Source: Cherax quadricarinatus (taxonomy: Eukaryota > Arthropoda > Malacostraca > Decapoda > Parastacidae). From it: a DNA stretch of 64,000 nucleotides. Shown here in pieces: positions 1 through 64,000 of this stretch. Numbering within the stretch: the stretch's first letter is position 1; each line of letters begins with the position of its first letter. Both the position numbers and the translations under genes were made by a program. The stretch spans positions 10,300,410 through 10,364,409 of the forward strand of contig NC_091293.1 of the NCBI RefSeq assembly GCF_038502225.1. The letters are read 5' to 3'. The notes below the pieces were generated by a model. It was not told the DNA's origin. It was given only the letters and a program-made list of their open reading frames with translations, and made no database searches.

Positions 1-2240
1 CTGAGCAGTTCAGACATTGAGGACATCACTTACGAGAGGCCCCTTGGAGCTAGCGATCACGTGGTTCTGAGTTTTGATTATATAATAGTTACAAGTGGAG
101 AAGGTAACAGGAATTGAATGGGAAAAGCCAAACTATAAAAGGGGGGACTACACAGGTATGAGGAACTTCCTGCAGGAGGTTCAGTGGGACAGAGAACTGA
201 TAGGAAAATCAGTAAACGAGATGATGGAATATGTAGCAACAAAGTGCAAGGAGGCAGAGGAAAGGTTTGTTCCCAAGGAAAACAGAAATAATAGGAAGAC
301 CAAAGCGAGTCCTTGGTTTACCTGAAGGTGTAGGGAGGCAAAAACTAAGTGCACCAGAGAATGGAAAAGGTACAGGAGGCAAAGGACCCAGGAAAATAAG
401 GAGATTAGTAGAAGAGCCAGAAACGAGTATGCACAGGTAAGGAGGGAGGCCCAGCGACAGTACGAAAACGACATAGCATTGAAAGTCAAATCTGACCCGA
501 AACTGCTGTATATCCACACTAGGAGGAAGACAACAGTCAAAGACCAGGCGATAAGGCTGAGGAAAGAAGGTGGAGAACTCACAAGAAACGATCAAGAGGT
601 GTGTGAGGAGCTCAAAAGAGATTCAAGGAAGTATTTACAGTGGAGACAGGAAGGCCTCTGGGGGGACAGACCAGATGGGGACACCAGCAAGGAATATACC
701 AACAAGTGTTGGACGACATACATACAGATGAGGAGGAGGTGAAGAAACTGCTAAGGGACATCGATACCTCAAAGGCAATGGGGCCGGACATCTCCCCGTG
801 GGTCCTTAGAGAGGGAGTGGACATGCTGTGCGTGCCACTTACCACAATCTTCAACACATCCCTGGAAACTGGGCAACTACCTGAGGTATGGAAGATGGCA
901 AATGTAGTTCCCATTTTTAAAAAAGGAGGCAGAAAAGAGGTACTTAACTATAGACCTGTGTCACTGACTTGTATAGTATGCAAAGTTATGTAGAAGATTA
1001 TCAGGAGGAGAGTGGTGGAACACCTGGAATGGAACAAGAGTATAAACGCCAACCAGCACGGATTCATGGAAGGCAAATCCTGTGTCACAAATCTCTGGAG
1101 TTTTATGATAAAGTAACAGAAGTAAGACACGAGAGAGAGGGGTGGGTTGATTTCATCTTCTTGGACTGCAAGAAGGCCTTTGACACAGTTTCTCACAAGA
1201 GATTAGTGCAGAAGCTAGAGGATCAGGTGCATATAACAGGAAGGGCACTGCAATGGATCAGAGAATACCTGACAGGGAGGCAACAGCGAGTCATGGTACG
1301 TAATGATGTATCACAGTGGGCACCTGTGACGAGCGGGGTCCCACAGGGGTCGGTCCTAGGACCAGTGCTATTTGTGGTATATGTGAACGACATGATGGAA
1401 GGGTTAGATTCAGAAGTGTCCCTGTTTGCAGACGATGTGAAGTTAATGAGGAGAATTAAATCTGATGAGGACCAGGCAGGACTTCAAAGAGACCTGGACA
1501 GACTGGACACCTGGTCCAGCAACTGGCTTCTCGAATTTAATCCTGCCAAATGCAAAGTCATGAAGATAGGGGAAGGGCACAGAAGACCGCAGACAGAGTA
1601 TAGGCTAGGTGGCTAAAGACTGCAAACCTCGCTCAAGGAGAAAGATCTTAGGGTGAGTATAACACCGAGCATGTCTCCGGAAGCACACATCAACCAGGTA
1701 ACTGCTGCAGCATATGGGCACCTGGCAAACCTGAGAGTAGCGTTCCGATACCTTAGTAAGGAATCGTTCAAGACACTGTACACCGTGTACGTCAGGCCCA
1801 TACTGGAGTATGCAGCACCTGTTTGGAACCCGCGCTTGATAAAGCACGTCAAGAAACTAGAGAAAGTGCAAAGGTTTGCGACAAGGTTAGTTTCAGAGCT
1901 AAGGGGAATGTCCTATGAAGGTAGGTTAAGGGAAATCGGCCTGACGACACTGGAGGACAGGAGGGCCAGGGGAGACATGATAACGACATATAAAATACTG
2001 CGCGGAATAGACAAGGTGGACAAAGACAGGATGTTCCAGGGAGGGGACACAGAAACAGGAGGTCACAATTGGAAGTTGAAGACTTAGATGAGCCAGAGAG
2101 ATATTAGGAAGTATTTCTTCAGTCATAGAGTTGTCAGGCAGTGGAATAGCCTAGAAAATGACGTAGTGGAGGCAGGAACCATACATAGTTTTAAGACGAG
2201 GTTTGATAAAGCTCATGGAGCAGGGAGAGAGAGGACCTAG
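1..2240 (+). pseudogene. LINE-A ORF2 remnant (endonuclease end, reverse transcriptase)
   Basis: This is the decayed ORF2 of LINE-A, which in intact elements makes the endonuclease and reverse transcriptase that copy the element RNA into a nicked target. The coding signal hops between frames: about 1-95, 95-325, 479-742, 640-993, 969-1616, 1653-2087 and on to a stop at 2238-2240. Visible motifs are FIFLDCKKAFDT, GVPQGSVLGPVLF and the catalytic FADD (1425-1436). The C-terminal region carries the conserved LEYAAPVWNP segment. In-frame stops and several frameshifts mean no full-length protein can be made. The start is missing because the element runs off the window. Confidence 0.88.
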
Positions 2241-2332
2241 TAGCAACCGGTGAAGAGGCGGGGCCAGGAGCTAAGACTTGACCCCTGTAACCACAAATAG
2301 ATGAGTACAAATAGGTGAGTACTAAGTAGCTG
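1..2332 (+). mobile_element. LINE-A copy 1, non-LTR retrotransposon, 5' end outside window
   Basis: This is a non-LTR retrotransposon entering from the left edge. The first 95 bases translate to the end of an apurinic-type endonuclease (motif SDHVVLSFDY), and a reverse transcriptase with the core FADD follows. After the coding part come about 90 bases ending in short direct repeats of the type GGTGAGTAC, the usual 3' tail style of CR1/L2/Jockey-like LINEs. A second copy of the same family lies at 3401-4468 on the other strand and shares this tail. The clade within the CR1/Jockey superfamily is not resolved by eye. Confidence 0.88.
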
Positions 2333-2364
2333 CACTTACCTAGGTTGATTTTAGTGACCTGATA

Positions 2365-2487
2365 AATATATATATATATATATATATAGAGGTGGATAAA
2401 AAGGCTTCAAGGAAGAATATTTGGATTTCTTCCTGAAGCCATTTGAATATTCCACTTCCCCTGTGTGTATATATATATATATATATA
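2365..2487. repeat. Imperfect palindrome between two TA tracts
   Basis: TA tracts at about 2365-2389 and 2469-2487 flank some 75 bases that fold on themselves. GGCTTCAAGGAAG near 2404 pairs with CTTCCTGAAGCC near 2429, with one bulged base, and GGTGGA near 2392 pairs loosely with TCCACTTC near 2451. This could be a small TA-target fold-back element or a cruciform formed by a decayed repeat. Confidence 0.5.
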
Positions 2488-2490
2488 TCT

Positions 2491-2745
2491 ATCCCGTATG
2501 TGAGGCTGTGTCCATCTGTGAGTGTCGCCATCTGTCTCTGAGTCTGCGTCCATCTGTTATGAGTTTGTTTACAAATGCCTCCGAATCTGTGCCTGTGTGT
2601 GATTCTGTGAGTACATATGTCCGTCTGTACGTGAGTTTCTGTCCGTCTGTATGTGAGTCTGTCCGTCTGTGCGTGTGAGTCTGTATGTGAGTCTGTCCGT
2701 CTGTGTGTGTGAGTCTGTCCGTCTGTATGTGAGTTTGCCTGTGTT
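2491..2745. repeat. Degenerate GTCTGT/GTGAGT simple-sequence tract
   Basis: The tract is irregular, with words such as GTCTGTCCGTCTGTATGTGA repeated with drift. A similar tract at 9650-9800 runs into the acceptor of kinase exon A. A T run follows at about 2828-2845. No coding signal is credible; the open frames are repeat shadows. Confidence 0.7.
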
Positions 2746-2845
2746 ACAAAATGGCGATATCTATTAATTATAGACAACTCTAGAGAATACTTGAAGGTCT
2801 GCCCCTCTAGCATTCAATCTGTTTCTGTTTTTTTTTTTTTTTTTT

Positions 2846-3073
2846 GTAACAAGTAAGTATTCTGGTCCAGTTATTTAAAATTATGATAAATTTTAATATT
2901 GCTTTAGGACTGCAACTGATAGGATACTAACGAAATAAACATTGAGAAGTTTATTAAGAAAGTTGTCTAGGTGGACAAAATCAAAGTAAATGAATTCGAC
3001 ATAATATATTACATAAGCTGCTACACTTCTCTTGTAGTAATATAGTGCTGACGGCACCTTTTATTATCAGTAT
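2846..3073. other. AT-rich unique sequence
   Basis: I see no gene, motif or repeat in this short AT-rich stretch between the poly-T run and the GT-bearing tandem repeat. Confidence 0.5.
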
Positions 3074-3128
3074 GAGGCTTAAGTACCGTCTGTGACGTCA
3101 TTATTATTAATTGTACTAGTATATACAA

Positions 3129-3206
<78 letters not shown>

Positions 3207-3257
3207 CTTAAGTACCGTCTGGTACGTCGTCATCATTAATTATACTAGTATATACAA

Positions 3258-3327
<70 letters not shown>

Positions 3328-3400
3328 CTTAAGTACCGTCTGGTACGTCGTCATCATTAATTATACTAGTATATACAAGTGCGTGTGTGTGTGTGTGTGT
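3074..3400. repeat. Tandem repeat, 121-129-bp unit with long GT tract
   Basis: Copies start at GAGGCTTAAGTACCGTC at 3074, 3203 and 3324. Each has about 60 bases of unique sequence followed by a long GT run. The third copy is cut in its GT run at 3400 by LINE-A copy 2, and a GT run resumes at 4469. Confidence 0.9.
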
Positions 3401-4468
3401 ACTCACCTAGTTGTACTCACCTAGTTGAGGTTGCGGGGGTCGAGTCCGAGCTCCTGGCCCCGCCTCTTCACTGATCGCTACTAGGTCACTCTCCCTGAGC
3501 CGTGAGCTTTATCATACCTCTGCTTAAAGCTATGTATGGATCCTGCCTCCACTACATCGCTTCCCAAACTATTCCACTTACTGACTACTCTGTGGCTGAA
3601 GAAATACTTCCTAACATCCCTATGATTCATCTGTGTCTTCAGCTTCCAACTGTGTCCCCTTGTTACTGTGTCCAATCTCTGGAACATCCTGTCTTTGTCC
3701 ACCTTGTCAATTCCTCTCAGTATTTTGTATGTCGTTATCATGTCCCCCTATCTCTCCTGTCCTCCAGTGTCGTCAGGTTGATTTCCCTTAACCTCTCCTC
3801 GTAGGACATACCTCTTAGCTCTGGGACTAGTCTTGTTGCGAACCTTTGCACTTTCTCTAGTTTCTTCACTTGCTTGGCTAGGTGTGGGTTCCAAACTGGT
3901 GCCGCATACTCCAATATGGGCCTAACGTACACGGTGTACAGGGTCCTGAACGATTCCTTATTAAGATGTCGGAATGCTGTTCTGAGGTTTGCTAGGCGCC
4001 CATATGCTGCAGCAGTTATTTGGTTGATGTGCGCTTCAGGAGATGTGCCTGGTGTTATACTCACCCCAAGATCTTTTTCCTTGAGTGAGGTTTGTAGTCT
4101 CTGACCCCCTAGACTGTACTCCGTCTGCGGCCTTCTTTGCCCTTCCCCGATCTTCATGACTTTGCACTTGGTGGGATTGAACTCCAGGAGCCAATTGCTG
4201 GACCAGGTCTGCAGCCTGTCCAGATCCCTTTGTAGTTCTGCCTGGTCTTCGATCGAGTGAATTCTTCTCATCAACTTCACGTCATCTGCAAACAGGGACA
4301 CCTCAGAGTCTATTCCTTCCGTCATGTCGTTCACAAATACCAGAAACAGCACTGGTCCTAGGACTGACCCCTGCGGGACCCCGCTGGTCACAGGTGCCCA
4401 CTCTGACACCTCGCCACGTACCATGACTCGCTGCTGTCTTCCTGACAAGTATTCCCTGATCCATTGTA
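3401..4468 (-). mobile_element. LINE-A copy 2, 5'-truncated, inserted in a GT microsatellite
   Basis: The LINE-A 3' end is at 3401, where the direct repeats ACTCACCTAGTTGT appear as the reverse complement of the tail. The element is truncated within the reverse transcriptase at about 4468. GT repeats lie immediately on both sides, so the insertion went into the microsatellite and the target duplication cannot be separated from it. The length of about 1.07 kb is typical of aborted reverse transcription. Confidence 0.9.
3450..4467 (-). pseudogene. LINE-A copy 2 reverse transcriptase fragment
   Basis: This is the C-terminal part of ORF2 on the minus strand. It reads from the segment before GVPQGSVLGPVLF through the catalytic FADD (4282-4293) and the LEYAAPVWNP segment down to about 3490. 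It is open in two overlapping pieces, 4448-3738 and 3741-3481, which differ by a frame, so one indel near 3740 is the main lesion. It lacks the endonuclease and the N-terminal half of the reverse transcriptase. The 76-residue segment repeated in copy 1 shows clear family identity. It is a dead copy with no expected product. Confidence 0.85.
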
Positions 4469-4474
4469 GTGTGT

Positions 4475-4553
<79 letters not shown>
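4469..4553. repeat. GT dinucleotide microsatellite
   Basis: This is a nearly pure GT run, the continuation of the tract interrupted by LINE-A copy 2. Confidence 0.95.
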
Positions 4554-4555
<2 letters not shown>

Positions 4556-5214
4556 CAAAGTTGTTTATGTCTCAGTAAGACTAGACTCGACTTAGACTTA
4601 AACAGTAACTGACTAAACGTCCTCAAATAATCTATCTTCTTGACCAACAAGGTAATCAAAATAGCTTGCTTGAACAATAAGACGATTATTATTATTATTA
4701 TAATCAAAAAGAAGCGCTAAGCCACAAGGGCTATACAGCAACAATAAGACGAATGATTCGCCGAACAACAATAATGTAACAAGAGGCAGCACAGCGTCAG
4801 GAACAAGGAGACATAATAACAACCCTAACTGGGGACCATCAGCAGATCCTCCATAAAAGTCATAAAACTCCCTTATTAATGTATCTAAGTTCAGCATAAC
4901 CAAATCCCCGACTACAACAGTGGGTAGATGCCACAAAATAGATCCGCAGCAGTAGTTTGGCACCTGAGTTGACTTAAGAGTCTCAGTACAAAACACAACC
5001 TCAGTAAAACGTCATAAATCACTAAGTCTGAACTATGCTCTGTAAACAAAGTTACAAAGACTTACGAGTTGTATGTTCCAACTCACCATCGAAACCACAT
5101 TCTACCAAAACAGTCTAAATAACGAACAAACAGCCAGAAGCAAGAAAGATGGAGAAATAGGTGCTGGTCGAGCAAAGACCAGCATTGGAAAGAGAACAAG
5201 TTTTCGACAACAGG
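4554..5214. other. Mostly unique sequence upstream of the 46-bp array
   Basis: No exon-like or RNA-gene signal is seen. The stretch contains the 54-bp retroposon at 4686-4739. The last bases before 5215 hold fragments resembling the array unit (GACCAGCA near 5175). Confidence 0.5.
4686..4739 (-). mobile_element. Tiny tRNA-like retroposon with TTA tail and target duplication
   Basis: The 54-bp insert reads on the minus strand as a head of about 38 bases containing TGGCTTAGCGC (A-box-like), then GATTATAA and an ATA-repeat tail. It is flanked by perfect 13-base direct repeats AACAATAAGACGA (4673-4685 and 4740-4752). A second copy with its own target duplication is at 31224-31284. Head, simple tail and target duplications together indicate LINE-mobilised retroposition. 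It is far shorter than usual SINEs. Confidence 0.8.
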
Positions 5215-6042
5215 TGTGATCATGTGACTCTCCTGTGCTGACCAGCAAGGCGCCAGCTGGTGTGATCATGTGACTCTCCTGTGTTGACCAGCAAGGCGCC
5301 AGCTGGTGTGATCATGTGACTCTCCTGTGCTGACCAGCAAGGCGCCAGCTGGTGTGATCATGTGACTCTCCTGTGCTGACCAGCAAGGCGCCAGCTGATG
5401 TGATCATGTGACTCTCCTGTGCTGACCAGCAAGGCGCCAGCTGGTGTGATCATGTGACTCTCCTGTGCTGACCAGCAAGGCGCCAGCTGGTGTGATCATG
5501 TGACTCTCCTGTGCTGACCAGCAAGGCGCCAGCTGGTGTGATCATGTGACTCTCCTGTGCTGACCAGCAAGGCGCCAGCTGGTGTGATCATGTGACTCTC
5601 CTGTGCTGACCAGCAAGGCGCCAGCTGGTGTGATCATGTGACTCTCCTGTGCTGACCAGCAAGGCGCCAGCTGGTGTGATCATGTGACTCTCCTGTGCTG
5701 ACCAGCAAGGCGCCAGCTGGTGTGATCATGTGACTCTCCTGTGCTGACCAGCAAGGCGCCAGCTGGTGTGATCATGTGACTCTCCTGTGCTGACCAGCAA
5801 GGCGCCAGCTGGTGTGATCATGTGACTCTCCTGTGCTGACCAGCAAGGCGCCAGCTGGTGTGATCATGTGACTCTCCTGTGCTGACCAGCAAGGCGCCAG
5901 CTGGTGTGATCATGTGACTCTCCTGTGCTGACCAGCAAGGCGCCAGCTGGTGTGATCATGTGACTCTCCTGTGCTGACCAGCAAGGCGCCAGCTGGTGTG
6001 ATCATGTGACTCTCCTGTGCTGACCAGCAAGGCGCCAGCTAG
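5215..6042. repeat. 46-bp minisatellite, 18 copies
   Basis: The unit starts TGTGATCATGTGACTCTCCT and ends GGCGCCAGCTGG. The span is exactly 18 x 46 bases. Copies are almost identical, and the few differences (for example GTTGACC in the second copy and AGCTGATG in the fourth) suggest recent amplification. No spacers of varying sequence are present. Confidence 0.97.
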
Positions 6043-6309
6043 TAAACAAGCGAGGTGATAGTTACCTAAGTAGTTTGCCAATGCGGACAGCCAACCACAA
6101 CTCTCAAATCAATCAGTCAATCAATCAATCAAGTTTATTCTCCATAAGGATTACAATGGGGGGTTTACAGATTTTGGATATTGTGTAGTTTACATGTAAT
6201 AAAATACTAATAACAGAGGGGGCCACTAGAACACCTAGCATGGCTAGGCATTTCGGGCAAACTTAGATTAATTCTTAACCCTAACTTATTACAAATTATG
6301 GAATAAGTT

Positions 6310-6395
6310 GACTAAATACTAAGTGACTAAATACTAAGTGACTAAATACTAAGTGACTAAATACTAAGTGACTAAATACTAAGTGACTAAATACT
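6310..6395. repeat. 15-bp tandem repeat in the LINE-B 3' UTR
   Basis: About six copies of GACTAAATACTAAGT. The other LINE-B copies do not show this expansion, so it arose in this copy. Confidence 0.9.
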
Positions 6396-6586
6396 AGTTA
6401 GTAAGTTTAGCAATGTGAATGCTTTTGTTTTGGAACAATACATAGTTTATATATTGGACTATCACAGGCAAACTTATGACTAGTTAGGAATCATTATTTT
6501 AAGATTAAGATTCGTATTTCCGTACTTATAGTCAAATGGGTGAGTGAGGGAGTGTAATTGTGAACCACCAGGTGGTTATCATGTAG

Positions 6587-9450
6587 TTAGTTGTTGGGGT
6601 GTATCAGGAAGATAAGATGTTTTCTAACTGTATTTTTGAAAGTGATGAATGTGTCTGCAGTTCTAGAGTTTTCAGGTAGGGTGTTCCAGATTTTAGGGCC
6701 TTTGAAATACAATGAATTTTTGTAAAGGTTTAGTCTGACACAGGGAATGTCGTAGAGATGCTTGTGTCTGGTATTATGCCTGTGGGTCCTGTCACAAATA
6801 TCAAGAAAGCGTTTTAGGTCAAGGTTAATATTAGAATTTAAGGTCCTGTATATGTAGATTGCACAGTAGTAAGTGTGGATGTTCTGAACAGGGAGTAAGT
6901 TTAGATCTATGAAGAGTGGGGGGTGTGTTGCCAGGGATGGGATTTAGTGATTATTCTCACTGTGGCTTTTTGTTGGGTTATTATTGGCTTTAGGTGAGTT
7001 GCTGCAGTTGATCCCCAAGCACAAATAGCATAGGTGAGGTATGGATAAATGAGTGAATGGTATAGTGTGAGAAGGGCATTTTGCGGCATGTAGTATCATA
7101 TCTTGGAGAGGATCCCAACTGTTTTGGATACGTTTTTTGTTATGTGTTGGATATGGGTGCTGAAATTCAGGTTGTTGTTGAGGATTGTGCCTTCATTATG
7201 TCTGGCAATTAGAGTGTTGTCGATCTTGATGTTAAGTTGCGCAACACCTGCTCTGCAACCAAACATAATATAGTAGGTTTTTTCAGTGTTAAGTGCAAGT
7301 TTGTTGGTTGTCATCCAAGTCGACATTTTGAGCAGCTCCTCATTAACAATGGTGTTGTGGGTGGCAAGACTAGGGTGAGAGATGATATAAGTGGTGTCGT
7401 CAGCAAAGAGAATGGGTTTCAGGTGTTGGGATATGTTTGGAAGATCATTGATGTAAATGAGGAAGTGCAGAGGCCCAAGGACACTTCCCTGCGGAACTCC
7501 AGTATCAAGTGGCCGTATTGATGAGGCTGTGTCTTTAATGGTGACGTACTGATACCTGTTAGTGAGGTAGGATTTAAAATATGCAAGCGCATGGCCTCTT
7601 ATACCATAATGGTCAAGTTTGTGGAGTAGGATGCCGTGGTCTACTGTGTCAAAAGCTTTTCTTAGGTCAATAAAAATTCCTAGCGGATATTCCTTATTTT
7701 TCAATGCTGTGTAAAGCAGATCTAGCATTTTTACAATTGCATCATTAGTGTTTTTATTTTTCCTGAATCCAAATTGGCAAGGGTTGAGTATGTTTTTTGC
7801 CGTTATAAATGCATATTGTCTCCTGTGCACGAGTTTCTCGAAGATTTTGGATAGCAATGGTAAGTTTGATATTGGTCTATAGTTGTTTTCATCAGTCAGG
7901 TCACCACCTTTATGTATTGGTGTAATCCTTGCTGTCTTGAGTAGTGTCAGGAAAGTGCTAGTTTCTAGTGACTTGTTAAAAAGTAATGAAATAGCATGCG
8001 GAAGGACATGGGCTGCTTGCTTGTACAATAATGGTGGGACATGAGACAGATTCCCTGAGTTATTTTTAAGTGACTATAATCTCGGTGGCTTCGGTGGGCT
8101 CAGTTGGTACAAGATAGAAGGAATCTGGGAAATTCCCATCTAGGTAATCCCCGGCATGGGCGTTGGTACGTGGAATTTTACTGGCAAGATTAGATCCTAT
8201 GGTTGAGAAGAAGTCGTTTATCTTGTTAGCTGTATCAGTGGGATGCAGTGGTGTTTCTTGAGGTTTAGTTAGGACAATATTCTTGTTTTTTTTTCAGTTT
8301 GTGGGTCCCCAGAATTTGGGAGAGTGCTTTCCAGGTCTTTTTTTTATATCTCCTCTTGTGTCAGTGAATCTGCTGGAGTAGTACAGTTGTTTGGCTTTCT
8401 TTATTAATTTGGTGAGAACTGTTGAATATTGTTTAAGAATATCTTTGTGTATTAAGCCCTGTCTATATTGCTTTTCATATTGGTGTTTCTTATCAATGGA
8501 TTTCAGAATGCTGCTGGTTAGCCATGGGCAACCGAGCCGTTCATTCGTGATCTGTTTCGTTTTTATAGGACAATGTTTGTTGTATAGTCTAAGTAATTTA
8601 TTAAGAAAAATGTCTGTCCAATCGTCAATACCATTGGCCTTGGAGAATTCTGTAGGCCAATCAACAGTCTCTAGGTCAGCTGTGAACTTCCTTATTGAGG
8701 CCTCGTTATGGAGTCTAAATGAAACTTTGTTGTATTCGAGTGGTGGTTTACTAATGTTTGTTAAGAGAAAGGTTGGGTAGTGGTCTGTAGTGCTGTCTGT
8801 GATTATCCCTGATTTAAGGGGGGCTAGTATATTGGTCCATATGTGGTCTATTATAGTTGCACTTGTCTCAGTCAGCCTGGTTGGTTTAGTTATTGTTGGC
8901 ATGAGAAGTGTGTTGTTCATATTGTTGATGAAATCAGTTACAGGCTGATCATCTAGTAGGTCAAGGTTGATATTGAAGTCTCCAGCTAAGAGAAGGTGGT
9001 GCTTGTTCATTTGTCTGTTTGTTATTAGAGCCTTTAATTTCTCACTGAAATTTGGGATGTTTGTGTGGGGTATTCGGTAAATGGCACCGATTGTTATAGG
9101 AGTCTTCAGTTTTTTTACAGTAAAATTAGCAAAAATGTATTCCCCATATTCATCACTAAAACAAGTGGTGCTAATACAAGATAGCTGGTTAAAGTAATAG
9201 ACTGCAGTACCACCCCCAACTTGGTATGGTCTGCAGTTGTGGATTGCTGTGTATCCTGGTAGAGGGTAGATATCTACTGTGTCCTGCTTAAGCCAGGTCT
9301 CAGTAAGAAAAATGCAGAAGGGTGTCTTTAGCGACTCAAGGAGTGCCAGGAGGTCATCATAGTGCTTGCTTAAGGACCTGATGTTGTAGTTAAGAACTGA
9401 TAGACTTTTAGCACTGTTTAGGGTAGTGTTCGCTTGTGATGCTGTGTAAT
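6587..9450 (-). pseudogene. LINE-B copy 1 ORF2 (endonuclease and reverse transcriptase), broken
   Basis: Read on the minus strand, this is an exonuclease-endonuclease-phosphatase type endonuclease followed by a reverse transcriptase. Endonuclease motifs AGDFNINL and TDHYPTF lie in the open piece 9010-8294. Reverse transcriptase motifs IDLRKAFDTVDH, GVPQGSVLGP and FADDTT (near 7394-7410) lie in 8028-7096, and a further C-terminal piece is 7089-6907. The predicted stop is at 6587-6589. Frameshifts near 8290, 8040 and 7095 break the frame. The + strand copy shows what the uninterrupted layout looks like. No product is expected. Confidence 0.88.
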
Positions 9451-9480
9451 AAAGGCAGTTACTTTCCAGTGAGCACAGTG

Positions 9481-9804
9481 AAGTGTAAATGTTTCATCCT
9501 ACCTAATGACATTGCTAAGTCAAATTATAATATAAAATAAGATATTTTCATTTTAGCTAATAATGAAAATATCAGCAATATAAAATTATATGATAGACAA
9601 TATACATCAAATGCACATTATTTACAGTGGGCCCCATTCAGGGGGCGAAATAGTGTGTCTGTGTCTGTGTATGAGTCTGTGCCCGTCTGTATGTATGTCT
9701 GCGCCTGTCTGTCTAAGAGTTTGTGTACATCTTTCTCAGTAAATCTGTTAACAAATGTCTGTAAGTCTGTGGTAAACCGTCAGTGAGTCTGTCTCTCTTC
9801 ACAG
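9481..9804. other. AT-rich intron end and GTCTGT tract before kinase exon A
   Basis: 9481-9640 is AT-rich with no features. From about 9645 a GTCTGT/GTGAGT simple tract runs up to the splice acceptor at 9803-9804, which has a good pyrimidine tract (TCTGTCTCTCTTCACAG). Confidence 0.6.
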
Positions 9805-9909
9805 CCTGGGCAGGACTCCCTTCCCTGGTGTGGTGTTCGACAAGAACTTTATCAAGTTCCTGGAGGAAGGACATAGAATGGAACAACCTAAGTTCTCCAC
9901 GCGAGCACT
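9805..9909 (+). CDS. Pvr: Receptor tyrosine kinase exon A (kinase C-lobe), Pvr-like
   Basis: A 105-bp exon preceded by CTCTCTTCACAG and followed by the donor GTAAGT (9910-9915). After one base finishing the previous codon it reads LGRTPFPGVVFDKNF, then IKFLEEGHRMEQPKFSTRA, ending with two bases of a Leu codon. G-x-TPFPGV followed by an LxxGxRMxxP helix is the C-lobe signature (subdomains IX to X) of receptor tyrosine kinases, which phosphorylate tyrosines at the plasma membrane after ligand binding. Exon B completes the Leu codon and continues the domain. Both flanking introns are phase 2. The catalytic loop and DFG exons must lie left of the window. Class III/V (PDGFR/VEGFR, arthropod Pvr) is the best fit. 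FGFR- or Torso-like kinases are less likely alternatives. Confidence 0.85.
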
Positions 9910-10202
9910 GTAAGTTCTCCAGGATAATTAAGTTCATTTCAGCTCTCTAAGTTGTCCATGGCAGCTTTCTAAGTGGTTCATGGCAGCTCTCTAAACCCAT
10001 GACGACTCTTATAAGTTCTTCAGTGAAACTTTTTATAATTTTATCAAGCTCGGGAGTTCAGGTTTCAGCAATTTTAATAAATAAATGTATGACTAGACTG
10101 GAAAAATAATTATAACGACAATAAACTCACGATCTATCGCAGTAAACAACTGTCAACCAACAACATGACAATGGCCCGGGATTCGAACCGTGGGAAGTCA
10201 CA
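9910..10202 (+). other. Start of intron A-B with short imperfect repeats
   Basis: The donor GTAAGTTCTCCA resembles the exon word TAAGTTCTCCA 22 bases upstream. At about 9936-9990 lie two to three copies of a 24-base unit containing CATGGCAGCT and TCTAAG. The segment 10120-10200 holds a minus-strand B-box, listed separately. Confidence 0.6.
10120..10202 (-). mobile_element. Possible tRNA-like SINE remnant
   Basis: On the minus strand 10189-10179 reads GGTTCGAATCC, a perfect pol III B-box, within CCCACGGTTCGAATCCCGGG. No A-box is visible, because the 27-bp array begins where it should be. It may be a partner of the SINE at 11319-11440 in inverted orientation. Confidence 0.4.
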
Positions 10203-11274
10203 GCTGCTGCTGATGCCTCTGCTGTTGTTGCTGCTGCTGATGCCTCTGCTGTTGTTGCTGCTGCTGATGCCTCTGCTGTTGTTGCTGCTGCTGATGCCTC
10301 TGCTGTTGCTACTGCTGCTGATGCCTCTGCTGTTGCTACTGCTGCTGAGGCCTCTGCTGTTGCTACTGCTGCTGATACCTCTGCTGTTGCTACTGCTGCT
10401 GATGCCTCTCCTGTTGCTGCTGCTGCTGAGGCCTCTGCTGTTGCTACTGCTGCTGATGCCTCTGCTGTTGCTACTGCTGCTGATACCTCTGCTGTTGCTG
10501 CTGCTGCTGATGCCTCTGCTGTTGCTACTGCTGCTGAGGCCTCTGCTGTTGCTGCTGCTGATGCCTCTGCTGTTGCTGCTGCTGCTGAGGCCTCTGCTGT
10601 TGCTACTGCTGCTGATGCCTCTGCTGTTGCTACTGCTGCTGATGCCTCTGCTGTTGCTACTGCTGCTGATGCCTCTGCTGTTGCTGCTGCTGCTGATGCC
10701 TCTGCTGTTGTTGCTGCTGCTGAGGCCTCTGCTGTTGCTACTGCTGCTGATGCCTCTGCTGTTGCTGCTGCTGCTGAGGCCTCTGCTGTTGCTGCTGCTG
10801 CTGATGCCTCTGCTGTTGCTGCTGCTGCTGATGCCTCTGCTGTTGCTGCTGCTGCTGATGCCTCTGCTGTTGCTACTGCTGCTGAGGCCTCTGTTGTTGC
10901 TACTGCTGCTGATGCCTCTGCTGTTGCTGCTGCTGCTGATGCCTCTGCTGTTGCTACTGCTGCTGAGGCCTCTGTTGTTGCTACTGCTGCTGATGCCTCT
11001 GCTGCTGATGCCTCTGTTGTTGCTACTGCTGCTGATGCCTCTGCTATTGCTGCTGCTGCTGAGGCCTCTCCTGTTGCTGCTGCTGCTGAGGCCTCTGCTG
11101 TTGCTAATGTTGCTGAGGCCTCTGCTGTTGCTGCTGCTGCTGAGGCCTCTCCTGTTGCTGCTGCTGCTGAGGCCTCTGCTGTTGCTACTGCTGCTGAGGC
11201 CTCTGTTGTTGCTACTGCTGCTGATGCCTCTGCTGTTGCTGCTGAGGCCTCTCCTGTTGCTGCTGCTGCTGATG
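10203..11274. repeat. 27-bp CTG-rich minisatellite, about 40 copies, in intron A-B
   Basis: The unit is close to CTGCTGTTGCTACTGCTG followed by CTGATGCCT. Variants use TTG or CTG and GAGGCCT in place of GATGCCT. Because 27 is divisible by 3, long frames open on both strands (leucine-rich on +, alanine-rich on -). These are artefacts. Confidence 0.95.
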
Positions 11275-11318
11275 CTAATATCACACGTCAGTACTGTATG
11301 TACAATCTTCCTACTGTA

Positions 11319-11440
11319 AGCTTCGAGGCTCAGTGCTATAGCATTGGGCTTCCTGCGTACAAGCACCACGGTTCGAATCCCCGTTCATTCTTCTTATTAT
11401 TGTAGAGCGAGAATGATAATAAATTACTTTCATATCAAAA
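11319..11440 (+). mobile_element. tRNA-derived SINE, 3' simple-repeat tail
   Basis: A pol III A-box-like GAGGCTCAGTGC (11325-11336) and a perfect B-box GGTTCGAATCC (11370-11380) are spaced as in tRNA genes. A body of about 60 bases and a long ATT-repeat tail follow. The cloverleaf stems do not pair well, so this is a SINE or tRNA pseudogene, not a working tRNA. Confidence 0.6.
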
Positions 11441-11442
11441 AC

Positions 11443-11488
<46 letters not shown>

Positions 11489-11491
11489 GTT

Positions 11492-11559
<68 letters not shown>

Positions 11560-11750
11560 CGTTGTTGTTGTTGTTGTTGTAGCAGCAACAGCAGTAGAAG
11601 TAGTGGTAGTATGTAGTAATTGTAGTAGTAGCAATAGTAGTCGTAGTAGTAGCAGTGGTAGTAGTGGTAGTAATATTAGTGGTAGTAGAAGTAGTAGTCG
11701 GGGTGGTAGTAGTAGTAATAGTTGTAGTAGCAGTAGTGTGTGTGTATGTC
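11441..11750. repeat. Trinucleotide block: ATT, then GTT, then AGT repeats
   Basis: Consecutive tracts of ATT (about 11443-11488), GTT (to about 11580) and a degenerate AGT tract (to 11750) follow the SINE. This looks like the expanded, drifting tail of the SINE. It leads directly into the 30-bp array. Confidence 0.9.
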
Positions 11751-14700
11751 TGTCAGGTACAAGGTGGTTATGTTACAGTATGTCAGGTGCAAGGTGGTTA
11801 TGTTACAGTGTGTCAGGTACAAGGTGGTTATGTTACAGTGTATCAGGTACAAGGTGATTATGTTACAGTATGTCAGGTACAAGGTGGTTATGTTACAGTG
11901 TGTCAGGTACAAGGTGATTATGTTACAGTGTGTCAGGTACAAGGTGATTATGTTACAGTGTGTCAGGTACAAGGTGGTTATGTTACAGTGTATCAGGTAC
12001 AAGGTGATTATGTTACAGTATGTCAGGTACAAGGTGGTTATGTTACAGTGTGTCAGGTACAAGGTGGTTATGTTACAGTGTGTCAGGTACAAGGTGATGA
12101 TGTTACAGTGTGGCAGGTACAAGGTGATGATGTTACAGTGTGGCAGGTACAAGGTGGTTATGTTACAGTGTGTCAGGTACAAGGTGATAATGTTACAGTG
12201 TGGCAGGTACAAGGTGGTGATGTTACAGTGTGGCAGGTACAAGGTGATGATGTTATAGTGTATCAGGTACAAGGTGATTATGTTACAGTATGTCAGGTAC
12301 AAGGTGGTTATGTTACAGTGTGTCAGGTACAAGGTGATGATGCTACAGTGTGGCAGGTACAAGGTGGTTATGTTACAGTGTATCAGGTACAAGGTGATTA
12401 TGTTACAGTATGTCAGGTACAAGGTGGTTATGTTACAGTGTGTCAGGTACAAGGTGGTTATGTTACAGTATGTCAGGTACAAGGTGATGATGTTACAGTA
12501 TGTCAGGTACAAGGTGGTTATGTTACAGTATGTCAGGTACAAGGTGGTTATGTTACAGTGTGTCAGGTACAAGGTGGTTATGTTACAGTATGTCAGGTAC
12601 AAGGTGGTTATGTTACAGTGTGTCAGGTACAAGGTGGTTATGTTACAGTGCATCAGGTACAAGGTGATGATGTTACAGTATGTCAGGTACAAGGTGATGA
12701 TGTTACAGTGTGTCAGGTACAGGGTGATGATGTTACAGTGTATCAGGTACAAGGTGATGATGTTACAGTATGTCAGGTACAAGGTGATGATGTTACAGTG
12801 TATCAGGTACAAGGTGATGATGTTACAGTATGTCAGGTACAAGGTGATGATGTTACAGTGTGTCAGGTACAAGGTGATGATGTTACAGTATGTCAGGTAC
12901 AAGGTGATGATGTTACAGTGTGTCAGGTACAAGGTGATGATGTTACAGTATGTCAGGTACAAGGTGATGATGTTACAGTGTGTCAGGTACAAGGTGATGA
13001 TGTTACAGTGTATCAGGTACAAGGTGATGATGTTACAGTATGTCAGGAACAAGGTGATGATGTTACAGTGTATCAGGTACAAGGTGATGATGTTACAGTA
13101 TGTCAGGGACAAGGTGATGATGTTACAGTATGTCAGGTACAAGGTGGTTATGTTACAGTGTGTCAGGTACAAGGTGGTTATGTTACAGTATGTCAGGTAC
13201 AAGGTGATGATGTTACAGTATGTCAGGTACAAGGTGGTTATGTTACAGTATGTCAGGTACAAGGTGGTTATGTTACAGTGTGTCAGGTACAAGGTGGTTA
13301 TGTTACAGTATGTCAGGTACAAGGTGGTTATGTTACAGTGTGTCAGGTACAAGGTGGTTATGTTACAGTGCATCAGGTACAAGGTGATGATGTTACAGTA
13401 TGTCAGGTACAAGGTGATGATGTTACAGTATGTCAGGTACAAGGTGATGATGTTACAGTGTGTCAGGTACAGGGTGATGATGTTACAGTATGTCAGGTAC
13501 AAGGTGATGATGTTACAGTGTATCAGGTACAAGGTGATGATGTTACAGTATGTCAGGTACAAGGTGATGATGTTACAGTGTGTCAGGTACAAGGTGATGA
13601 TGTTACAGTATGTCAGGTACAAGGTGATGATGTTACAGTGTGTCAGGTACAAGGTGATGATGTTACAGTATGTCAGGTACAAGGTGATGATGTTACAGTG
13701 TGTCAGGTACAAGGTGATGATGTTACAGTGTATCAGGTACAAGGTGATGATGTTACAGTATGTCAGGAACAAGGTGATGATGTTACAGTGTATCAGGTAC
13801 AAGGTGATGATGTTACAGTATGTCAGGGACAAGGTGATGATGTTACAGTGTGTCAGGTACAAGGTGATGATGTTACAGTGTGTCAGGTACAAGGTGATGA
13901 TGTTACAGTGTGTCAGGTACAAGGTGGTTATGTTACAGTGTGTCAGGTACAAGGTGGTTATGTTACAGTGTGTCAGGTACAAGGTGGTTATGTTACAGTA
14001 TTTCAGGTACAAGGTGGTTATGTTACAGTGTGTCAGGTACAAGGTGGTTATGTTACAGTGTGTCAGGTACAAGGTGATGATGTTACAGTGTGTCAGGTAC
14101 AAGGTGATGATGTTACAGTGTGTCAGGTACAAGGTGATGATGTTACAGTATGTCAGGTACAAGGTGATGATGTTACAGTATGTCAGGTACAAGGTGATGA
14201 TGTTACAGTATGTCAGGTACAAGGTGATGATGTTACAGTGTATCAGGTACAAGGTAGTTATGTTACAATGTGTCAGGTACAAGGTGGTTATGTTACAGTG
14301 TGTCAGGTACAAGGTGGTTATGTTACAGTGTGTCAGGTACAAGGTGGTTATGTTACAGTGTGTCAGGTACAAGGTGGTTATGTCACAGTGTGTCAGGTAC
14401 AAGGGGATGATGTTACAGTTTGTCAGGTACAAGGTGATGATGTTACAGTATGTCAGGTACAAGGTGGTTATGTTACAGTGTATCAGGAACAAGGTGGTTA
14501 TGTTACAGTGTATCAGGTACAAGGTGATGATGTTACAGTGTGCCAATTACAAGGTGGTTATGTTACAGTATGTCAGGTACAAGGTGGTTATGTTACAGTG
14601 TATCAGGTACAAGGTGATGATGTTACAGTGTGTCAGGTACAAGGTGGTTATGTTACAGTGTGTCAGGTACAAGGTGGTTATGTTACAGTGTGTCAGGTAC

Positions 14701-16849
14701 AAGGTGGTTGTGTTACAGTGTATCATGTACAAGGTGATGATGTTACAGTGTGCCAGGTACAAGGTGGTTATGTTACAGTGTGTCAGGTACAAGGTGATGA
14801 TGTTACAGTGTGTCAGGTACAAGGTGGTTATATTACAGTGTGTCAGGTACAAGGTGATGATGTTACAGTGTTTCAGGTACAAGGTGATGATGTTACAGTG
14901 TGTCAGGTACAAGGTGGTTATGTTACAGTGTGTCAGGTACAAGGTGATGATGTTACAGTGTGCCAGGTACAAGGTGGTTATGTTACAGTGTGTCAGGTAC
15001 AAGGTGATGATGTTACAGTGTGTCAGGTACAAGGTGGTTATGTTACAGTGTGTCAGGTACAAGGTGATGATGTTACAGTGTGTCAGGTACAAGGTGGTTA
15101 TGTTACAGTGTGTCAGGTACAAGGTGGTTATGTTACAGTATTTCAGGTACAAGGTGGTTATGTTACAGTGTGTCAGGTACAAGGTGGTTATGTTACAGTG
15201 TGTCAGGTACAAGGTGATGATGTTACAGTGTGTCAGGTACAAGGTGATGATGTTACAGTGTGTCAGGTACAAGGTGATGATGTTACAGTGTGTCAGGTAC
15301 AAGGTGGTTATGTTACAGTGTGTCAGGTACAAGGTGGTTATGTTACAGTATGTCAGGTACAAGGTGATTATGTTACGGTATGTCAGGTACAAGGTGGTTA
15401 TGTTATAGTGTATATGTCAGGTAAAGGTGATTATGTTACAGTATGTCAGGTACAAGGTGATTATGTTACAGTACGTCAGGTACAAGATGATTATGTTACA
15501 GTATGTCAGGTACAAGGTGGTTATGTTACAGTGTATATGTCAAGTACAAGGTGATTATGTTACAGTATGTCAGGTACAAGGTGATTATGTTACAGTATGT
15601 CAGGTACAAGGTGGTTATGTTACAGTATGTCAGGTACAAGGTGATTATGTTACAGTATGTCAGGTACAAGGTGGTTATGTTACAGTATGTCAGGTACAAG
15701 GTGATTATGTTACAGTATGTCAGGTACAAGGTGTTTATGTTACAGTGTGTCAGGTACAAGGTGATTATGTTACAGTGTGTCAGGTACAAGGTGATTATGT
15801 TACAGTATGTCAGGTACAAGGTGATTATGTTACAGTATGTCAGGTACAAAGTGGTTATGTTACAGTGTATATGTCAGGTACAAGGTGATTATGTTACAGT
15901 ATGTCAGGTACAAGGTGATTATGTTACAGTATGTCAGGTACAAGGTGATTATGTTACAGTATGTCAGGTACAAGGTAGTTATGTTACAGTATGTCACGTA
16001 CAAGGTGATTATGTTACAGTATGTCAGGTACAAGGTGGTTATGTTGCAGTATGTCAGGTACAAGGTGATTATGTTACAATATGTCAGGTACAAGGTGGTT
16101 ATGTTACAGTATGTCAGGTACAAGGTGATTATGTTAAAGTATGCCAGGTACAAGGTGATTATGTTAAAGTATGTCAGGTACAAGGTGGTTATGTTACAGT
16201 ATGTCAGGTACAAGGTGATTATGTTAAAGTATGTCATGTACAAGGTGATTATGTTACAGTGTATATGTCAGGTACAAGGTGGTTATGTTACAGTGTATAT
16301 GTCAGGTACAAGGTGATTATGTTACAATGTGTCAGGTTCAAGGTGATTATGTTACAGTATGTCAGGTACAAGGTGATTATGTTACAGTATGTCAGGTACA
16401 AGGTGATTATGTTACAGTATGTCAGGTACAAGGTGGTTATGTTACAGTGTGTCAGGTACAAGGTGATTATGTTACAGTATGTCAGGTACAAGGTGGTTAT
16501 GTTACAGTATGTCAGGTACAAGGTGATTATGTTACAGTATGTCAGGTACAAGGTGATTATGTTACAGTATGTCAGGTACAAGGTGATTATGTTACAGTAT
16601 GTCAGGTACAAGGTGATTATGTTACAGTATGTCAGGTACAAGGTGGTTATGTTACAGTGTGTCAGGTACAAGGTGGTTATGTTACAGTGTGTCAGGTACA
16701 AGGTGGTTATGTTACAGTGTGTCAGGTACAAGGTGGTTATGTTACAGTGTGTCAGGTACAAGGTGGTTATGTTACAGTATGTCAGGTACAAGGTGGTTAT
16801 GTTACAGTGTGTCAGGTACAAGGTGGTTATGTTACAGTGTATATGTCAG
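11751..16849 (+). repeat. 30-bp minisatellite, about 170 copies, ending at the exon B acceptor
   Basis: The unit is GTACAAGGTGATGATGTTAC plus AGTGTGTCAG, with GTGGTTATG or GTGATTATG as common variants. The array runs without a break into the acceptor ATATGTCAG of exon B, and the exon itself starts GTACAAGGTGATGATG. Each unit therefore repeats the acceptor AG and about the first 16 exon bases. From about 15411 occasional 34-bp units (TGTATATGTCAG) shift the reading phase. A 720-bp higher-order duplication is visible (12460-13140 against 13180-13860). The 1,299- and 1,044-residue open frames here are repeat artefacts. Confidence 0.96.
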
Positions 16850-16955
16850 GTACAAGGTGATGATGGAGTGCTGGTCTACATACCCACATGAGAGACCTTC
16901 TTTCACCCAGCTGGAAGCAACACTGGGACACTTCCTCACCCAGGCTGACAGGCAG
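16850..16955 (+). CDS. Pvr: Receptor tyrosine kinase exon B (end of kinase domain)
   Basis: A 106-bp exon. The acceptor is CAG at 16847-16849 and the donor is GTAAGT at 16956-16961. Its first base completes the Leu codon begun in exon A. It then reads YKVMMECWSTYPHERPSFTQ and LEATLGHFLTQADRQ, ending in phase 0. The CW(x6)RP(S/T)F motif is the invariant subdomain XI of tyrosine kinases, whose arginine stabilises the C-lobe, so this exon closes the catalytic domain. The TLGHFL helix resembles the end of PDGFR/VEGFR-class kinases. The 30-bp minisatellite abuts the acceptor directly, so choice of the true AG among about 170 copies is an open question. Frame continuity with exons A and C supports this boundary. 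Confidence 0.9.
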
Positions 16956-17350
16956 GTAAGTCCACTGCATCACATGTAGACCAAACTAAATATAAACTTA
17001 GCCAGATGGACAACTGTCATTACGTGCGTCAATATATGCTGGAATGCGTCAGATCTTGCGTCATTATGTGTTGGAATGCCATCAAATTAATGAATTCAGA
17101 GATAACTCACTTACAAATGTTCAAGAAAACGCAGTGTATTTCAATTTGGAAAAAAAGTCCCTCTCACTGTCCACTGTAACTAACTCATTACCACTTAAAC
17201 TTTCTTTACAAGCATTCCTTGCTAAAATATATGATTATATTTTTTGATAATATTCTTTTGACGTAATTCATGCTTGCATAAATTATCCATTACGATTGTA
17301 ACCTGATATAAATAGTTTATAACCATTGTAACTATCAAAGCATTGTTGCC
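16956..17350 (+). other. Unique start of intron B-C
   Basis: After the donor come about 390 bases of AT-rich sequence. A short duplication of TGCGTCA...ATGCTGGAATG lies around 17020-17060. No exon-like signal is seen. Confidence 0.6.
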
Positions 17351-19962
17351 CAGTCCCTGGACCCATTATGTACCTCTGTAATATTGATGTACAGTCCCTG
17401 GACCCATTATGTACCTCTGTAATGTTGATGTACAGTCCTTGGACCCATTATGTACCTCTGTAATGTTGAGGTACAGTCCCAGGACCCATTATGTACCTCT
17501 GTAATGTTGATGTACAGTCCCTGGACCCATTATGTACCTCTGTAATGTTGAGGTACAGTCCCTGGACCCATTATGTACCTCTGTAATGTTGATGTACAGT
17601 CCTTGGACCCATTATGTACCTCTGTAATGTTGAGGTACAGTCCCTGGACCCATTATGTACCTCTGTAATGTTGATGTAGAGTCCCTGGACCCATTATGTA
17701 CCTCAGTAATGTTGAGGTACAGTCCCTGGACCCATTACGTACCTCTGTAATGTTGATGTACAGTCCCTGGACCCATTATGTACCTCAGTAATGTTGAAGC
17801 ACAGTCCCTGGACCCATTACGTACCTCTGTAATGTTGAGGTACAGTCCCTGGACCCATTATGTACCTCAGTAATGTTGATGTACAGTCCCTGGACCCATT
17901 ATGTACCTCTGTAATGTTGAGGTACAGTCCCTGGACCCATTACGTACCTCTGTAATATTGAGGTACAGTCCCTGGACCCATTACGTACCTCTGTAATGTT
18001 GAGGTACAGTCCCTGGACCCATTACGTACCTCTGTAATGTTGAGGTACAGCCCCTGGACCTATTACGTACCTCTTGCCTCTGTAATGTTGAGGTACAGTC
18101 CCTGGACCCATTACGTACCTCTGTAATGTTGAGGTACAGTCCCTGGACCCATTACGTACCTCTGTAATGTTGAGGTACAGTCCCTGGACCCATTACGTAC
18201 CTCTGTAATGTTGAGGTACAGTCCCTGGACCCATTACGTACCTCTGTAATGTTGAGGTACAGTCCCTGGACCCATTACGTACCTCTGTAATGTTGAGGTA
18301 CAGTCCCTGGACCCATTATGTACCTCTGTAATATTGAGGTACAGTCCCTGGACCCATTATGTACCTCTGTAATGTTGAGGTACAGTACCTGGACCCATTA
18401 CGTACCACTGTAATGTTGAGGCACAGTCCCTGGACCCATTACGTACCTCTGTAATGTTGAGGTACAGTCCCTGCACCCATTACGTACCTCTGTAATGTTG
18501 AGGTACAGTCCCTGGACCCATTATGTACCTCTGTAATGTTGAGGTACAGTCCCTGGACCCATTATGTACCTCTGTAATGTTGAGGTACAGTCCCTGGACC
18601 CATTATGTACCTCTGTAATGTTGAGGAACAGTCCCTGGACCCATTACGTACCTCTGTAATGTTGAGGTACAGTCCCTGGACCCATTATGTACCTCTGTAA
18701 TGTTGAGGTACAGTCCCTGGACCCATTACGTACCTCTGTAATGTTGCGGTACAGTCCCTGGACCCATTAGGTACCTCTGTAATGTTGAGGTACAGCCCCT
18801 GGACCTATTACGTACCTCTTACCTCTGTAATGTTGAGGTACAGTCCCTGGACCCATTATGTACCTCTGTAATGTTGAGGTACAGTCCCTGGACCCATTAC
18901 GTACCTCTGTAATATTGAGGTACAGTCCCTGGACCCATTACGTACTTCTGTAATGTTGAGGTACAGTCCCTGGACCCATTACGTACCTCTGTAATGTTGA
19001 GGTACAGTCCCTGGACCCATTACGTACCTCTGTAATGTTGAGGTACAGTCCCTGGACCCATTACATACCTCTGTAATGTTGAGGTAAAGTCCCTGGACCC
19101 ATTATGTACCTCTGTAATGTTGAGGTACAGTACCTGGACCCATTACGTACCTCTGTAATGTTGAGGTACAGTCCCTTGACCCATTACGTACCTCTGTAAT
19201 GTTGAGGTACAGTCCCTGGACCCATTACGTACCTCTGTAATGTTGAGGTACAGTCCCTGGACCCATTACGTACCTCTGTAATGTTGAGGTACAGTCCCTG
19301 GACCCATTATGTACCTCTGTAATGTTAAGGTACAGTCCCTGGACCCATTACATACCTATGTAATGTTGAGGTACAGTCCCTGGACCCTTTATGTACCTAT
19401 GTAATGTTGAGGTATAGTCCCTGGACCCATTATGTATCTCTGTAACGTTGAGGTACAGAACTTGGACCCATTATGTACCTCTGTAATGTTGAGGTACAGT
19501 CCCTGGACCCATTATGTACCTATGTAATGTTGAGGTACAGTCCCTGGACCCATTATGTACCTCTATAATGTTGAGGTACAGTCCCTGGACCCATTATGCA
19601 CCTCTATAATGTTGAGGTACAGTCCCTGGACCCATTATGCACCTATATAATGTTGAGGTACAGTCCCTGGACCCATTATGTACCTTTGTAATGTTGAGGT
19701 ATAGTCCCTGAGCCCACTATGTACCTCTGTAATGTTGAGGTACAGTCCCTGGACCCATTATGTACCTCTGTAACGTTGAGGTACAGACCCTGGACCCATT
19801 ATGTTCCTATGTAATGTTGAGGTACAGTCCGTGGACACATTATGTACCTATGTAATGATGAGGTACAGTCCCTGGACCCATTGCGTACCTCTGTAATGCT
19901 GAGGTACATTCCCTGAACCCATTATGTACCTCTGTAATGTTGAGGTACAGTCCCTGGACTCA
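17351..19962. repeat. 41-bp minisatellite, about 64 copies
   Basis: The unit is CAGTCCCTGGACCCATTACG plus TACCTCTGTAATGTTGAGGTA. The left end carries ATGTACC/GATGTA variants and the centre GAGGTA forms. Copies with the 8-base insert TCTTGCC/TCTTACC occur near 18070 and 18808, which suggests block duplication of about 740 bases. Confidence 0.96.
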
Positions 19963-19966
19963 TGTA

Positions 19967-21685
19967 CTCTTTTGACTTCCACCCACACCATGGGTATAGT
20001 GCTACTGCCACCCACACCATGTTTTAGGTGTTACTATCATCCACACCATGGGTATGTTGTTACTACACCCACACCATGGGTATGATGTTGCTACCACCCA
20101 CACCATGGGTATGATGTTACTATCACCCACACCATGGGTATGATGTTACTACCACCCACACCATGGGTATGATGTTACTACCACCCACACCATTGGTATG
20201 ATGTTACTACCACCCACACCGTGGGTATGATGTTACTACCACGCACATCATGGGTATGATGTTACTACCACCCACATTCTGGTATGATGTTACTACCACC
20301 CACACCGTGGGTATGATGTTACTACCACCCACACCATGGGTATGATGTTACTACCACCCACACCATGGGTATGATGGTACTACCACCCACGCCATGGGTA
20401 TGATATTACTTCCACCCACACCATGGGTATGATGTTACTACCACCCACACCATGGGTATGATGTTACTACTACCCACACCATGGGTATGATGTTACTACC
20501 ACCCACACCATGGGTATGATATTACTACCACCCACACAATGGGTATGATGTTACTACCACCCACACCATTGGTATGATGTTACTACCACCCACACCATGG
20601 GTATGATGTTACTACCACCCACACCATGGGTATGATGTTACTACCACCCACACCATTGGTATGATGTTACTACCACCCACACAATGGGTATGATGTTACT
20701 ACCACCCACACCATTGGTATTATGTTACTACCACCCACACCATGGGTATGATGTTACTACTACCCACACCATGGGAATGATGTTACTACCACCCACACCA
20801 TTGGTATGATGTTACTACCACCCACACCATGGGTATGATGTTACTACCACCCACACCATGGGTATGATGTTACTACCACCCACACCGTGGGTATGATGTT
20901 ACTACCACCCACACCATGGGTATGATGTTACTACCACCCACACCCTGGGTATGATGTTACTACCACCCACACCATGGGTATGATGTTACTACCACCCACA
21001 CCATGGGTATGATGTTACTACCACCCACACCATGGGTATGATGTTACTACCACCCACACCATGGGTATAATGTTACTACCACCCACACCATGGGTATGAT
21101 GTTACTACCTCCCACACCGTGGGTATGATGTTACTAACACCCACACCATGGGTATGATGTTACTACCACCCACACCGTGGGTATGATGTTACTACTACGC
21201 ACACCGTGGGTATGATGTTACTACCATCCACACCATGGGTATGATGTTACTACCACCCACACCCTGGGTATGATGCTACCACCCACACCATGGGTATGAT
21301 GTTACTACCACCCACACCATGGGTATGATGTTACTACCACCCACACCATGGGTATGATGTTACTACCATCCACACCATGGGTATAATGTTACTACCACCC
21401 ACACCATGGGTATGATGTTACTACCACCCACACCCTGGGTATGATGTTACTACCACCCACACCATGGGTATGATGTTACTACCACCCACACCATGGGTAT
21501 GATGTTACTACCACCCACACCATGGGTATGATGTTACTACCACCCACACCATGGGTATAATGTTATTACCACCCACACCATGGGTATGATGTTACTACCA
21601 CCCACACCGTGGGTATGATGTTACTGCCACCCACACCATGGGTATGATGTTACTACCACCCACACCATGGGTATGATGTTACTCT
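19967..21685. repeat. 29-bp minisatellite, about 59 copies
   Basis: The unit is CCCACACCATGGGTATGATG plus TTACTACCA. It begins within about 10 bases of the end of the 41-bp array. Scattered CATTGG and CCGTGG variants recur in blocks. Confidence 0.95.
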
Positions 21686-21744
21686 TGTATCCTACACACA
21701 AATAACAACGTAAACCTTCCCTCGATATCTGTGATTCCCCACAA

Positions 21745-22129
21745 TGTACACTCACACTCGCCCAGTTGACTATAAACTTAGAAATACGTAATACAACTAT
21801 TACCTAATGAATCTTAACTAGTTATAAGTTTGCCTGTGGTTCTCCAATATAGAAACTATGTAATGTGCCAAAATAGAACTATTCACATTGCTAAATTTAC
21901 GAACTATAATGCAGTTACTTAGCCTTAATACAAGTATGCTTCATAATCTGTACCAATATAGAGTTTTGAAGTAATCTTAGTCTGCTGAAATGCCTAGTCA
22001 TGCTAGGTGCGATAGTGGCCCGCTCTGTAATTAATATTTTATAATATGTAAACCACACAGTATCTATAATATGTAAACCCCGCGTTGTAATCTTTATCAA
22101 GAATAAACCAGATTTGATTTGATTTGATA
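21745..22129 (+). mobile_element. LINE-B 3' UTR fragment
   Basis: Similar to 40500-40884 of LINE-B copy 2, with shared words TAAGTTTGCCT, CACATTGCTAAA, ACTTAGCCTTAATAC, CATGCTAGGTG and TGTAAACC. It ends in AGAATAAACC and an ATTTG-repeat tail. It is a severely 5'-truncated insertion with no coding part. Confidence 0.85.
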
Positions 22130-22134
22130 AAGGC

Positions 22135-22275
22135 ACTTTGCCAGGACTGTGATACACAGATAACCCGCACATAGTAGACTCAAACTTATGACCACATTTA
22201 AGTCCGTCTTGGACCATTAACGAGTCTCTCTGTGACTATTTAATGGTACAAGTCGGACCGAAACGTCGTGATAAC
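22135..22275. mobile_element. Penelope-like repeat end, inverted pair
   Basis: The left arm AAGTCCGTCTTGGACCATTAA (about 22201-22220) is an imperfect inverse of TTAATGGTACAAGTCGGACC (about 22241-22260), with an 18-20-base loop. The right arm continues GAAACGTCGTGATAACC. Its core GGACCGAAACGTCGT resembles common decapod retroelement termini that I recall as Penelope-like. The 18-bp satellite starts exactly here. Confidence 0.5.
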
Positions 22276-25200
22276 CTTCAGCCTCGTGATAACCTTCAGC
22301 CTCGTGATAACCTTCAGCCTCGTGATAACCTTCAGCCTCGTGATAACCTTCAGCCTCGTGATAACCTTCAGCCTCGTGATAACCTTCAGCCTCGTGGTAA
22401 CCTTCAGCCTCGTGGTAACCTTCAGCCTCGTGATAACCTTCAGCCTCGTGATAACCTTCAGCCTCGTGGTAACCTTCAGCCTCGTGATAACCTTCAGCCT
22501 CGTGATAACCTTCAGCCTCGTGATAACCTTCAGCCTCGTGATAACCTTCAGCCTCGTGATAACCTTCAGCCTCGTGATAACCTTCAGCCTCGTGGTAACC
22601 TTCAGCCTCGTGATAACCTTCAGCCTCGTGGTAACCTTCAGCCTCGTGATAACCTTCAGCCTCGTGATAACCTTCAGCCTCGTGATAACCTTCAGCCTCG
22701 TGATAACCTTCAGCCTCGTGATAACCTTCAGCCTCGTGATAACCTTCAGCCTCGTGGTAACCTTCAGCCTCGTGATAACCTTCAGCCTCGTGGTAACCTT
22801 CAGCCTCGTGATAACCTTCAGCCTCGTGGTAACCTTCAGCCTCGTGATAACCTTCAGCCTCGTGATAACCTTCAGCCTCGTGGTAACCTTCAGCCTCGTG
22901 ATAACCTTCAGCCTCGTGAAACCTTCAGCCTCGTGAACCTTCAGCCTCGTGATACCTTCAGCCTCGTGATAACCTTCAGCCTCGTGGTAACCTTCAGCCT
23001 CGTGGTAACCTTCAGCCTCGTGATAACCTTCAGCCTCGTGATAACCTTCAGCCTCGTGGTAACCTTCAGCCTCGTGATAACCTTCAGCCTCGTGATAACC
23101 TTCAGCCTCGTGGTAACCTTCAGCCTCGTGATAACCTTCAGCCTCGTGATAACCTTCAGCCTCGTGGTAACCTTCAGCCTCGTGATAACCTTCAGCCTCG
23201 TGGTAACCTTCAGCCTCGTGATAACCTTCAGCCTCGTGATAACCTTCAGCCTCGTGATAACCTTCAGCCTCGTGGTAACCTTCAGCCTCGTGATAACCTT
23301 CAGCCTCGTGATAACCTTCAGCCTCGTGATAACCTTCAGCCTCGTGATAACCTTCAGCCTCGTGGTAACCTTCAGCCTCGTGATAACCTTCAGCCTCGTG
23401 ATAACCTTCAGCCTCGTGGTAACCTTCAGCCTCGTGATAACCTTCAGCCTCGTGATAACCTTCAGCCTCGTGATAACCTTCAGCCTCGTGGTAACCTTCA
23501 GCCTCGTGATAACCTTCAGCCTCGTGATAACCTTCAGCCTCGTGATAACCTTCAGCCTCGTGATAACCTTCAGCCTCGTGATAACCTTCAGCCTCGTGAT
23601 AACCTTCAGCCTCGTGATAACCTTCAGCCTCGTGATAACCTTCAGCCTCGTGATAACCTTCAGCCTCGTGATAACCTTCAGCCTCGTGATAACCTTCAGC
23701 CTCGTGATAACCTTCAGCCTCGTGGTAACCTTCAGCCTCGTGATAACCTTCAGCCTCGTGATAACCTTCAGCCTCGTGATAACCTTCAGCCTCGTGGTAA
23801 CCTTCAGCCTCGTGATAACCTTCAGCCTCGTGATAACCTTCAGCCTCGTGATAACCTTCAGCCTCGTGGTAACCTTCAGCCTCGTGATAACCTTCAGCCT
23901 CGTGATAACCTTCAGCCTCGTGATAACCTTCAGCCTCGTGATAACCTTCAGCCTCGTGATAACCTTCAGCCTCGTGATAACCTTCAGCCTCGTGATAACC
24001 TTCAGCCTCGTGGTAACCTTCAGCCTCGTGATAACCTTCAGCCTCGTGATAACCTTCAGCCTCGTGATAACCTTCAGCCTCGTGATAACCTTCAGCCTCG
24101 TGATAACCTTCAGCCTCGTGATAACCTTCAGCCTCGTGATAACCTTCAGCCTCGTGGTAACCTTCAGCCTCGTGATAACCTTCAGCCTCGTGATAACCTT
24201 CAGCCTCGTGATAACCTTCAGCCTCGTGATAACCTTCAGCCTCGTGATAACCTTCAGCCTCGTGATAACCTTCAGCCTCGTGATAACCTTCAGCCTCGTG
24301 ATAACCTTCAGCCTCGTGATAACCTTCAGCCTCGTGATAACCTTCAGCCTCGTGGTAACCTTCAGCCTCGTGGTAACCTTCAGCCTCGTGGTAACCTTCA
24401 GCCTCGTGGTAACCTTCAGCCTCGTGATAACCTTCAGCCTCGTGGTAACCTTCAGCCTCGTGGTAACCTTCAGCCTCGTGATAACCTTCAGCCTCGTGAT
24501 AACCTTCAGCCTCGTGATAACCTTCAGCCTCGTGATAACCTTCAGCCTCGTGATAACCTTCAGCCTCGTGATAACCTTCAGCCTCGTGATAACCTTCAGC
24601 CTCGTGATAACCTTCAGCCTCGTGGTAACCTTCAGCCTCGTGATAACCTTCAGACTCGTGATAACCTTCAGCCTCGTGATAACCTTCAGCCTCGTGATAA
24701 CCTTCAGCCTCGTGATAACCTTCAGCCTCGTGATAACCTTCAGCCTCGTGGTAACCTTCAGCCTCGTGATAACCTTCAGCCTCGTGATAACCTTCAGCCT
24801 CGTGGTAACCTTCAGCCTCGTGATAACCTTCAGCCTCGTGATAACCTTCAGCCTCGTGATAACCTTCAGCCTCGTGATAACCTTCAGCCTCGTGGTAACC
24901 TTCAGCCTCGTGATAACCTTCAGCCTCGTGATAACCTTCAGCCTCGTGGTAACCTTCAGCCTCGTGATAACCTTCAGCCTCGTGATAACCTTCAGCCTCG
25001 TGATAACCTTCAGCCTCGTGGTAACCTTCAGCCTCGTGATAACCTTCAGCCTCGTGATAACCTTCAGCCTCGTGATAACCTTCAGCCTCGTGATAACCTT
25101 CAGCCTCGTGATAACCTTCAGCCTCGTGATAACCTTCAGCCTCGTGATAACCTTCAGCCTCGTGATAACCTTCAGCCTCGTGGTAACCTTCAGCCTCGTG

Positions 25201-26412
25201 ATAACCTTCAGCCTCGTGATAACCTTCAGCCTCGTGATAACCTTCAGCCTCGTGATAACCTTCAGCCTCGTGGTAACCTTCAGCCTCGTGGTAACCTTCA
25301 GCCTCGTGGTAACCTTCAGCCTCGTGATAACCTTCAGCCCTCGTGATAACCTTCAGCCTCGTGATAACCTTCAGCCTCGTGGTAACCTTCAGCCTCGTGA
25401 TAACCTTCAGCCTCGTGGTAACCTTCAGCCCTCGTGATAACCTTCAGCCTCGTGATAACCTTCAGCCTCGTGATAACCTTCAGCCTCGTGATAACCTTCA
25501 GCCTCGTGATAACCTTCAGCCTCGTGATAACCTTCAGCCTCGTGGTAACCTTCAGCCTCGTGATAACCTTCAGCCTCGTGATAACCTTCAGCCTCGTGAT
25601 AACCTTCAGCCTCGTGATAACCTTCAGCCTCGTGGTAACCTTCAGCCTCGTGGTAACCTTCAGCCTCGTGGTAACCTTCAGCCTCGTGATAACCTTCAGC
25701 CCTCGTGATAACCTTCAGCCTCGTGATAACCTTCAGCCTCGTGGTAACCTTCAGCCTCGTGATAACCTTCAGCCTCGTGGTAACCTTCAGCCCTCGTGAT
25801 AACCTTCAGCCTCGTGATAACCTTCAGCCTCGTGATAACCTTCAGCCTCGTGATAACCTTCAGCCTCGTGATAACCTTCAGCCTCGTGATAACCTTCAGC
25901 CTCGTGATAACCTTCAGCCTCGTGATAACCTTCAGCCCTCGTGATAACCTTCAGCCTCGTGATAACCTTCAGCCTCGTGGTAACCTTCAGCCTCGTGATA
26001 ACCTTCAGCCTCGTGGTAACCTTCAGCCCTCGTGATAACCTTCAGCCTCGTGATAACCTTCAGCCTCGTGATAACCTTCAGCCTCGTGATAACCTTCAGC
26101 CTCGTGATAACCTTCAGCCTCGTGATAACCTTCAGCCTCGTGGTAACCTTCAGCCTCGTGATAACCTTCAGCCTCGTGATAACCTTCAGCCTCGTGATAA
26201 CCTTCAGCCTCGTGATAACCTTCAGCCTCGTGGTAACCTTCAGCCTCGTGGTAACCTTCAGCCTCGTGGTAACCTTCAGCCTCGTGATAACCTTCAGCCC
26301 TCGTGATAACCTTCAGCCTCGTGATAACCTTCAGCCTCGTGGTAACCTTCAGCCTCGTGATAACCTTCAGCCTCGTGATAACCTTCAGCCTCGTGATAAC
26401 CTTCAGCCTCCT
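22262..26412. repeat. 18-bp minisatellite, about 230 copies
   Basis: The unit is CTTCAGCCTCGTGATAAC, with a GTGGTAAC variant. The right third carries a 19-base variant with CAGCCCTCG at about 25338, 25430, 25700, 25792, 25937, 26028 and 26299, spaced by 91, 145 or 271 bases, so blocks were duplicated. Period 18 gives long open frames with a seven-residue and a four-residue motif; these are artefacts. Confidence 0.97.
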
Positions 26413-26575
26413 ATGTGAGGGTTATTTATGTATTACTCGTGTTATTTAGGAGATAACTCCAATCACACAGATTTTAAAAATTAATATGGAAATCTAATAA
26501 CATCAGAGATTAAAAAAAGAAGGTAAATAAAATTAAGAAATCAAATAAAAATTCGCATACCAGTGAAAATGACGA
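26413..26575. other. AT-rich spacer between arrays
   Basis: About 160 bases of A/T-rich unique sequence between the 18-bp and 52-bp arrays. Nothing recognisable. Confidence 0.5.
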
Positions 26576-28054
26576 GTGGTCTCCTCCCATGTTACTCACT
26601 GTGGTCTCCTCCCATGTTACTCACTGTGGTCTCCTCCCATGTTACTCACTGTGGTCTCCTCCCATGTTACTCACTGTGGTTTCTGTCACTTAACTTTCAC
26701 GTTGATCCTCCTCCCATGTTACTCACTGTGGTTTCTGTCACTTAACTTTCACGTTGATTCTCCTCCCATGTTACTCACTGTGGTTTCTGTCACTTAACTT
26801 TCACGTTGATCCTCCTCCCATGTTACTCACACTGTGGTTTCTGTCACTTAACTTTCACGTTGATCCTCCTCCCATGTTACTCACTGTGGTTTCTGTCACT
26901 TAACTTTCACGTTGATTCTCCTCCCATGTTACTCACTGTGGTTTCTGTCACTTAACTTTCACATTGATTCTCCTCCCATGTTACTCACTGTGGTTTCTGT
27001 CACTTAACTTTCACGTTGATCCTCCTCCCATGTTACTCACTGTGGTTTCTGTCACTTAACTTTCACGTTGATTCTCCTCCCATGTTACTCACTGTGGTTT
27101 CTGTCACTTAACTTTCACATTGATTCTCCTCCCATGTTACTCACTGTGGTTTCTGTCACTTAACTTTCACGTTGATCCTCCTCCCATGTTACTCACTGTG
27201 GTTTCTGTCACTTAACTTTCACGTTGATCCTCCTCCCATGTTACTCACTGTGGTTTCTGTCACTTAACTTTCACGTTGATCCTCCTCCCATGTTACTCAC
27301 TGTGGTTTCTGTCACTTAACTTTCACGTTGATCCTCCTCCCATGTTACTCACTGTGGTTTCTGTCACTTAACTTTCACGTTGATCCTCCTCCCATGTTAC
27401 TCACTGTGGTTTCTGTCACTTAACTTTCACGTTGATTCTCCTCCCATGTTACTCACTGTGGTTTCTGTCACTTAACTTTCACGTTGATCCTCCTCCCATG
27501 TTACTCACACTGTGGTTTCTGTCACTTAACTTTCACGTTGATCCTCCTCCCATGTTACTCACTGTGGTTTCTGTCACTTAACTTTCACGTTGATTCTCCT
27601 CCCATGTTACTCACTGTGGTTTCTGTCACTTAACTTTCACATTGATTCTCCTCCCATGTTACTCACTGTGGTTTCTGTCACTTAACTTTCACGTTGATCC
27701 TCCTCCCATGTTACTCACTGTGGTTTCTGTCACTTAACTTTCACGTTGATTCTCCTCCCATGTTACTCACTGTGGTTTCTGTCACTTAACTTTCACATTG
27801 ATTCTCCTCCCATGTTACTCACTGTGGTTTCTGTCACTTAACTTTCACGTTGATCCTCCTCCCATGTTACTCACTGTGGTTTCTGTCACTTAACTTTCAC
27901 GTTGATCCTCCTCCCATGTTACTCACTGTGGTTTCTGTCACTTAACTTTCACGTTGATCCTCCTCCCATGTTACTCACTGTGGTTTCTGTCACTTAACTT
28001 TCACGTTGATCCTCCTCCCATGTTACTCACTGTGGTTTCTGTCACTTAACTTTC
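26576..28054. repeat. 52-bp minisatellite, left part, about 28 copies
   Basis: The array starts with four 25-base submonomers (GTGGTCTCCTCCCATGTTAC plus TCACT), then changes to 52-base units that add TTCTGTCACTTAACTTTCAC plus GTTGATCC. Variant bases (CACACTGTGG at about 26827 and 27503; ACATTGATTC at four sites) recur at 676 bases, which is 13 units. Confidence 0.96.
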
Positions 28055-28781
28055 ACGTTGTGCAAGAAAGGTATAAAATACCGACAATATGAAAGTTAAG
28101 ACACATGTGCAACATCTGGATATCTTTATTGTAGACGTTTCGCCATCCAGTGGCTTTATCAATACAGATTCTAGGACATAATAGGAAGACAGTAGAACTA
28201 TATACAAAAGATGAGGTAATCAGTCCCTCGGCCTTGGAGTTAGTGTTCACAGCATCGTGGTGGAGGAGAGTCTGGAGCAAAGGCAAGAAGACTGGCGTTT
28301 TTATATGCGTCAGTGGAAGGGACGGGCAGCAGACGAGGGCAGTCACTGGTAGGCGGGATTCCCCAGTGGAAGTATAAAAACGCCAGTCTTCTTGCCTTTG
28401 CTCCAGACTCTCCTCCACCACGATGCTGTGAACACTAACTCCAAGGACTGATTACCTCATCTTTTGTATATTGTTCTACTGTCTTCCTATTATGTCCTAG
28501 AATCTGTATTGATAAAGCCACTGGATGGCGAAACGTCTACAATAAAGATATCCAGATGTTGCACATGTGTCTTAACTTTCATATTGTCGGTATTTTATAC
28601 CTTTCTTGCACAACTTGTCAGACACTGCAACATCATGGAATCTTGGTTCAGAGGACATCTACAAGACCTTCTTCACGGCTGCTACAACTAACCCATCTCT
28701 TTGGGAAGGACCTACTTCCACTGGGGAATCCCGCCTACCAGTGACTGCCCTCGTCTGCTGCCCGTCCCTTCCACTGACGCA

Positions 28782-28788
28782 TATAAAA
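28782..28788 (+). promoter_or_regulatory. TATA-box-like TATAAAA in the Penelope-like repeat
   Basis: TATAAAA occurs at the same place in copy 3 (28782-28788) and copy 2 (28373-28379). It lies about 160 bases before the GAAACGTC core and could serve the element's own transcription. The evidence is sequence match only. Confidence 0.35.
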
Positions 28789-28924
28789 ACGCCAGTCTTC
28801 TTGCCTTTGCTCCAGACTCTCCTCCACCACGATGCTGTGAACACTAACTCCAAGGCCGAGGGACTGATTACCTCATCTTTTGTATATAGTTCTACTGTCT
28901 TCCTATTATGTCCTAGAATCTGTA

Positions 28925-28953
28925 TTGATAAAGCCACTGGATGGCGAAACGTC
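28925..28953 (+). ncRNA. Hammerhead-ribozyme-like core, degenerate
   Basis: TTGATAAAGCCACTGGATGG followed by CGAAACGTC has the order of a hammerhead core: a CUGANGA-like box (two mismatches), a short GCC/GGC stem II, GAAA and then GUC. It is repeated at about 28509-28537 and, inverted, at 28134-28162. Penelope-like elements are known to carry hammerheads. The box mismatches make activity of these copies doubtful. Confidence 0.35.
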
Positions 28954-28989
28954 TACAATAAAGATATCCAGATGTTGCACATGAAACTT

Positions 28990-30425
28990 CACTTAACTTT
29001 CACGTTGATCCTCCTCCCATGTTACTCACTGTGGTTTCTGTCACTTAACTTTCACGTTGATCCTCCTCCCATGTTACTCACTGTGGTCTCCTCCCATGTT
29101 ACTCACTGTGGTTTCTGTCACTTAACTTTCACGTTGATCCTCCTCCCATGTTACTCACTGTGGTTTCTGTCACTTAACTTTCACGTTGATCCTCCTCCCA
29201 TGTTACTCACTGTGGTTTCTGTCACTTAACTTTCACGTTGATCCTCCTCCCATGTTACTCACTGTGGTTTCTGTCATTTAACTTTCACGTTGATCCTCCT
29301 CCCATGTTACTCACTGTGGTTTCTGTCACTTAACTTTCACGTTGATCCGCCTCCCATGTTACTCACTGTGGTTTCTGTCATTTAACTTTCACGTTGATCT
29401 GCCTCCCATGTTACTCACTGTGGTTTCTGTCACTTAACTTTCACGTTGATCCGCCTCCCATGTTACTCACTGTGGTTTCTGTCATTTAACTTTCACGTTG
29501 ATCCTCCTCCCATGTTACTCACTGTGGTTTCTGTCACTTAACTTTCACGTTGATCCTCCTCCCATGTTACTCACTGTGGTTTCTGTCACTTAACTTTCAC
29601 GTTGATCCTCCTCCCATGTTACTCACTGTGGTTTCTGTCACTTAACTTTCACGTTGATCCTCCTCCCATGTTACTCACTGTGGTTTCTGTCATTTAACTT
29701 TCACGTTGATCCTCCTCCCATGTTACTCACTGTGGTTTCTGTCACTTAACTTTCACGTTGATCCGCCTCCCATGTTACTCACTGTGGTTTCTGTCATTTA
29801 ACTTTCACGTTGATCTGCCTCCCATGTTACTCACTGTGGTTTCTGTCACTTAACTTTCACGTTGATCCGCCTCCCATGTTACTCACTGTGGTTTCTGTCA
29901 TTTAACTTTCACGTTGATCCTCCTCCCATGTTACTCACTGTGGTTTCTGTCACTTAACTTTCACGTTGATCCTCCTCCCATGTTACTCACTGTGGTTTCT
30001 GTCACTTAACTTTCACGTTGATCCTCCTCCCATGTTACTCACTGTGGTTTCTGTCATTTAACTTTCACGTTGATCCTCCTCCCATGTTACTCACTGTGGT
30101 TTCTGTCACTTAACTTTCACGTTGATCCGCCTCCCATGTTACTCACTGTGGTTTCTGTCATTTAACTTTCACGTTGATCTGCCTCCCATGTTACTCACTG
30201 TGGTTTCTGTCACTTAACTTTCACGTTGATCCGCCTCCCATGTTACTCACTGTGGTTTCTGTCATTTAACTTTCACGTTGATCCTCCTCCCATGTTACTC
30301 ACTGTGGTTTCTGTCACTTAACTTTCACGTTGATCCTCCTCCCATGTTACTCACTGTGGTTTCTGTCACTTAACTTTCACGTTGATCCTCCTCCCATGTT
30401 ACTCACTGTGGTTTCTGTCACTTAA
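28990..30425. repeat. 52-bp minisatellite, right part, about 28 copies, ending at the exon C acceptor
   Basis: Same unit as 26576-28054. The variants GATCCGCC, GATCTGCC and GTCATTTAAC recur at 29347, 29763 and 30127, that is, every 8 and then 7 units. The last unit reads TTCTGTCACTTAACTTGCAG, so the array supplies the branch-like CTTAAC and the pyrimidines of the exon C splice site. Confidence 0.96.
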
Positions 30426-30432
30426 CTTGCAG

Positions 30433-30582
30433 TACTTTAAGGAGCTTCAGGAAGGATACGAACGAAAGACGGAGAAAGGGAAGGATGCAGAGGAGGAGGA
30501 GGAGACGCCTGCCTATCTCAGCATGGTGCGCGCCCCGGACTACAACGCTATCGTTCAGAGTGCCCAAGAAAATCAGGTTTAG
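30433..30582 (+). CDS. Pvr: Receptor tyrosine kinase exon C (C-terminal tail, stop)
   Basis: The last coding exon. The acceptor is CACTTAACTTGCAG (AG at 30431-30432), phase 0 from exon B, with the stop TAG at 30580-30582. It encodes 49 residues: YFKELQEGYERKTEKGKD, an acidic run AEEEEE, then TPAYLSMVRAPDYNAIVQ and SAQENQV. YLSM fits YxxM, the binding motif for the p85 SH2 domain of PI3-kinase when phosphorylated, a feature of PDGFR-class tails. The second tyrosine (PDYNAIV) is a further possible docking site. The tail is cytoplasmic and short for this class. The exon follows the kinase end without extra sequence, and the frame matches exon B exactly. Confidence 0.85.
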   Translation, partial: YFKELQEGYERKTEKGKDAEEEEETPAYLSMVRAPDYNAIVQSAQENQV

Positions 30583-30616
30583 GAAGATGGCCAGGCCTCC
30601 ACTCTGAACCCCTTGT

Positions 30617-30915
30617 TCACCAGGACGCAAGACCAGGAACCACCGGGACACGCAAGACCAGGGACCACCAGGACACGCAAGACCATGGACCACCAGGACA
30701 CGCAAGACCAGGGACCACCAGGACACGCAAGACCAGGGACCACCAGGACGCGCATGACCAGGGACCACCAGGACACACAAAACCAGGGACCACCAGGACA
30801 CACAAGACCAGGAACCACCAGGACACACAAGACGAGGGACCCCCAGGACAAGCAAGACCAGGGACCACCAGGACACACTAGACCAGAGACCACCAGGACA
30901 CAGAAGACCAAGGAC
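30617..30915. repeat. 25-bp minisatellite, about 12 copies, in the 3' UTR
   Basis: The unit is GGGACCACCAGGACACGCAA plus GACCA. Copies drift to ACACAAGAC at the right end. It begins about 35 bases after the stop codon. Confidence 0.93.
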
Positions 30916-31121
30916 TGCTAAGACTCCCAGGACAGAAACTAACAGGACACTCAAGACTTTGGAACATTAGGATGCACAAGATGGTACCTCGTGTGCTGTA
31001 CAGTCATGACGACGGTGCTGAAAACAATCCTTAACTACCGGACTCCTGTTCTCTATTTTCCCAGTAACCTCGTTCCTCTGTCACCTTTCGCTATCCCTCA
31101 TATAGTGGATATGGCATAAAT

Positions 31122-31127
31122 AATAAA
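31122..31127 (+). terminator. Candidate polyadenylation signal AATAAA
   Basis: AATAAA lies within ATAAATAATAAATAAT, 540 bases after the kinase stop codon. AATAAA by chance is common in AT-rich sequence, so this is only the best-placed candidate. Confidence 0.4.
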
Positions 31128-31223
31128 TAATATAGATATTAAACTAAACAGAATCCAGAATGTCTCCAACTTCTCGTTTTTTCTGACTCTCGTGTCCTGT
31201 GATAAAGATTCCAATTAAGCAAC

Positions 31224-31284
31224 CTCGCTGTATAGCCCTTGTGGCTTAGCGCTTCTTTTTGATTATAATAATAATTATAATAAT
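31224..31284 (+). mobile_element. Second tiny tRNA-like retroposon
   Basis: The same head as 4686-4739 on the opposite strand: GCTGTATAGCCCTTGTGGCT, TAGCGCTTCTTTTTGATTAT, then an ATA/ATT tail. Flanked by direct repeats AATTAAGCAAC (31213-31223 and 31285-31295). The different target sequence shows that it is an independent insertion. Confidence 0.78.
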
Positions 31285-31295
31285 AATTAAGCAAC

Positions 31296-31898
31296 TAATC
31301 AATGCATTAGTTTCCCCACCATCAACCTCACAAGCTGACTGACGCTGTGGTGTTTCAGTTGTGTCACTCTGTCTGTCACTTTCACCATTTCATTTTTTTT
31401 AAATTCATCGCGACAACTGTGAATTGTTACCTGAAAATTAATTCACTGTTGTGGGTCTCACCGTGCGGAAAAACCTATAAATAGAACCTTACTGGAAATA
31501 AACCACACGAAGCTGTCCTTGATTATTAAGCTTCGGAGGTCATGGGAAATTCTAGGTCTTCCTTACTGGAAATATCTGACCTCTGGCCCTTGAATCTGAT
31601 CAAGACTCGACTCTTAAACTTTAGAGGTAAATGAGAGTGTACACTTAACTAGATTCCCCTAAATTATATTAACTACCAGAGCTGCCATACAAACAGGATG
31701 TACTATGAGGTGCAATATGCAGTATCCACAGTACAACAACACCAGTCTGAAAGGCACCTTAAATTATCTATACGAGTAATAGATGTCATGGAAAGGTGAG
31801 ACGCGAAAGAATGTTCAAGCTTGTACAGAACACAAGACAGAATAGTCAAGTGAAGCAGCATCGTCAACTCCAGTAATGGTGGTATAAGTTTACGACAC
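31296..31898. other. Unique intergenic sequence
   Basis: About 600 bases with no coding frame, tRNA-like box or repeat that I can recognise. Confidence 0.5.
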
Positions 31899-33822
31899 TG
31901 GTGAGTGGAGTGGGTGAGCGGAGTGAGTGGAGTGGGTGAATGGAGTGGGTGAGTGGAGTGGGTGAGTGGAGTGGGTGAGTGGGGTGGGTGAGTGGAGTGG
32001 GTGAGTGGAGTGGGTGAGTGGAGTGGGTGAGTGGAGTGGGTGAGTGGAGTGGGTGAGTGGAGTGGGTGAGTGGAGTGGGTGAGTGGAGTGGGTGAGTGCA
32101 GTGGGTGAGTGGAGTGGGTGAGTGGAGTGGGTGAGTAGGGTGGGTGAGTGGAGTGGGTGAGTGGAGTGGGTGAGTGGAGTGGGTGAGTGGAGTGGGTGAG
32201 TGGAGTGGGTGAGTGGAGTGGGTGAGTGGAGTGGGTGAGTAGGGTGGGTGAGTGGAGTGGGTGAGTGGAGTGGGTGAGTGGAGTGGGTGAGTGGAGTGGG
32301 TGAGTGGAGTGGGTGAGTGGAGTGGGTGAGTGGAGTGGGTGAGTGGAGTGGGTGAGTGGAGTGGGTGAGTGGAGTGGGTGAGTGGAGTGGGTGAGTGGAG
32401 TGGGTGAGTGGAGTGGGTGAGTGGAGTGGGTGAGTGGAGTGGGTGAGTGGAGTGGGAGTAGGGTGGGTGAGTGGAGTGGGTGAGTGGAGTGGGTGAGTGG
32501 AGTGGGTGAGTGGAGTGGGTGAATGGAGTGGGTGAGTGGAGTGGGTGAGTGGAGTGGGTGAGTAGGGTGGGTGAGTGGAGTGGGTGAGTGGAGTGGGTGA
32601 GTGGAGTGGGTGAGTGGAGTGGGTGAGTAGGGTGGGTGAGTGGAGTGGGTGAGTGGAGTGGGTGAGTGGAGTGGGTGAGTAGGGTGGGTGAGTGGAGTGG
32701 GTGAGTAGGGTGGGTGAGTGGAGTGGGTGAATGGAGTGGGTGAGTGGAGTGGGTGAGTGGAGTGGGTGAGTGGAGTGGGTGAGTGGAGTGGGTGAGTGGA
32801 GTGGGTGAGTGGAGTGGGTGAGTAGGGTGGGTGAGTGGAGTGGGTGAGTGGAGTGGGTGAGTGGAGTGGGTGAGTGGAGTGGGTGAGTAGGGTGGGTGAG
32901 TGGAGTGGGTGAGTGGAGTGGGTGAGTGGAGTGAGTGGAGTGGGTGAATGGAGTGGGTGAGTGGAGTGGGTGAGTGGAGTGGGTGAGTGGAGTGGGTGAG
33001 TGGAGTGGGTGAGTGGAGTGGGTGAGTGGAGTGGGTGAGTGGAGTGGGTGAGTGGAGTGAGTGAGTGGAGTGGGTGAATGGAGTGGGAGAGTGGAGTGGG
33101 TGAGTGGAGTGGGTGAGTGGAGTGGGTGAGTGGAGTGAGTGAGTGGAGTGGGTGAGTGGAGTGGGTGAGTGGAGTGGGTGAGTGGAGTGGGTGAGTGGAG
33201 TGGGTGAGTGGAGTGGGTGAGTGGAGTGGGTGAGTGGGGTGGGTGAGTGGAGTGGGTGAGTGGAGTGGGTGAGTGGAGTGGGTGAGTGGAGTGGGTGAGT
33301 AGGGTGGGTGAGTGGAGTGGGTGAGTGGAGTGGGTGAGTGGAGTGGGTGAGTGGGGTGGGTGAGTGGAGTGGGTGAGTGGAGTGGGTGAGCGGAGTGAGT
33401 GGAGTGGGTGAATGGAGTGGGTGAGTGGAGTGGGTGAGTGGAGTGGGTGAGTGGGGTGGGTGAGTGGAGTGGGTGAGTGGAGTGGGTGAGTGGAGTGGGT
33501 GAGTGGAGTAGGTGAGTGGAGTGGGTGAGTGGAGTGGGTGAGTGGAGTGGGTGTGTAGGGTGGGTGAGTGGAGTGGGTGAGTGGAGTGGGTGAGTAGGGT
33601 GGGTGAGTGGAGTGGGTGAGTGGAGTGGGTGAGTAGGGTGGGTGAGTGGAGTGGGTGAGTGGAGTGGGTGAGTAGGGTGGGTGAGTGGAGTGGGTGAGTG
33701 GAGTGGGTGAGTGGAGTGGGTGAGTGGAGTGGGTGAGTGGAGTGGGTGAGTGGAGTGGGTGAGTAGGGTGGGTGAGTGGAGTGGGTGAGAGGAGTGAGTG
33801 AGTGGAGTGGGTGAGTGGAGTG
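31899..33822. repeat. 13-bp G-rich minisatellite, about 148 copies
   Basis: The unit is GTGGGTGAGTGGA, with GTAGG and GTGGGG variants. The + strand is almost free of C. The 650-residue minus-strand open frame is a repeat artefact, since three 13-base units make 13 codons. Confidence 0.97.
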
Positions 33823-33839
33823 TGTATTGTTAAGATTAC

Positions 33840-34645
33840 CATTCAGCTTAGTGTTATCTCTCAGCTTAGTGTTATCTCTCAGCTTAGTGTTAACTCTCAG
33901 CTTAGTGTTAACTCTCAGCTTAGTGTTAACTCTCAGCTTAGTGTTATCTCTCAGCTTAGTGTTAACTCTCAGCTTAGTGTTAACTATCAGCTTAGTGTTA
34001 TCTCAGCTTAGTGTTACCGCTCCGCTTAGTGTTAACCCTCAGCTTAGTGCTAACCCTCAACTTAGTGTTAACCCTCAGCTTAGTGTTAACCCTCAGCTTA
34101 GTGTTAACCCTCAGCTTAGTGTTAACTCAGCTTATTGTTAACCCTCAGCTTAGTGTTAGCTCTCAGCTTATTGTTAACCCTCAGCTTAGTGTTAACCCTT
34201 AGCTTAGTGTTAACCCTCAGTGTTAACTCTCAGCTTAGTGTTACCCCTTAGCATAGTGTTAACCCTCAGTGTTAACCCTCAGCTTAGTGGTAACCTTCAG
34301 CTTAGTGTTAACCCTCAGCTTAGTGTTACCCCTCAGCTTAGTGTTAACATTCAGCTTAGTGTTACCCCTCAGCTTAGTGTTAACCCTCAGCTTAGTGTTA
34401 GCCCTCAGCTTAGTGTTAACTCTCAGCTTAGTGTTAAATCTCAGCTTAGTGTTAACTCTCAGCTTAGTGTTAAATCTCAGCTTAGTGTTAACCCTCAGCT
34501 TAGTGTTAACATTCAGCTTAGTGTTAACATTGAGCTTAGTGTTAACCCTCAGCTTAGTGTTAAATCTCAGCTTAGTGTTAGATCTCAGCTTAATGTTAAC
34601 CCTCAGCTTAGTGTTAGCTCTCAGCTTAGTGATAAGATTAAGCCT
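33840..34645. repeat. 18-bp minisatellite, about 44 copies
   Basis: The unit is CAGCTTAGTGTTAACCCT, with CTCT, ATCT and ATTC variants. It starts about 20 bases after the 13-bp array and is not related to the 18-bp array at 22262. Confidence 0.95.
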
Positions 34646-35180
34646 CAGCTTAACAGTTCTGTTCGTGCAATAATGTTTATATTTTGTGTTATCAGAACAG
34701 TTATGTTAAATATTAGGACGCACCAGGATTTATTTCTGTAACTTGGTCATATTTTAAACTTCGCCACTTTATCTTAATAGATAAAAACATCATATTTGCC
34801 AGCTATTCTGTTGACATCATTTAATTACCATTACTTGTCTAATTACCATAACCTGTTTTAATACCACATTTACTATCTTAGAGTACTCTTAATTAACTTG
34901 TACTGCCAAATAACCTCTAGTATAACTACCAGTGCAATATTGAATTCAAATAACTGTTCTTAAAATTTAATACTTGAAATAAACATTACTTTTTAATTTT
35001 TTTTTTACTAATTAATCTTTTTTTGTAATCATTATTACTTACTAAAATTTTATTAAACATCATATTTACTACCAGTCAATTTTATTTTTGTAAATTAATC
35101 ATTATTTTATACTTTTCATAACATTTTGTTGCCAAATTTTCAAGTTTGTATATTCAACTCCAACCTTTATATTATCCTTT
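34646..35180. other. AT-rich unique sequence
   Basis: Very A/T-rich with several poly-T runs. No gene or repeat recognised. Confidence 0.5.
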
Positions 35181-35266
35181 GTACCTATGTACCTGTGTAC
35201 CTGTGTACCTGTGTACCTATGTACCTGTGTACATGTGTACCTGTGTACCTGTGTACCTGTCTACCA
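35181..35266. repeat. 10-bp tandem repeat
   Basis: About eight copies of GTACCTGTGT with single-base variants. Confidence 0.9.
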
Positions 35267-35375
35267 TCTTACTATCATATTATAACCAAGTCATTGCCAT
35301 TGTTATTTTTTACTTATTATTCTTTTGGTACTTTAATTTGTGAATTTTATTTTGTCAATTTAAATCTAGTTATAC

Positions 35376-36834
35376 TCTTGATCTTGTTAACAACCTATAT
35401 CAGACCCTAGTGCAATTGTTCTTGTTAACAACCTATATCAGACCCTAGTGCAATTGTTCTTGTTAACAACCTATATCAGACCCTAGTGCAATTGTTCTTG
35501 TTAACAACCTATATCAGACCCTAGTGCAATTGTTCTTGTTAACAACCTATACCAGACCCTAGTGCAATTGTTCTTGTTAACAACCTATATCAGACCCTAG
35601 TGCAATTGTTCTTGTTAACAACCTATATCAGACCCTAGTGCAATTGTTCTTGTTAACAACCTATATCAGACCCTAGTGCAATTGTTCTTGTTAACAACCT
35701 ATACCAGACCCTAGTGCAATTGTTCTTGTTAACAACCTATATCAGACCCTAGTGCAATTGTTCTTGTTAACAACCTATATCAGACCCTAGTGCAATTGTT
35801 CTTGTTAACAACCTATATCAGACCCTAGTGCAATTGTTCTTGTTAACAACCTATATCAGACCCTAGTGCAATTGTTCTTGTTAACAACCTATACCAGACC
35901 CTAGTGCAATTGTTCTTGTTAACAACCTATATCAGACCCTAGTGCAATTGTTCTTGTTAACAACCTATATCAGACCCTAGTGCAATTGTTCTTGTTAACA
36001 ACCTATATCAGACCCTAGTGCAATTGTTCTTGTTAACAACCTATATCAGACCCTAGTGCAATTGTTCTTGTTAACAACCTATATCAGACCCTAGTGCAAT
36101 TGTTCTTGTTAACAACCTATATCAGACCCTAGTGCAATTGTTCTTTTTAACAACCTATATCAGACCCTAGTGCAATTGTTCTTGTTAACCTATATAAGAC
36201 CCTAGTGCAATTGTATACCAGCAATTGTTCTTGTTAACAACCTATATCAGACCCTAGTGCAATTGTTCTTGTTAACAACCTATATCAGACCCTAGTGCAA
36301 TTGTTCTTGTTAACAACCTATATCAGACCCTAGTGCAATTGTTCTTGTTAACAACCTATATCAGACCCTAGTGCAATTGTTCTTGTTAACAACCTATATC
36401 AGACCCTAGTGCAATTGTTCTTGTTAACAACCTATATCAGACCCTAGTGCAATTGTTCTTGTTAACAACCTATATCAGACCCTAGTGCAATTGTTCTTGT
36501 TAACAACCTATATCAGACCCTAGTGCAATTGTTCTTGTTAACAACCTATATCAGACCCTAGTGCAATTGTTCTTGTTAACAACCTATATCAGACCCTAGT
36601 GCAATTGTTCTTGTTAACAACCTATATCAGACCCTAGTGCAATTGTTCTTGTTAACAACCTATATCAGACCCTAGTGCAATTGTTCTTGTTAACAACCTA
36701 TATCAGACCCTAGTGCAATTGTTCTTGTTAACAACCTATATCAGACCCTAGTGCAATTGTTCTTGTTAACAACCTATATCAGACCCTAGTGCAATTGTTC
36801 TTGTTAACAACCTATACCAGACCCTAGTGCAATT
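35376..36834. repeat. 38-bp minisatellite, about 38 copies
   Basis: The unit is TTGTTCTTGTTAACAACCTA plus TATCAGACCCTAGTGCAA. Copies are very homogeneous. A TACCAG variant recurs at roughly five-unit spacing in the left half. One rearranged unit is at about 36188-36225. Confidence 0.97.
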
Positions 36835-36873
36835 GCAAGTACCATTTTAATTTGTATTTTTATATTATAAGTT

Positions 36874-37170
36874 TATACCTAGTTGTACTTTAGCTCATTC
36901 TAGCTCAATACTTAGACAACACCTAAACTAACTATACCTAGTTGTACTTTAGCTCATTCTAGCTCAATACTTAGACAACACCTAAACTAACTATACCTAG
37001 TTGTACTTTAGCTCACTCCAGCTCAATTCATAGACAACACTAAATTCAATATATTAGACCTTAGTTCAATTACAAGAGTGAGTCTGGTGCCACTTGTAAT
37101 TTTTTTTTATAGTATTAGTTTATACCTAGTTGTACTTTAGCTCATTCTAGCACAACACATAGACAATATC
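36874..37170. repeat. 59-bp tandem repeat, three copies plus a diverged fourth
   Basis: The unit starts TATACCTAGTTGTACTTTAG and includes CTCATTCTAGCTCAATAC. Three copies start at about 36875, 36934 and 36993; a partial copy is at about 37121. Confidence 0.85.
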
Positions 37171-37229
37171 AATTTCATTATGTTTATTAGTGACTATACT
37201 CTATATGACCAAAGTGCTTTACCTATATA

Positions 37230-40200
37230 CTTATCCAAACCTCCCGCCACTACAGAAATCAGTATTAGAACTCACCACATAATACAGGATATAAACAACC
37301 ACTATTTAAACCTAAAAGATGAATGATCACGTTGACCCTGATCTAAACCTCCATAATCTAACACACAATCAAAACTTATTGGAAAGTAACTGCCTTTATT
37401 ACACAGCATCACAATTAGTTTAATATGTTTATTCTGCACCCCATACCCATCCTGTGGGCAGTAGTCAAAAGATAACAGAGGTACATAATTGGTCCAGGGA
37501 CTGGACTCCAAAGTTTTGATAGCTGAGCAAGTTACAGAGGTAATGAACTCACAATTTACAAAGGTAATGAACTCACAATTTACAAAGCTAATGAACTCCA
37601 GGTAGGTCTGGTCACACTCATCACAAGCCAGCACTATCCTGAACACTGCTCAAAGTCTATCAGTTCTTAACTACAACATCAGGTCCTTAAGCAAACACTG
37701 TGATGACCTCCTGGCACTCCTTGAGTCACTAGACACCCTTCTCCTGCATTATTCTTACTGATACATGGCTTAAGCAGGACACAATTGATATCTACCCACT
37801 ACCAGGATACACAGCAATCCACAACTGCAGACCATACCAAGTTGGGGGTGGTACTGCAATCTATTACTCTAACCAACTATCTTGCATTAGCACTAATTGC
37901 TTTAGTGATGAATATGGGGAATACATTTTTGCTAATTTTACTGTAAAAAACCTCAAGACACCTATAACAATCGGTGCCATATACCGGATACCCCATACAA
38001 ACATCCCAAACTTCAGTGAGAATCTAAAGTCACTAATACAAACAGACACATGAACAAGCACCACCTTCTCTTAGCTGGAGACTTCAATATCAACCTTGGC
38101 CTATCAGATGATCAGACTGTAACTGATTTCATCAACAATATGAACAATGCACTTCTCATACCAACAATAACTAAACCAACCAGGCTGACTGAGACAAGTA
38201 CAACCATAATAGACCACATATGGACCAATATACTAGCCCCCCTTAAATCAGGGATAATCACAGACAGCACTACTGACCACTACCCAACCTTCCTCTTAAA
38301 CATTAGTAAGCCACCACTGGAATACAACAAAGTTTCATTTAGACTCCATGCCGAGGCCTAAATAAGGAATTTCACAGCAGACCTAGAGACTGTTGACTGG
38401 CCTACAGAATTCCCCAATGCCAATGGCATTGACGATTGGACAGACATTTTTCTTAACAAAATACTTAGACTATACAACAAACATTGTCCTATAAAAACGA
38501 AACAGATCATGAATGAACGGCTCGGTTGCCCATGGCTAACCAGCAGCATTCTGAAATCCATTGATAAGAAACACCAATATGAAAAGCAATATAGACAGGG
38601 CTTAATACACAAAGATATTCTTAAACAATATTCAACAGTTCTCACCAAATTAATAAAGAAAGCCAAACAACTGTACTACTCCAGCAGATTCACTGACACA
38701 AGAGGAGATATAAAAGAGACCTGGAAAACACTTTCCCAGATTCTGGGCACCCACAAACTAAAAAAAAACAAGAATATTGTTCTAACTAAACCTCATGAAA
38801 CACCACTGCATCCCACTGATACAGCTAACAAGATAAACGACTTCTTCTCAAACATAGGATCTAATCTCGCCAGTAAAATCCCATGTACCAATGCCCGTGC
38901 TGGGGACTACCTAGATGGGAATTTCCCAAATTCCTTCTATCTTGTACCAACTGAGCCCACAAAAGTCAACGCGATCATAAAGTCACTTAAAAATAACTCA
39001 TGGAATCTGTCTCATGTCCCACCATTATTGCACAAGCGAGCGGCCCATGTCCTTTCGCATGCTATTACATTACTTTTTAACAAGTCACTAGAAACTAGCA
39101 CTTTCCCGACACTACTCAAGACAGCAAGGGTTACACCAATACATAAAGGTGGTGACCCTACAGACATAAGCAACTATAGGCCAATATCGAACTTACCATT
39201 GCTATCAAAAATCTTCGAGAAATTCGTGCACAGGAGACTATATTCATTTATAACGTCACAAAACATACTCAACCCCTGCCAATTTGGATTCAGGAAAAAT
39301 AAAAACACTAATGATGCAGTTGTAAAAATGCTAGATCTGCTTTACACATCATTGGAAAATAAGGAATATCTGCTAGGAATTTTTATTGACCTAAGAAAAG
39401 CTTTTGACACAGTACACCACGGCATCCTACTCCACAAACTTGACCATTATGGTATAAGAGGCCATGCGCTTGCATATTTCAAATCCTACCTTACTAATAG
39501 GTATCAATATGTCACCATTAAAGACACAGCCTCATCAATACGGCCACTTGATACTGGAGTTCCGCAGGGAAGTGTCCTTGGGCCTCTGCTCTTCCTCATT
39601 TACATCAATGATCTTCCAAACATATCCCAACACCTGAAACCCATTCTCTTTGCTGACGACACAACTTATGTCATCTCCCACCCTAATCTTGCCACCCTCA
39701 ACACCATTGTTAATGAGGAGCTGCTCAAAATATCGACTTGGATGACAGCCAATAAACTTACACTTAACACTGGCAAAACCTACTATATTATGTTTGGTAG
39801 CAGAGCAGGTGTTGCGCAACTTAACATTAAGATCGACAACATTCTAATTGCCAGACATAATGAGGGAAAATTCCTTGGCCTATACCTCGACAACAACCTA
39901 AATTTCAGAACCCACATCCAACACATAACAAAAAAAGTATCCAAAACGGTGGGGATCCTCTCCAAGATACGATACTATGTACCGCAAACTGCCCTTCTCA
40001 CACTATACCATTCACTTATATATCCATACCTCACCTATGCTATCTGTGCTTGGGGTTCAACTGCAGCAACACACCTAAAGCCAATAATAACCCAACAAAA
40101 AGCCGCAGTAAGAATAATCACTAAATCCCATCCCTGGCAACCCCCCCCCCTGCACTCTCCATAGATCTAAACTTACTCCCTGTTCAGAACATCCACACTT

Positions 40201-40884
40201 ACTACTGTGCAATCTATATCTACAGGACCTTAAATTCCAATATTAACCTTGACCTAAAACGCTTTCTTGATAGTTTTGACAGGATCCACAGGCAAAACAC
40301 CAGACACAAACATCTCTATGACATTCCCCGAGTTCGACTAAACCTTTACAAAAATTCAATGTATTTCAAAGGACCTAAAATCTGGAACACCCTTCCTGAA
40401 AACTCTAGAACTGCAGACACATTCATCACTTTCAAAATTACAGTTAGAAAACATCTTATCTCCCTGATACACCCCGACAACTAACTACATGATAACCACC
40501 TGGTGGTTCAAAATTACACTCACTCATCCACTGACTATAAACCCAGAAATACTAATCGTAGTCTTAAAATAATAAATCCTAACTAGTCATAAGTTTGCCT
40601 ATGTTACTCAAATATAGACACCTTGTATTGTGCCAAAACAAAAGCATTCACATTGCTAAACTCAAAATTATGATGTAGTCACTTAGCCTTAATACTATAA
40701 TCTGTAAGGACTTAATGTTAAGAATTAATCTAAGTCTGCTCGAAATGCCTAGCCATGCTAGGTGTCCTAGTGGCCCCCTCTCTAATTAGTATTTTATAAC
40801 ATGTAAACCACACAATACCCAAAACCTGTAAACCCCACATTGTAACCATTATAGAAAATAAACTTGAATTGAATTGAATTGAAT
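37230..40884 (+). mobile_element. LINE-B copy 2, nearly full length
   Basis: The + strand homologue of 6107-9480. It has a 5' region with an extra segment of about 200 bases at 37412-37620 that includes a 24-base direct duplication (GGTAATGAACTCACAATTTA...). ORF2 follows, then a 3' UTR to GAAAATAAACTTG and a GAATT-repeat tail (40860-40884). The 5' boundary is approximate. Confidence 0.85.
37640..40484 (+). pseudogene. LINE-B copy 2 ORF2 (endonuclease and reverse transcriptase), few lesions
   Basis: The best-preserved ORF2 of the window. The endonuclease part (AGDFNINL near 38080, TDHYPTF near 38275) is open in 38050-38361. A 551-residue open stretch (38509-40164) carries IDLRKAFDTVHHG, GVPQGSVLGPLLFLIYIND and the catalytic FADD (39649-39660). 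A C-run at 40139-40150 shifts the frame. Beyond it the C-terminal region continues to a stop at 40482-40484. A stop near 38359 separates the two domains. A few lesions only, so the insertion is fairly young, but no complete protein is encoded. Confidence 0.88.
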
Positions 40885-41436
40885 TATTTTTAACTGTTTT
40901 AGCAATGGTAGTGGAATTTGAGAAGCTTTTGTATAATAAATGGAGATATCAACCACAACTTTGTATTCGTGTTTCATGCTCACCTGGATTTTACCTGAAG
41001 AGGGGTAAGAGAATAATCTGTTTCTAAGGAAAACATTCTGGTCTGTCCTTGTCTCAGTTCTACCTTCTTAACCTACCCTCAACCTTACATCCATCTGTAG
41101 TTTCCACCACTATGTCCCTGTACTAGAATCTTCAGCACCAACTCCCATCCTTATATCCTGCTCCTACGACCTCTGTCGATCTCTCTTTCGCTCTGTGACC
41201 AGAACAAGCGTCAGTTCACAGCAGACATCCTCCTCCATGACAATCACTCAAACTTTCTTGGGTTATCCCAGGTTCTCTACACATATGCTGCTAAGTATGA
41301 TAATTTATAACTGTATTTGCTTATATCAGAATAAACTTACTTACTTACTTGCTTACATACCCTTGACTTGGTATATAACATACGTTGCCTGACATAAACA
41401 AAAAAATTTCTGGCAAGGAAACCTTAACATTAGTTT
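40885..41436. other. Unique sequence with a possible retroposon tail
   Basis: Mostly unrecognised. At 41327-41350 AGAATAAACTTACTTACTTA resembles the AATAAAC-plus-microsatellite 3' ends of LINE-B and may mark the tail of another short retroposon. Confidence 0.35.
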
Positions 41437-41653
41437 ACACCATATTCTGATCATCACCATACACTATATTCTGATCATCACCATACACTATATTCTGATC
41501 ATCACCATACACTATATTCTGATCATCACCATACACTATATTCTGATCATCACCATACACTATATTCTGACCATCACCATACACTATATTCTGATCATCA
41601 CCATACACTATATTCTGATCATCACCATACACTATATTCTGACTATCACCATA
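41437..41653. repeat. 24-bp satellite, segment 1
   Basis: The unit is CATCACCATACACTATATTC plus TGAT. The same array resumes at 42217, 43165 and 53890; retroelements separate the segments. Confidence 0.95.
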
Positions 41654-42216
41654 CACTCCTTTAAAGGCAGGTGAAATTGCTGACCTAGAAAATGTACAGA
41701 GAACCTTCACGGCGCGCATAACGGAGATAAAACACCTCAATTATTGGGAGCGCTTGAGGTTCCTAAACCTGTATTCCCTGGAACGCAGGCGGGAGAGATA
41801 CATGATTATATACACCTGGAAAATCCTAGAGGGACTAGTACCGAACTTGCACACGAAAATCACTCACTACGAAAGCAAAAGACTTGGCAGACGATGCAAC
41901 ATCCCCCCAATGAAAAGCAGGGATGTCACTAGCACGTTAAGAGACCATACAATAAGTGTCAGGGGCCCGAGACTGTTCAACTGCCTCCCAGCATACATAA
42001 GGGGTATTACCAACAGACCCCTGGCAGTCTTCAAGCTGGCACTGGACAAGCACCTAAAGTCGGTTCCTGACCAGCCAGGCTGTGGCTCGTACATCGGTTT
42101 GCGTGCAGCCAGCAGCAACAGCCTGGTTGATCAGGCTCTGATCCACCAGGAGGCCTGGTCACAGACCGGGCCGCGGGGGCGTTGACCCCCGGAACTCTCT
42201 CCAGGTAAACTCCAGG
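41654..42216 (+). mobile_element. LINE-C 3' end, copy 1
   Basis: The last 140 or so codons of a third LINE family. It is open from about 41660 to the stop after GPRGR near 42183 and includes NLYSLERRRERYMIIYTWKI. It ends in the direct repeats CCAGGTAAACTCCAGGTAAA. No catalytic core is present. It sits inside the 24-bp satellite, with TACACT-like sequence at both edges. Confidence 0.88.
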
Positions 42217-42604
42217 TAAACACTATATTCTGATCATCACCATACACTATATTCTGATCATCACCATACACTATATTCTGATCATCACCATACACTATAT
42301 TCTGATCATCACCATACACTATATTCTGACCATCACCATACACTATATTCTGATCATCACCATACACTATATTCTGATCATCACCATACATTATATTCTG
42401 ACCATCACCATACACTATATTCTGATCATCACCATACACTACATTCTGATCATCACCATACATTATATTCTGATCATCACCATACACTAAGTTCTGACCA
42501 TCACCATACACTATATTCTGATCATCACCATACACTATATTCTGATCATCACCATACACTATATTCTGATCATCACCATACATTATATTCTGACTATCAC
42601 CATA
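42217..42604. repeat. 24-bp satellite, segment 2
   Basis: About 16 units of the CATCACCATACACTATATTC array between the two LINE-C fragments. Confidence 0.95.
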
Positions 42605-43166
42605 CACTCCTTTAAAGGCAGGTGAAATTGCTGACCTAGAAAATGTACAGAGAACCTTCACGGCGCGCATAACGGAGATAAAACACCTCAGTTACTGGGA
42701 GCGCTTGAGGTTCCTGAACCTGTATTCCCTGGAACGCAGGCGGGAGAGATACATGATTATATACACCTGGAAAATCCTAGAGGGACTAGTACCGAACTTG
42801 CACACGAAAATCACTCACTACGAAAGCAAAAGACTTGGCAGACGATGCAACATCCCCCCAATGAAAAGCAGGGATGTCACTAGCACGTTAAGAGACCATA
42901 CAATAAGTGTCAGGGGCCCGAGACTGTTCAACTGCCTCCCAGCATACATAAGGGGGATTACCAACAGACCCCTGGCAGTCTTCAAGCTGGCACTGGACAA
43001 GCACCTAAAGTCGGTTCCTGACCAGCCGGGCTGTGGCTCGTATGTTGGTTTGCATGCAGCCAGCAGCAACAGAATGGTTGATCAGGCTCTGATCCACCAG
43101 GAGGCCTGGTCACAGACCGGGCCGCGGGGGTGTTGACCCCCGGAACTCTCTCCAGGTAAACTCCAG
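42605..43166 (+). mobile_element. LINE-C 3' end, copy 2 (duplicate of copy 1)
   Basis: Nearly identical to 41654-42216, with the same left breakpoint in LINE and satellite, offset by 951 bases. It was therefore made by duplication of a satellite-plus-LINE block, not by a second transposition. Differences include a G-to-T change giving GPRGC at the end. Confidence 0.88.
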
Positions 43167-43596
43167 GTATACACTATATTCTGACCATCACCATACACTA
43201 TATTCTGACCATCACCATACACAATATTCTGATCATCACCATACACTATGTTCTGATCATCACCATACACTATACTCTGACTATCACCATACAATATTTT
43301 CTGATCATCACCATACACTATATTCTGATCATCACCATACATTACATTCTGGCAATCACCATACACTATATTCTGATCATCACCATACATTATATTCTGA
43401 CCATCACTATACACTATATTCTGATCATCACCATACACTATATTCTGACCATCACCATACACTATGTTCTGACCATCAACATACACTATATTCTGACCAT
43501 CACCATACACTATATTCTGACCATCACCATACACTATATTCTGATCATCACCATACACTATATTCTGACCATCACCATACACAATATTCTGATCAT
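43165..43596. repeat. 24-bp satellite, segment 3
   Basis: About 18 units, with variants GACCATCA, GTTCTGA and TACTCTGA. It ends at TGATCAT, where Gypsy-1 is inserted. Confidence 0.95.
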
Positions 43597-43921
43597 TGTA
43601 GACAGCCTGTACTGTCAGAACACATGACCTAGCCGTCTGCTCTGACTAGTTCATATTTCGCGGCATTTAGGTGCTGCCCTCTGTAGGCTCACCCAGGTCA
43701 GTGGGAGGCTCAGCCCATCTGCTCTCACTCCTAGGCCGACCGACTTGAAAGACACAAGTGCTTCCCCTCCACGGACTGGCTTTCGATCACTCCCTCACAC
43801 TGCCCGTTGTGTACTCACTCCTACTCAATTAAAGCCAAACTAGTCCACGGCCATATCATTGCTACCTACGCTACCTTCATCAGCACTAAACCACTGTTCA
43901 GCAGTAAGAACAGCAATAACA
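43597..43921 (+). repeat. Gypsy-1 5' LTR
   Basis: Starts TGTAGACAGCCTGTACTGTC and ends CAGTAAGAACAGCAATAACA. ATTAAA at about 43829 could be the polyadenylation signal. It matches the 3' LTR with only scattered substitutions. Confidence 0.95.
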
Positions 43922-46390
43922 GTGGTGACAGCAGAGTCAACGGCATTGTGAGCAACTTCAGGGTGGAGGGGTCAACACCATCGGTCGACACCAGTCAACA
44001 TCATCCGTCGTCATCCAACGCACCTGCTGGCCTAAAGAGTTATCTGTTACTCCCAGTGTCTTGACGGGACCCGAGATAGATCTTCGTCCTAGATTTTTCC
44101 CACAAAATCTGGACATAGGCGTCACGGCGTCATCTCCAGCCTTAGCAGTCACATGTTCACCTCATCACCCTCTCTACAGCCCTTAAACACTCTCCAACAC
44201 CATTCTCCTGCCTCCTACAGCGTCCCTATGCCCTTCTCAGCTACAAGAAGTAGAGGTGAGGTCGTTTAGTGTGTTGGCTTCGTGTGGCTCCACGCATGAC
44301 CACGAGGCAGCTCTGGGGTTGGTTGATACCCTAGGCAGCGTGTAAACGCACCAGCCTCCTCTACAGCCTTCTCTGCTATGCAACGACGTCCATCTCGCCG
44401 TCCATGTGTGTTGTGTTCTTCCCAGTTTCCTCCAAGAAGTTCTACCTGGCTTAACCACGTGGGAACCCAGTTGGCTTAGCCCCTAAGCCAGCTCAGTTCA
44501 GCCCCCACGCCTCTACAGCAGCTCGTGACTCATCATTGTGTCTACAACTACTCAGCGTCTACGTATCTCCAGCCAGTGCAGTTTTTTTTTTTTGTGTTGC
44601 CCAGTTAAATTTTTTTTTCTTTCCCTTGCTGTTACATTCCCAGTTCATCACCAGTTCTGTTTTCCCCAGTGATTTGTTACAGTAAAATTTACTCGTCCCA
44701 GTTCATAGTTTCACTTAAGCTTGTTTTTAGCACGTTCGAGTAGTGCAGTAAATGTTTTGTTCTCCGTGTGCTGAAGCCGCAGTCAGTCAGTGTGCCCAGA
44801 CACGCTTGCCAGTGTAAACAAACCATGCACAGTTGTGGATCACGCTGAGTTAGCCACGTTTCTCTCATATCTTATATCTCCACAGAGTAACCCCGGTCTT
44901 TCCTGTTCTTCCCAAGTCCATTCTGATAATTTTTCCTACGACATTGAAGCCCCATAGCAGTGTACAAATGCTACGAGGCGTGTAGTGTTACTAGAGCATC
45001 ACTGAAAGTTTCAGGACCTGCAGCACCCGTACCTTCGTCCATCTCCTGCACTCAAAGTTAAGTAAACAGTGACTTACCTAGCATTTCCTAATATTTTGTG
45101 ACATTATTTAACTGTCCTGCACCAATACAGTTACAGTTACTGAAGCCATAGTTCAGTAAATTGTTCAGTTTGTCATCAGTGCACATTTTGCCACTTACCT
45201 ACAGCTTCTTAAATTTTGTACATTTATTTTTGCACTCCAACATTTTAAATTCCAGTATTTTATTCTGCATCTTGCACCTCAGTTATTGATTTAAATTGTT
45301 AAGTGTTAACCATTTATACAATTTACCTCTCACACATAGTTTGCTAGTAATTCCTGTGTGCTGTTAATTTTGTTAGTTGCACCTGCAAGTTAGTCACAGA
45401 TTGTTGACACCCCTGCACGGTTTTGTTTGTTAGTGTGTTTTTTTTTTTTTCTTTAATAAGTGTAATCTTCAAGTACTTAAGTATTAGTTTATTCTACCTG
45501 CAGTGATACAATCTGTGCCTAGCCCATTACACTTTTCTCCTGTTTCCCCATTTATTTGCTTTACATATATTCTATGTTTTATCTGTGAGTATTCACCAAT
45601 GTGCATTACTTTTTGCTATTTTGTATACCCAAGTCATTGAGTGCATTTTTGGGAACCTGCTTATTTACCATTAATTACCAAAATTACTTGTGAAGTTCAT
45701 TAATTTTGACCTAGAGATTGTGATATTTTTGTTTTTGCCAGTGTACACCCTGCTAACACCAGTGTACACCCTGCTAACACCAGTTAACCTTTGCCCTATT
45801 CTTGAATTTAATAATTTGCATTTATAATAATTTTATTTTATGTGCAATATAGCATTTCTTGATACAGTGTATTTTTTTTTTCTGTGATTTTTGGCACTAT
45901 CCCATACTCTGATATCTTTGCTGTGCCAACTTCCCTTTGTGCAAGTGAATTACCTTTTTTTGCATTCCAATTTGCAACTGCCAGCACCTGCAATCTTTTT
46001 AACACTGTGCTTGCAGCACAGTTTAGTGTTGTGTAGTCCCTGATTTATTTTAAATTTTGTGCAATTTTTGCTACCACTGTTTACAGTTCAACTCCTTTTC
46101 ATAAATTTTGTTGCCAGACTCCTGGTGAAATTATTGACCACCCCTTAGCTTCATTTTGTGCACTTCCCTGTAGTTCATTCACTTGCATACATCTCTTATT
46201 TTGTGTTTCAGAGTGTACCACTTTTTTTTTGTTGTTTTGCTTAAATTATTTCCATCACTAAGCAGTTTACCTAGTACCGTGGTGCTGTGTTCTCTCTGAC
46301 TCTGTGTTGAATTGTAGCCAGTGCATACCATTTCTTGCTCTGACCTGTTTACCCTCTTCGTGACCTGCTTGCGTTTGAACAATTGACGGC
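43922..46390 (+). other. Gypsy-1 leader with decayed primer binding site
   Basis: TGGTGACAGCAG at 43923 is a mutated form of the tRNA-Leu-complementary site that is intact in Gypsy-2. The rest is non-coding, T-rich, and shared with Gypsy-2 (60331-62767), including a 23-base direct duplication of GTGTACACCCTGCTAACACC near 45742. Confidence 0.75.
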
Positions 46391-47764
46391 ATGACTAAGA
46401 CACGCAGTGGCCGTACCATTAGTCCAGATTCTGCTGATGCTAGCAATGGTACCTCAGCCAGCGTGAACACGCGGCAGGGCATCGAAGCCCCCGTGACATT
46501 TGGTCAACTTGTGGCTCAAGTCTCGACCACCAGTGGGCCGGCTACTCGTCCATACCCGACCCTTCTTTTTGACGGTCGTTCAAATAGGTTAGAGCCATGG
46601 CTGCAGTCAGTCGAGACGACTGTTAAGGCTCTATTTGATAGTCCCACGGATACACAGTACATTCGTGCTGCTGTTGCAGCAGTGGATCTCACCCAGGATG
46701 ATATAGGTGCCTTTGTGCAGCTCAATCGAGTTTGCAAGATTCAGTCTTGGGACGAACTTAAGGAGGAATTTAGGAGTTATTTTCGGCGTAGTCGCCAACG
46801 CCATTACATTGACATCGTTACCAGCGTCTTGGCCGAATGTCAATACCGGCACAAAAGCCCCCTGGCTTGCATTTGCCGGTTTGAGCAAGCCGCCAAAGAC
46901 TTTACTGATGCCATCAGCTCCACTACGTGGGTGAATGGTGACAACTGTATTAAAGCTGAAGACATCATCCCCATGCTGGCTGTAGGCATCATGCGGAGAG
47001 ATACCCCCCCTAACCTCCGAGGTGCCATTGATGCGCTAGGACTCGGCCCTCAGCACGACGTCCTGGGTGCATATGATGCCATTGACGTGATCAAGCCGCC
47101 TGCCGAGCAAGGCAAGGTTTGTCGCTTTGCGGATGATCCTATACCCATCCTTCCAGCGCCGTCCACGGTGACCCCGCGGTCGCAGCCGGAAGTCACTTTT
47201 GCCGCTGCTGTCAGCCAGCCTGCCCACAAAGTTTCTAACCCCAGTCCCACTAACACTCGCCCAAGTAAAAATATTGACCACAGTAACAACAGTCAGTCTC
47301 ATACAAAAAAGCAGTCATCGACCTCCTGGACCAAGGCACAACGTCGCCAGCAAACACCACCTCCAACCTCACCTCCTAAGCGCGTGGTGACTTGTTTCAA
47401 CTGTGGGAAATGCGGGCACTACCGATCGGAGTGTTACAAACCTAAGTCCCTGCAAGGTAACCATCACCGTCCCCACGCTCAGTATCAAAGTAACCATAAC
47501 TGTCCCCACGCTCAGTATCAAAGTAACCATAACCGGCCCCACACTCAGTATCAAGGTAACCGTCACCGTCCCCATGCTCAGTCTCTCGAGGAAGTCTGTA
47601 TGTACCACAATACTTCCAGTCATACCTCCCATGAGTGTCGCAAGCTGCGAAGTATGCTGTCAGCTGAGTGGAGCAAGCAGTCGTGGCGCAATGCACGTGC
47701 TCGTAGAAGCCCTTCCACTAGTTCGGGGGAAGAGGCGCATCCGCAAAACCAGCGAAAGACATAG
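46391..47764 (+). CDS. gag: Gypsy-1 Gag (capsid-nucleocapsid), 457 residues
   Basis: Gag forms the retrotransposon particle and binds its RNA. The frame is intact from an ATG after the long leader. Residues about 60-200 form the helical capsid-like region (PTLLFDGRSNRLEPWLQSVE, DELKEEFRSYF). A proline/serine/threonine linker follows. A CCHC zinc knuckle CFNCGKCGHYRSEC starts at residue 335, and a second C-x2-H-x4-H-x4-C knuckle, CMYHNTSSHTSHEC, starts at residue 403. Between them are four tandem copies of an 11-residue basic motif like NHHRPHAQYQS; Gypsy-2 Gag has three. It ends in two consecutive stops, TAG TAA. The long leader argues for internal initiation or splicing, which I cannot see directly. 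Confidence 0.92.
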   Translation: MTKTRSGRTISPDSADASNGTSASVNTRQGIEAPVTFGQLVAQVSTTSGPATRPYPTLLFDGRSNRLEPWLQSVETTVKALFDSPTDTQYIRAAVAAVDLTQDDIGAFVQLNRVCKIQSWDELKEEFRSYFRRSRQRHYIDIVTSVLAECQYRHKSPLACICRFEQAAKDFTDAISSTTWVNGDNCIKAEDIIPMLAVGIMRRDTPPNLRGAIDALGLGPQHDVLGAYDAIDVIKPPAEQGKVCRFADDPIPILPAPSTVTPRSQPEVTFAAAVSQPAHKVSNPSPTNTRPSKNIDHSNNSQSHTKKQSSTSWTKAQRRQQTPPPTSPPKRVVTCFNCGKCGHYRSECYKPKSLQGNHHRPHAQYQSNHNCPHAQYQSNHNRPHTQYQGNRHRPHAQSLEEVCMYHNTSSHTSHECRKLRSMLSAEWSKQSWRNARARRSPSTSSGEEAHPQNQRKT

Positions 47765-47803
47765 TAACCCTGTCAGAGTCGCTGTATTCCGTCCCTGTTC
47801 GCA

Positions 47804-50800
47804 ATGCATTCGCCGCCCTGGGCAGTGATACGCTTGCCGACAGTGAGGAAACAGTGTCTTGATGTTGTTGCCGAGACTCGTACCGTACCTTCCAGGTCGA
47901 GCCTCGTCAACAAGCGTCGAGCCTCAAGCAGCTGTGACTCCGGGGATTTCGTCGGCCTGTCATGCCTTCATGTTCGGTATGACAACCCGTGTGGACCGCT
48001 CATCAAGTCCACTGTCCACCATAAGCCTGTCCAACTTTTCCTAGATACAGGTTCGGTGGTTAACATTGTCCGCTCCACTCTTTTCCGAGACATTGGCCTT
48101 CACACGGCCATGTTGACAGAGCCGTCTGTCATCCAGACCTTGAGAGGAGTCTCAGGTAATCCGCTGACGGCTCGTGGTCGTACAACGTTAGAATTTGCGG
48201 TCCAGGGTCAAAAGCTGTCCGCAAAATTCTTGGTCGTAGATAGTATTGTTTTCCATGGTGACCTGCTCATAGGGTTCAAAACCATGGCAGACCTTAGGAT
48301 CTGCTTAGATCCAGCTGAGTGGAAAGCAGAATTCAACGGAGTGGATGTGCCCTTCTGGGGCGTGCACTTAGGATCCACTACGTGCTACTCTGTCTCAGAG
48401 TATGCACAGTGCCTGGAATCGTTGGAAACCGGTGGTTTCCATAGCACATTCTCCCCGGGGTCGGTCTCTTGTCCTGATCGACCTCGTAGTAGAGCACGTT
48501 GCCCGTCACCTCCTGGCCATCAGCGCTTAGTTACCAGTGAAACCCAGTCTGGGGACGCCCAGTCTAACCTTCACTCTAACTCTGACACTGTTGTAGAGAA
48601 CAGCAGTTGTCATGCCGCAGTATCCCTGTCGGCAGGCGACTGTCTGACTCGTGTCATGGCATCAGCGAGCAGAGTTACTGCTTGTACAATGTATGACGTC
48701 ACTTTGTCAGCTAACTCGCTCACTCCTGTTATGGTGTACGTGAGCAGAGCTTTTGAAGGAGACCATGTGCTGGTTGACAACGACACGTGCCGAGTCAAGG
48801 GCTTCTCCCTTGAACCATCCTTGCACACAGTGCAACGTGGTAAGTTGCAAGTCCTTGTTGTCAACATGCACAGTCGAGAATTTCCCCTGCAGAAGAATAC
48901 CTCACTTGTCGACCTGGTCAGATTCCCTCTCCCAGTGAGAGTGGAGGGTGAAGCCCCAGCTGACTTCCTTGTGAGTGCAGTTCTCCAAGGCGAGTCTGCT
49001 GCTGACTCTTCCAACACCCGGCCAGTGCAGGAAGATGATCTAGCTTTGACAGACTATCCTGAAAAGGTCCCAAAACTTCTCCAGGTTCTCAATCGTGCAC
49101 ATTCTGCAGTCGCAATAGATGGTGAGTCAATGGGTTTGACCCCACTGATCTCTCACCGTATTCCACTTGACAAAGGTACTAAACCCACTTATGTACCTGC
49201 GTATCGCCTGCCACATGCGCAAAGAGTCTTCGCCGAAGAACTCATTACACGGATGCTCCGTGATGGAGTTATTGAGGAGTCCACTTCCCCGTGGAATGCT
49301 CCCCTTATTCTGGTCCCCAAGAAGGACGGAACCTGGCGCCCTGTTATCGATTACAGGAAACTGAATGCATGTACGATCCCAGACCGCTTTCCATTGCCAG
49401 TTCTGAACGACCTGTTGCAGAACATCGGCGATAATAAGGTCTTTTCAACTCTTGATCTTCTTCAAGGGTTCTGGCAGATCCCCCTCGATGATGAGAGCAA
49501 AGAGTTGACAGCTTTCTCTACTCCAACTGGTCATTACCAGTTCAGGAGGATGCCCTTCGGCTTGCGCGGAAGCCCAATCACGTTTAGTCGTTTGATGACA
49601 ATTTTCCGTACCCACCTAGGTGGCACGCTCATGGTCTACCTGGATGATCTCATAGTCATGTCGCAAGATGTCCCGTCACATCTTGAGAAACTTGACAGGG
49701 TATTGGACAGACTAGCTCAGGCAAACCTTAAGGTAAAGCTCTCCAAATGTCATTTCCTCTGGAAGGAAATAAAATTTCTGGGTCACGTAGTGACTCAGAA
49801 TGGCATAAAGATGGACGAGTCTAAAATCTCGGCCGTGCAGAAATTCCCCAGACCCATGACGGCGGATGCAGTCCGGTCCTTCATAGGCCTGGCGGGTTTC
49901 TACCGCACCTCTTTCACAGGTTTCTCCACCATTGCTGCACCCCTGACACGCTTACTCAAGAAGGATGCCCCTTTTGAGTGGACGTGTGATCAGGAACGAG
50001 CTTTCGTCATTCTTAAGAACAAGTTAACATCAGCCCCAACCCTTAGATTCCCTGATTTCACCAAGGCATTTACCTTGACGACTGATGCCAGCAAAGTTGG
50101 CATCGGTGCAGTCTTGTCACAGGAATCTAATGGTAAGCAACAGCCTATTGCCTATGCTAGCCGTGTCCTTACTAAAGCGGAAGTCAATTATTCAGTGACA
50201 GAGCTAGAAGCTTTAGCCATTGTATGGGCCCTGAGTCATTTTCGGGATATCATCTATCATTATCCTATCAAGATTTACACAGATCATTTACCTTTATTGG
50301 CCCTTTTTGCGAATAAGAACCTCTCGGGAAAGCATGCTCGGTGGTCGCTCACGTTCAATGACTACAACCCTGAAATTTGCTATGTCCCAGGCAAGCAAAA
50401 TGTTGTAGCTGATGCCCTGTCGAGGCATATAACATTCGTGAGTGTCGGCAACTCGTTCTCTGTTGAGGATCTCGAGAGAGCCCAACGACAGGACCCTGTG
50501 TGGTCTCCAGTCCTTCGTTTCCTGACCAAGGAGGACGTTGACTTACAGGTCAAGTCTCCCGTTCCACTGAAGGATTTAGTGGTCAACCAAGGAGTACTGT
50601 GCCGTGTTGCACAGCTGGTGGACCCCGGCAGAGCCATATACCAACTGGTGATACCAGAGTCCATGATACCAGCTACTCTTAGGTTGATCCACGACGTCCC
50701 AGGTGTAGCGCACCCCGGGAAGGACCGCAGTATCAAACAGGCACGAATGAAATATTTCTGGCCTAAGATGGCAGCGGACATTGCCAAGCATGTACACCAG

Positions 50801-51570
50801 TGTGTTGTTTGCCTACAGCACAAGGGTACCATTACAGGTCCTAACCCCATTCTAAAGTATCCCATTACAAAGGAGCCCTGGGAGAGAACTTCTGTCGACC
50901 TGTTGACGAACTTCTCGACCTCGGAGAAGGGAAATAAGCACCTGCTTGTAATGGTAGATAACTTGACGCGGTACAGTGAATTAGTACCCTTTTCTGATAA
51001 AACCACCGAAACGGTCGCTAGTGCTTTCCGTGAGCATGTTGTTCTTCGTCATACTTGCCCACGTGTGCTTCTGTCAGACAATGGGTCTGAGTTTATAAAT
51101 GGCATAATGCAGGATCTTTGCTCCAGATTCAACATTCACCAAGCGCCAGTAGCTCCACGCCACCCTGCGAGTAATGGTCTTGCTGAACGTACAAATCGCA
51201 AAGTCCTGGAGGTGCTCAGAGTAACCGTTAACCCAAGTTGTACTACATGGGATGAGGCTATCCCAGATGTTCAGTGTACATTAAATTCCTCCCTCAACAG
51301 CTCGATCGGTGAGACACCTCATTTTGCTTTGTATGGCTATGACAAGCGCTTACCATATGAAATTCTGTTTGCTCCACCTAGACCTACTTACGACACTGAT
51401 AATCCCAGTGTAGTAAAGATGAGGACAACGCAGCTTGTCTTCCAGCGGGTACGAGAGAACCTTATGAAAGCTACTGATAGGTTCACGTCTGAGCGCAATG
51501 CCCGCGCCAAGGAAAGCAAAGTGGAACCAGGTTGCAAAGTTATGTTGCTGAAACCAGTGCAGACCCCAGG
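47804..51570 (+). pseudogene. pol: Gypsy-1 Pol: protease, reverse transcriptase, RNase H, integrase; cut by LINE-C
   Basis: The polyprotein frame, from the first in-frame ATG. Visible, in order: protease FLDTGS (DTG at residues 81-83); reverse transcriptase with YLDD (residues 612-615); RNase H with TTDAS (Asp 761); integrase zinc finger H963, H970, C1000, C1003; catalytic D1032, D1092 and E1128, the last two 35 residues apart. All key residues are present. At about residue 1255 the frame enters the minus-strand LINE-C, so the protein loses its C-terminal domain. It is in the same frame as gag, but the segment just after the gag stop also reads open in the -1 frame, so how pol is joined to gag is uncertain. 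Confidence 0.92.
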
Positions 51571-52613
51571 TATACCTGGAGTTTACCTGGAGAGAGTTTC
51601 GGGGGTCAACGCCCCCGCGGCCCGGTCTGTGCCCAGGCCTCCTGGTGGATCAGCGCCTGATCAACCAGGCTGTTGCTGCTGGCTGCACGCAAATCAACGT
51701 ACGAGCCACAGCCCGGCTGATCAGGAACTGACTTTAGGTGTTTGTCCAGTGCCAGCTTGAAGACTGCCAGGGGTCTGTTGGTAATCCGCCTTATGTGTGC
51801 TGGGAGGCAGTTGAACAGTCTCGGGCCCCTGACACTTATTGTATGGTCTCTTAACGTGCTAGTGACACCCCTGCTTTTCATTGGGGGGATGGTGCATCGT
51901 CTGCCAAGTCTTTTGCTTTCGTAGTGAGTGATTTTCTTGTGCAAGTTCGGTACTAGTCCCTCTAGGATTTTCCAGGTGTATATAATCATGTATCTCTCCC
52001 TCCTGCGTTCCAGGGAATACAGGTTTAGAAACCTCAAGCACTCCCAGTAATTGAGGTGTTTTATCTCCGTTATGCGCGCCGTGAAAGTTCTCTGTACATT
52101 TTCTAGGTCGGCAATTTCACCTGCCTTGAAAGGTGCTGTTAGAGTGCAGCAATATTCCAGCCTAGATAGAACAAGTGACCTGAAGAGTGTCATCATGGGC
52201 TTGGCCTCCCTAGTTTTGAAGGTTCTCATTATCCATCCTGTCATTTTTCTAGCAGATGCGATTGATACAATGTTATGGTCCTTGAAGGTGAGATCCTCTG
52301 ACATAATCACTCCCAGGTCTTTGACGTTGGTGTTTCGCTCTATTTTGTGGCCAGAATTTGTTTTGTACTCTGATGAAGATTTAATTTCCTCATGTTTACC
52401 ATATCTGAGTAATTGAAATTTCTCATCGTTGAACTTCATATTGTTTTCTGCAGCCCACAGAAAGATTTGGTTGATGTCCGCCTGGAGCCTTGCAGTGTCT
52501 GCAATGGAAGACACTGTCATGCAGATTCGGGTGTCATCTGCAAAGGAAGACACGGTGCTGTGGCTGACATCCTTGTCTATGTCGGATATGAGGATGAGGA
52601 ACAAGATGGGAGC
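51571..52613 (-). mobile_element. LINE-C copy 3, 5'-truncated, inserted in Gypsy-1 pol
   Basis: On the minus strand the 3' tail is at 51571, with GTTTACCTGGA direct repeats. Truncation at about 52613 lies just before the catalytic motif. It matches the two LINE-C ends at 41654 and 42605 over their whole length. No clear target duplication is found. Confidence 0.9.
51606..52613 (-). pseudogene. LINE-C reverse transcriptase, C-terminal part
   Basis: An open frame of about 335 codons on the minus strand. It begins in LAPILFLILISDIDKD, followed by the catalytic FADDTRI, the thumb region (AENNMKFNDEKFQLLRYGKH) and the C-terminal domain shared with copies 1 and 2 (NLYSLERRRERYMIIYTWKI). The endonuclease and the first reverse transcriptase blocks are missing, because the insertion is 5' truncated. 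The frame is nearly undamaged, so the insertion is recent compared with LINE-A. It differs from LINE-A and LINE-B in its thumb and tail. No product is expected without a promoter or start. Confidence 0.88.
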
Positions 52614-53019
52614 TAGTATGCACAAACTTGTCACAAAATTTGTGGGTCCTTACCGTGTCCTACGACAGCTCCATGGCAATAAGTTCGAGGCGAGCGAGAT
52701 TGCTACGGGAACTATCAAGGAAGCCCACCTTGATCACATGAAGTATGTGGACCATGTGCAGGCCGAAGCAGAGCTGGAGTTGCGTGCGTTGCAACGCCAC
52801 AATCAGACCAATGCTAGGGACAACCCATCTATCCCGTCTCCCACTACTACTGGTATGGAAGACGGCCCAGTAAGGCTCCATACTTATGGCCTGCGACCCA
52901 GGACAACAGTACATTTCTGTGACATTGACGTACCTACTGACTTGTCTGACTCCTACGCTAGTTATGCTAATTGTTTGCTTGCAGAAATGGGTATAAATGC
53001 ACACACATTGTATAGCTAG
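52614..53019 (+). pseudogene. pol: Gypsy-1 Pol, C-terminal end after the LINE-C insertion
   Basis: The continuation of pol beyond the insertion. KLVTKFVGPYRVLRQL at its start is the GPY/F module at the C-terminus of Ty3/Gypsy integrases, which contacts the substrate DNA and helps multimerisation. About 110 acidic and low-complexity residues follow, to a stop at 53017-53019. It is open over its whole length, so the only major lesion of pol is the inserted LINE. Because the module is detached from the catalytic core, the element is not autonomous in this state. No chromodomain is visible. Confidence 0.88.
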
Positions 53020-53564
53020 TCGATAATGGAGTCAGGGTGGACAACATCATGTAATTATGTAAATACTTTTAGAAGGGTACCCAGAGTGTAATGAATTCCA
53101 TGGATATAGTGTTATTGTAGGTATGTGCACCCAGTGTTTTTATATAAAAAAAAAGAGCCTGTATTACGGTCAGGGCAGTGCTGCCCTCTGAGTCACATGT
53201 CACACCTTAGGAAATGCTACTGTCAGTCATTGTTTGCAGATGTGAGGCTGCAACAACGTTCGTAGACGAGTGGTCAACTGATGTTCAGCCCTGCGGACAA
53301 CCTGTATATAGAAGATTTTAGTTCCAGTGCTGACGTCTCCGGACTCTCTCCTCGATGAAACAGCGCGGGCAAACCAGTTTTCTCTTCCCCTGGATGGGAG
53401 AGTTTTTTTTTTTTTTGCCTGTTGCATTTTTATGTCCATTTTTTATTTACTAGTGAGCAAAAGCCAGTCCCTCTCTGGGGTAGCTAGTGTAAGTAATTCC
53501 TTTATACCTACGGGCCCACCAGTATTGTCGCGTCGGGACGACGCGAGGTGCATGGCCGAGCAAA
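53020..53564 (+). other. Gypsy-1 3' untranslated segment
   Basis: About 545 bases between the pol stop and the 3' LTR. No env-like frame is present. No convincing polypurine tract touches the LTR (GGCCGAGCAAA precedes it). Confidence 0.6.
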
Positions 53565-53889
53565 TGTAGACAGCCTGTACTGTCAGAACACACGGCCTAG
53601 CCGTCTGCTCTGACTAGTTCATATTTCGCGGCATTTAGGTGCTGCCCTCTGTAGGCTCACCCAGGTCAGTGGGAGGCTCAGCCCATCTGCTCTCACTCCT
53701 AGGCCGACCGACTTGAAAGACACAAGTGCTCCCCCTCCACGGACTGGCTTGCGGTCACTCCCTCACACTGCCCGTTGTGTATTCACTCCTACTCAATTAA
53801 AGCCAAACTAGTCCACGGCCGTATCATTGCTACCTACGCTACCTTCATCGGCACTAAACCGCTGTTCAGCAGTAAGAACAGCAATAACA
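53565..53889 (+). repeat. Gypsy-1 3' LTR
   Basis: The partner of 43597-43921, the same length and with few differences (for example CACGGCC for CATGACC, GCGGTCAC for TCGATCAC). This suggests a modest time since insertion. Confidence 0.95.
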
Positions 53890-54409
53890 TCATCACCATA
53901 CACTATATTCTGATCATCACCATACATTATATTCTGACCATCACCATACAATATATTCTGACCATCACCATACACTATATTCTGACCATCACCATACACT
54001 ATATTCTGATCACCATACACTATATTCTGACCATCACCATACACTGTACTCTGATCATCACCATACACTATATTCTGACCATCACCATACATTATATTCT
54101 GATCATCACCATACACTATACACTGACCATCACCATACACTATACACTGACTATCACCATACACTATACGCTGACCATCACCATACACTATACGCTGACC
54201 ATCACCATACACTATATGCTGACCATCACCATACACTATATGCTGACCATCACCATACACTATACGCTGACCATCACCATACACTATATTCTGACCATCA
54301 CCATACACAATATTCTGACCATCACCATACACTATATGCTGACCATCACCATACACTATATGCTGACCATCACCATACACTATACGCTGACCATCACCAT
54401 ACACCTGCA
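53890..54409. repeat. 24-bp satellite, segment 4
   Basis: About 22 units continuing from Gypsy-1. Toward the right the TATATTCTGA core changes to TATACGCTGA, TATATGCTGA and TATACACTGA, so this edge is older or separately homogenised. Confidence 0.95.
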
Positions 54410-54486
54410 CTGACGGTACAGTCTACCACACTACACAGACACACTTACATTTCTTAACAATAATGTAGACTTAGACTGTTTTCTTC

Positions 54487-56110
54487 CACGTTCCATCTTA
54501 GGTGCCAAGTGACCACGTCTCATCTTAGGTGCCAAGTGACCACGTCTCATCTTAGGTGCCAAGTGACCACGTTTCATCTTAGGTGCCAAGTGGCCACGTT
54601 TCATCTTAGGTGCCAAGTGACCACGTTTCATCTCAGGTGCCAAGTGGCCACGTTTCATCTCAGGTGCCAAGTGGCCACGTTTCATCTTAGGTGCCAAGTG
54701 GCCACGTTTCATCTCAGGTGCCAAGTGGCCACGTTTCATCTTAGGTGCCAAGTGGCCACGTTTCATCTTAGGTGCCAAGTGGCCACGTTTCATCTTAGGT
54801 GCCAAGTGGCCACGTTTCATCTTAGGTGCCAAGTGGCCACGTTTCATCTCAGGTGCCAAGTGGCTACGTTTCATCTTAGGTGCCAAGTGACCACGTTTCA
54901 TCTTAGGTGCCAAGTGACCACGTTTCATCTCAGGTGCCAAGTGGCCACGTTTCATCTTAGGTGCCAAGTGGCTACGTTTCATCTTAGGTGCCAAGTGGCC
55001 ACGTTTCATCTTAGGTGCCAAGTGGCCACGTTTCATCTTAGGTGCCAAGTGGCTACGTTTCATCTTAGGTGCCAAGTGGCCACGTTTCATCTTAGGTGCC
55101 AAGTGACCACGTTTCATCTCAGGTGCCAAGTGGCCACGTTTCATCTTAGGTGCCAAGTGGCCACGTTTCATCTTAGGTGCCAAGTGGCCACGTTTCATCT
55201 TAGGTGCCAAGTGGCCACGTTTCATCTTAGGTGCCAAGTGGCCACGTTTCATCTTAGGTGCCAAGTGGCCACGTTTCATCTTAGGTGCCAAGTGGCCACG
55301 TTTCATCTTAGGTGCCAAGTGGCCACGTTTCATCTTAGGTGCCAAGTGGCCACGTTTCATCTTAGGTACCAAGTGGCCACGTTTCATCTTAGGTGCCAAG
55401 TGGCCACGTTTCATCTTAGGTGCCAAGTGGCCACGTTTCATCTTAGGTGCCAAGTGGCCACGTTTCATCTTAGGTGCCAAGTGACCACGTCTCATCTTAG
55501 GTGCCAAGTGACCACGTTTCATCTTAGGTGCCAAGTGACCACGTCTCATCTTAGGTGCCAAGTGACCACGTCTCATCTTAGGTGCCAAGTGGCCACGTTT
55601 CATCTTAGGTGCCAAGTGGCCACGTTTCATCTTAGGTGCCAAGTGACCACGTCTCATCTTAGGTGCCAAGTGACCACGTTTCATCTTAGGTGCCAAGTGA
55701 CCACGTTTCATCTTAGGTGCCAAGTGACCACGTTCCATCTTAGGTGCCAAGTGACCACGTCTCATCTTAGGTGCCAAGTGACCACGTCTCATCTTAGGTG
55801 CCAAGTGACCACGTCTCATCTTAGGTGCCAAGTGACCACGTCTCATCTTAGGTGCCAAGTGACCACGTCTCATCTTAGGTGCCAAGTGGCCACGTTTCAT
55901 CTTAGGTGCCAAGTGACCACGTCTCATCTTAGGTGCCAAGTGACCACGTTTCATCTTAGGTGCCAAGTGACCACGTTTCATCTTAGGTGCCAAGTGACCA
56001 CGTTCCATCTTAGGTGCCAAGTGACCACGTTTCATCTTAGGTGCCAAGTGACCACGTCTCATCTTAGGTGCCAAGTGACCACGTCTCATCTTAGGTGCCA
56101 AGTGACCACG
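54487..56110. repeat. 27-bp minisatellite, 60 copies
   Basis: The unit is GTTTCATCTTAGGTGCCAAG plus TGGCCAC. TCTC, GTCTCAT and TGACCAC variants form blocks. Period 27 opens frames of over 560 codons on both strands, which are artefacts. Confidence 0.97.
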
Positions 56111-56369
56111 CATCAAAACAATAAACAAGATGGCCCCTCTGGTCTAAGAACATACAGGTCGCTGGCTGTTGATCCCAACAAAGACAGGAAAGAATGCTCA
56201 TTTTTACTCAGTATATTTGTGTTACTCTGAACTCCAGAAATATTCAAGCTCTCGCGGCTAAGTAATTTTTTGTGTCAGTTAAATTAACCTCCATAAATTT
56301 AAGAAATCTTTGAAAGGGACTTTCTAACTTAACTTAGATAAGATTTTGTTGTGATTTTTCAGGCAGAGG
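56111..56369. other. Unique spacer
   Basis: About 260 bases without a recognisable feature between the 27- and 32-bp arrays. Confidence 0.5.
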
Positions 56370-57818
56370 AATGCTAGCCACCCAAGATAACCCAGTTGAG
56401 GAAGGTTAGCCACCCAAAATAACCCAGGTGAGGAAGGTTAGCCACCCAAGATAACCAAGGTGAGGAAGGTTAGCCACCCAAAATAACCCAGGTGAGGAAG
56501 GTTAGCCACCCAAGATAACCAAGGTGAGGAAGGTTAGCCACCCAAGATAACCAAGGTGAGGAAGGTTAGCCACCCAAGATAACCCAGTTGAGGAAGGTTA
56601 GCCACCCAAAATAACCCAGGTGAGGAAGGTTAGCCACCCAAGATAACCAAGGTGAGGAAGGTTACCCACCCAAGATAACCCAGGTGAGGAAGGTTAGCCA
56701 CCCAAAATAACCCAGGTGAGGAAGGTTAGCCACCCAAGATAACCAAGGTGAGGAAGGTTAGCCACCCAAGATAACCCAGGTGACTAAGGTTAGCCACCCA
56801 AAATAACCCAGGTGAGGAAGGTTAGCCACCCAAGATAACCCAGGTGAGGAAGGTTAGCCACCCAAAATAACCCAGGTGAGGAAGGTTAGCCACCCAAGAT
56901 AACCCAGGTGAGGAAGGTTAGCCACCCAAGATAACCCAGGTGAGGAAGGTTAGCCACCCAAAATAACCCAGGTGAGGAAGGTTAGCCACCCAAGATAACC
57001 CAGGTGAGGAAGGTTAGCCACCCAAGATAACCCAGGTGAGGAAGGTTAGCCACCCAAAATAACCCAGGTGAGGAAGGTTAGCCACCCAAGATAACCCAGG
57101 TGAGGAAGGTTAGCCACCCAAGATAACCCAGGTGAGGAAGGTTAGCCAGCCAAGATAACCCAGATGAGGAAGGTTAGCCACCCAAGATAACCCAGGTGAG
57201 GAAGGTTATCCACCCAAGATAACCCACTTGAGGAAGGTTAGCCACCCAAGATAACCCAGATGAGGAAGGCTAGCCACCCAAGATAACCCAGGTGAGGAAG
57301 GTTAGCCACCCAAGATAACCCAGGTGAGGAAGGTTAGCCACCCAAGATAACCAAGGTGAGGAAGGTTAGCCACCCAAGATAAACCAGGTGAGGAAGGTTA
57401 GCCACCCAAGATAAACCAGGTGAGGAAGGTTAGCCACCCAAGATAACCCAGGTGTGGAAGGTTAGCCACCCAAGATAACCCAGGTGAGGAAGGTTAGCCA
57501 CCCAAGATAACCATGGTGAGTAAGGTTAGCCACCCAAGATAACCCAGGTGAGGAAGGTTAGCCACCCAAAATAACCCAGGTGAGGAAGGTTAGCCACCCA
57601 AGATATCCCAGGTGAGGAAGGTTAGCCACCCAAGATAACCCAGGTGAGGAAGGCTAGCCACCCAAGATAACCCAGGTGAGGAAGGTTAGCCACCTAAGAT
57701 AACCCAGGTGAGGAAGGTTAGCCACCCAGGATAACCCAGGGGTGGAAGGCTAGCCACCCAGGATAACCCAGGGTACGGAGTGTTAGTTACTCTGGATAAC
57801 CCAGGGTAGGGAGTGTTG
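56370..57818. repeat. 32-bp minisatellite, about 44 copies
   Basis: The unit is GAGGAAGGTTAGCCACCCAA plus GATAACCCAGGT. AAAATAACC and ATAACCAAGG variants alternate in the left part. The last four units decay (GGATAACCCAGGG). Confidence 0.96.
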
Positions 57819-57819
57819 G

Positions 57820-58638
57820 CTGACAAACTTACTTGTGTGGACTCAAAAGTCTGCCCCTTACTGCCGACTATAGGTTGATTACAAACTCCTTACGACTCAA
57901 GAACTGCCTGCGCAGTCCCCCGTACTACAAGAAATTCGTAACCTACCTTGCTCTTGTAGCGTGAGCTATGGTGTTCTTCACACCTTCGACAGGTATCAGT
58001 GACTTGATAGAAGCTGAAGTGTCCTTGGATGTCCACGTCTTCCATAGTCTAGGAATACGCACACTGGTACACTATGTTCCACAAGATTTGTCTTTGTTGT
58101 TCACAATCTTATCACTAAAAAAGCTGATCACACTTCTCTTAAGTGTTTATTGTGTTTTATGAGACACTTTGTTCACACTAACGCACAGATCAGTGTTCTT
58201 TGTTGGTTATCCTGGCATCAGTGTCACTCTCAGTAGAGCCAAAAGTAATCTGAAGACGCCACAGCGCCCCACGCCATTATTCCCCTAGCACAAAGAAAAA
58301 GCTGACCTAGTACTTTTGCTTCCTTGCCACTTCCTCGATAAAGCAAAGCAGAATGTTTGATTCTTGCTGTCTTAAGCATAGACAACAATGTCCACTGTCT
58401 TTACTATGGTAACAAAGTGGGAGCAGGATTTTCCTTAATTGTCCTGCTAAAGTAAGAGATGTACTGTCTCTTATTAAAATACACTCTGCAACATTCTGCA
58501 AGGAGCAGCGGTCACTTGACCACGTCGCATACTCGTACGGCATCTGTGATCAATTACTCACTGTAGCAGTAAACAAGACGCTTGCCCCTTCTGAGAGGGC
58601 TGGGCCCCTCAGGGCTGAAAGGGGCTGAAGGGGGCTGA
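57820..58638 (-). repeat. Presumptive BEL/Pao LTR, left part
   Basis: This is the segment that follows the BEL polypurine tract once Gypsy-2 is removed. It probably runs from the insertion point (58638) to about TGACAAAC at 57820, next to the 32-bp array. The other LTR is outside the window, so the limits are inferred. No open frame of note. Confidence 0.4.
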
Positions 58639-58751
58639 TGTTACTGCTGTTCTTGCTGTTGAACAGCGGTTTGGTGCCGATGAAGGTAGCGTAGGTAGCA
58701 ATGATACGGCCGTGGACTAGTTTGGCTTTAATTAGATAGGAGTGAGTACAC
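58639..58751 (-). repeat. Gypsy-2 3' LTR, truncated to its last 113 bases
   Basis: Corresponds to the end of the LTR, from GTGTACTCACTCCTA to AACA (here as TGTTACTGCTGTTCTTGCTG at the left). The U3 part is lost in the internal deletion. The junction with pol has at most a base or two of shared sequence. Confidence 0.92.
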
Positions 58752-58990
58752 GATGAGCGGTCCACACGGGTTGTCATACCAAACATGAAGGCATGACAGG
58801 CCGACGAAATCCCCGGAGTCACAGCTGCTTGAGGCTCGACGCTTGTTGATGAGGCTCGACCTGGAAGGTACGGTACGAGTCTCGGCAACAACGTCAAGAC
58901 ACTCTGTTTCCTGTCGGCAAGCGTATCACTGCCCAGGGCAGCGAACGCATTGCGAACAGGGACGGAATACAGCGACTCCGACAGGGTCAC
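58752..58990 (-). pseudogene. pol: Gypsy-2 pol start, truncated
   Basis: Only about 240 bases of pol remain, matching 47764-48008 of Gypsy-1. The segment ends before the protease DTG, so no enzyme is left. Directly after the gag stop a frame beginning VTLSESLYSVPVRNAFAALG is open. The same words are open in the -1 frame of Gypsy-1 for about 27 codons. Here the frame runs through the deletion into the LTR for 146 codons. An indel near 58911-58918 relative to Gypsy-1 changes the phase, so the downstream residues of this frame are probably not the authentic Pol reading. Confidence 0.8.
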
Positions 58991-60330
58991 TATGTCTTTT
59001 GCTGGTTTCGCGGATGCACCTCTTCCCCTGAACTAGCGGAAGGGCTTCTACTAGCACGTGCATTGCATGCCGACTGCTTGCTCCACTCAGTTGACAGCAT
59101 ACTTCGCAGCTTGTTACACTCATGGGAGGTATGACTGGAAGTATTGTGGTACATACAGACTCCCTCGAGAGGCTGAGCATGGGGACGGTGATGGTTACCT
59201 TGATACTGAGCATGGGGACGATTACGGTTACTGTGATACTGAGCATGGGGACTGTGACGGTTACTTTGCAGGGACTTAGGTTTGTAACACTCCGATCGGT
59301 AGTGCCCTCGTTTGTCACAGTTGAAACAAGTCACTACGCGCTTAGCAGGTGAGGTTGGGGGTGGTGTCTGCTGGCGACGTTTCGCCCTGGTCCAGGAAGT
59401 CGATGACTGCTTTTTTGCATGAGACTGACTGTTGTTACTGTGGTCAATATTTTTACTTAGGCTCGTGTTAGTGGGACTGGGGTTAGAAACTTTGTGGGCT
59501 GGCTGTCTGACAGCAGCGGCAAAAGTGACTTCCGGCTGCGACCGCGGGGTCACTGTGGACGGCGCCAGAAGGATGGGTATAGGATCATCCGCAAAGCGAC
59601 AAACCTTGCCTTGCTCGGCAGGCGGCTTGATCACGTCAATGGCATCATATGCACCCAGGACGTCGTGCTGAGGGCCGAGTCCTAGCGCATCAATGGCACC
59701 TCGGAGGTTAGGGGGGGCATCCCTCCGCATGATGCCTACAGCCAGCATGGGGATGATGTCTTCAGCTTTAATACAGTTGTCACCATTCACCCACTTAGTG
59801 GAGCTGATGGCATCAGTAAAGTCTTTGGCGGCTTGCTCAAACCGGCAAATGCAAGCCAGGGGGCTTTCGTGCCGGTATTGACACTCGGCCAAGACGCTGG
59901 TAACGATGTCAATGTAATGGCGTTGGCGGCTACGCCGAAAATAACGTCTAAACTCCTCCTTAAGTTCGTCCCAAGACTGAATCTTACAAACTCGATTGAG
60001 CTGCACAAAGGCACCTATATCATCCTGGGTGAGATCCACTGCTGCAACAGCAGCGCGAATGTACTGTGTATCCATGGGACTATCAAATAGAGCCTTAACA
60101 GTCGTCTCAACTGACTGCAGCCATGGCTCTAACCTATTTGAACGACCGTCAAAAATAAGGGTCGGGTATGGACGATGAGCCTGCCCACTGGTGGTCGAGA
60201 CTTGAGCCACAAGTTGACCAAATGTCACGGGGGTTTCGATACCCTGCCGCATGTTCACGCCGGCTGAGGCACCATTGCCAGCATCAGCAAAATCTGGACT
60301 AATGGTACGGCCACTGCGTGTCTTAGTCAT
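58990..60330 (-). CDS. gag: Gypsy-2 Gag, 446 residues, intact
   Basis: A full-length Gag on the minus strand, highly similar to the Gypsy-1 protein from its start (MTKTRSGRTISPD) to its end. The capsid-like region, the proline/serine linker, the CCHC knuckle CFNCDKRGHYRSEC and the second knuckle CMYHNTSSHTSHEC are all present. The 11-residue basic repeat between the knuckles occurs three times, not four, which accounts for the length difference. There is no stop or frameshift although pol is deleted, so either the deletion is recent or Gag has been retained. If transcribed it could form particles and depend on Pol from another copy. There is no direct sign of expression. Confidence 0.92.
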   Translation of the reverse strand: MTKTRSGRTISPDFADAGNGASAGVNMRQGIETPVTFGQLVAQVSTTSGQAHRPYPTLIFDGRSNRLEPWLQSVETTVKALFDSPMDTQYIRAAVAAVDLTQDDIGAFVQLNRVCKIQSWDELKEEFRRYFRRSRQRHYIDIVTSVLAECQYRHESPLACICRFEQAAKDFTDAISSTKWVNGDNCIKAEDIIPMLAVGIMRRDAPPNLRGAIDALGLGPQHDVLGAYDAIDVIKPPAEQGKVCRFADDPIPILLAPSTVTPRSQPEVTFAAAVRQPAHKVSNPSPTNTSLSKNIDHSNNSQSHAKKQSSTSWTRAKRRQQTPPPTSPAKRVVTCFNCDKRGHYRSECYKPKSLQSNRHSPHAQYHSNRNRPHAQYQGNHHRPHAQPLEGVCMYHNTSSHTSHECNKLRSMLSTEWSKQSACNARASRSPSASSGEEVHPRNQQKT

Positions 60331-62767
60331 GACGTCAATTGTTCAAACGCAAGCAGGTCACGAAGAGGGTAAACAGGTCAGAGCAAGAAATGGTATGCAC
60401 TGGCTACAATTCAACACAGAGTCAGAGAGAACACAGCACCACGGTACTAGGTAAACTGCTTAGTGATGGAAATAATTTGAGCAAAACAACAACAAAAAAG
60501 AGAAATAGTGGTACACTCTGAAACACAAAATAAGAGATGTATGCAAGTGAATGAACTACAGGGAAGTGCACAAAATGAAGCTAAGGGTGGTCAATAATTT
60601 CACCAGGAGTCTGGCAACAAAATTTATGAAAAGGAGTTGTACTGTAAACACTGGTAGCAAAAATTGCACAAAAATTAAAATAAATCAGGTACTACACAAC
60701 ACTAAACTGTGCTGCAAGCACAGTTTAAAAAGATTGCAGATGCTAGCATTTGCAAATTGGAATGCAAAAAAAAAGTAATTCACTTGCACAAAGGGAAGTT
60801 GGCACAGCAAAGATATCAGAGTATGGGATAGTGCCAAAAATCACAGAAAAAAAAATACACTGTATCAAGGAATGCTATATTGCACACAAAATAAAATTAA
60901 TAAGAATGCAAATTATTAAATTCAAGAATAGGGCAAAGGTTAACTGGTGTTAGCAGGGTGTACACTGGTGTTAGCAGGGTGTACACTGGCAAAACAAAAA
61001 TTTCACAATCTCAAGGTCAAAATTAATGAACTTCACAAGTAATTTTGGTAATTAATGGTAAATAAGCAGGTTCCCAAAAATACACTCAATGACTTGGGTA
61101 TACAAAATAGCAAAATGTAATGCACATAGGTGAATATTCACAGATAAAACATAGAATATATGTAGAGCAAATAAATGGGGAAACAGGAGAAAAGTGTAAT
61201 GGGCCAGGCACAGATTGTATCACTGCAGGTAGAATAAACTAATACTTAAGTACTTGAAGATTACACTTATTAAAAGAAAAAAAAACTAACAAACAAAACC
61301 GTGCAGGGGTGTCAACAATCTGTGACTAACTTGCAGGTGCAACTAACAAAATTAACAGCACACAGGAATTACTAGCAAACTATGTGTGAGAGGTAAATTG
61401 TATAAATGGTTAACACTTAACAATTTAAATCAATAACTGAGGTGCAAGATGCAGAATAAAATACTGGAATTTAAAATGTAGGAGTGCAAAAATAAATGTA
61501 CAAAATTTAAGAAGCTGTAGGTAAGTGGCAAAATGTGCACTGATGACAAACTGAACAATTTACTGAACTATGGCTTCAGTAACTGTAACTGTATTGGTGC
61601 AGGACAGTTAAATAATGTCACAAAATATTAGGAAATGCTAGGTAAGTCACTGTTTACTTAACTTTGAGTGCAGGAGATGGACGAAGGTACGGGTGCTGCA
61701 GGTCCTGAAACTTTCAGTGATGCTCTAGTAACACTACACGCCTCGTAGCATTTGTATACTGATATGGGGCTTCAATGTCGTAGGAAAAATTATCAGAATG
61801 GACTTGGGAAGAACAGGAAAGACCGGGGTTACTCTGTGGAGGTATAAGATATTAGAAGAACGTGGCTACTCGGCGTGACCCACAGCTGTGCGTGGGTTGT
61901 TTACACTGGCAAGCGTGTCTGGGCGTGCTGACTGACTGCGGCTTCAGCACACGGAGAACAAAACATTTACTGCACTACACAAACGTGCTAAAAACAAGCT
62001 TAAGTGAAACTATGAACTGGGACGAGTAAATTTTACTGTAACAAATCACTGGGGAAAACAGAACTGGTGATGAACTGGGAATGTAACAGCAAGGGAAAGA
62101 AAAAAAAAATTTTAACTGGGCAACACAAAAAAAAAAACTGCACTGGCTGGAGATACGTAGACGCTGAGTAGTTGTAGACACAATGATGAGTCACGAGCTG
62201 CTGTAGACGGCGTGGGGGCTGAACTAAGCTGGCTTAGGGGCTAAGCCAACTGGGTTCCCACGTGGTTAAGCCAGGTAGAACTTCTTGGAGGAAACTGGGA
62301 AGAACACAACACACATGGACGGTGAGATGGACGTCGTTGCGTAGCAGAGGAGGCTGGTGCGTTTACACGCTGCCTAGGGTATCAACCAACCCCAGAGCTG
62401 CCTCGTGGTCACACGTGGAGCCACACGAAGCCAACACACTAAACGACCTCACCTCTACTTCTTGTAGCTGAGAAGGGCATAGGGATGCTGTAGGAGGCAG
62501 GAGAATGGTGCTGGAGAGTGTTGAAGGGCTGTAGAGAGGGTGATGAGGTGAACACGTGACTGCTAAGGCTGGAGATGACGCTGTGACGCCTATGTCCAGA
62601 TTTTGTGGGAAAAATCTAGGACGAAGATCTATCTCAGGTCCCATCAAGACGCTGGGAGTAACAGATAACTCTTTAGGCCAGCAGGTGCGTTGGATGACGA
62701 CAGATGATGTTGACTGGCGTCGACCGATGGTGTTGACCCCTCCACCCTGAAGAGGCTCACAATGCCG
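60331..62767 (-). other. Gypsy-2 leader
   Basis: Non-coding sequence collinear with the Gypsy-1 leader (43941-46390), including the GTGTACACTGGTGTTAGCAG duplication near 60945-60990. It carries no open frame of interest. Confidence 0.8.
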
Positions 62768-62785
62768 ATCCCACCGCTGCCACCA
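62768..62785 (-). other. Gypsy-2 primer binding site, tRNA-Leu type
   Basis: One base inside the 5' LTR the minus strand reads TGGTGGCAGCGGTGGGAT, 18 bases complementary to the CCA-bearing 3' end of a eukaryotic tRNA-Leu (AAG type, from memory). This is where minus-strand DNA synthesis would start. The Gypsy-1 counterpart is mutated. Confidence 0.75.
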
Positions 62786-62786
62786 C

Positions 62787-63110
62787 TGTTATTGCTGTTC
62801 TTGCTGTTGAACAGCGGTTTGTGCCGATGAAGGTAGCGTAGGTAGCAATGATATGGCCGTGGACTAGTTTGGCTTTAATTGGATAAGAGTGAGTACACAA
62901 CGGGCAGTGTGAGGGAGTGACCGCGAGCCAGTCCGTGGAGGGGAAGCACTTGTGTCTCTCAAGTCGGTCGGCCTAGGAGTGAGAGCAGTTGGGCTGAGCC
63001 TCCCACTGACCTGGGTGAGCCTACAGAGGGCAGCACCTAAATGCCGCGAAATATGAACTAGTCAGAGCAGACGGCTAGGCCATGTGTTCTGACAGTACAT
63101 GCTGTCTACA
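62787..63110 (-). repeat. Gypsy-2 5' LTR
   Basis: 324 bases, complete, from TGTAGACAGCATGTACTGTC on the minus strand to AACA. It differs from the Gypsy-1 LTRs by scattered substitutions. Confidence 0.94.
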
Positions 63111-63115
63111 GCTGA

Positions 63116-63316
63116 TACCCCCCTCCTGGAGAAAATTTCTCCACACTGGGGGGCGGCGGAGGTTCGCTGCAGGTGAACTATTCATCACTTAACATTAATT
63201 TAATTTTCTCACTCACCACCACTGCTGCTTGTCTTTTCTGAACAGCTTTAGTCTGTGTGTTTTCTGGAGAATCACTAATTTTGTTTTCAACACTGTGTAA
63301 TTCTAATGGTACTAGT
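63116..63316 (-). other. BEL/Pao 3' segment with polypurine tract
   Basis: On the minus strand, about 190 bases after the pol stop lead to CCAGGAGGGGGG (63119-63130), a good polypurine tract. TATCAGC, the probable LTR start, follows, and Gypsy-2 interrupts it at once. Confidence 0.6.
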
Positions 63317-64000
63317 TTATTTATTGTCCAACTGTTCTTGTATGATATTATCATAGACAGTCAGTAGCTCTGGATTCTTCCTGAGCTCATGTATTTGTGC
63401 TTTCATTTGTCCAAAAGCAATGTGATAATTGCTAGGCAGATGTGGTGGATTAAATTTCCATGGTAACCTAACCCAATACTGTCCATCTTTATATTTGACA
63501 GTGTCCAAATATTGGTTATAAGTCTGAGACTCTTGTGGGCTTGGTTTATTTACATCAATACCTATCGCATCTAAATCCCACAACTTATCAACTGGTTCAT
63601 TCATTTCTTCCAGTAATGATAATTTTTGCTGTGGTACATGATCAGTGGTTATTCTCGTAACTAGTACATTTTCCACTGAATCAATATCAGCTTCTTTCCC
63701 ACTTTGAGAGGGAATGGGACCACATATCATGTGGCCTCCTGCTGTTTTCAGCAAGTGAACATCATGTTTACTTACTATATTTTGCACAAAATAGTGATAA
63801 TAATCACTTCCAATGATTAAATCAATTGGACTAATAGTGTCCGTCTGTATGTCAGGACAGGCTAACTTGACTTTAGCTGCTTTCAGTGCTGCAACTGTTT
63901 CTTTTAATCCCTGGATCTGCACAGACTTAGGCAAATCATCTACTACCACAGCTTCTACTGTCTTTTTCCTGTTTCCTAGACCAACAGTGATTCTGGCTAG
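63317..64000 (-). pseudogene. pol: BEL/Pao Pol fragment (A17-type peptidase end to reverse transcriptase start)
   Basis: Open from the right edge to a stop at 63317-63319, about 227 codons, with the start outside the window. IDLIIGSDYYHYFV followed by GGHMICGPIPSQ is the end of the retrotransposon aspartyl peptidase region of BEL/Pao elements. LWDLDAIGI and WVRLPWKFNPPHLPSNYHIA with HELRKNPELLTVYDNIIQEQ are the linker and the beginning of the reverse transcriptase of the same group. The polymerase core, RNase H and integrase that should follow are absent; the polypurine tract comes only about 190 bases later. The element is therefore internally deleted and not autonomous. Assigned by motif recognition alone. 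Confidence 0.85.

Follow-up and report, generated by a model that had tools for sequence, protein, structure and literature searches.

Results

Gene organization around the array

The window, a 64,000-nucleotide stretch of the Cherax quadricarinatus genome, carries three exons (A–C) of a receptor tyrosine kinase gene, together with the following features.

9805..9909, + strand: exon A of the receptor tyrosine kinase gene, encoding LGRTPFPGVVF...STRAL; it matches VEGFR2 and ends at the donor ACT/GTAAGT
9910..16849, + strand: intron A/B, roughly 6.9 kb long and of phase 2, containing several repeat tracts
11757..16849, + strand: 30-bp mirage array of 169 complete units, each combining the 16 nt of the exon B start with the 14 (or 18) nt of the intron end
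16816..16849, + strand: last complete unit, of the 34-bp type, ending in TTACAGTGTATATGTCAG, the genuine intron end
16850..16865, + strand: terminal partial copy of the array, formed by the opening 16 nt of exon B
16850..16955, + strand: exon B, 106 bp (YKVMMECWSTYPHERPSFTQLEATLGHFLTQADRQ), followed by the perfect donor CAG/GTAAGT
29088..30428, + strand: 52-bp array before exon C, ending 4 nt upstream of it
30433..30582, + strand: exon C, the last coding exon (YFKELQEGYERK...SAQENQV), with stop codon TAG

Exons A, B and C, when joined, form a single open frame, and the A+B peptide aligned with the C-lobe of the VEGFR2 kinase (phmmer E 2.5e-14) with no gap where A meets B, which confirmed the start of exon B at 16850 as proposed in a preliminary description of this DNA. 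The A+B+C translation matched Pfam PF07714 (E 2e-11), and among the best 60 of 644 PDB matches VEGFR1/2 occupied the top 16 places, with a best E of 2.5e-14; FGFRs came next, from 3e-13. The predicted product is a tyrosine kinase of the PDGF/VEGF-receptor class, as assigned from 70 residues. Apart from the 30-bp array, intron A/B contains a 27-bp array (10203-11272) and a series of trinucleotide runs (11443-11737). The unit of the 52-bp array in front of exon C holds the end of that intron minus its AG; 24 of the last 25 intronic bases align with it and 23 are identical.

Structure and variation of the 30-bp array

Tandem Repeats Finder reported one 30-bp array at 11751-16865 with 169.7 copies and 93% matches. 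When split at the junction, the segment 11757-16849 yielded 169 complete units in tandem, of which 163 measure 30 bp, five 34 bp and one 33 bp. Each consists of the opening 16 nt of exon B and the final 14-18 nt of the intron, so that the unit spans the intron-exon boundary. Exon B starts with GTACAAGGTGATGATG and is directly preceded by ...TATATGTCAG; the authentic junction is itself the terminal copy, and the array passes unbroken into the exon, just as the preliminary description had stated. Its view of the satellite as an amplified 3' splice junction is borne out by an alignment of the junction (25 intronic and 16 exonic bases) with the array, in which 40 of 41 positions aligned with a score of 38.5; 100 random 50-mers taken from positions 44000-53000 of the window, and aligned to only the first 1.2 kb of the array, scored no higher than 10.0. 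The further statement that every unit carries the identical junction holds for the splice dinucleotides in the large majority, CAG/GT being present at the junction position in 158 of 169 units, but not for the exonic part: all 16 exonic bases occur in 53 units and at least 14 of them in 160. The remaining units diverge at the junction (TATCAG, GGCAG, GGACAAGG and others).

Variation within the array is ordered. A split into 168 pieces, a few of them wrongly cut, gave 49 distinct forms arranged in ordered blocks, and the 33- and 34-bp units are found solely in the last 1.5 kb. An exact 377-bp block recurs at an offset of 720 bp, corresponding to 24 units, which suggests internal turnover. Units with the GATGATG variant, identical to the exon, lie mainly in the middle of the array and are absent from the last 50 pieces of the 168-piece split. 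As the units closest to the exon are not the most exon-like, the direct line of descent linking the exon to its neighbouring unit has been overwritten. The same data bear on whether the assembly might have inflated a short real array. Assembling arrays this large is difficult and one block is repeated exactly, but simple read duplication would not yield such an ordered variety of forms with the longer units confined to one end, and a shorter array would still represent the same phenomenon; we consider an artefact of this kind highly improbable.

Locus specificity and origin of the array

In the 3.95-Gb assembly (+ strand), the 17-mer GTCAGGTACAAGGTGAT had 65 occurrences, of which 64 fell within the array and one on contig C34; the backward pattern used as a control gave one match. 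No array of the 30-bp unit was found in the surroundings of the contig C34 match; for this reason, and because the backward control also gave a single match, we rejected it as an outside copy and took it as chance. A 37-bp array starts approximately 50 nt beyond it. As far as one 17-mer shows, the array is locus-specific.

Over all 70 A+B residues, a paralogue on contig C33 aligns one to one. Its exon B likewise measures 106 bp and is preceded by an intron of 325 bp at the identical codon and phase, in which no tandem array was detected at the default score. Intron and exon are thus most likely older than the array, which, judging from this comparison, most likely expanded from an old intron-exon junction. 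The reverse order, in which a satellite inserted at the exon, or shifted up to it, and provided its splice site, or in which the intron arose when an AGGT segment was tandemly duplicated, appears extremely improbable: besides the array-free paralogous intron, the 16 exonic nt of the unit encode conserved kinase residues that align gaplessly with VEGFR2, and the exact 17-mer is found just once outside the array. A prior state without the intron, as expected for gain by AGGT duplication, did not emerge from a comparison that comprised one paralogue and no orthologue.

Splice-site strength

Splice sites were scored with a simple matrix of generic frequencies that are not those of C. quadricarinatus. 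With this generic matrix the real exon B acceptor scored 3.99, compared with a mean of 3.29 and a maximum of 6.08 for the array acceptors, and 58 of 153 array acceptors scored at least as high as the real one. Acceptor scores do not tell the real site from the decoys. The donor side differs: the exon B donor CAG/GTAAGT reached 12.8 bits with the generic matrix versus 8.1 for the best GT of the array.

The donor-like CAG/GTACAA pointed out previously is indeed weak (4.3 bits, generic matrix), but a better candidate had been missed, as most units contain a second donor-like site (AAG/GTGATT, GTGATG or GTGGTT; 5.1-7.7 bits) located 7 nt past the junction. At 34 sites with AAG/GTGATT the score of 7.67 bits exceeds the 7.28 bits of the real donor of exon A, one matrix being used for both, and hence array units might in principle themselves undergo exon definition. 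Such paired sites invite a stepwise (recursive) scheme, in which the CAG/GT units would act as ratchet points, exon A joining any copy and wrong choices repairing themselves until exon B is reached. In its favour, the acceptor directly abuts GT in the 158 units mentioned above, the second donor-like site follows in most units, and recursive sites in which acceptor and donor adjoin each other are reported from flies. However, the juxtaposed donor falls far short of the exon B donor by the generic matrix, exon B itself also starts with GTACAA and would be spliced away in turn, and steps of 30 nt between adjacent units are too short for an intron. We regard this scheme as very unlikely.

Predicted outcome of decoy splicing

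By translation, all 163 junction-equivalent CAG/G decoys meet a premature stop more than 55 nt upstream of the B/C junction, and so do 162 of 162 under a stricter decoy pattern. Use of the equivalent site in an earlier copy is therefore predicted to give no intact receptor, and the RNA with the premature stop would presumably be decayed. The 34-bp last unit changes the frame of the junction-equivalent decoys immediately upstream. The suggestion that wrong choices would add repeat peptides to the protein thus fails for junction-equivalent sites; an open insert is possible from only 15 of 502 array AGs, all of them secondary sites (TACAG/ and ACAAG/) in the last 222 bp.

The uniform outcome raises the question of dosage control, by which decoys would divert transcripts to non-productive RNA and repeat number would set the receptor level, by analogy with the ABCA7 VNTR, whose expanded alleles are reported to raise an aberrant isoform (PMC5954066). 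All 163 junction-equivalent decoys being non-productive by translation would fit such a role. The uniformity is, however, a consequence of the frame shift that a few 34-bp units introduce, so that selection is not required, and the 15 other AGs would remain in frame; on balance we think dosage control unlikely.

Two further candidates for the choice of the last copy were examined. Folding of the last units together with exon B was less stable than that of shuffled sequences (z +2.2; 197 of 200 shuffles folded at least as well), and a looping-out RNA structure is consequently not indicated. Branch-point spacing (34-bp versus 30-bp units) was dropped as a discriminator, since the longer end is found in five other units as well, namely the four remaining 34-bp units and the 33-bp unit.

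Discussion

The array is a very large new example of the known mirage minisatellites. Canestro et al. are said to have published the original amphioxus Adh paper on mirages in 2002. The available descriptions place mirages in amphioxus Adh3, the globins BflGb6 and BflGb9 and TnC, with similar repeats in PGBD5, and report that regular splicing is left undisturbed (PMC3087553; PMC3902484). Like these, the present repeats are tandem and intron/exon-spanning, retain AG/GT in many copies, end in the authentic copy and appear internally homogenized. Unlike them, they number 169, compared with 6 and 3 copies given for the two BflGb6 haplotypes (PMC3087553; PMC3902484), and reside in a receptor kinase gene of a crustacean, as read from one assembly. 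Judged by title and abstract beginning, none of the open-licence papers listed described an arthropod mirage. The array would extend mirage minisatellites from lancelets to a crustacean, at a copy number far above the globin examples.

We consider it probable that the array is a mirage minisatellite derived from an old junction, whose last copy is chosen through exon definition, and that no positive function needs to be invoked. The 3' end of the old intron and the first 16 bases of the exon would have been duplicated in tandem, and the copies would have risen to 169 while being reshuffled by further duplications within the array, as its sequence suggests. The exon side is anchored, because the last copy alone runs on into the coding exon. 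The spliceosome would pick this copy, exon B probably being recognized as a unit from its perfect donor, since only the last copy lies approximately 100 nt upstream of CAG/GTAAGT. That the last acceptor is used we infer from homology and frame. Exon definition also predicts rivalry from the last few units, which are likewise within reach of the donor, and no means of silencing them is apparent in the sequence. The 15 frame-keeping secondary AGs sit among those units near exon B. The locus offers a natural experiment on acceptor choice: with some 160 near-identical acceptors in one intron, of which the last alone lies beside a real exon, acceptor sequence alone cannot explain the choice.

Several other repeats provide or duplicate splice sites. 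The original report of the IFI6 (6-16) minisatellite is reportedly that of Turri in 1995. In this minisatellite with multiple splice donors the units are described as likewise providing splice sites (PMC4526556), but these are donors, and two downstream units are used for normal mRNA species. The ABCA7 intron-18 VNTR is described as a 25-bp minisatellite of up to about 427 copies that, like the present array, includes an authentic splice site, in its case a donor; one retained unit shifts the frame (PMC5954066). It differs in lying on the donor side, within the intron and starting with the donor GT, and in being a human, length-variable repeat with RNA evidence (PMC5954066). In potato RdRp a duplication across an intron/exon boundary is likewise reported to bear branch site, acceptor and exon start, but it made a new intron, whereas the copies described here sit inside an old one (PMC4974935). 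Human internal tandem repeats at exon-intron boundaries resemble the array in being minisatellites at exon edges with a mean unit of 30 bp, but are stated to average 4 units, to occur in segmental duplications and in some cases to form new introns (PMC2812944).

Arrays at exon edges elsewhere in the genome

Around 35 kinase-match loci, 6 of 42 arrays were located within 20 nt of a coding edge, match edges serving as a proxy for exon edges, versus 1.14 expected (2000 placements, P 0.0005); the test is post hoc, as all six arrays had already been seen when the 20-nt limit was set, and one of the six, at L017, adjoins a stop codon and no splice site. The loci (L014-L058) comprised 15 of 15 matches of one search and the best 30 of 149 of another. 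Ten of these 45 were excluded: L014 and L015 are exons C and B of the window gene, and L020, L023-L027, L053 and L055 were judged to be the second exon of one gene or likely copies. Exon A of the window gene (L016) was kept and counted as a miss. The donor array at L046, which adjoins the donor, was not counted as boundary-spanning because the shared sequence begins 2 nt inside the intron.

The test suggests that exon-edge arrays recur in C. quadricarinatus and that exon edges seed minisatellites repeatedly. The bolder idea that exon edges (acceptor, donor and stop codon alike) are a habitual birthplace of minisatellites, the largest found being a series of non-productive acceptors that varies in length and adjusts, through its copy number, the amount of intact receptor mRNA made, is speculative and seems to us a long shot. 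By eye, arrays are also seen near the match edge at L021 and L028. In eight extra regions, drawn from a further 51 matches and outside the edge test, a 16-bp GT-rich array begins 3 nt past a match edge, and another array stops 23 nt short of one.

The array and its host gene

The window comes from an 84-Mb contig within a 3.95-Gb assembly. The genome gave 22 matches to PF11630, the anti-LPS factor family characteristic of horseshoe crabs and decapod crustaceans, which makes an arthropod, probably a crustacean, the likely source. Three kinase exons of the window join in a single frame:

9805 to 9909, + strand: exon A
16850 to 16955, + strand: exon B
30433 to the TAG stop at 30580 to 30582, + strand: exon C

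The encoded peptide matches the final part of the kinase domain model (PF07714, E 2e-11). Among solved structures, VEGFR2 chains come out as its best relatives (E 2.5e-14), with the A/B junction spanned without a gap, and on the basis of 70 residues the gene was taken as encoding a receptor of the PDGF/VEGF-receptor class.

When cut at the junction, the array upstream of exon B (11757 to 16849) yielded 169 units, of which 163 measure 30 bp, five 34 bp and one 33 bp, with CAG|GT at the junction in 158, which bears out the preliminary description of an amplified splice-junction minisatellite abutting a kinase exon. The intronic part of the unit is TTACAGTGTGTCAG or similar and the exonic part GTACAAGGTG(A/G)T(T/G)ATG; all 16 exonic bases are the same as in exon B in 53 of the 169 units, and at least 14 bases in 160. 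The 33- and 34-bp units, which feature a longer intron end (TGTATATGTCA), are confined to the final 1.5 kb of the array, the final one adjoining exon B, and exon-like GATGATG units occur mostly mid-array, with none among the last 50 units. This distribution of unit types, together with the exact recurrence of a 377-bp block at an offset of 720 bp, indicates that the array was reshuffled after its formation. The 17-mer core of the unit is present in 64 copies in the array and in one copy elsewhere in the assembly, around which no array of the 30-bp unit was found.

Direction of growth

Contig C33 carries exon pieces matching exons A and B which, joined by script, give LGQNPYPGIDFDENF...STYGLYRIMLECWNSDPLERPSF...AEKQ, 70 residues, equal in length to A plus B of the window; exon B of this paralogue is 106 bp, as in the window gene. 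Its 325 bp intron interrupts the same codon in the same phase (TATGGCTT|GTGAGT...TATATTAG|ATACCG), and a tandem-repeat scan revealed no array in this intron and a 33-bp array (3.8 copies) beyond exon B. As the 16 exonic bases of the junction encode conserved kinase residues and the paralogue has an intron at the same place, the array most likely grew out of the junction and not the reverse, judging from the sequence of this one paralogue. An origin of the array by junction amplification is well supported.

Acceptor choice and the outcome of decoy splicing

Splice sites were scored with a simple position matrix built on generic frequencies, which are not this species' own. The real acceptors scored 3.99 (exon B), 7.6 (exon A) and 8.3 bits (exon C). 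The 153 array acceptors scored had a mean of 3.29 bits and 58 of them equalled or exceeded the real acceptor of exon B, so that acceptor sequence alone does not mark out the real site. The donor of exon B, CAG|GTAAGT, does set it apart (12.8 bits versus 8.1 for the best array GT), and tolerance of the array through exon definition is therefore the favoured reading, in which the acceptor of exon B would be picked thanks to this strong downstream donor. Against it, the array has 34 AAG|GTGATT sites with a score of 7.67 bits, more than the real donor of exon A (7.28 bits). RNA folding of the last units with exon B revealed nothing special (z +2.2).

It had also been proposed that use of the array would give transcripts with added repeat peptides. 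At the junction-equivalent site (CAG|G) this is not supported, as splicing to any of the 163 decoys would bring in a stop that precedes the B/C junction by more than 55 nt, and a stricter decoy pattern gave a premature stop in 162 of 162. By the usual mammalian rule, a stop so placed would mark the RNA for decay. The frame would be kept at 15 of the array's 502 AGs, which are TACAG| or ACAAG| sites confined to its last 222 bp; the inserts predicted from these, of up to 74 added residues, count against the reading by exon definition and decay.

Relation to known mirages

Minisatellites made of copies of an intron/exon boundary, termed mirages, have been described in amphioxus. The passages on them in PMC3087553 report a globin mirage with 150-160-bp units at the acceptor (6 and 3 copies in two haplotypes), cite Adh3 units of 10-72 bp, and state that regular splicing is undisturbed and that length is unstable; those of PMC3902484 again describe the Adh and TnC mirages and add PGBD5. 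The ABCA7 VNTR and the IFI6 minisatellite, as presented in passages of PMC5954066 and PMC4526556, respectively, are relatives, but donor-side. Searches of an open-licence library listed no paper on an arthropod mirage. The principle is already known, and the present case adds copy number, host group and likely recurrence within one genome.

Other exon-edge arrays

Further arrays at exon edges were found in the window and in loci (L) cut from the same genome:

L045 (contig C98), 1690 to 1834: donor-side array, 21-bp units of GATGTTTG|GTGAGTTGAT from a kinase exon end
L017 (C37:6708572-6711742), 1656 to 2483: 53-bp units, 15.6 copies, last exon of another tyrosine kinase
L046 (contig C66), 1424 to 1505 and 1709 to 2163: arrays touching the acceptor and donor of one kinase exon
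Window, 29088 to 30428: 52-bp array, 25.8 copies, ending 4 nt before exon C

At L045 the repeated sequence is GATGTTTGGTGAGTTGAT, taken from the 3' edge of a presumably FAK-like exon, with the donor placed as GATGTTTG|GTGAGT. The L017 units contain the last codons, the stop codon and the first part of what is presumed to be the 3' UTR. The L046 exon is taken to be RET-like and, by reading of the exon end, its donor lies at the intron position corresponding to A/B. The 52-bp array carries the intron end of exon C, minus the AG.

A small post hoc test covered 42 arrays around 35 kinase matches: six were no further than 20 nt from a match edge, where 1.14 would be expected (P 0.0005). They are at L017, L021, L028, L045 and L046 (two); for L021 and L028 what is shown is nearness to the match edge, and 30 of the 35 loci had no edge array. 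When eight chaperonin regions were put through the same script, one array turned up at 3 nt from a match edge and another at 23 nt. Recurrence of exon-edge arrays within this genome is likely.

Further repeats and open frames

Intron B/C also holds an 18-bp array (22266 to 26410, 230 copies) with one frame open for 1081 codons, mostly (RDNLQP)n. At 28056 to 28952, where the sequence is flanked on either side by a block of the 52-bp array, open frames in the forward and reverse directions encode an identical peptide (TFRHPVALSIQ...), suggestive of an inverted repeat. The presumed 3' UTR holds a 25-bp array (30618 to 30915, 12 copies) that starts 36 nt past the stop codon. Upstream of the window, L011 to L013 (C2:10260500-10290499) contain very long 28-, 29- and 36-bp arrays, the 28-bp array covering the entire 10 kb of L012 and extending into both neighbours. 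Near-identical open frames in opposite orientation, TIDGMTKTRSGRTISPD... (46379 to 47761, + strand) and TIDVMTKTRSGRTISPD... (58993 to 60342, - strand), probably represent a mobile element present twice.
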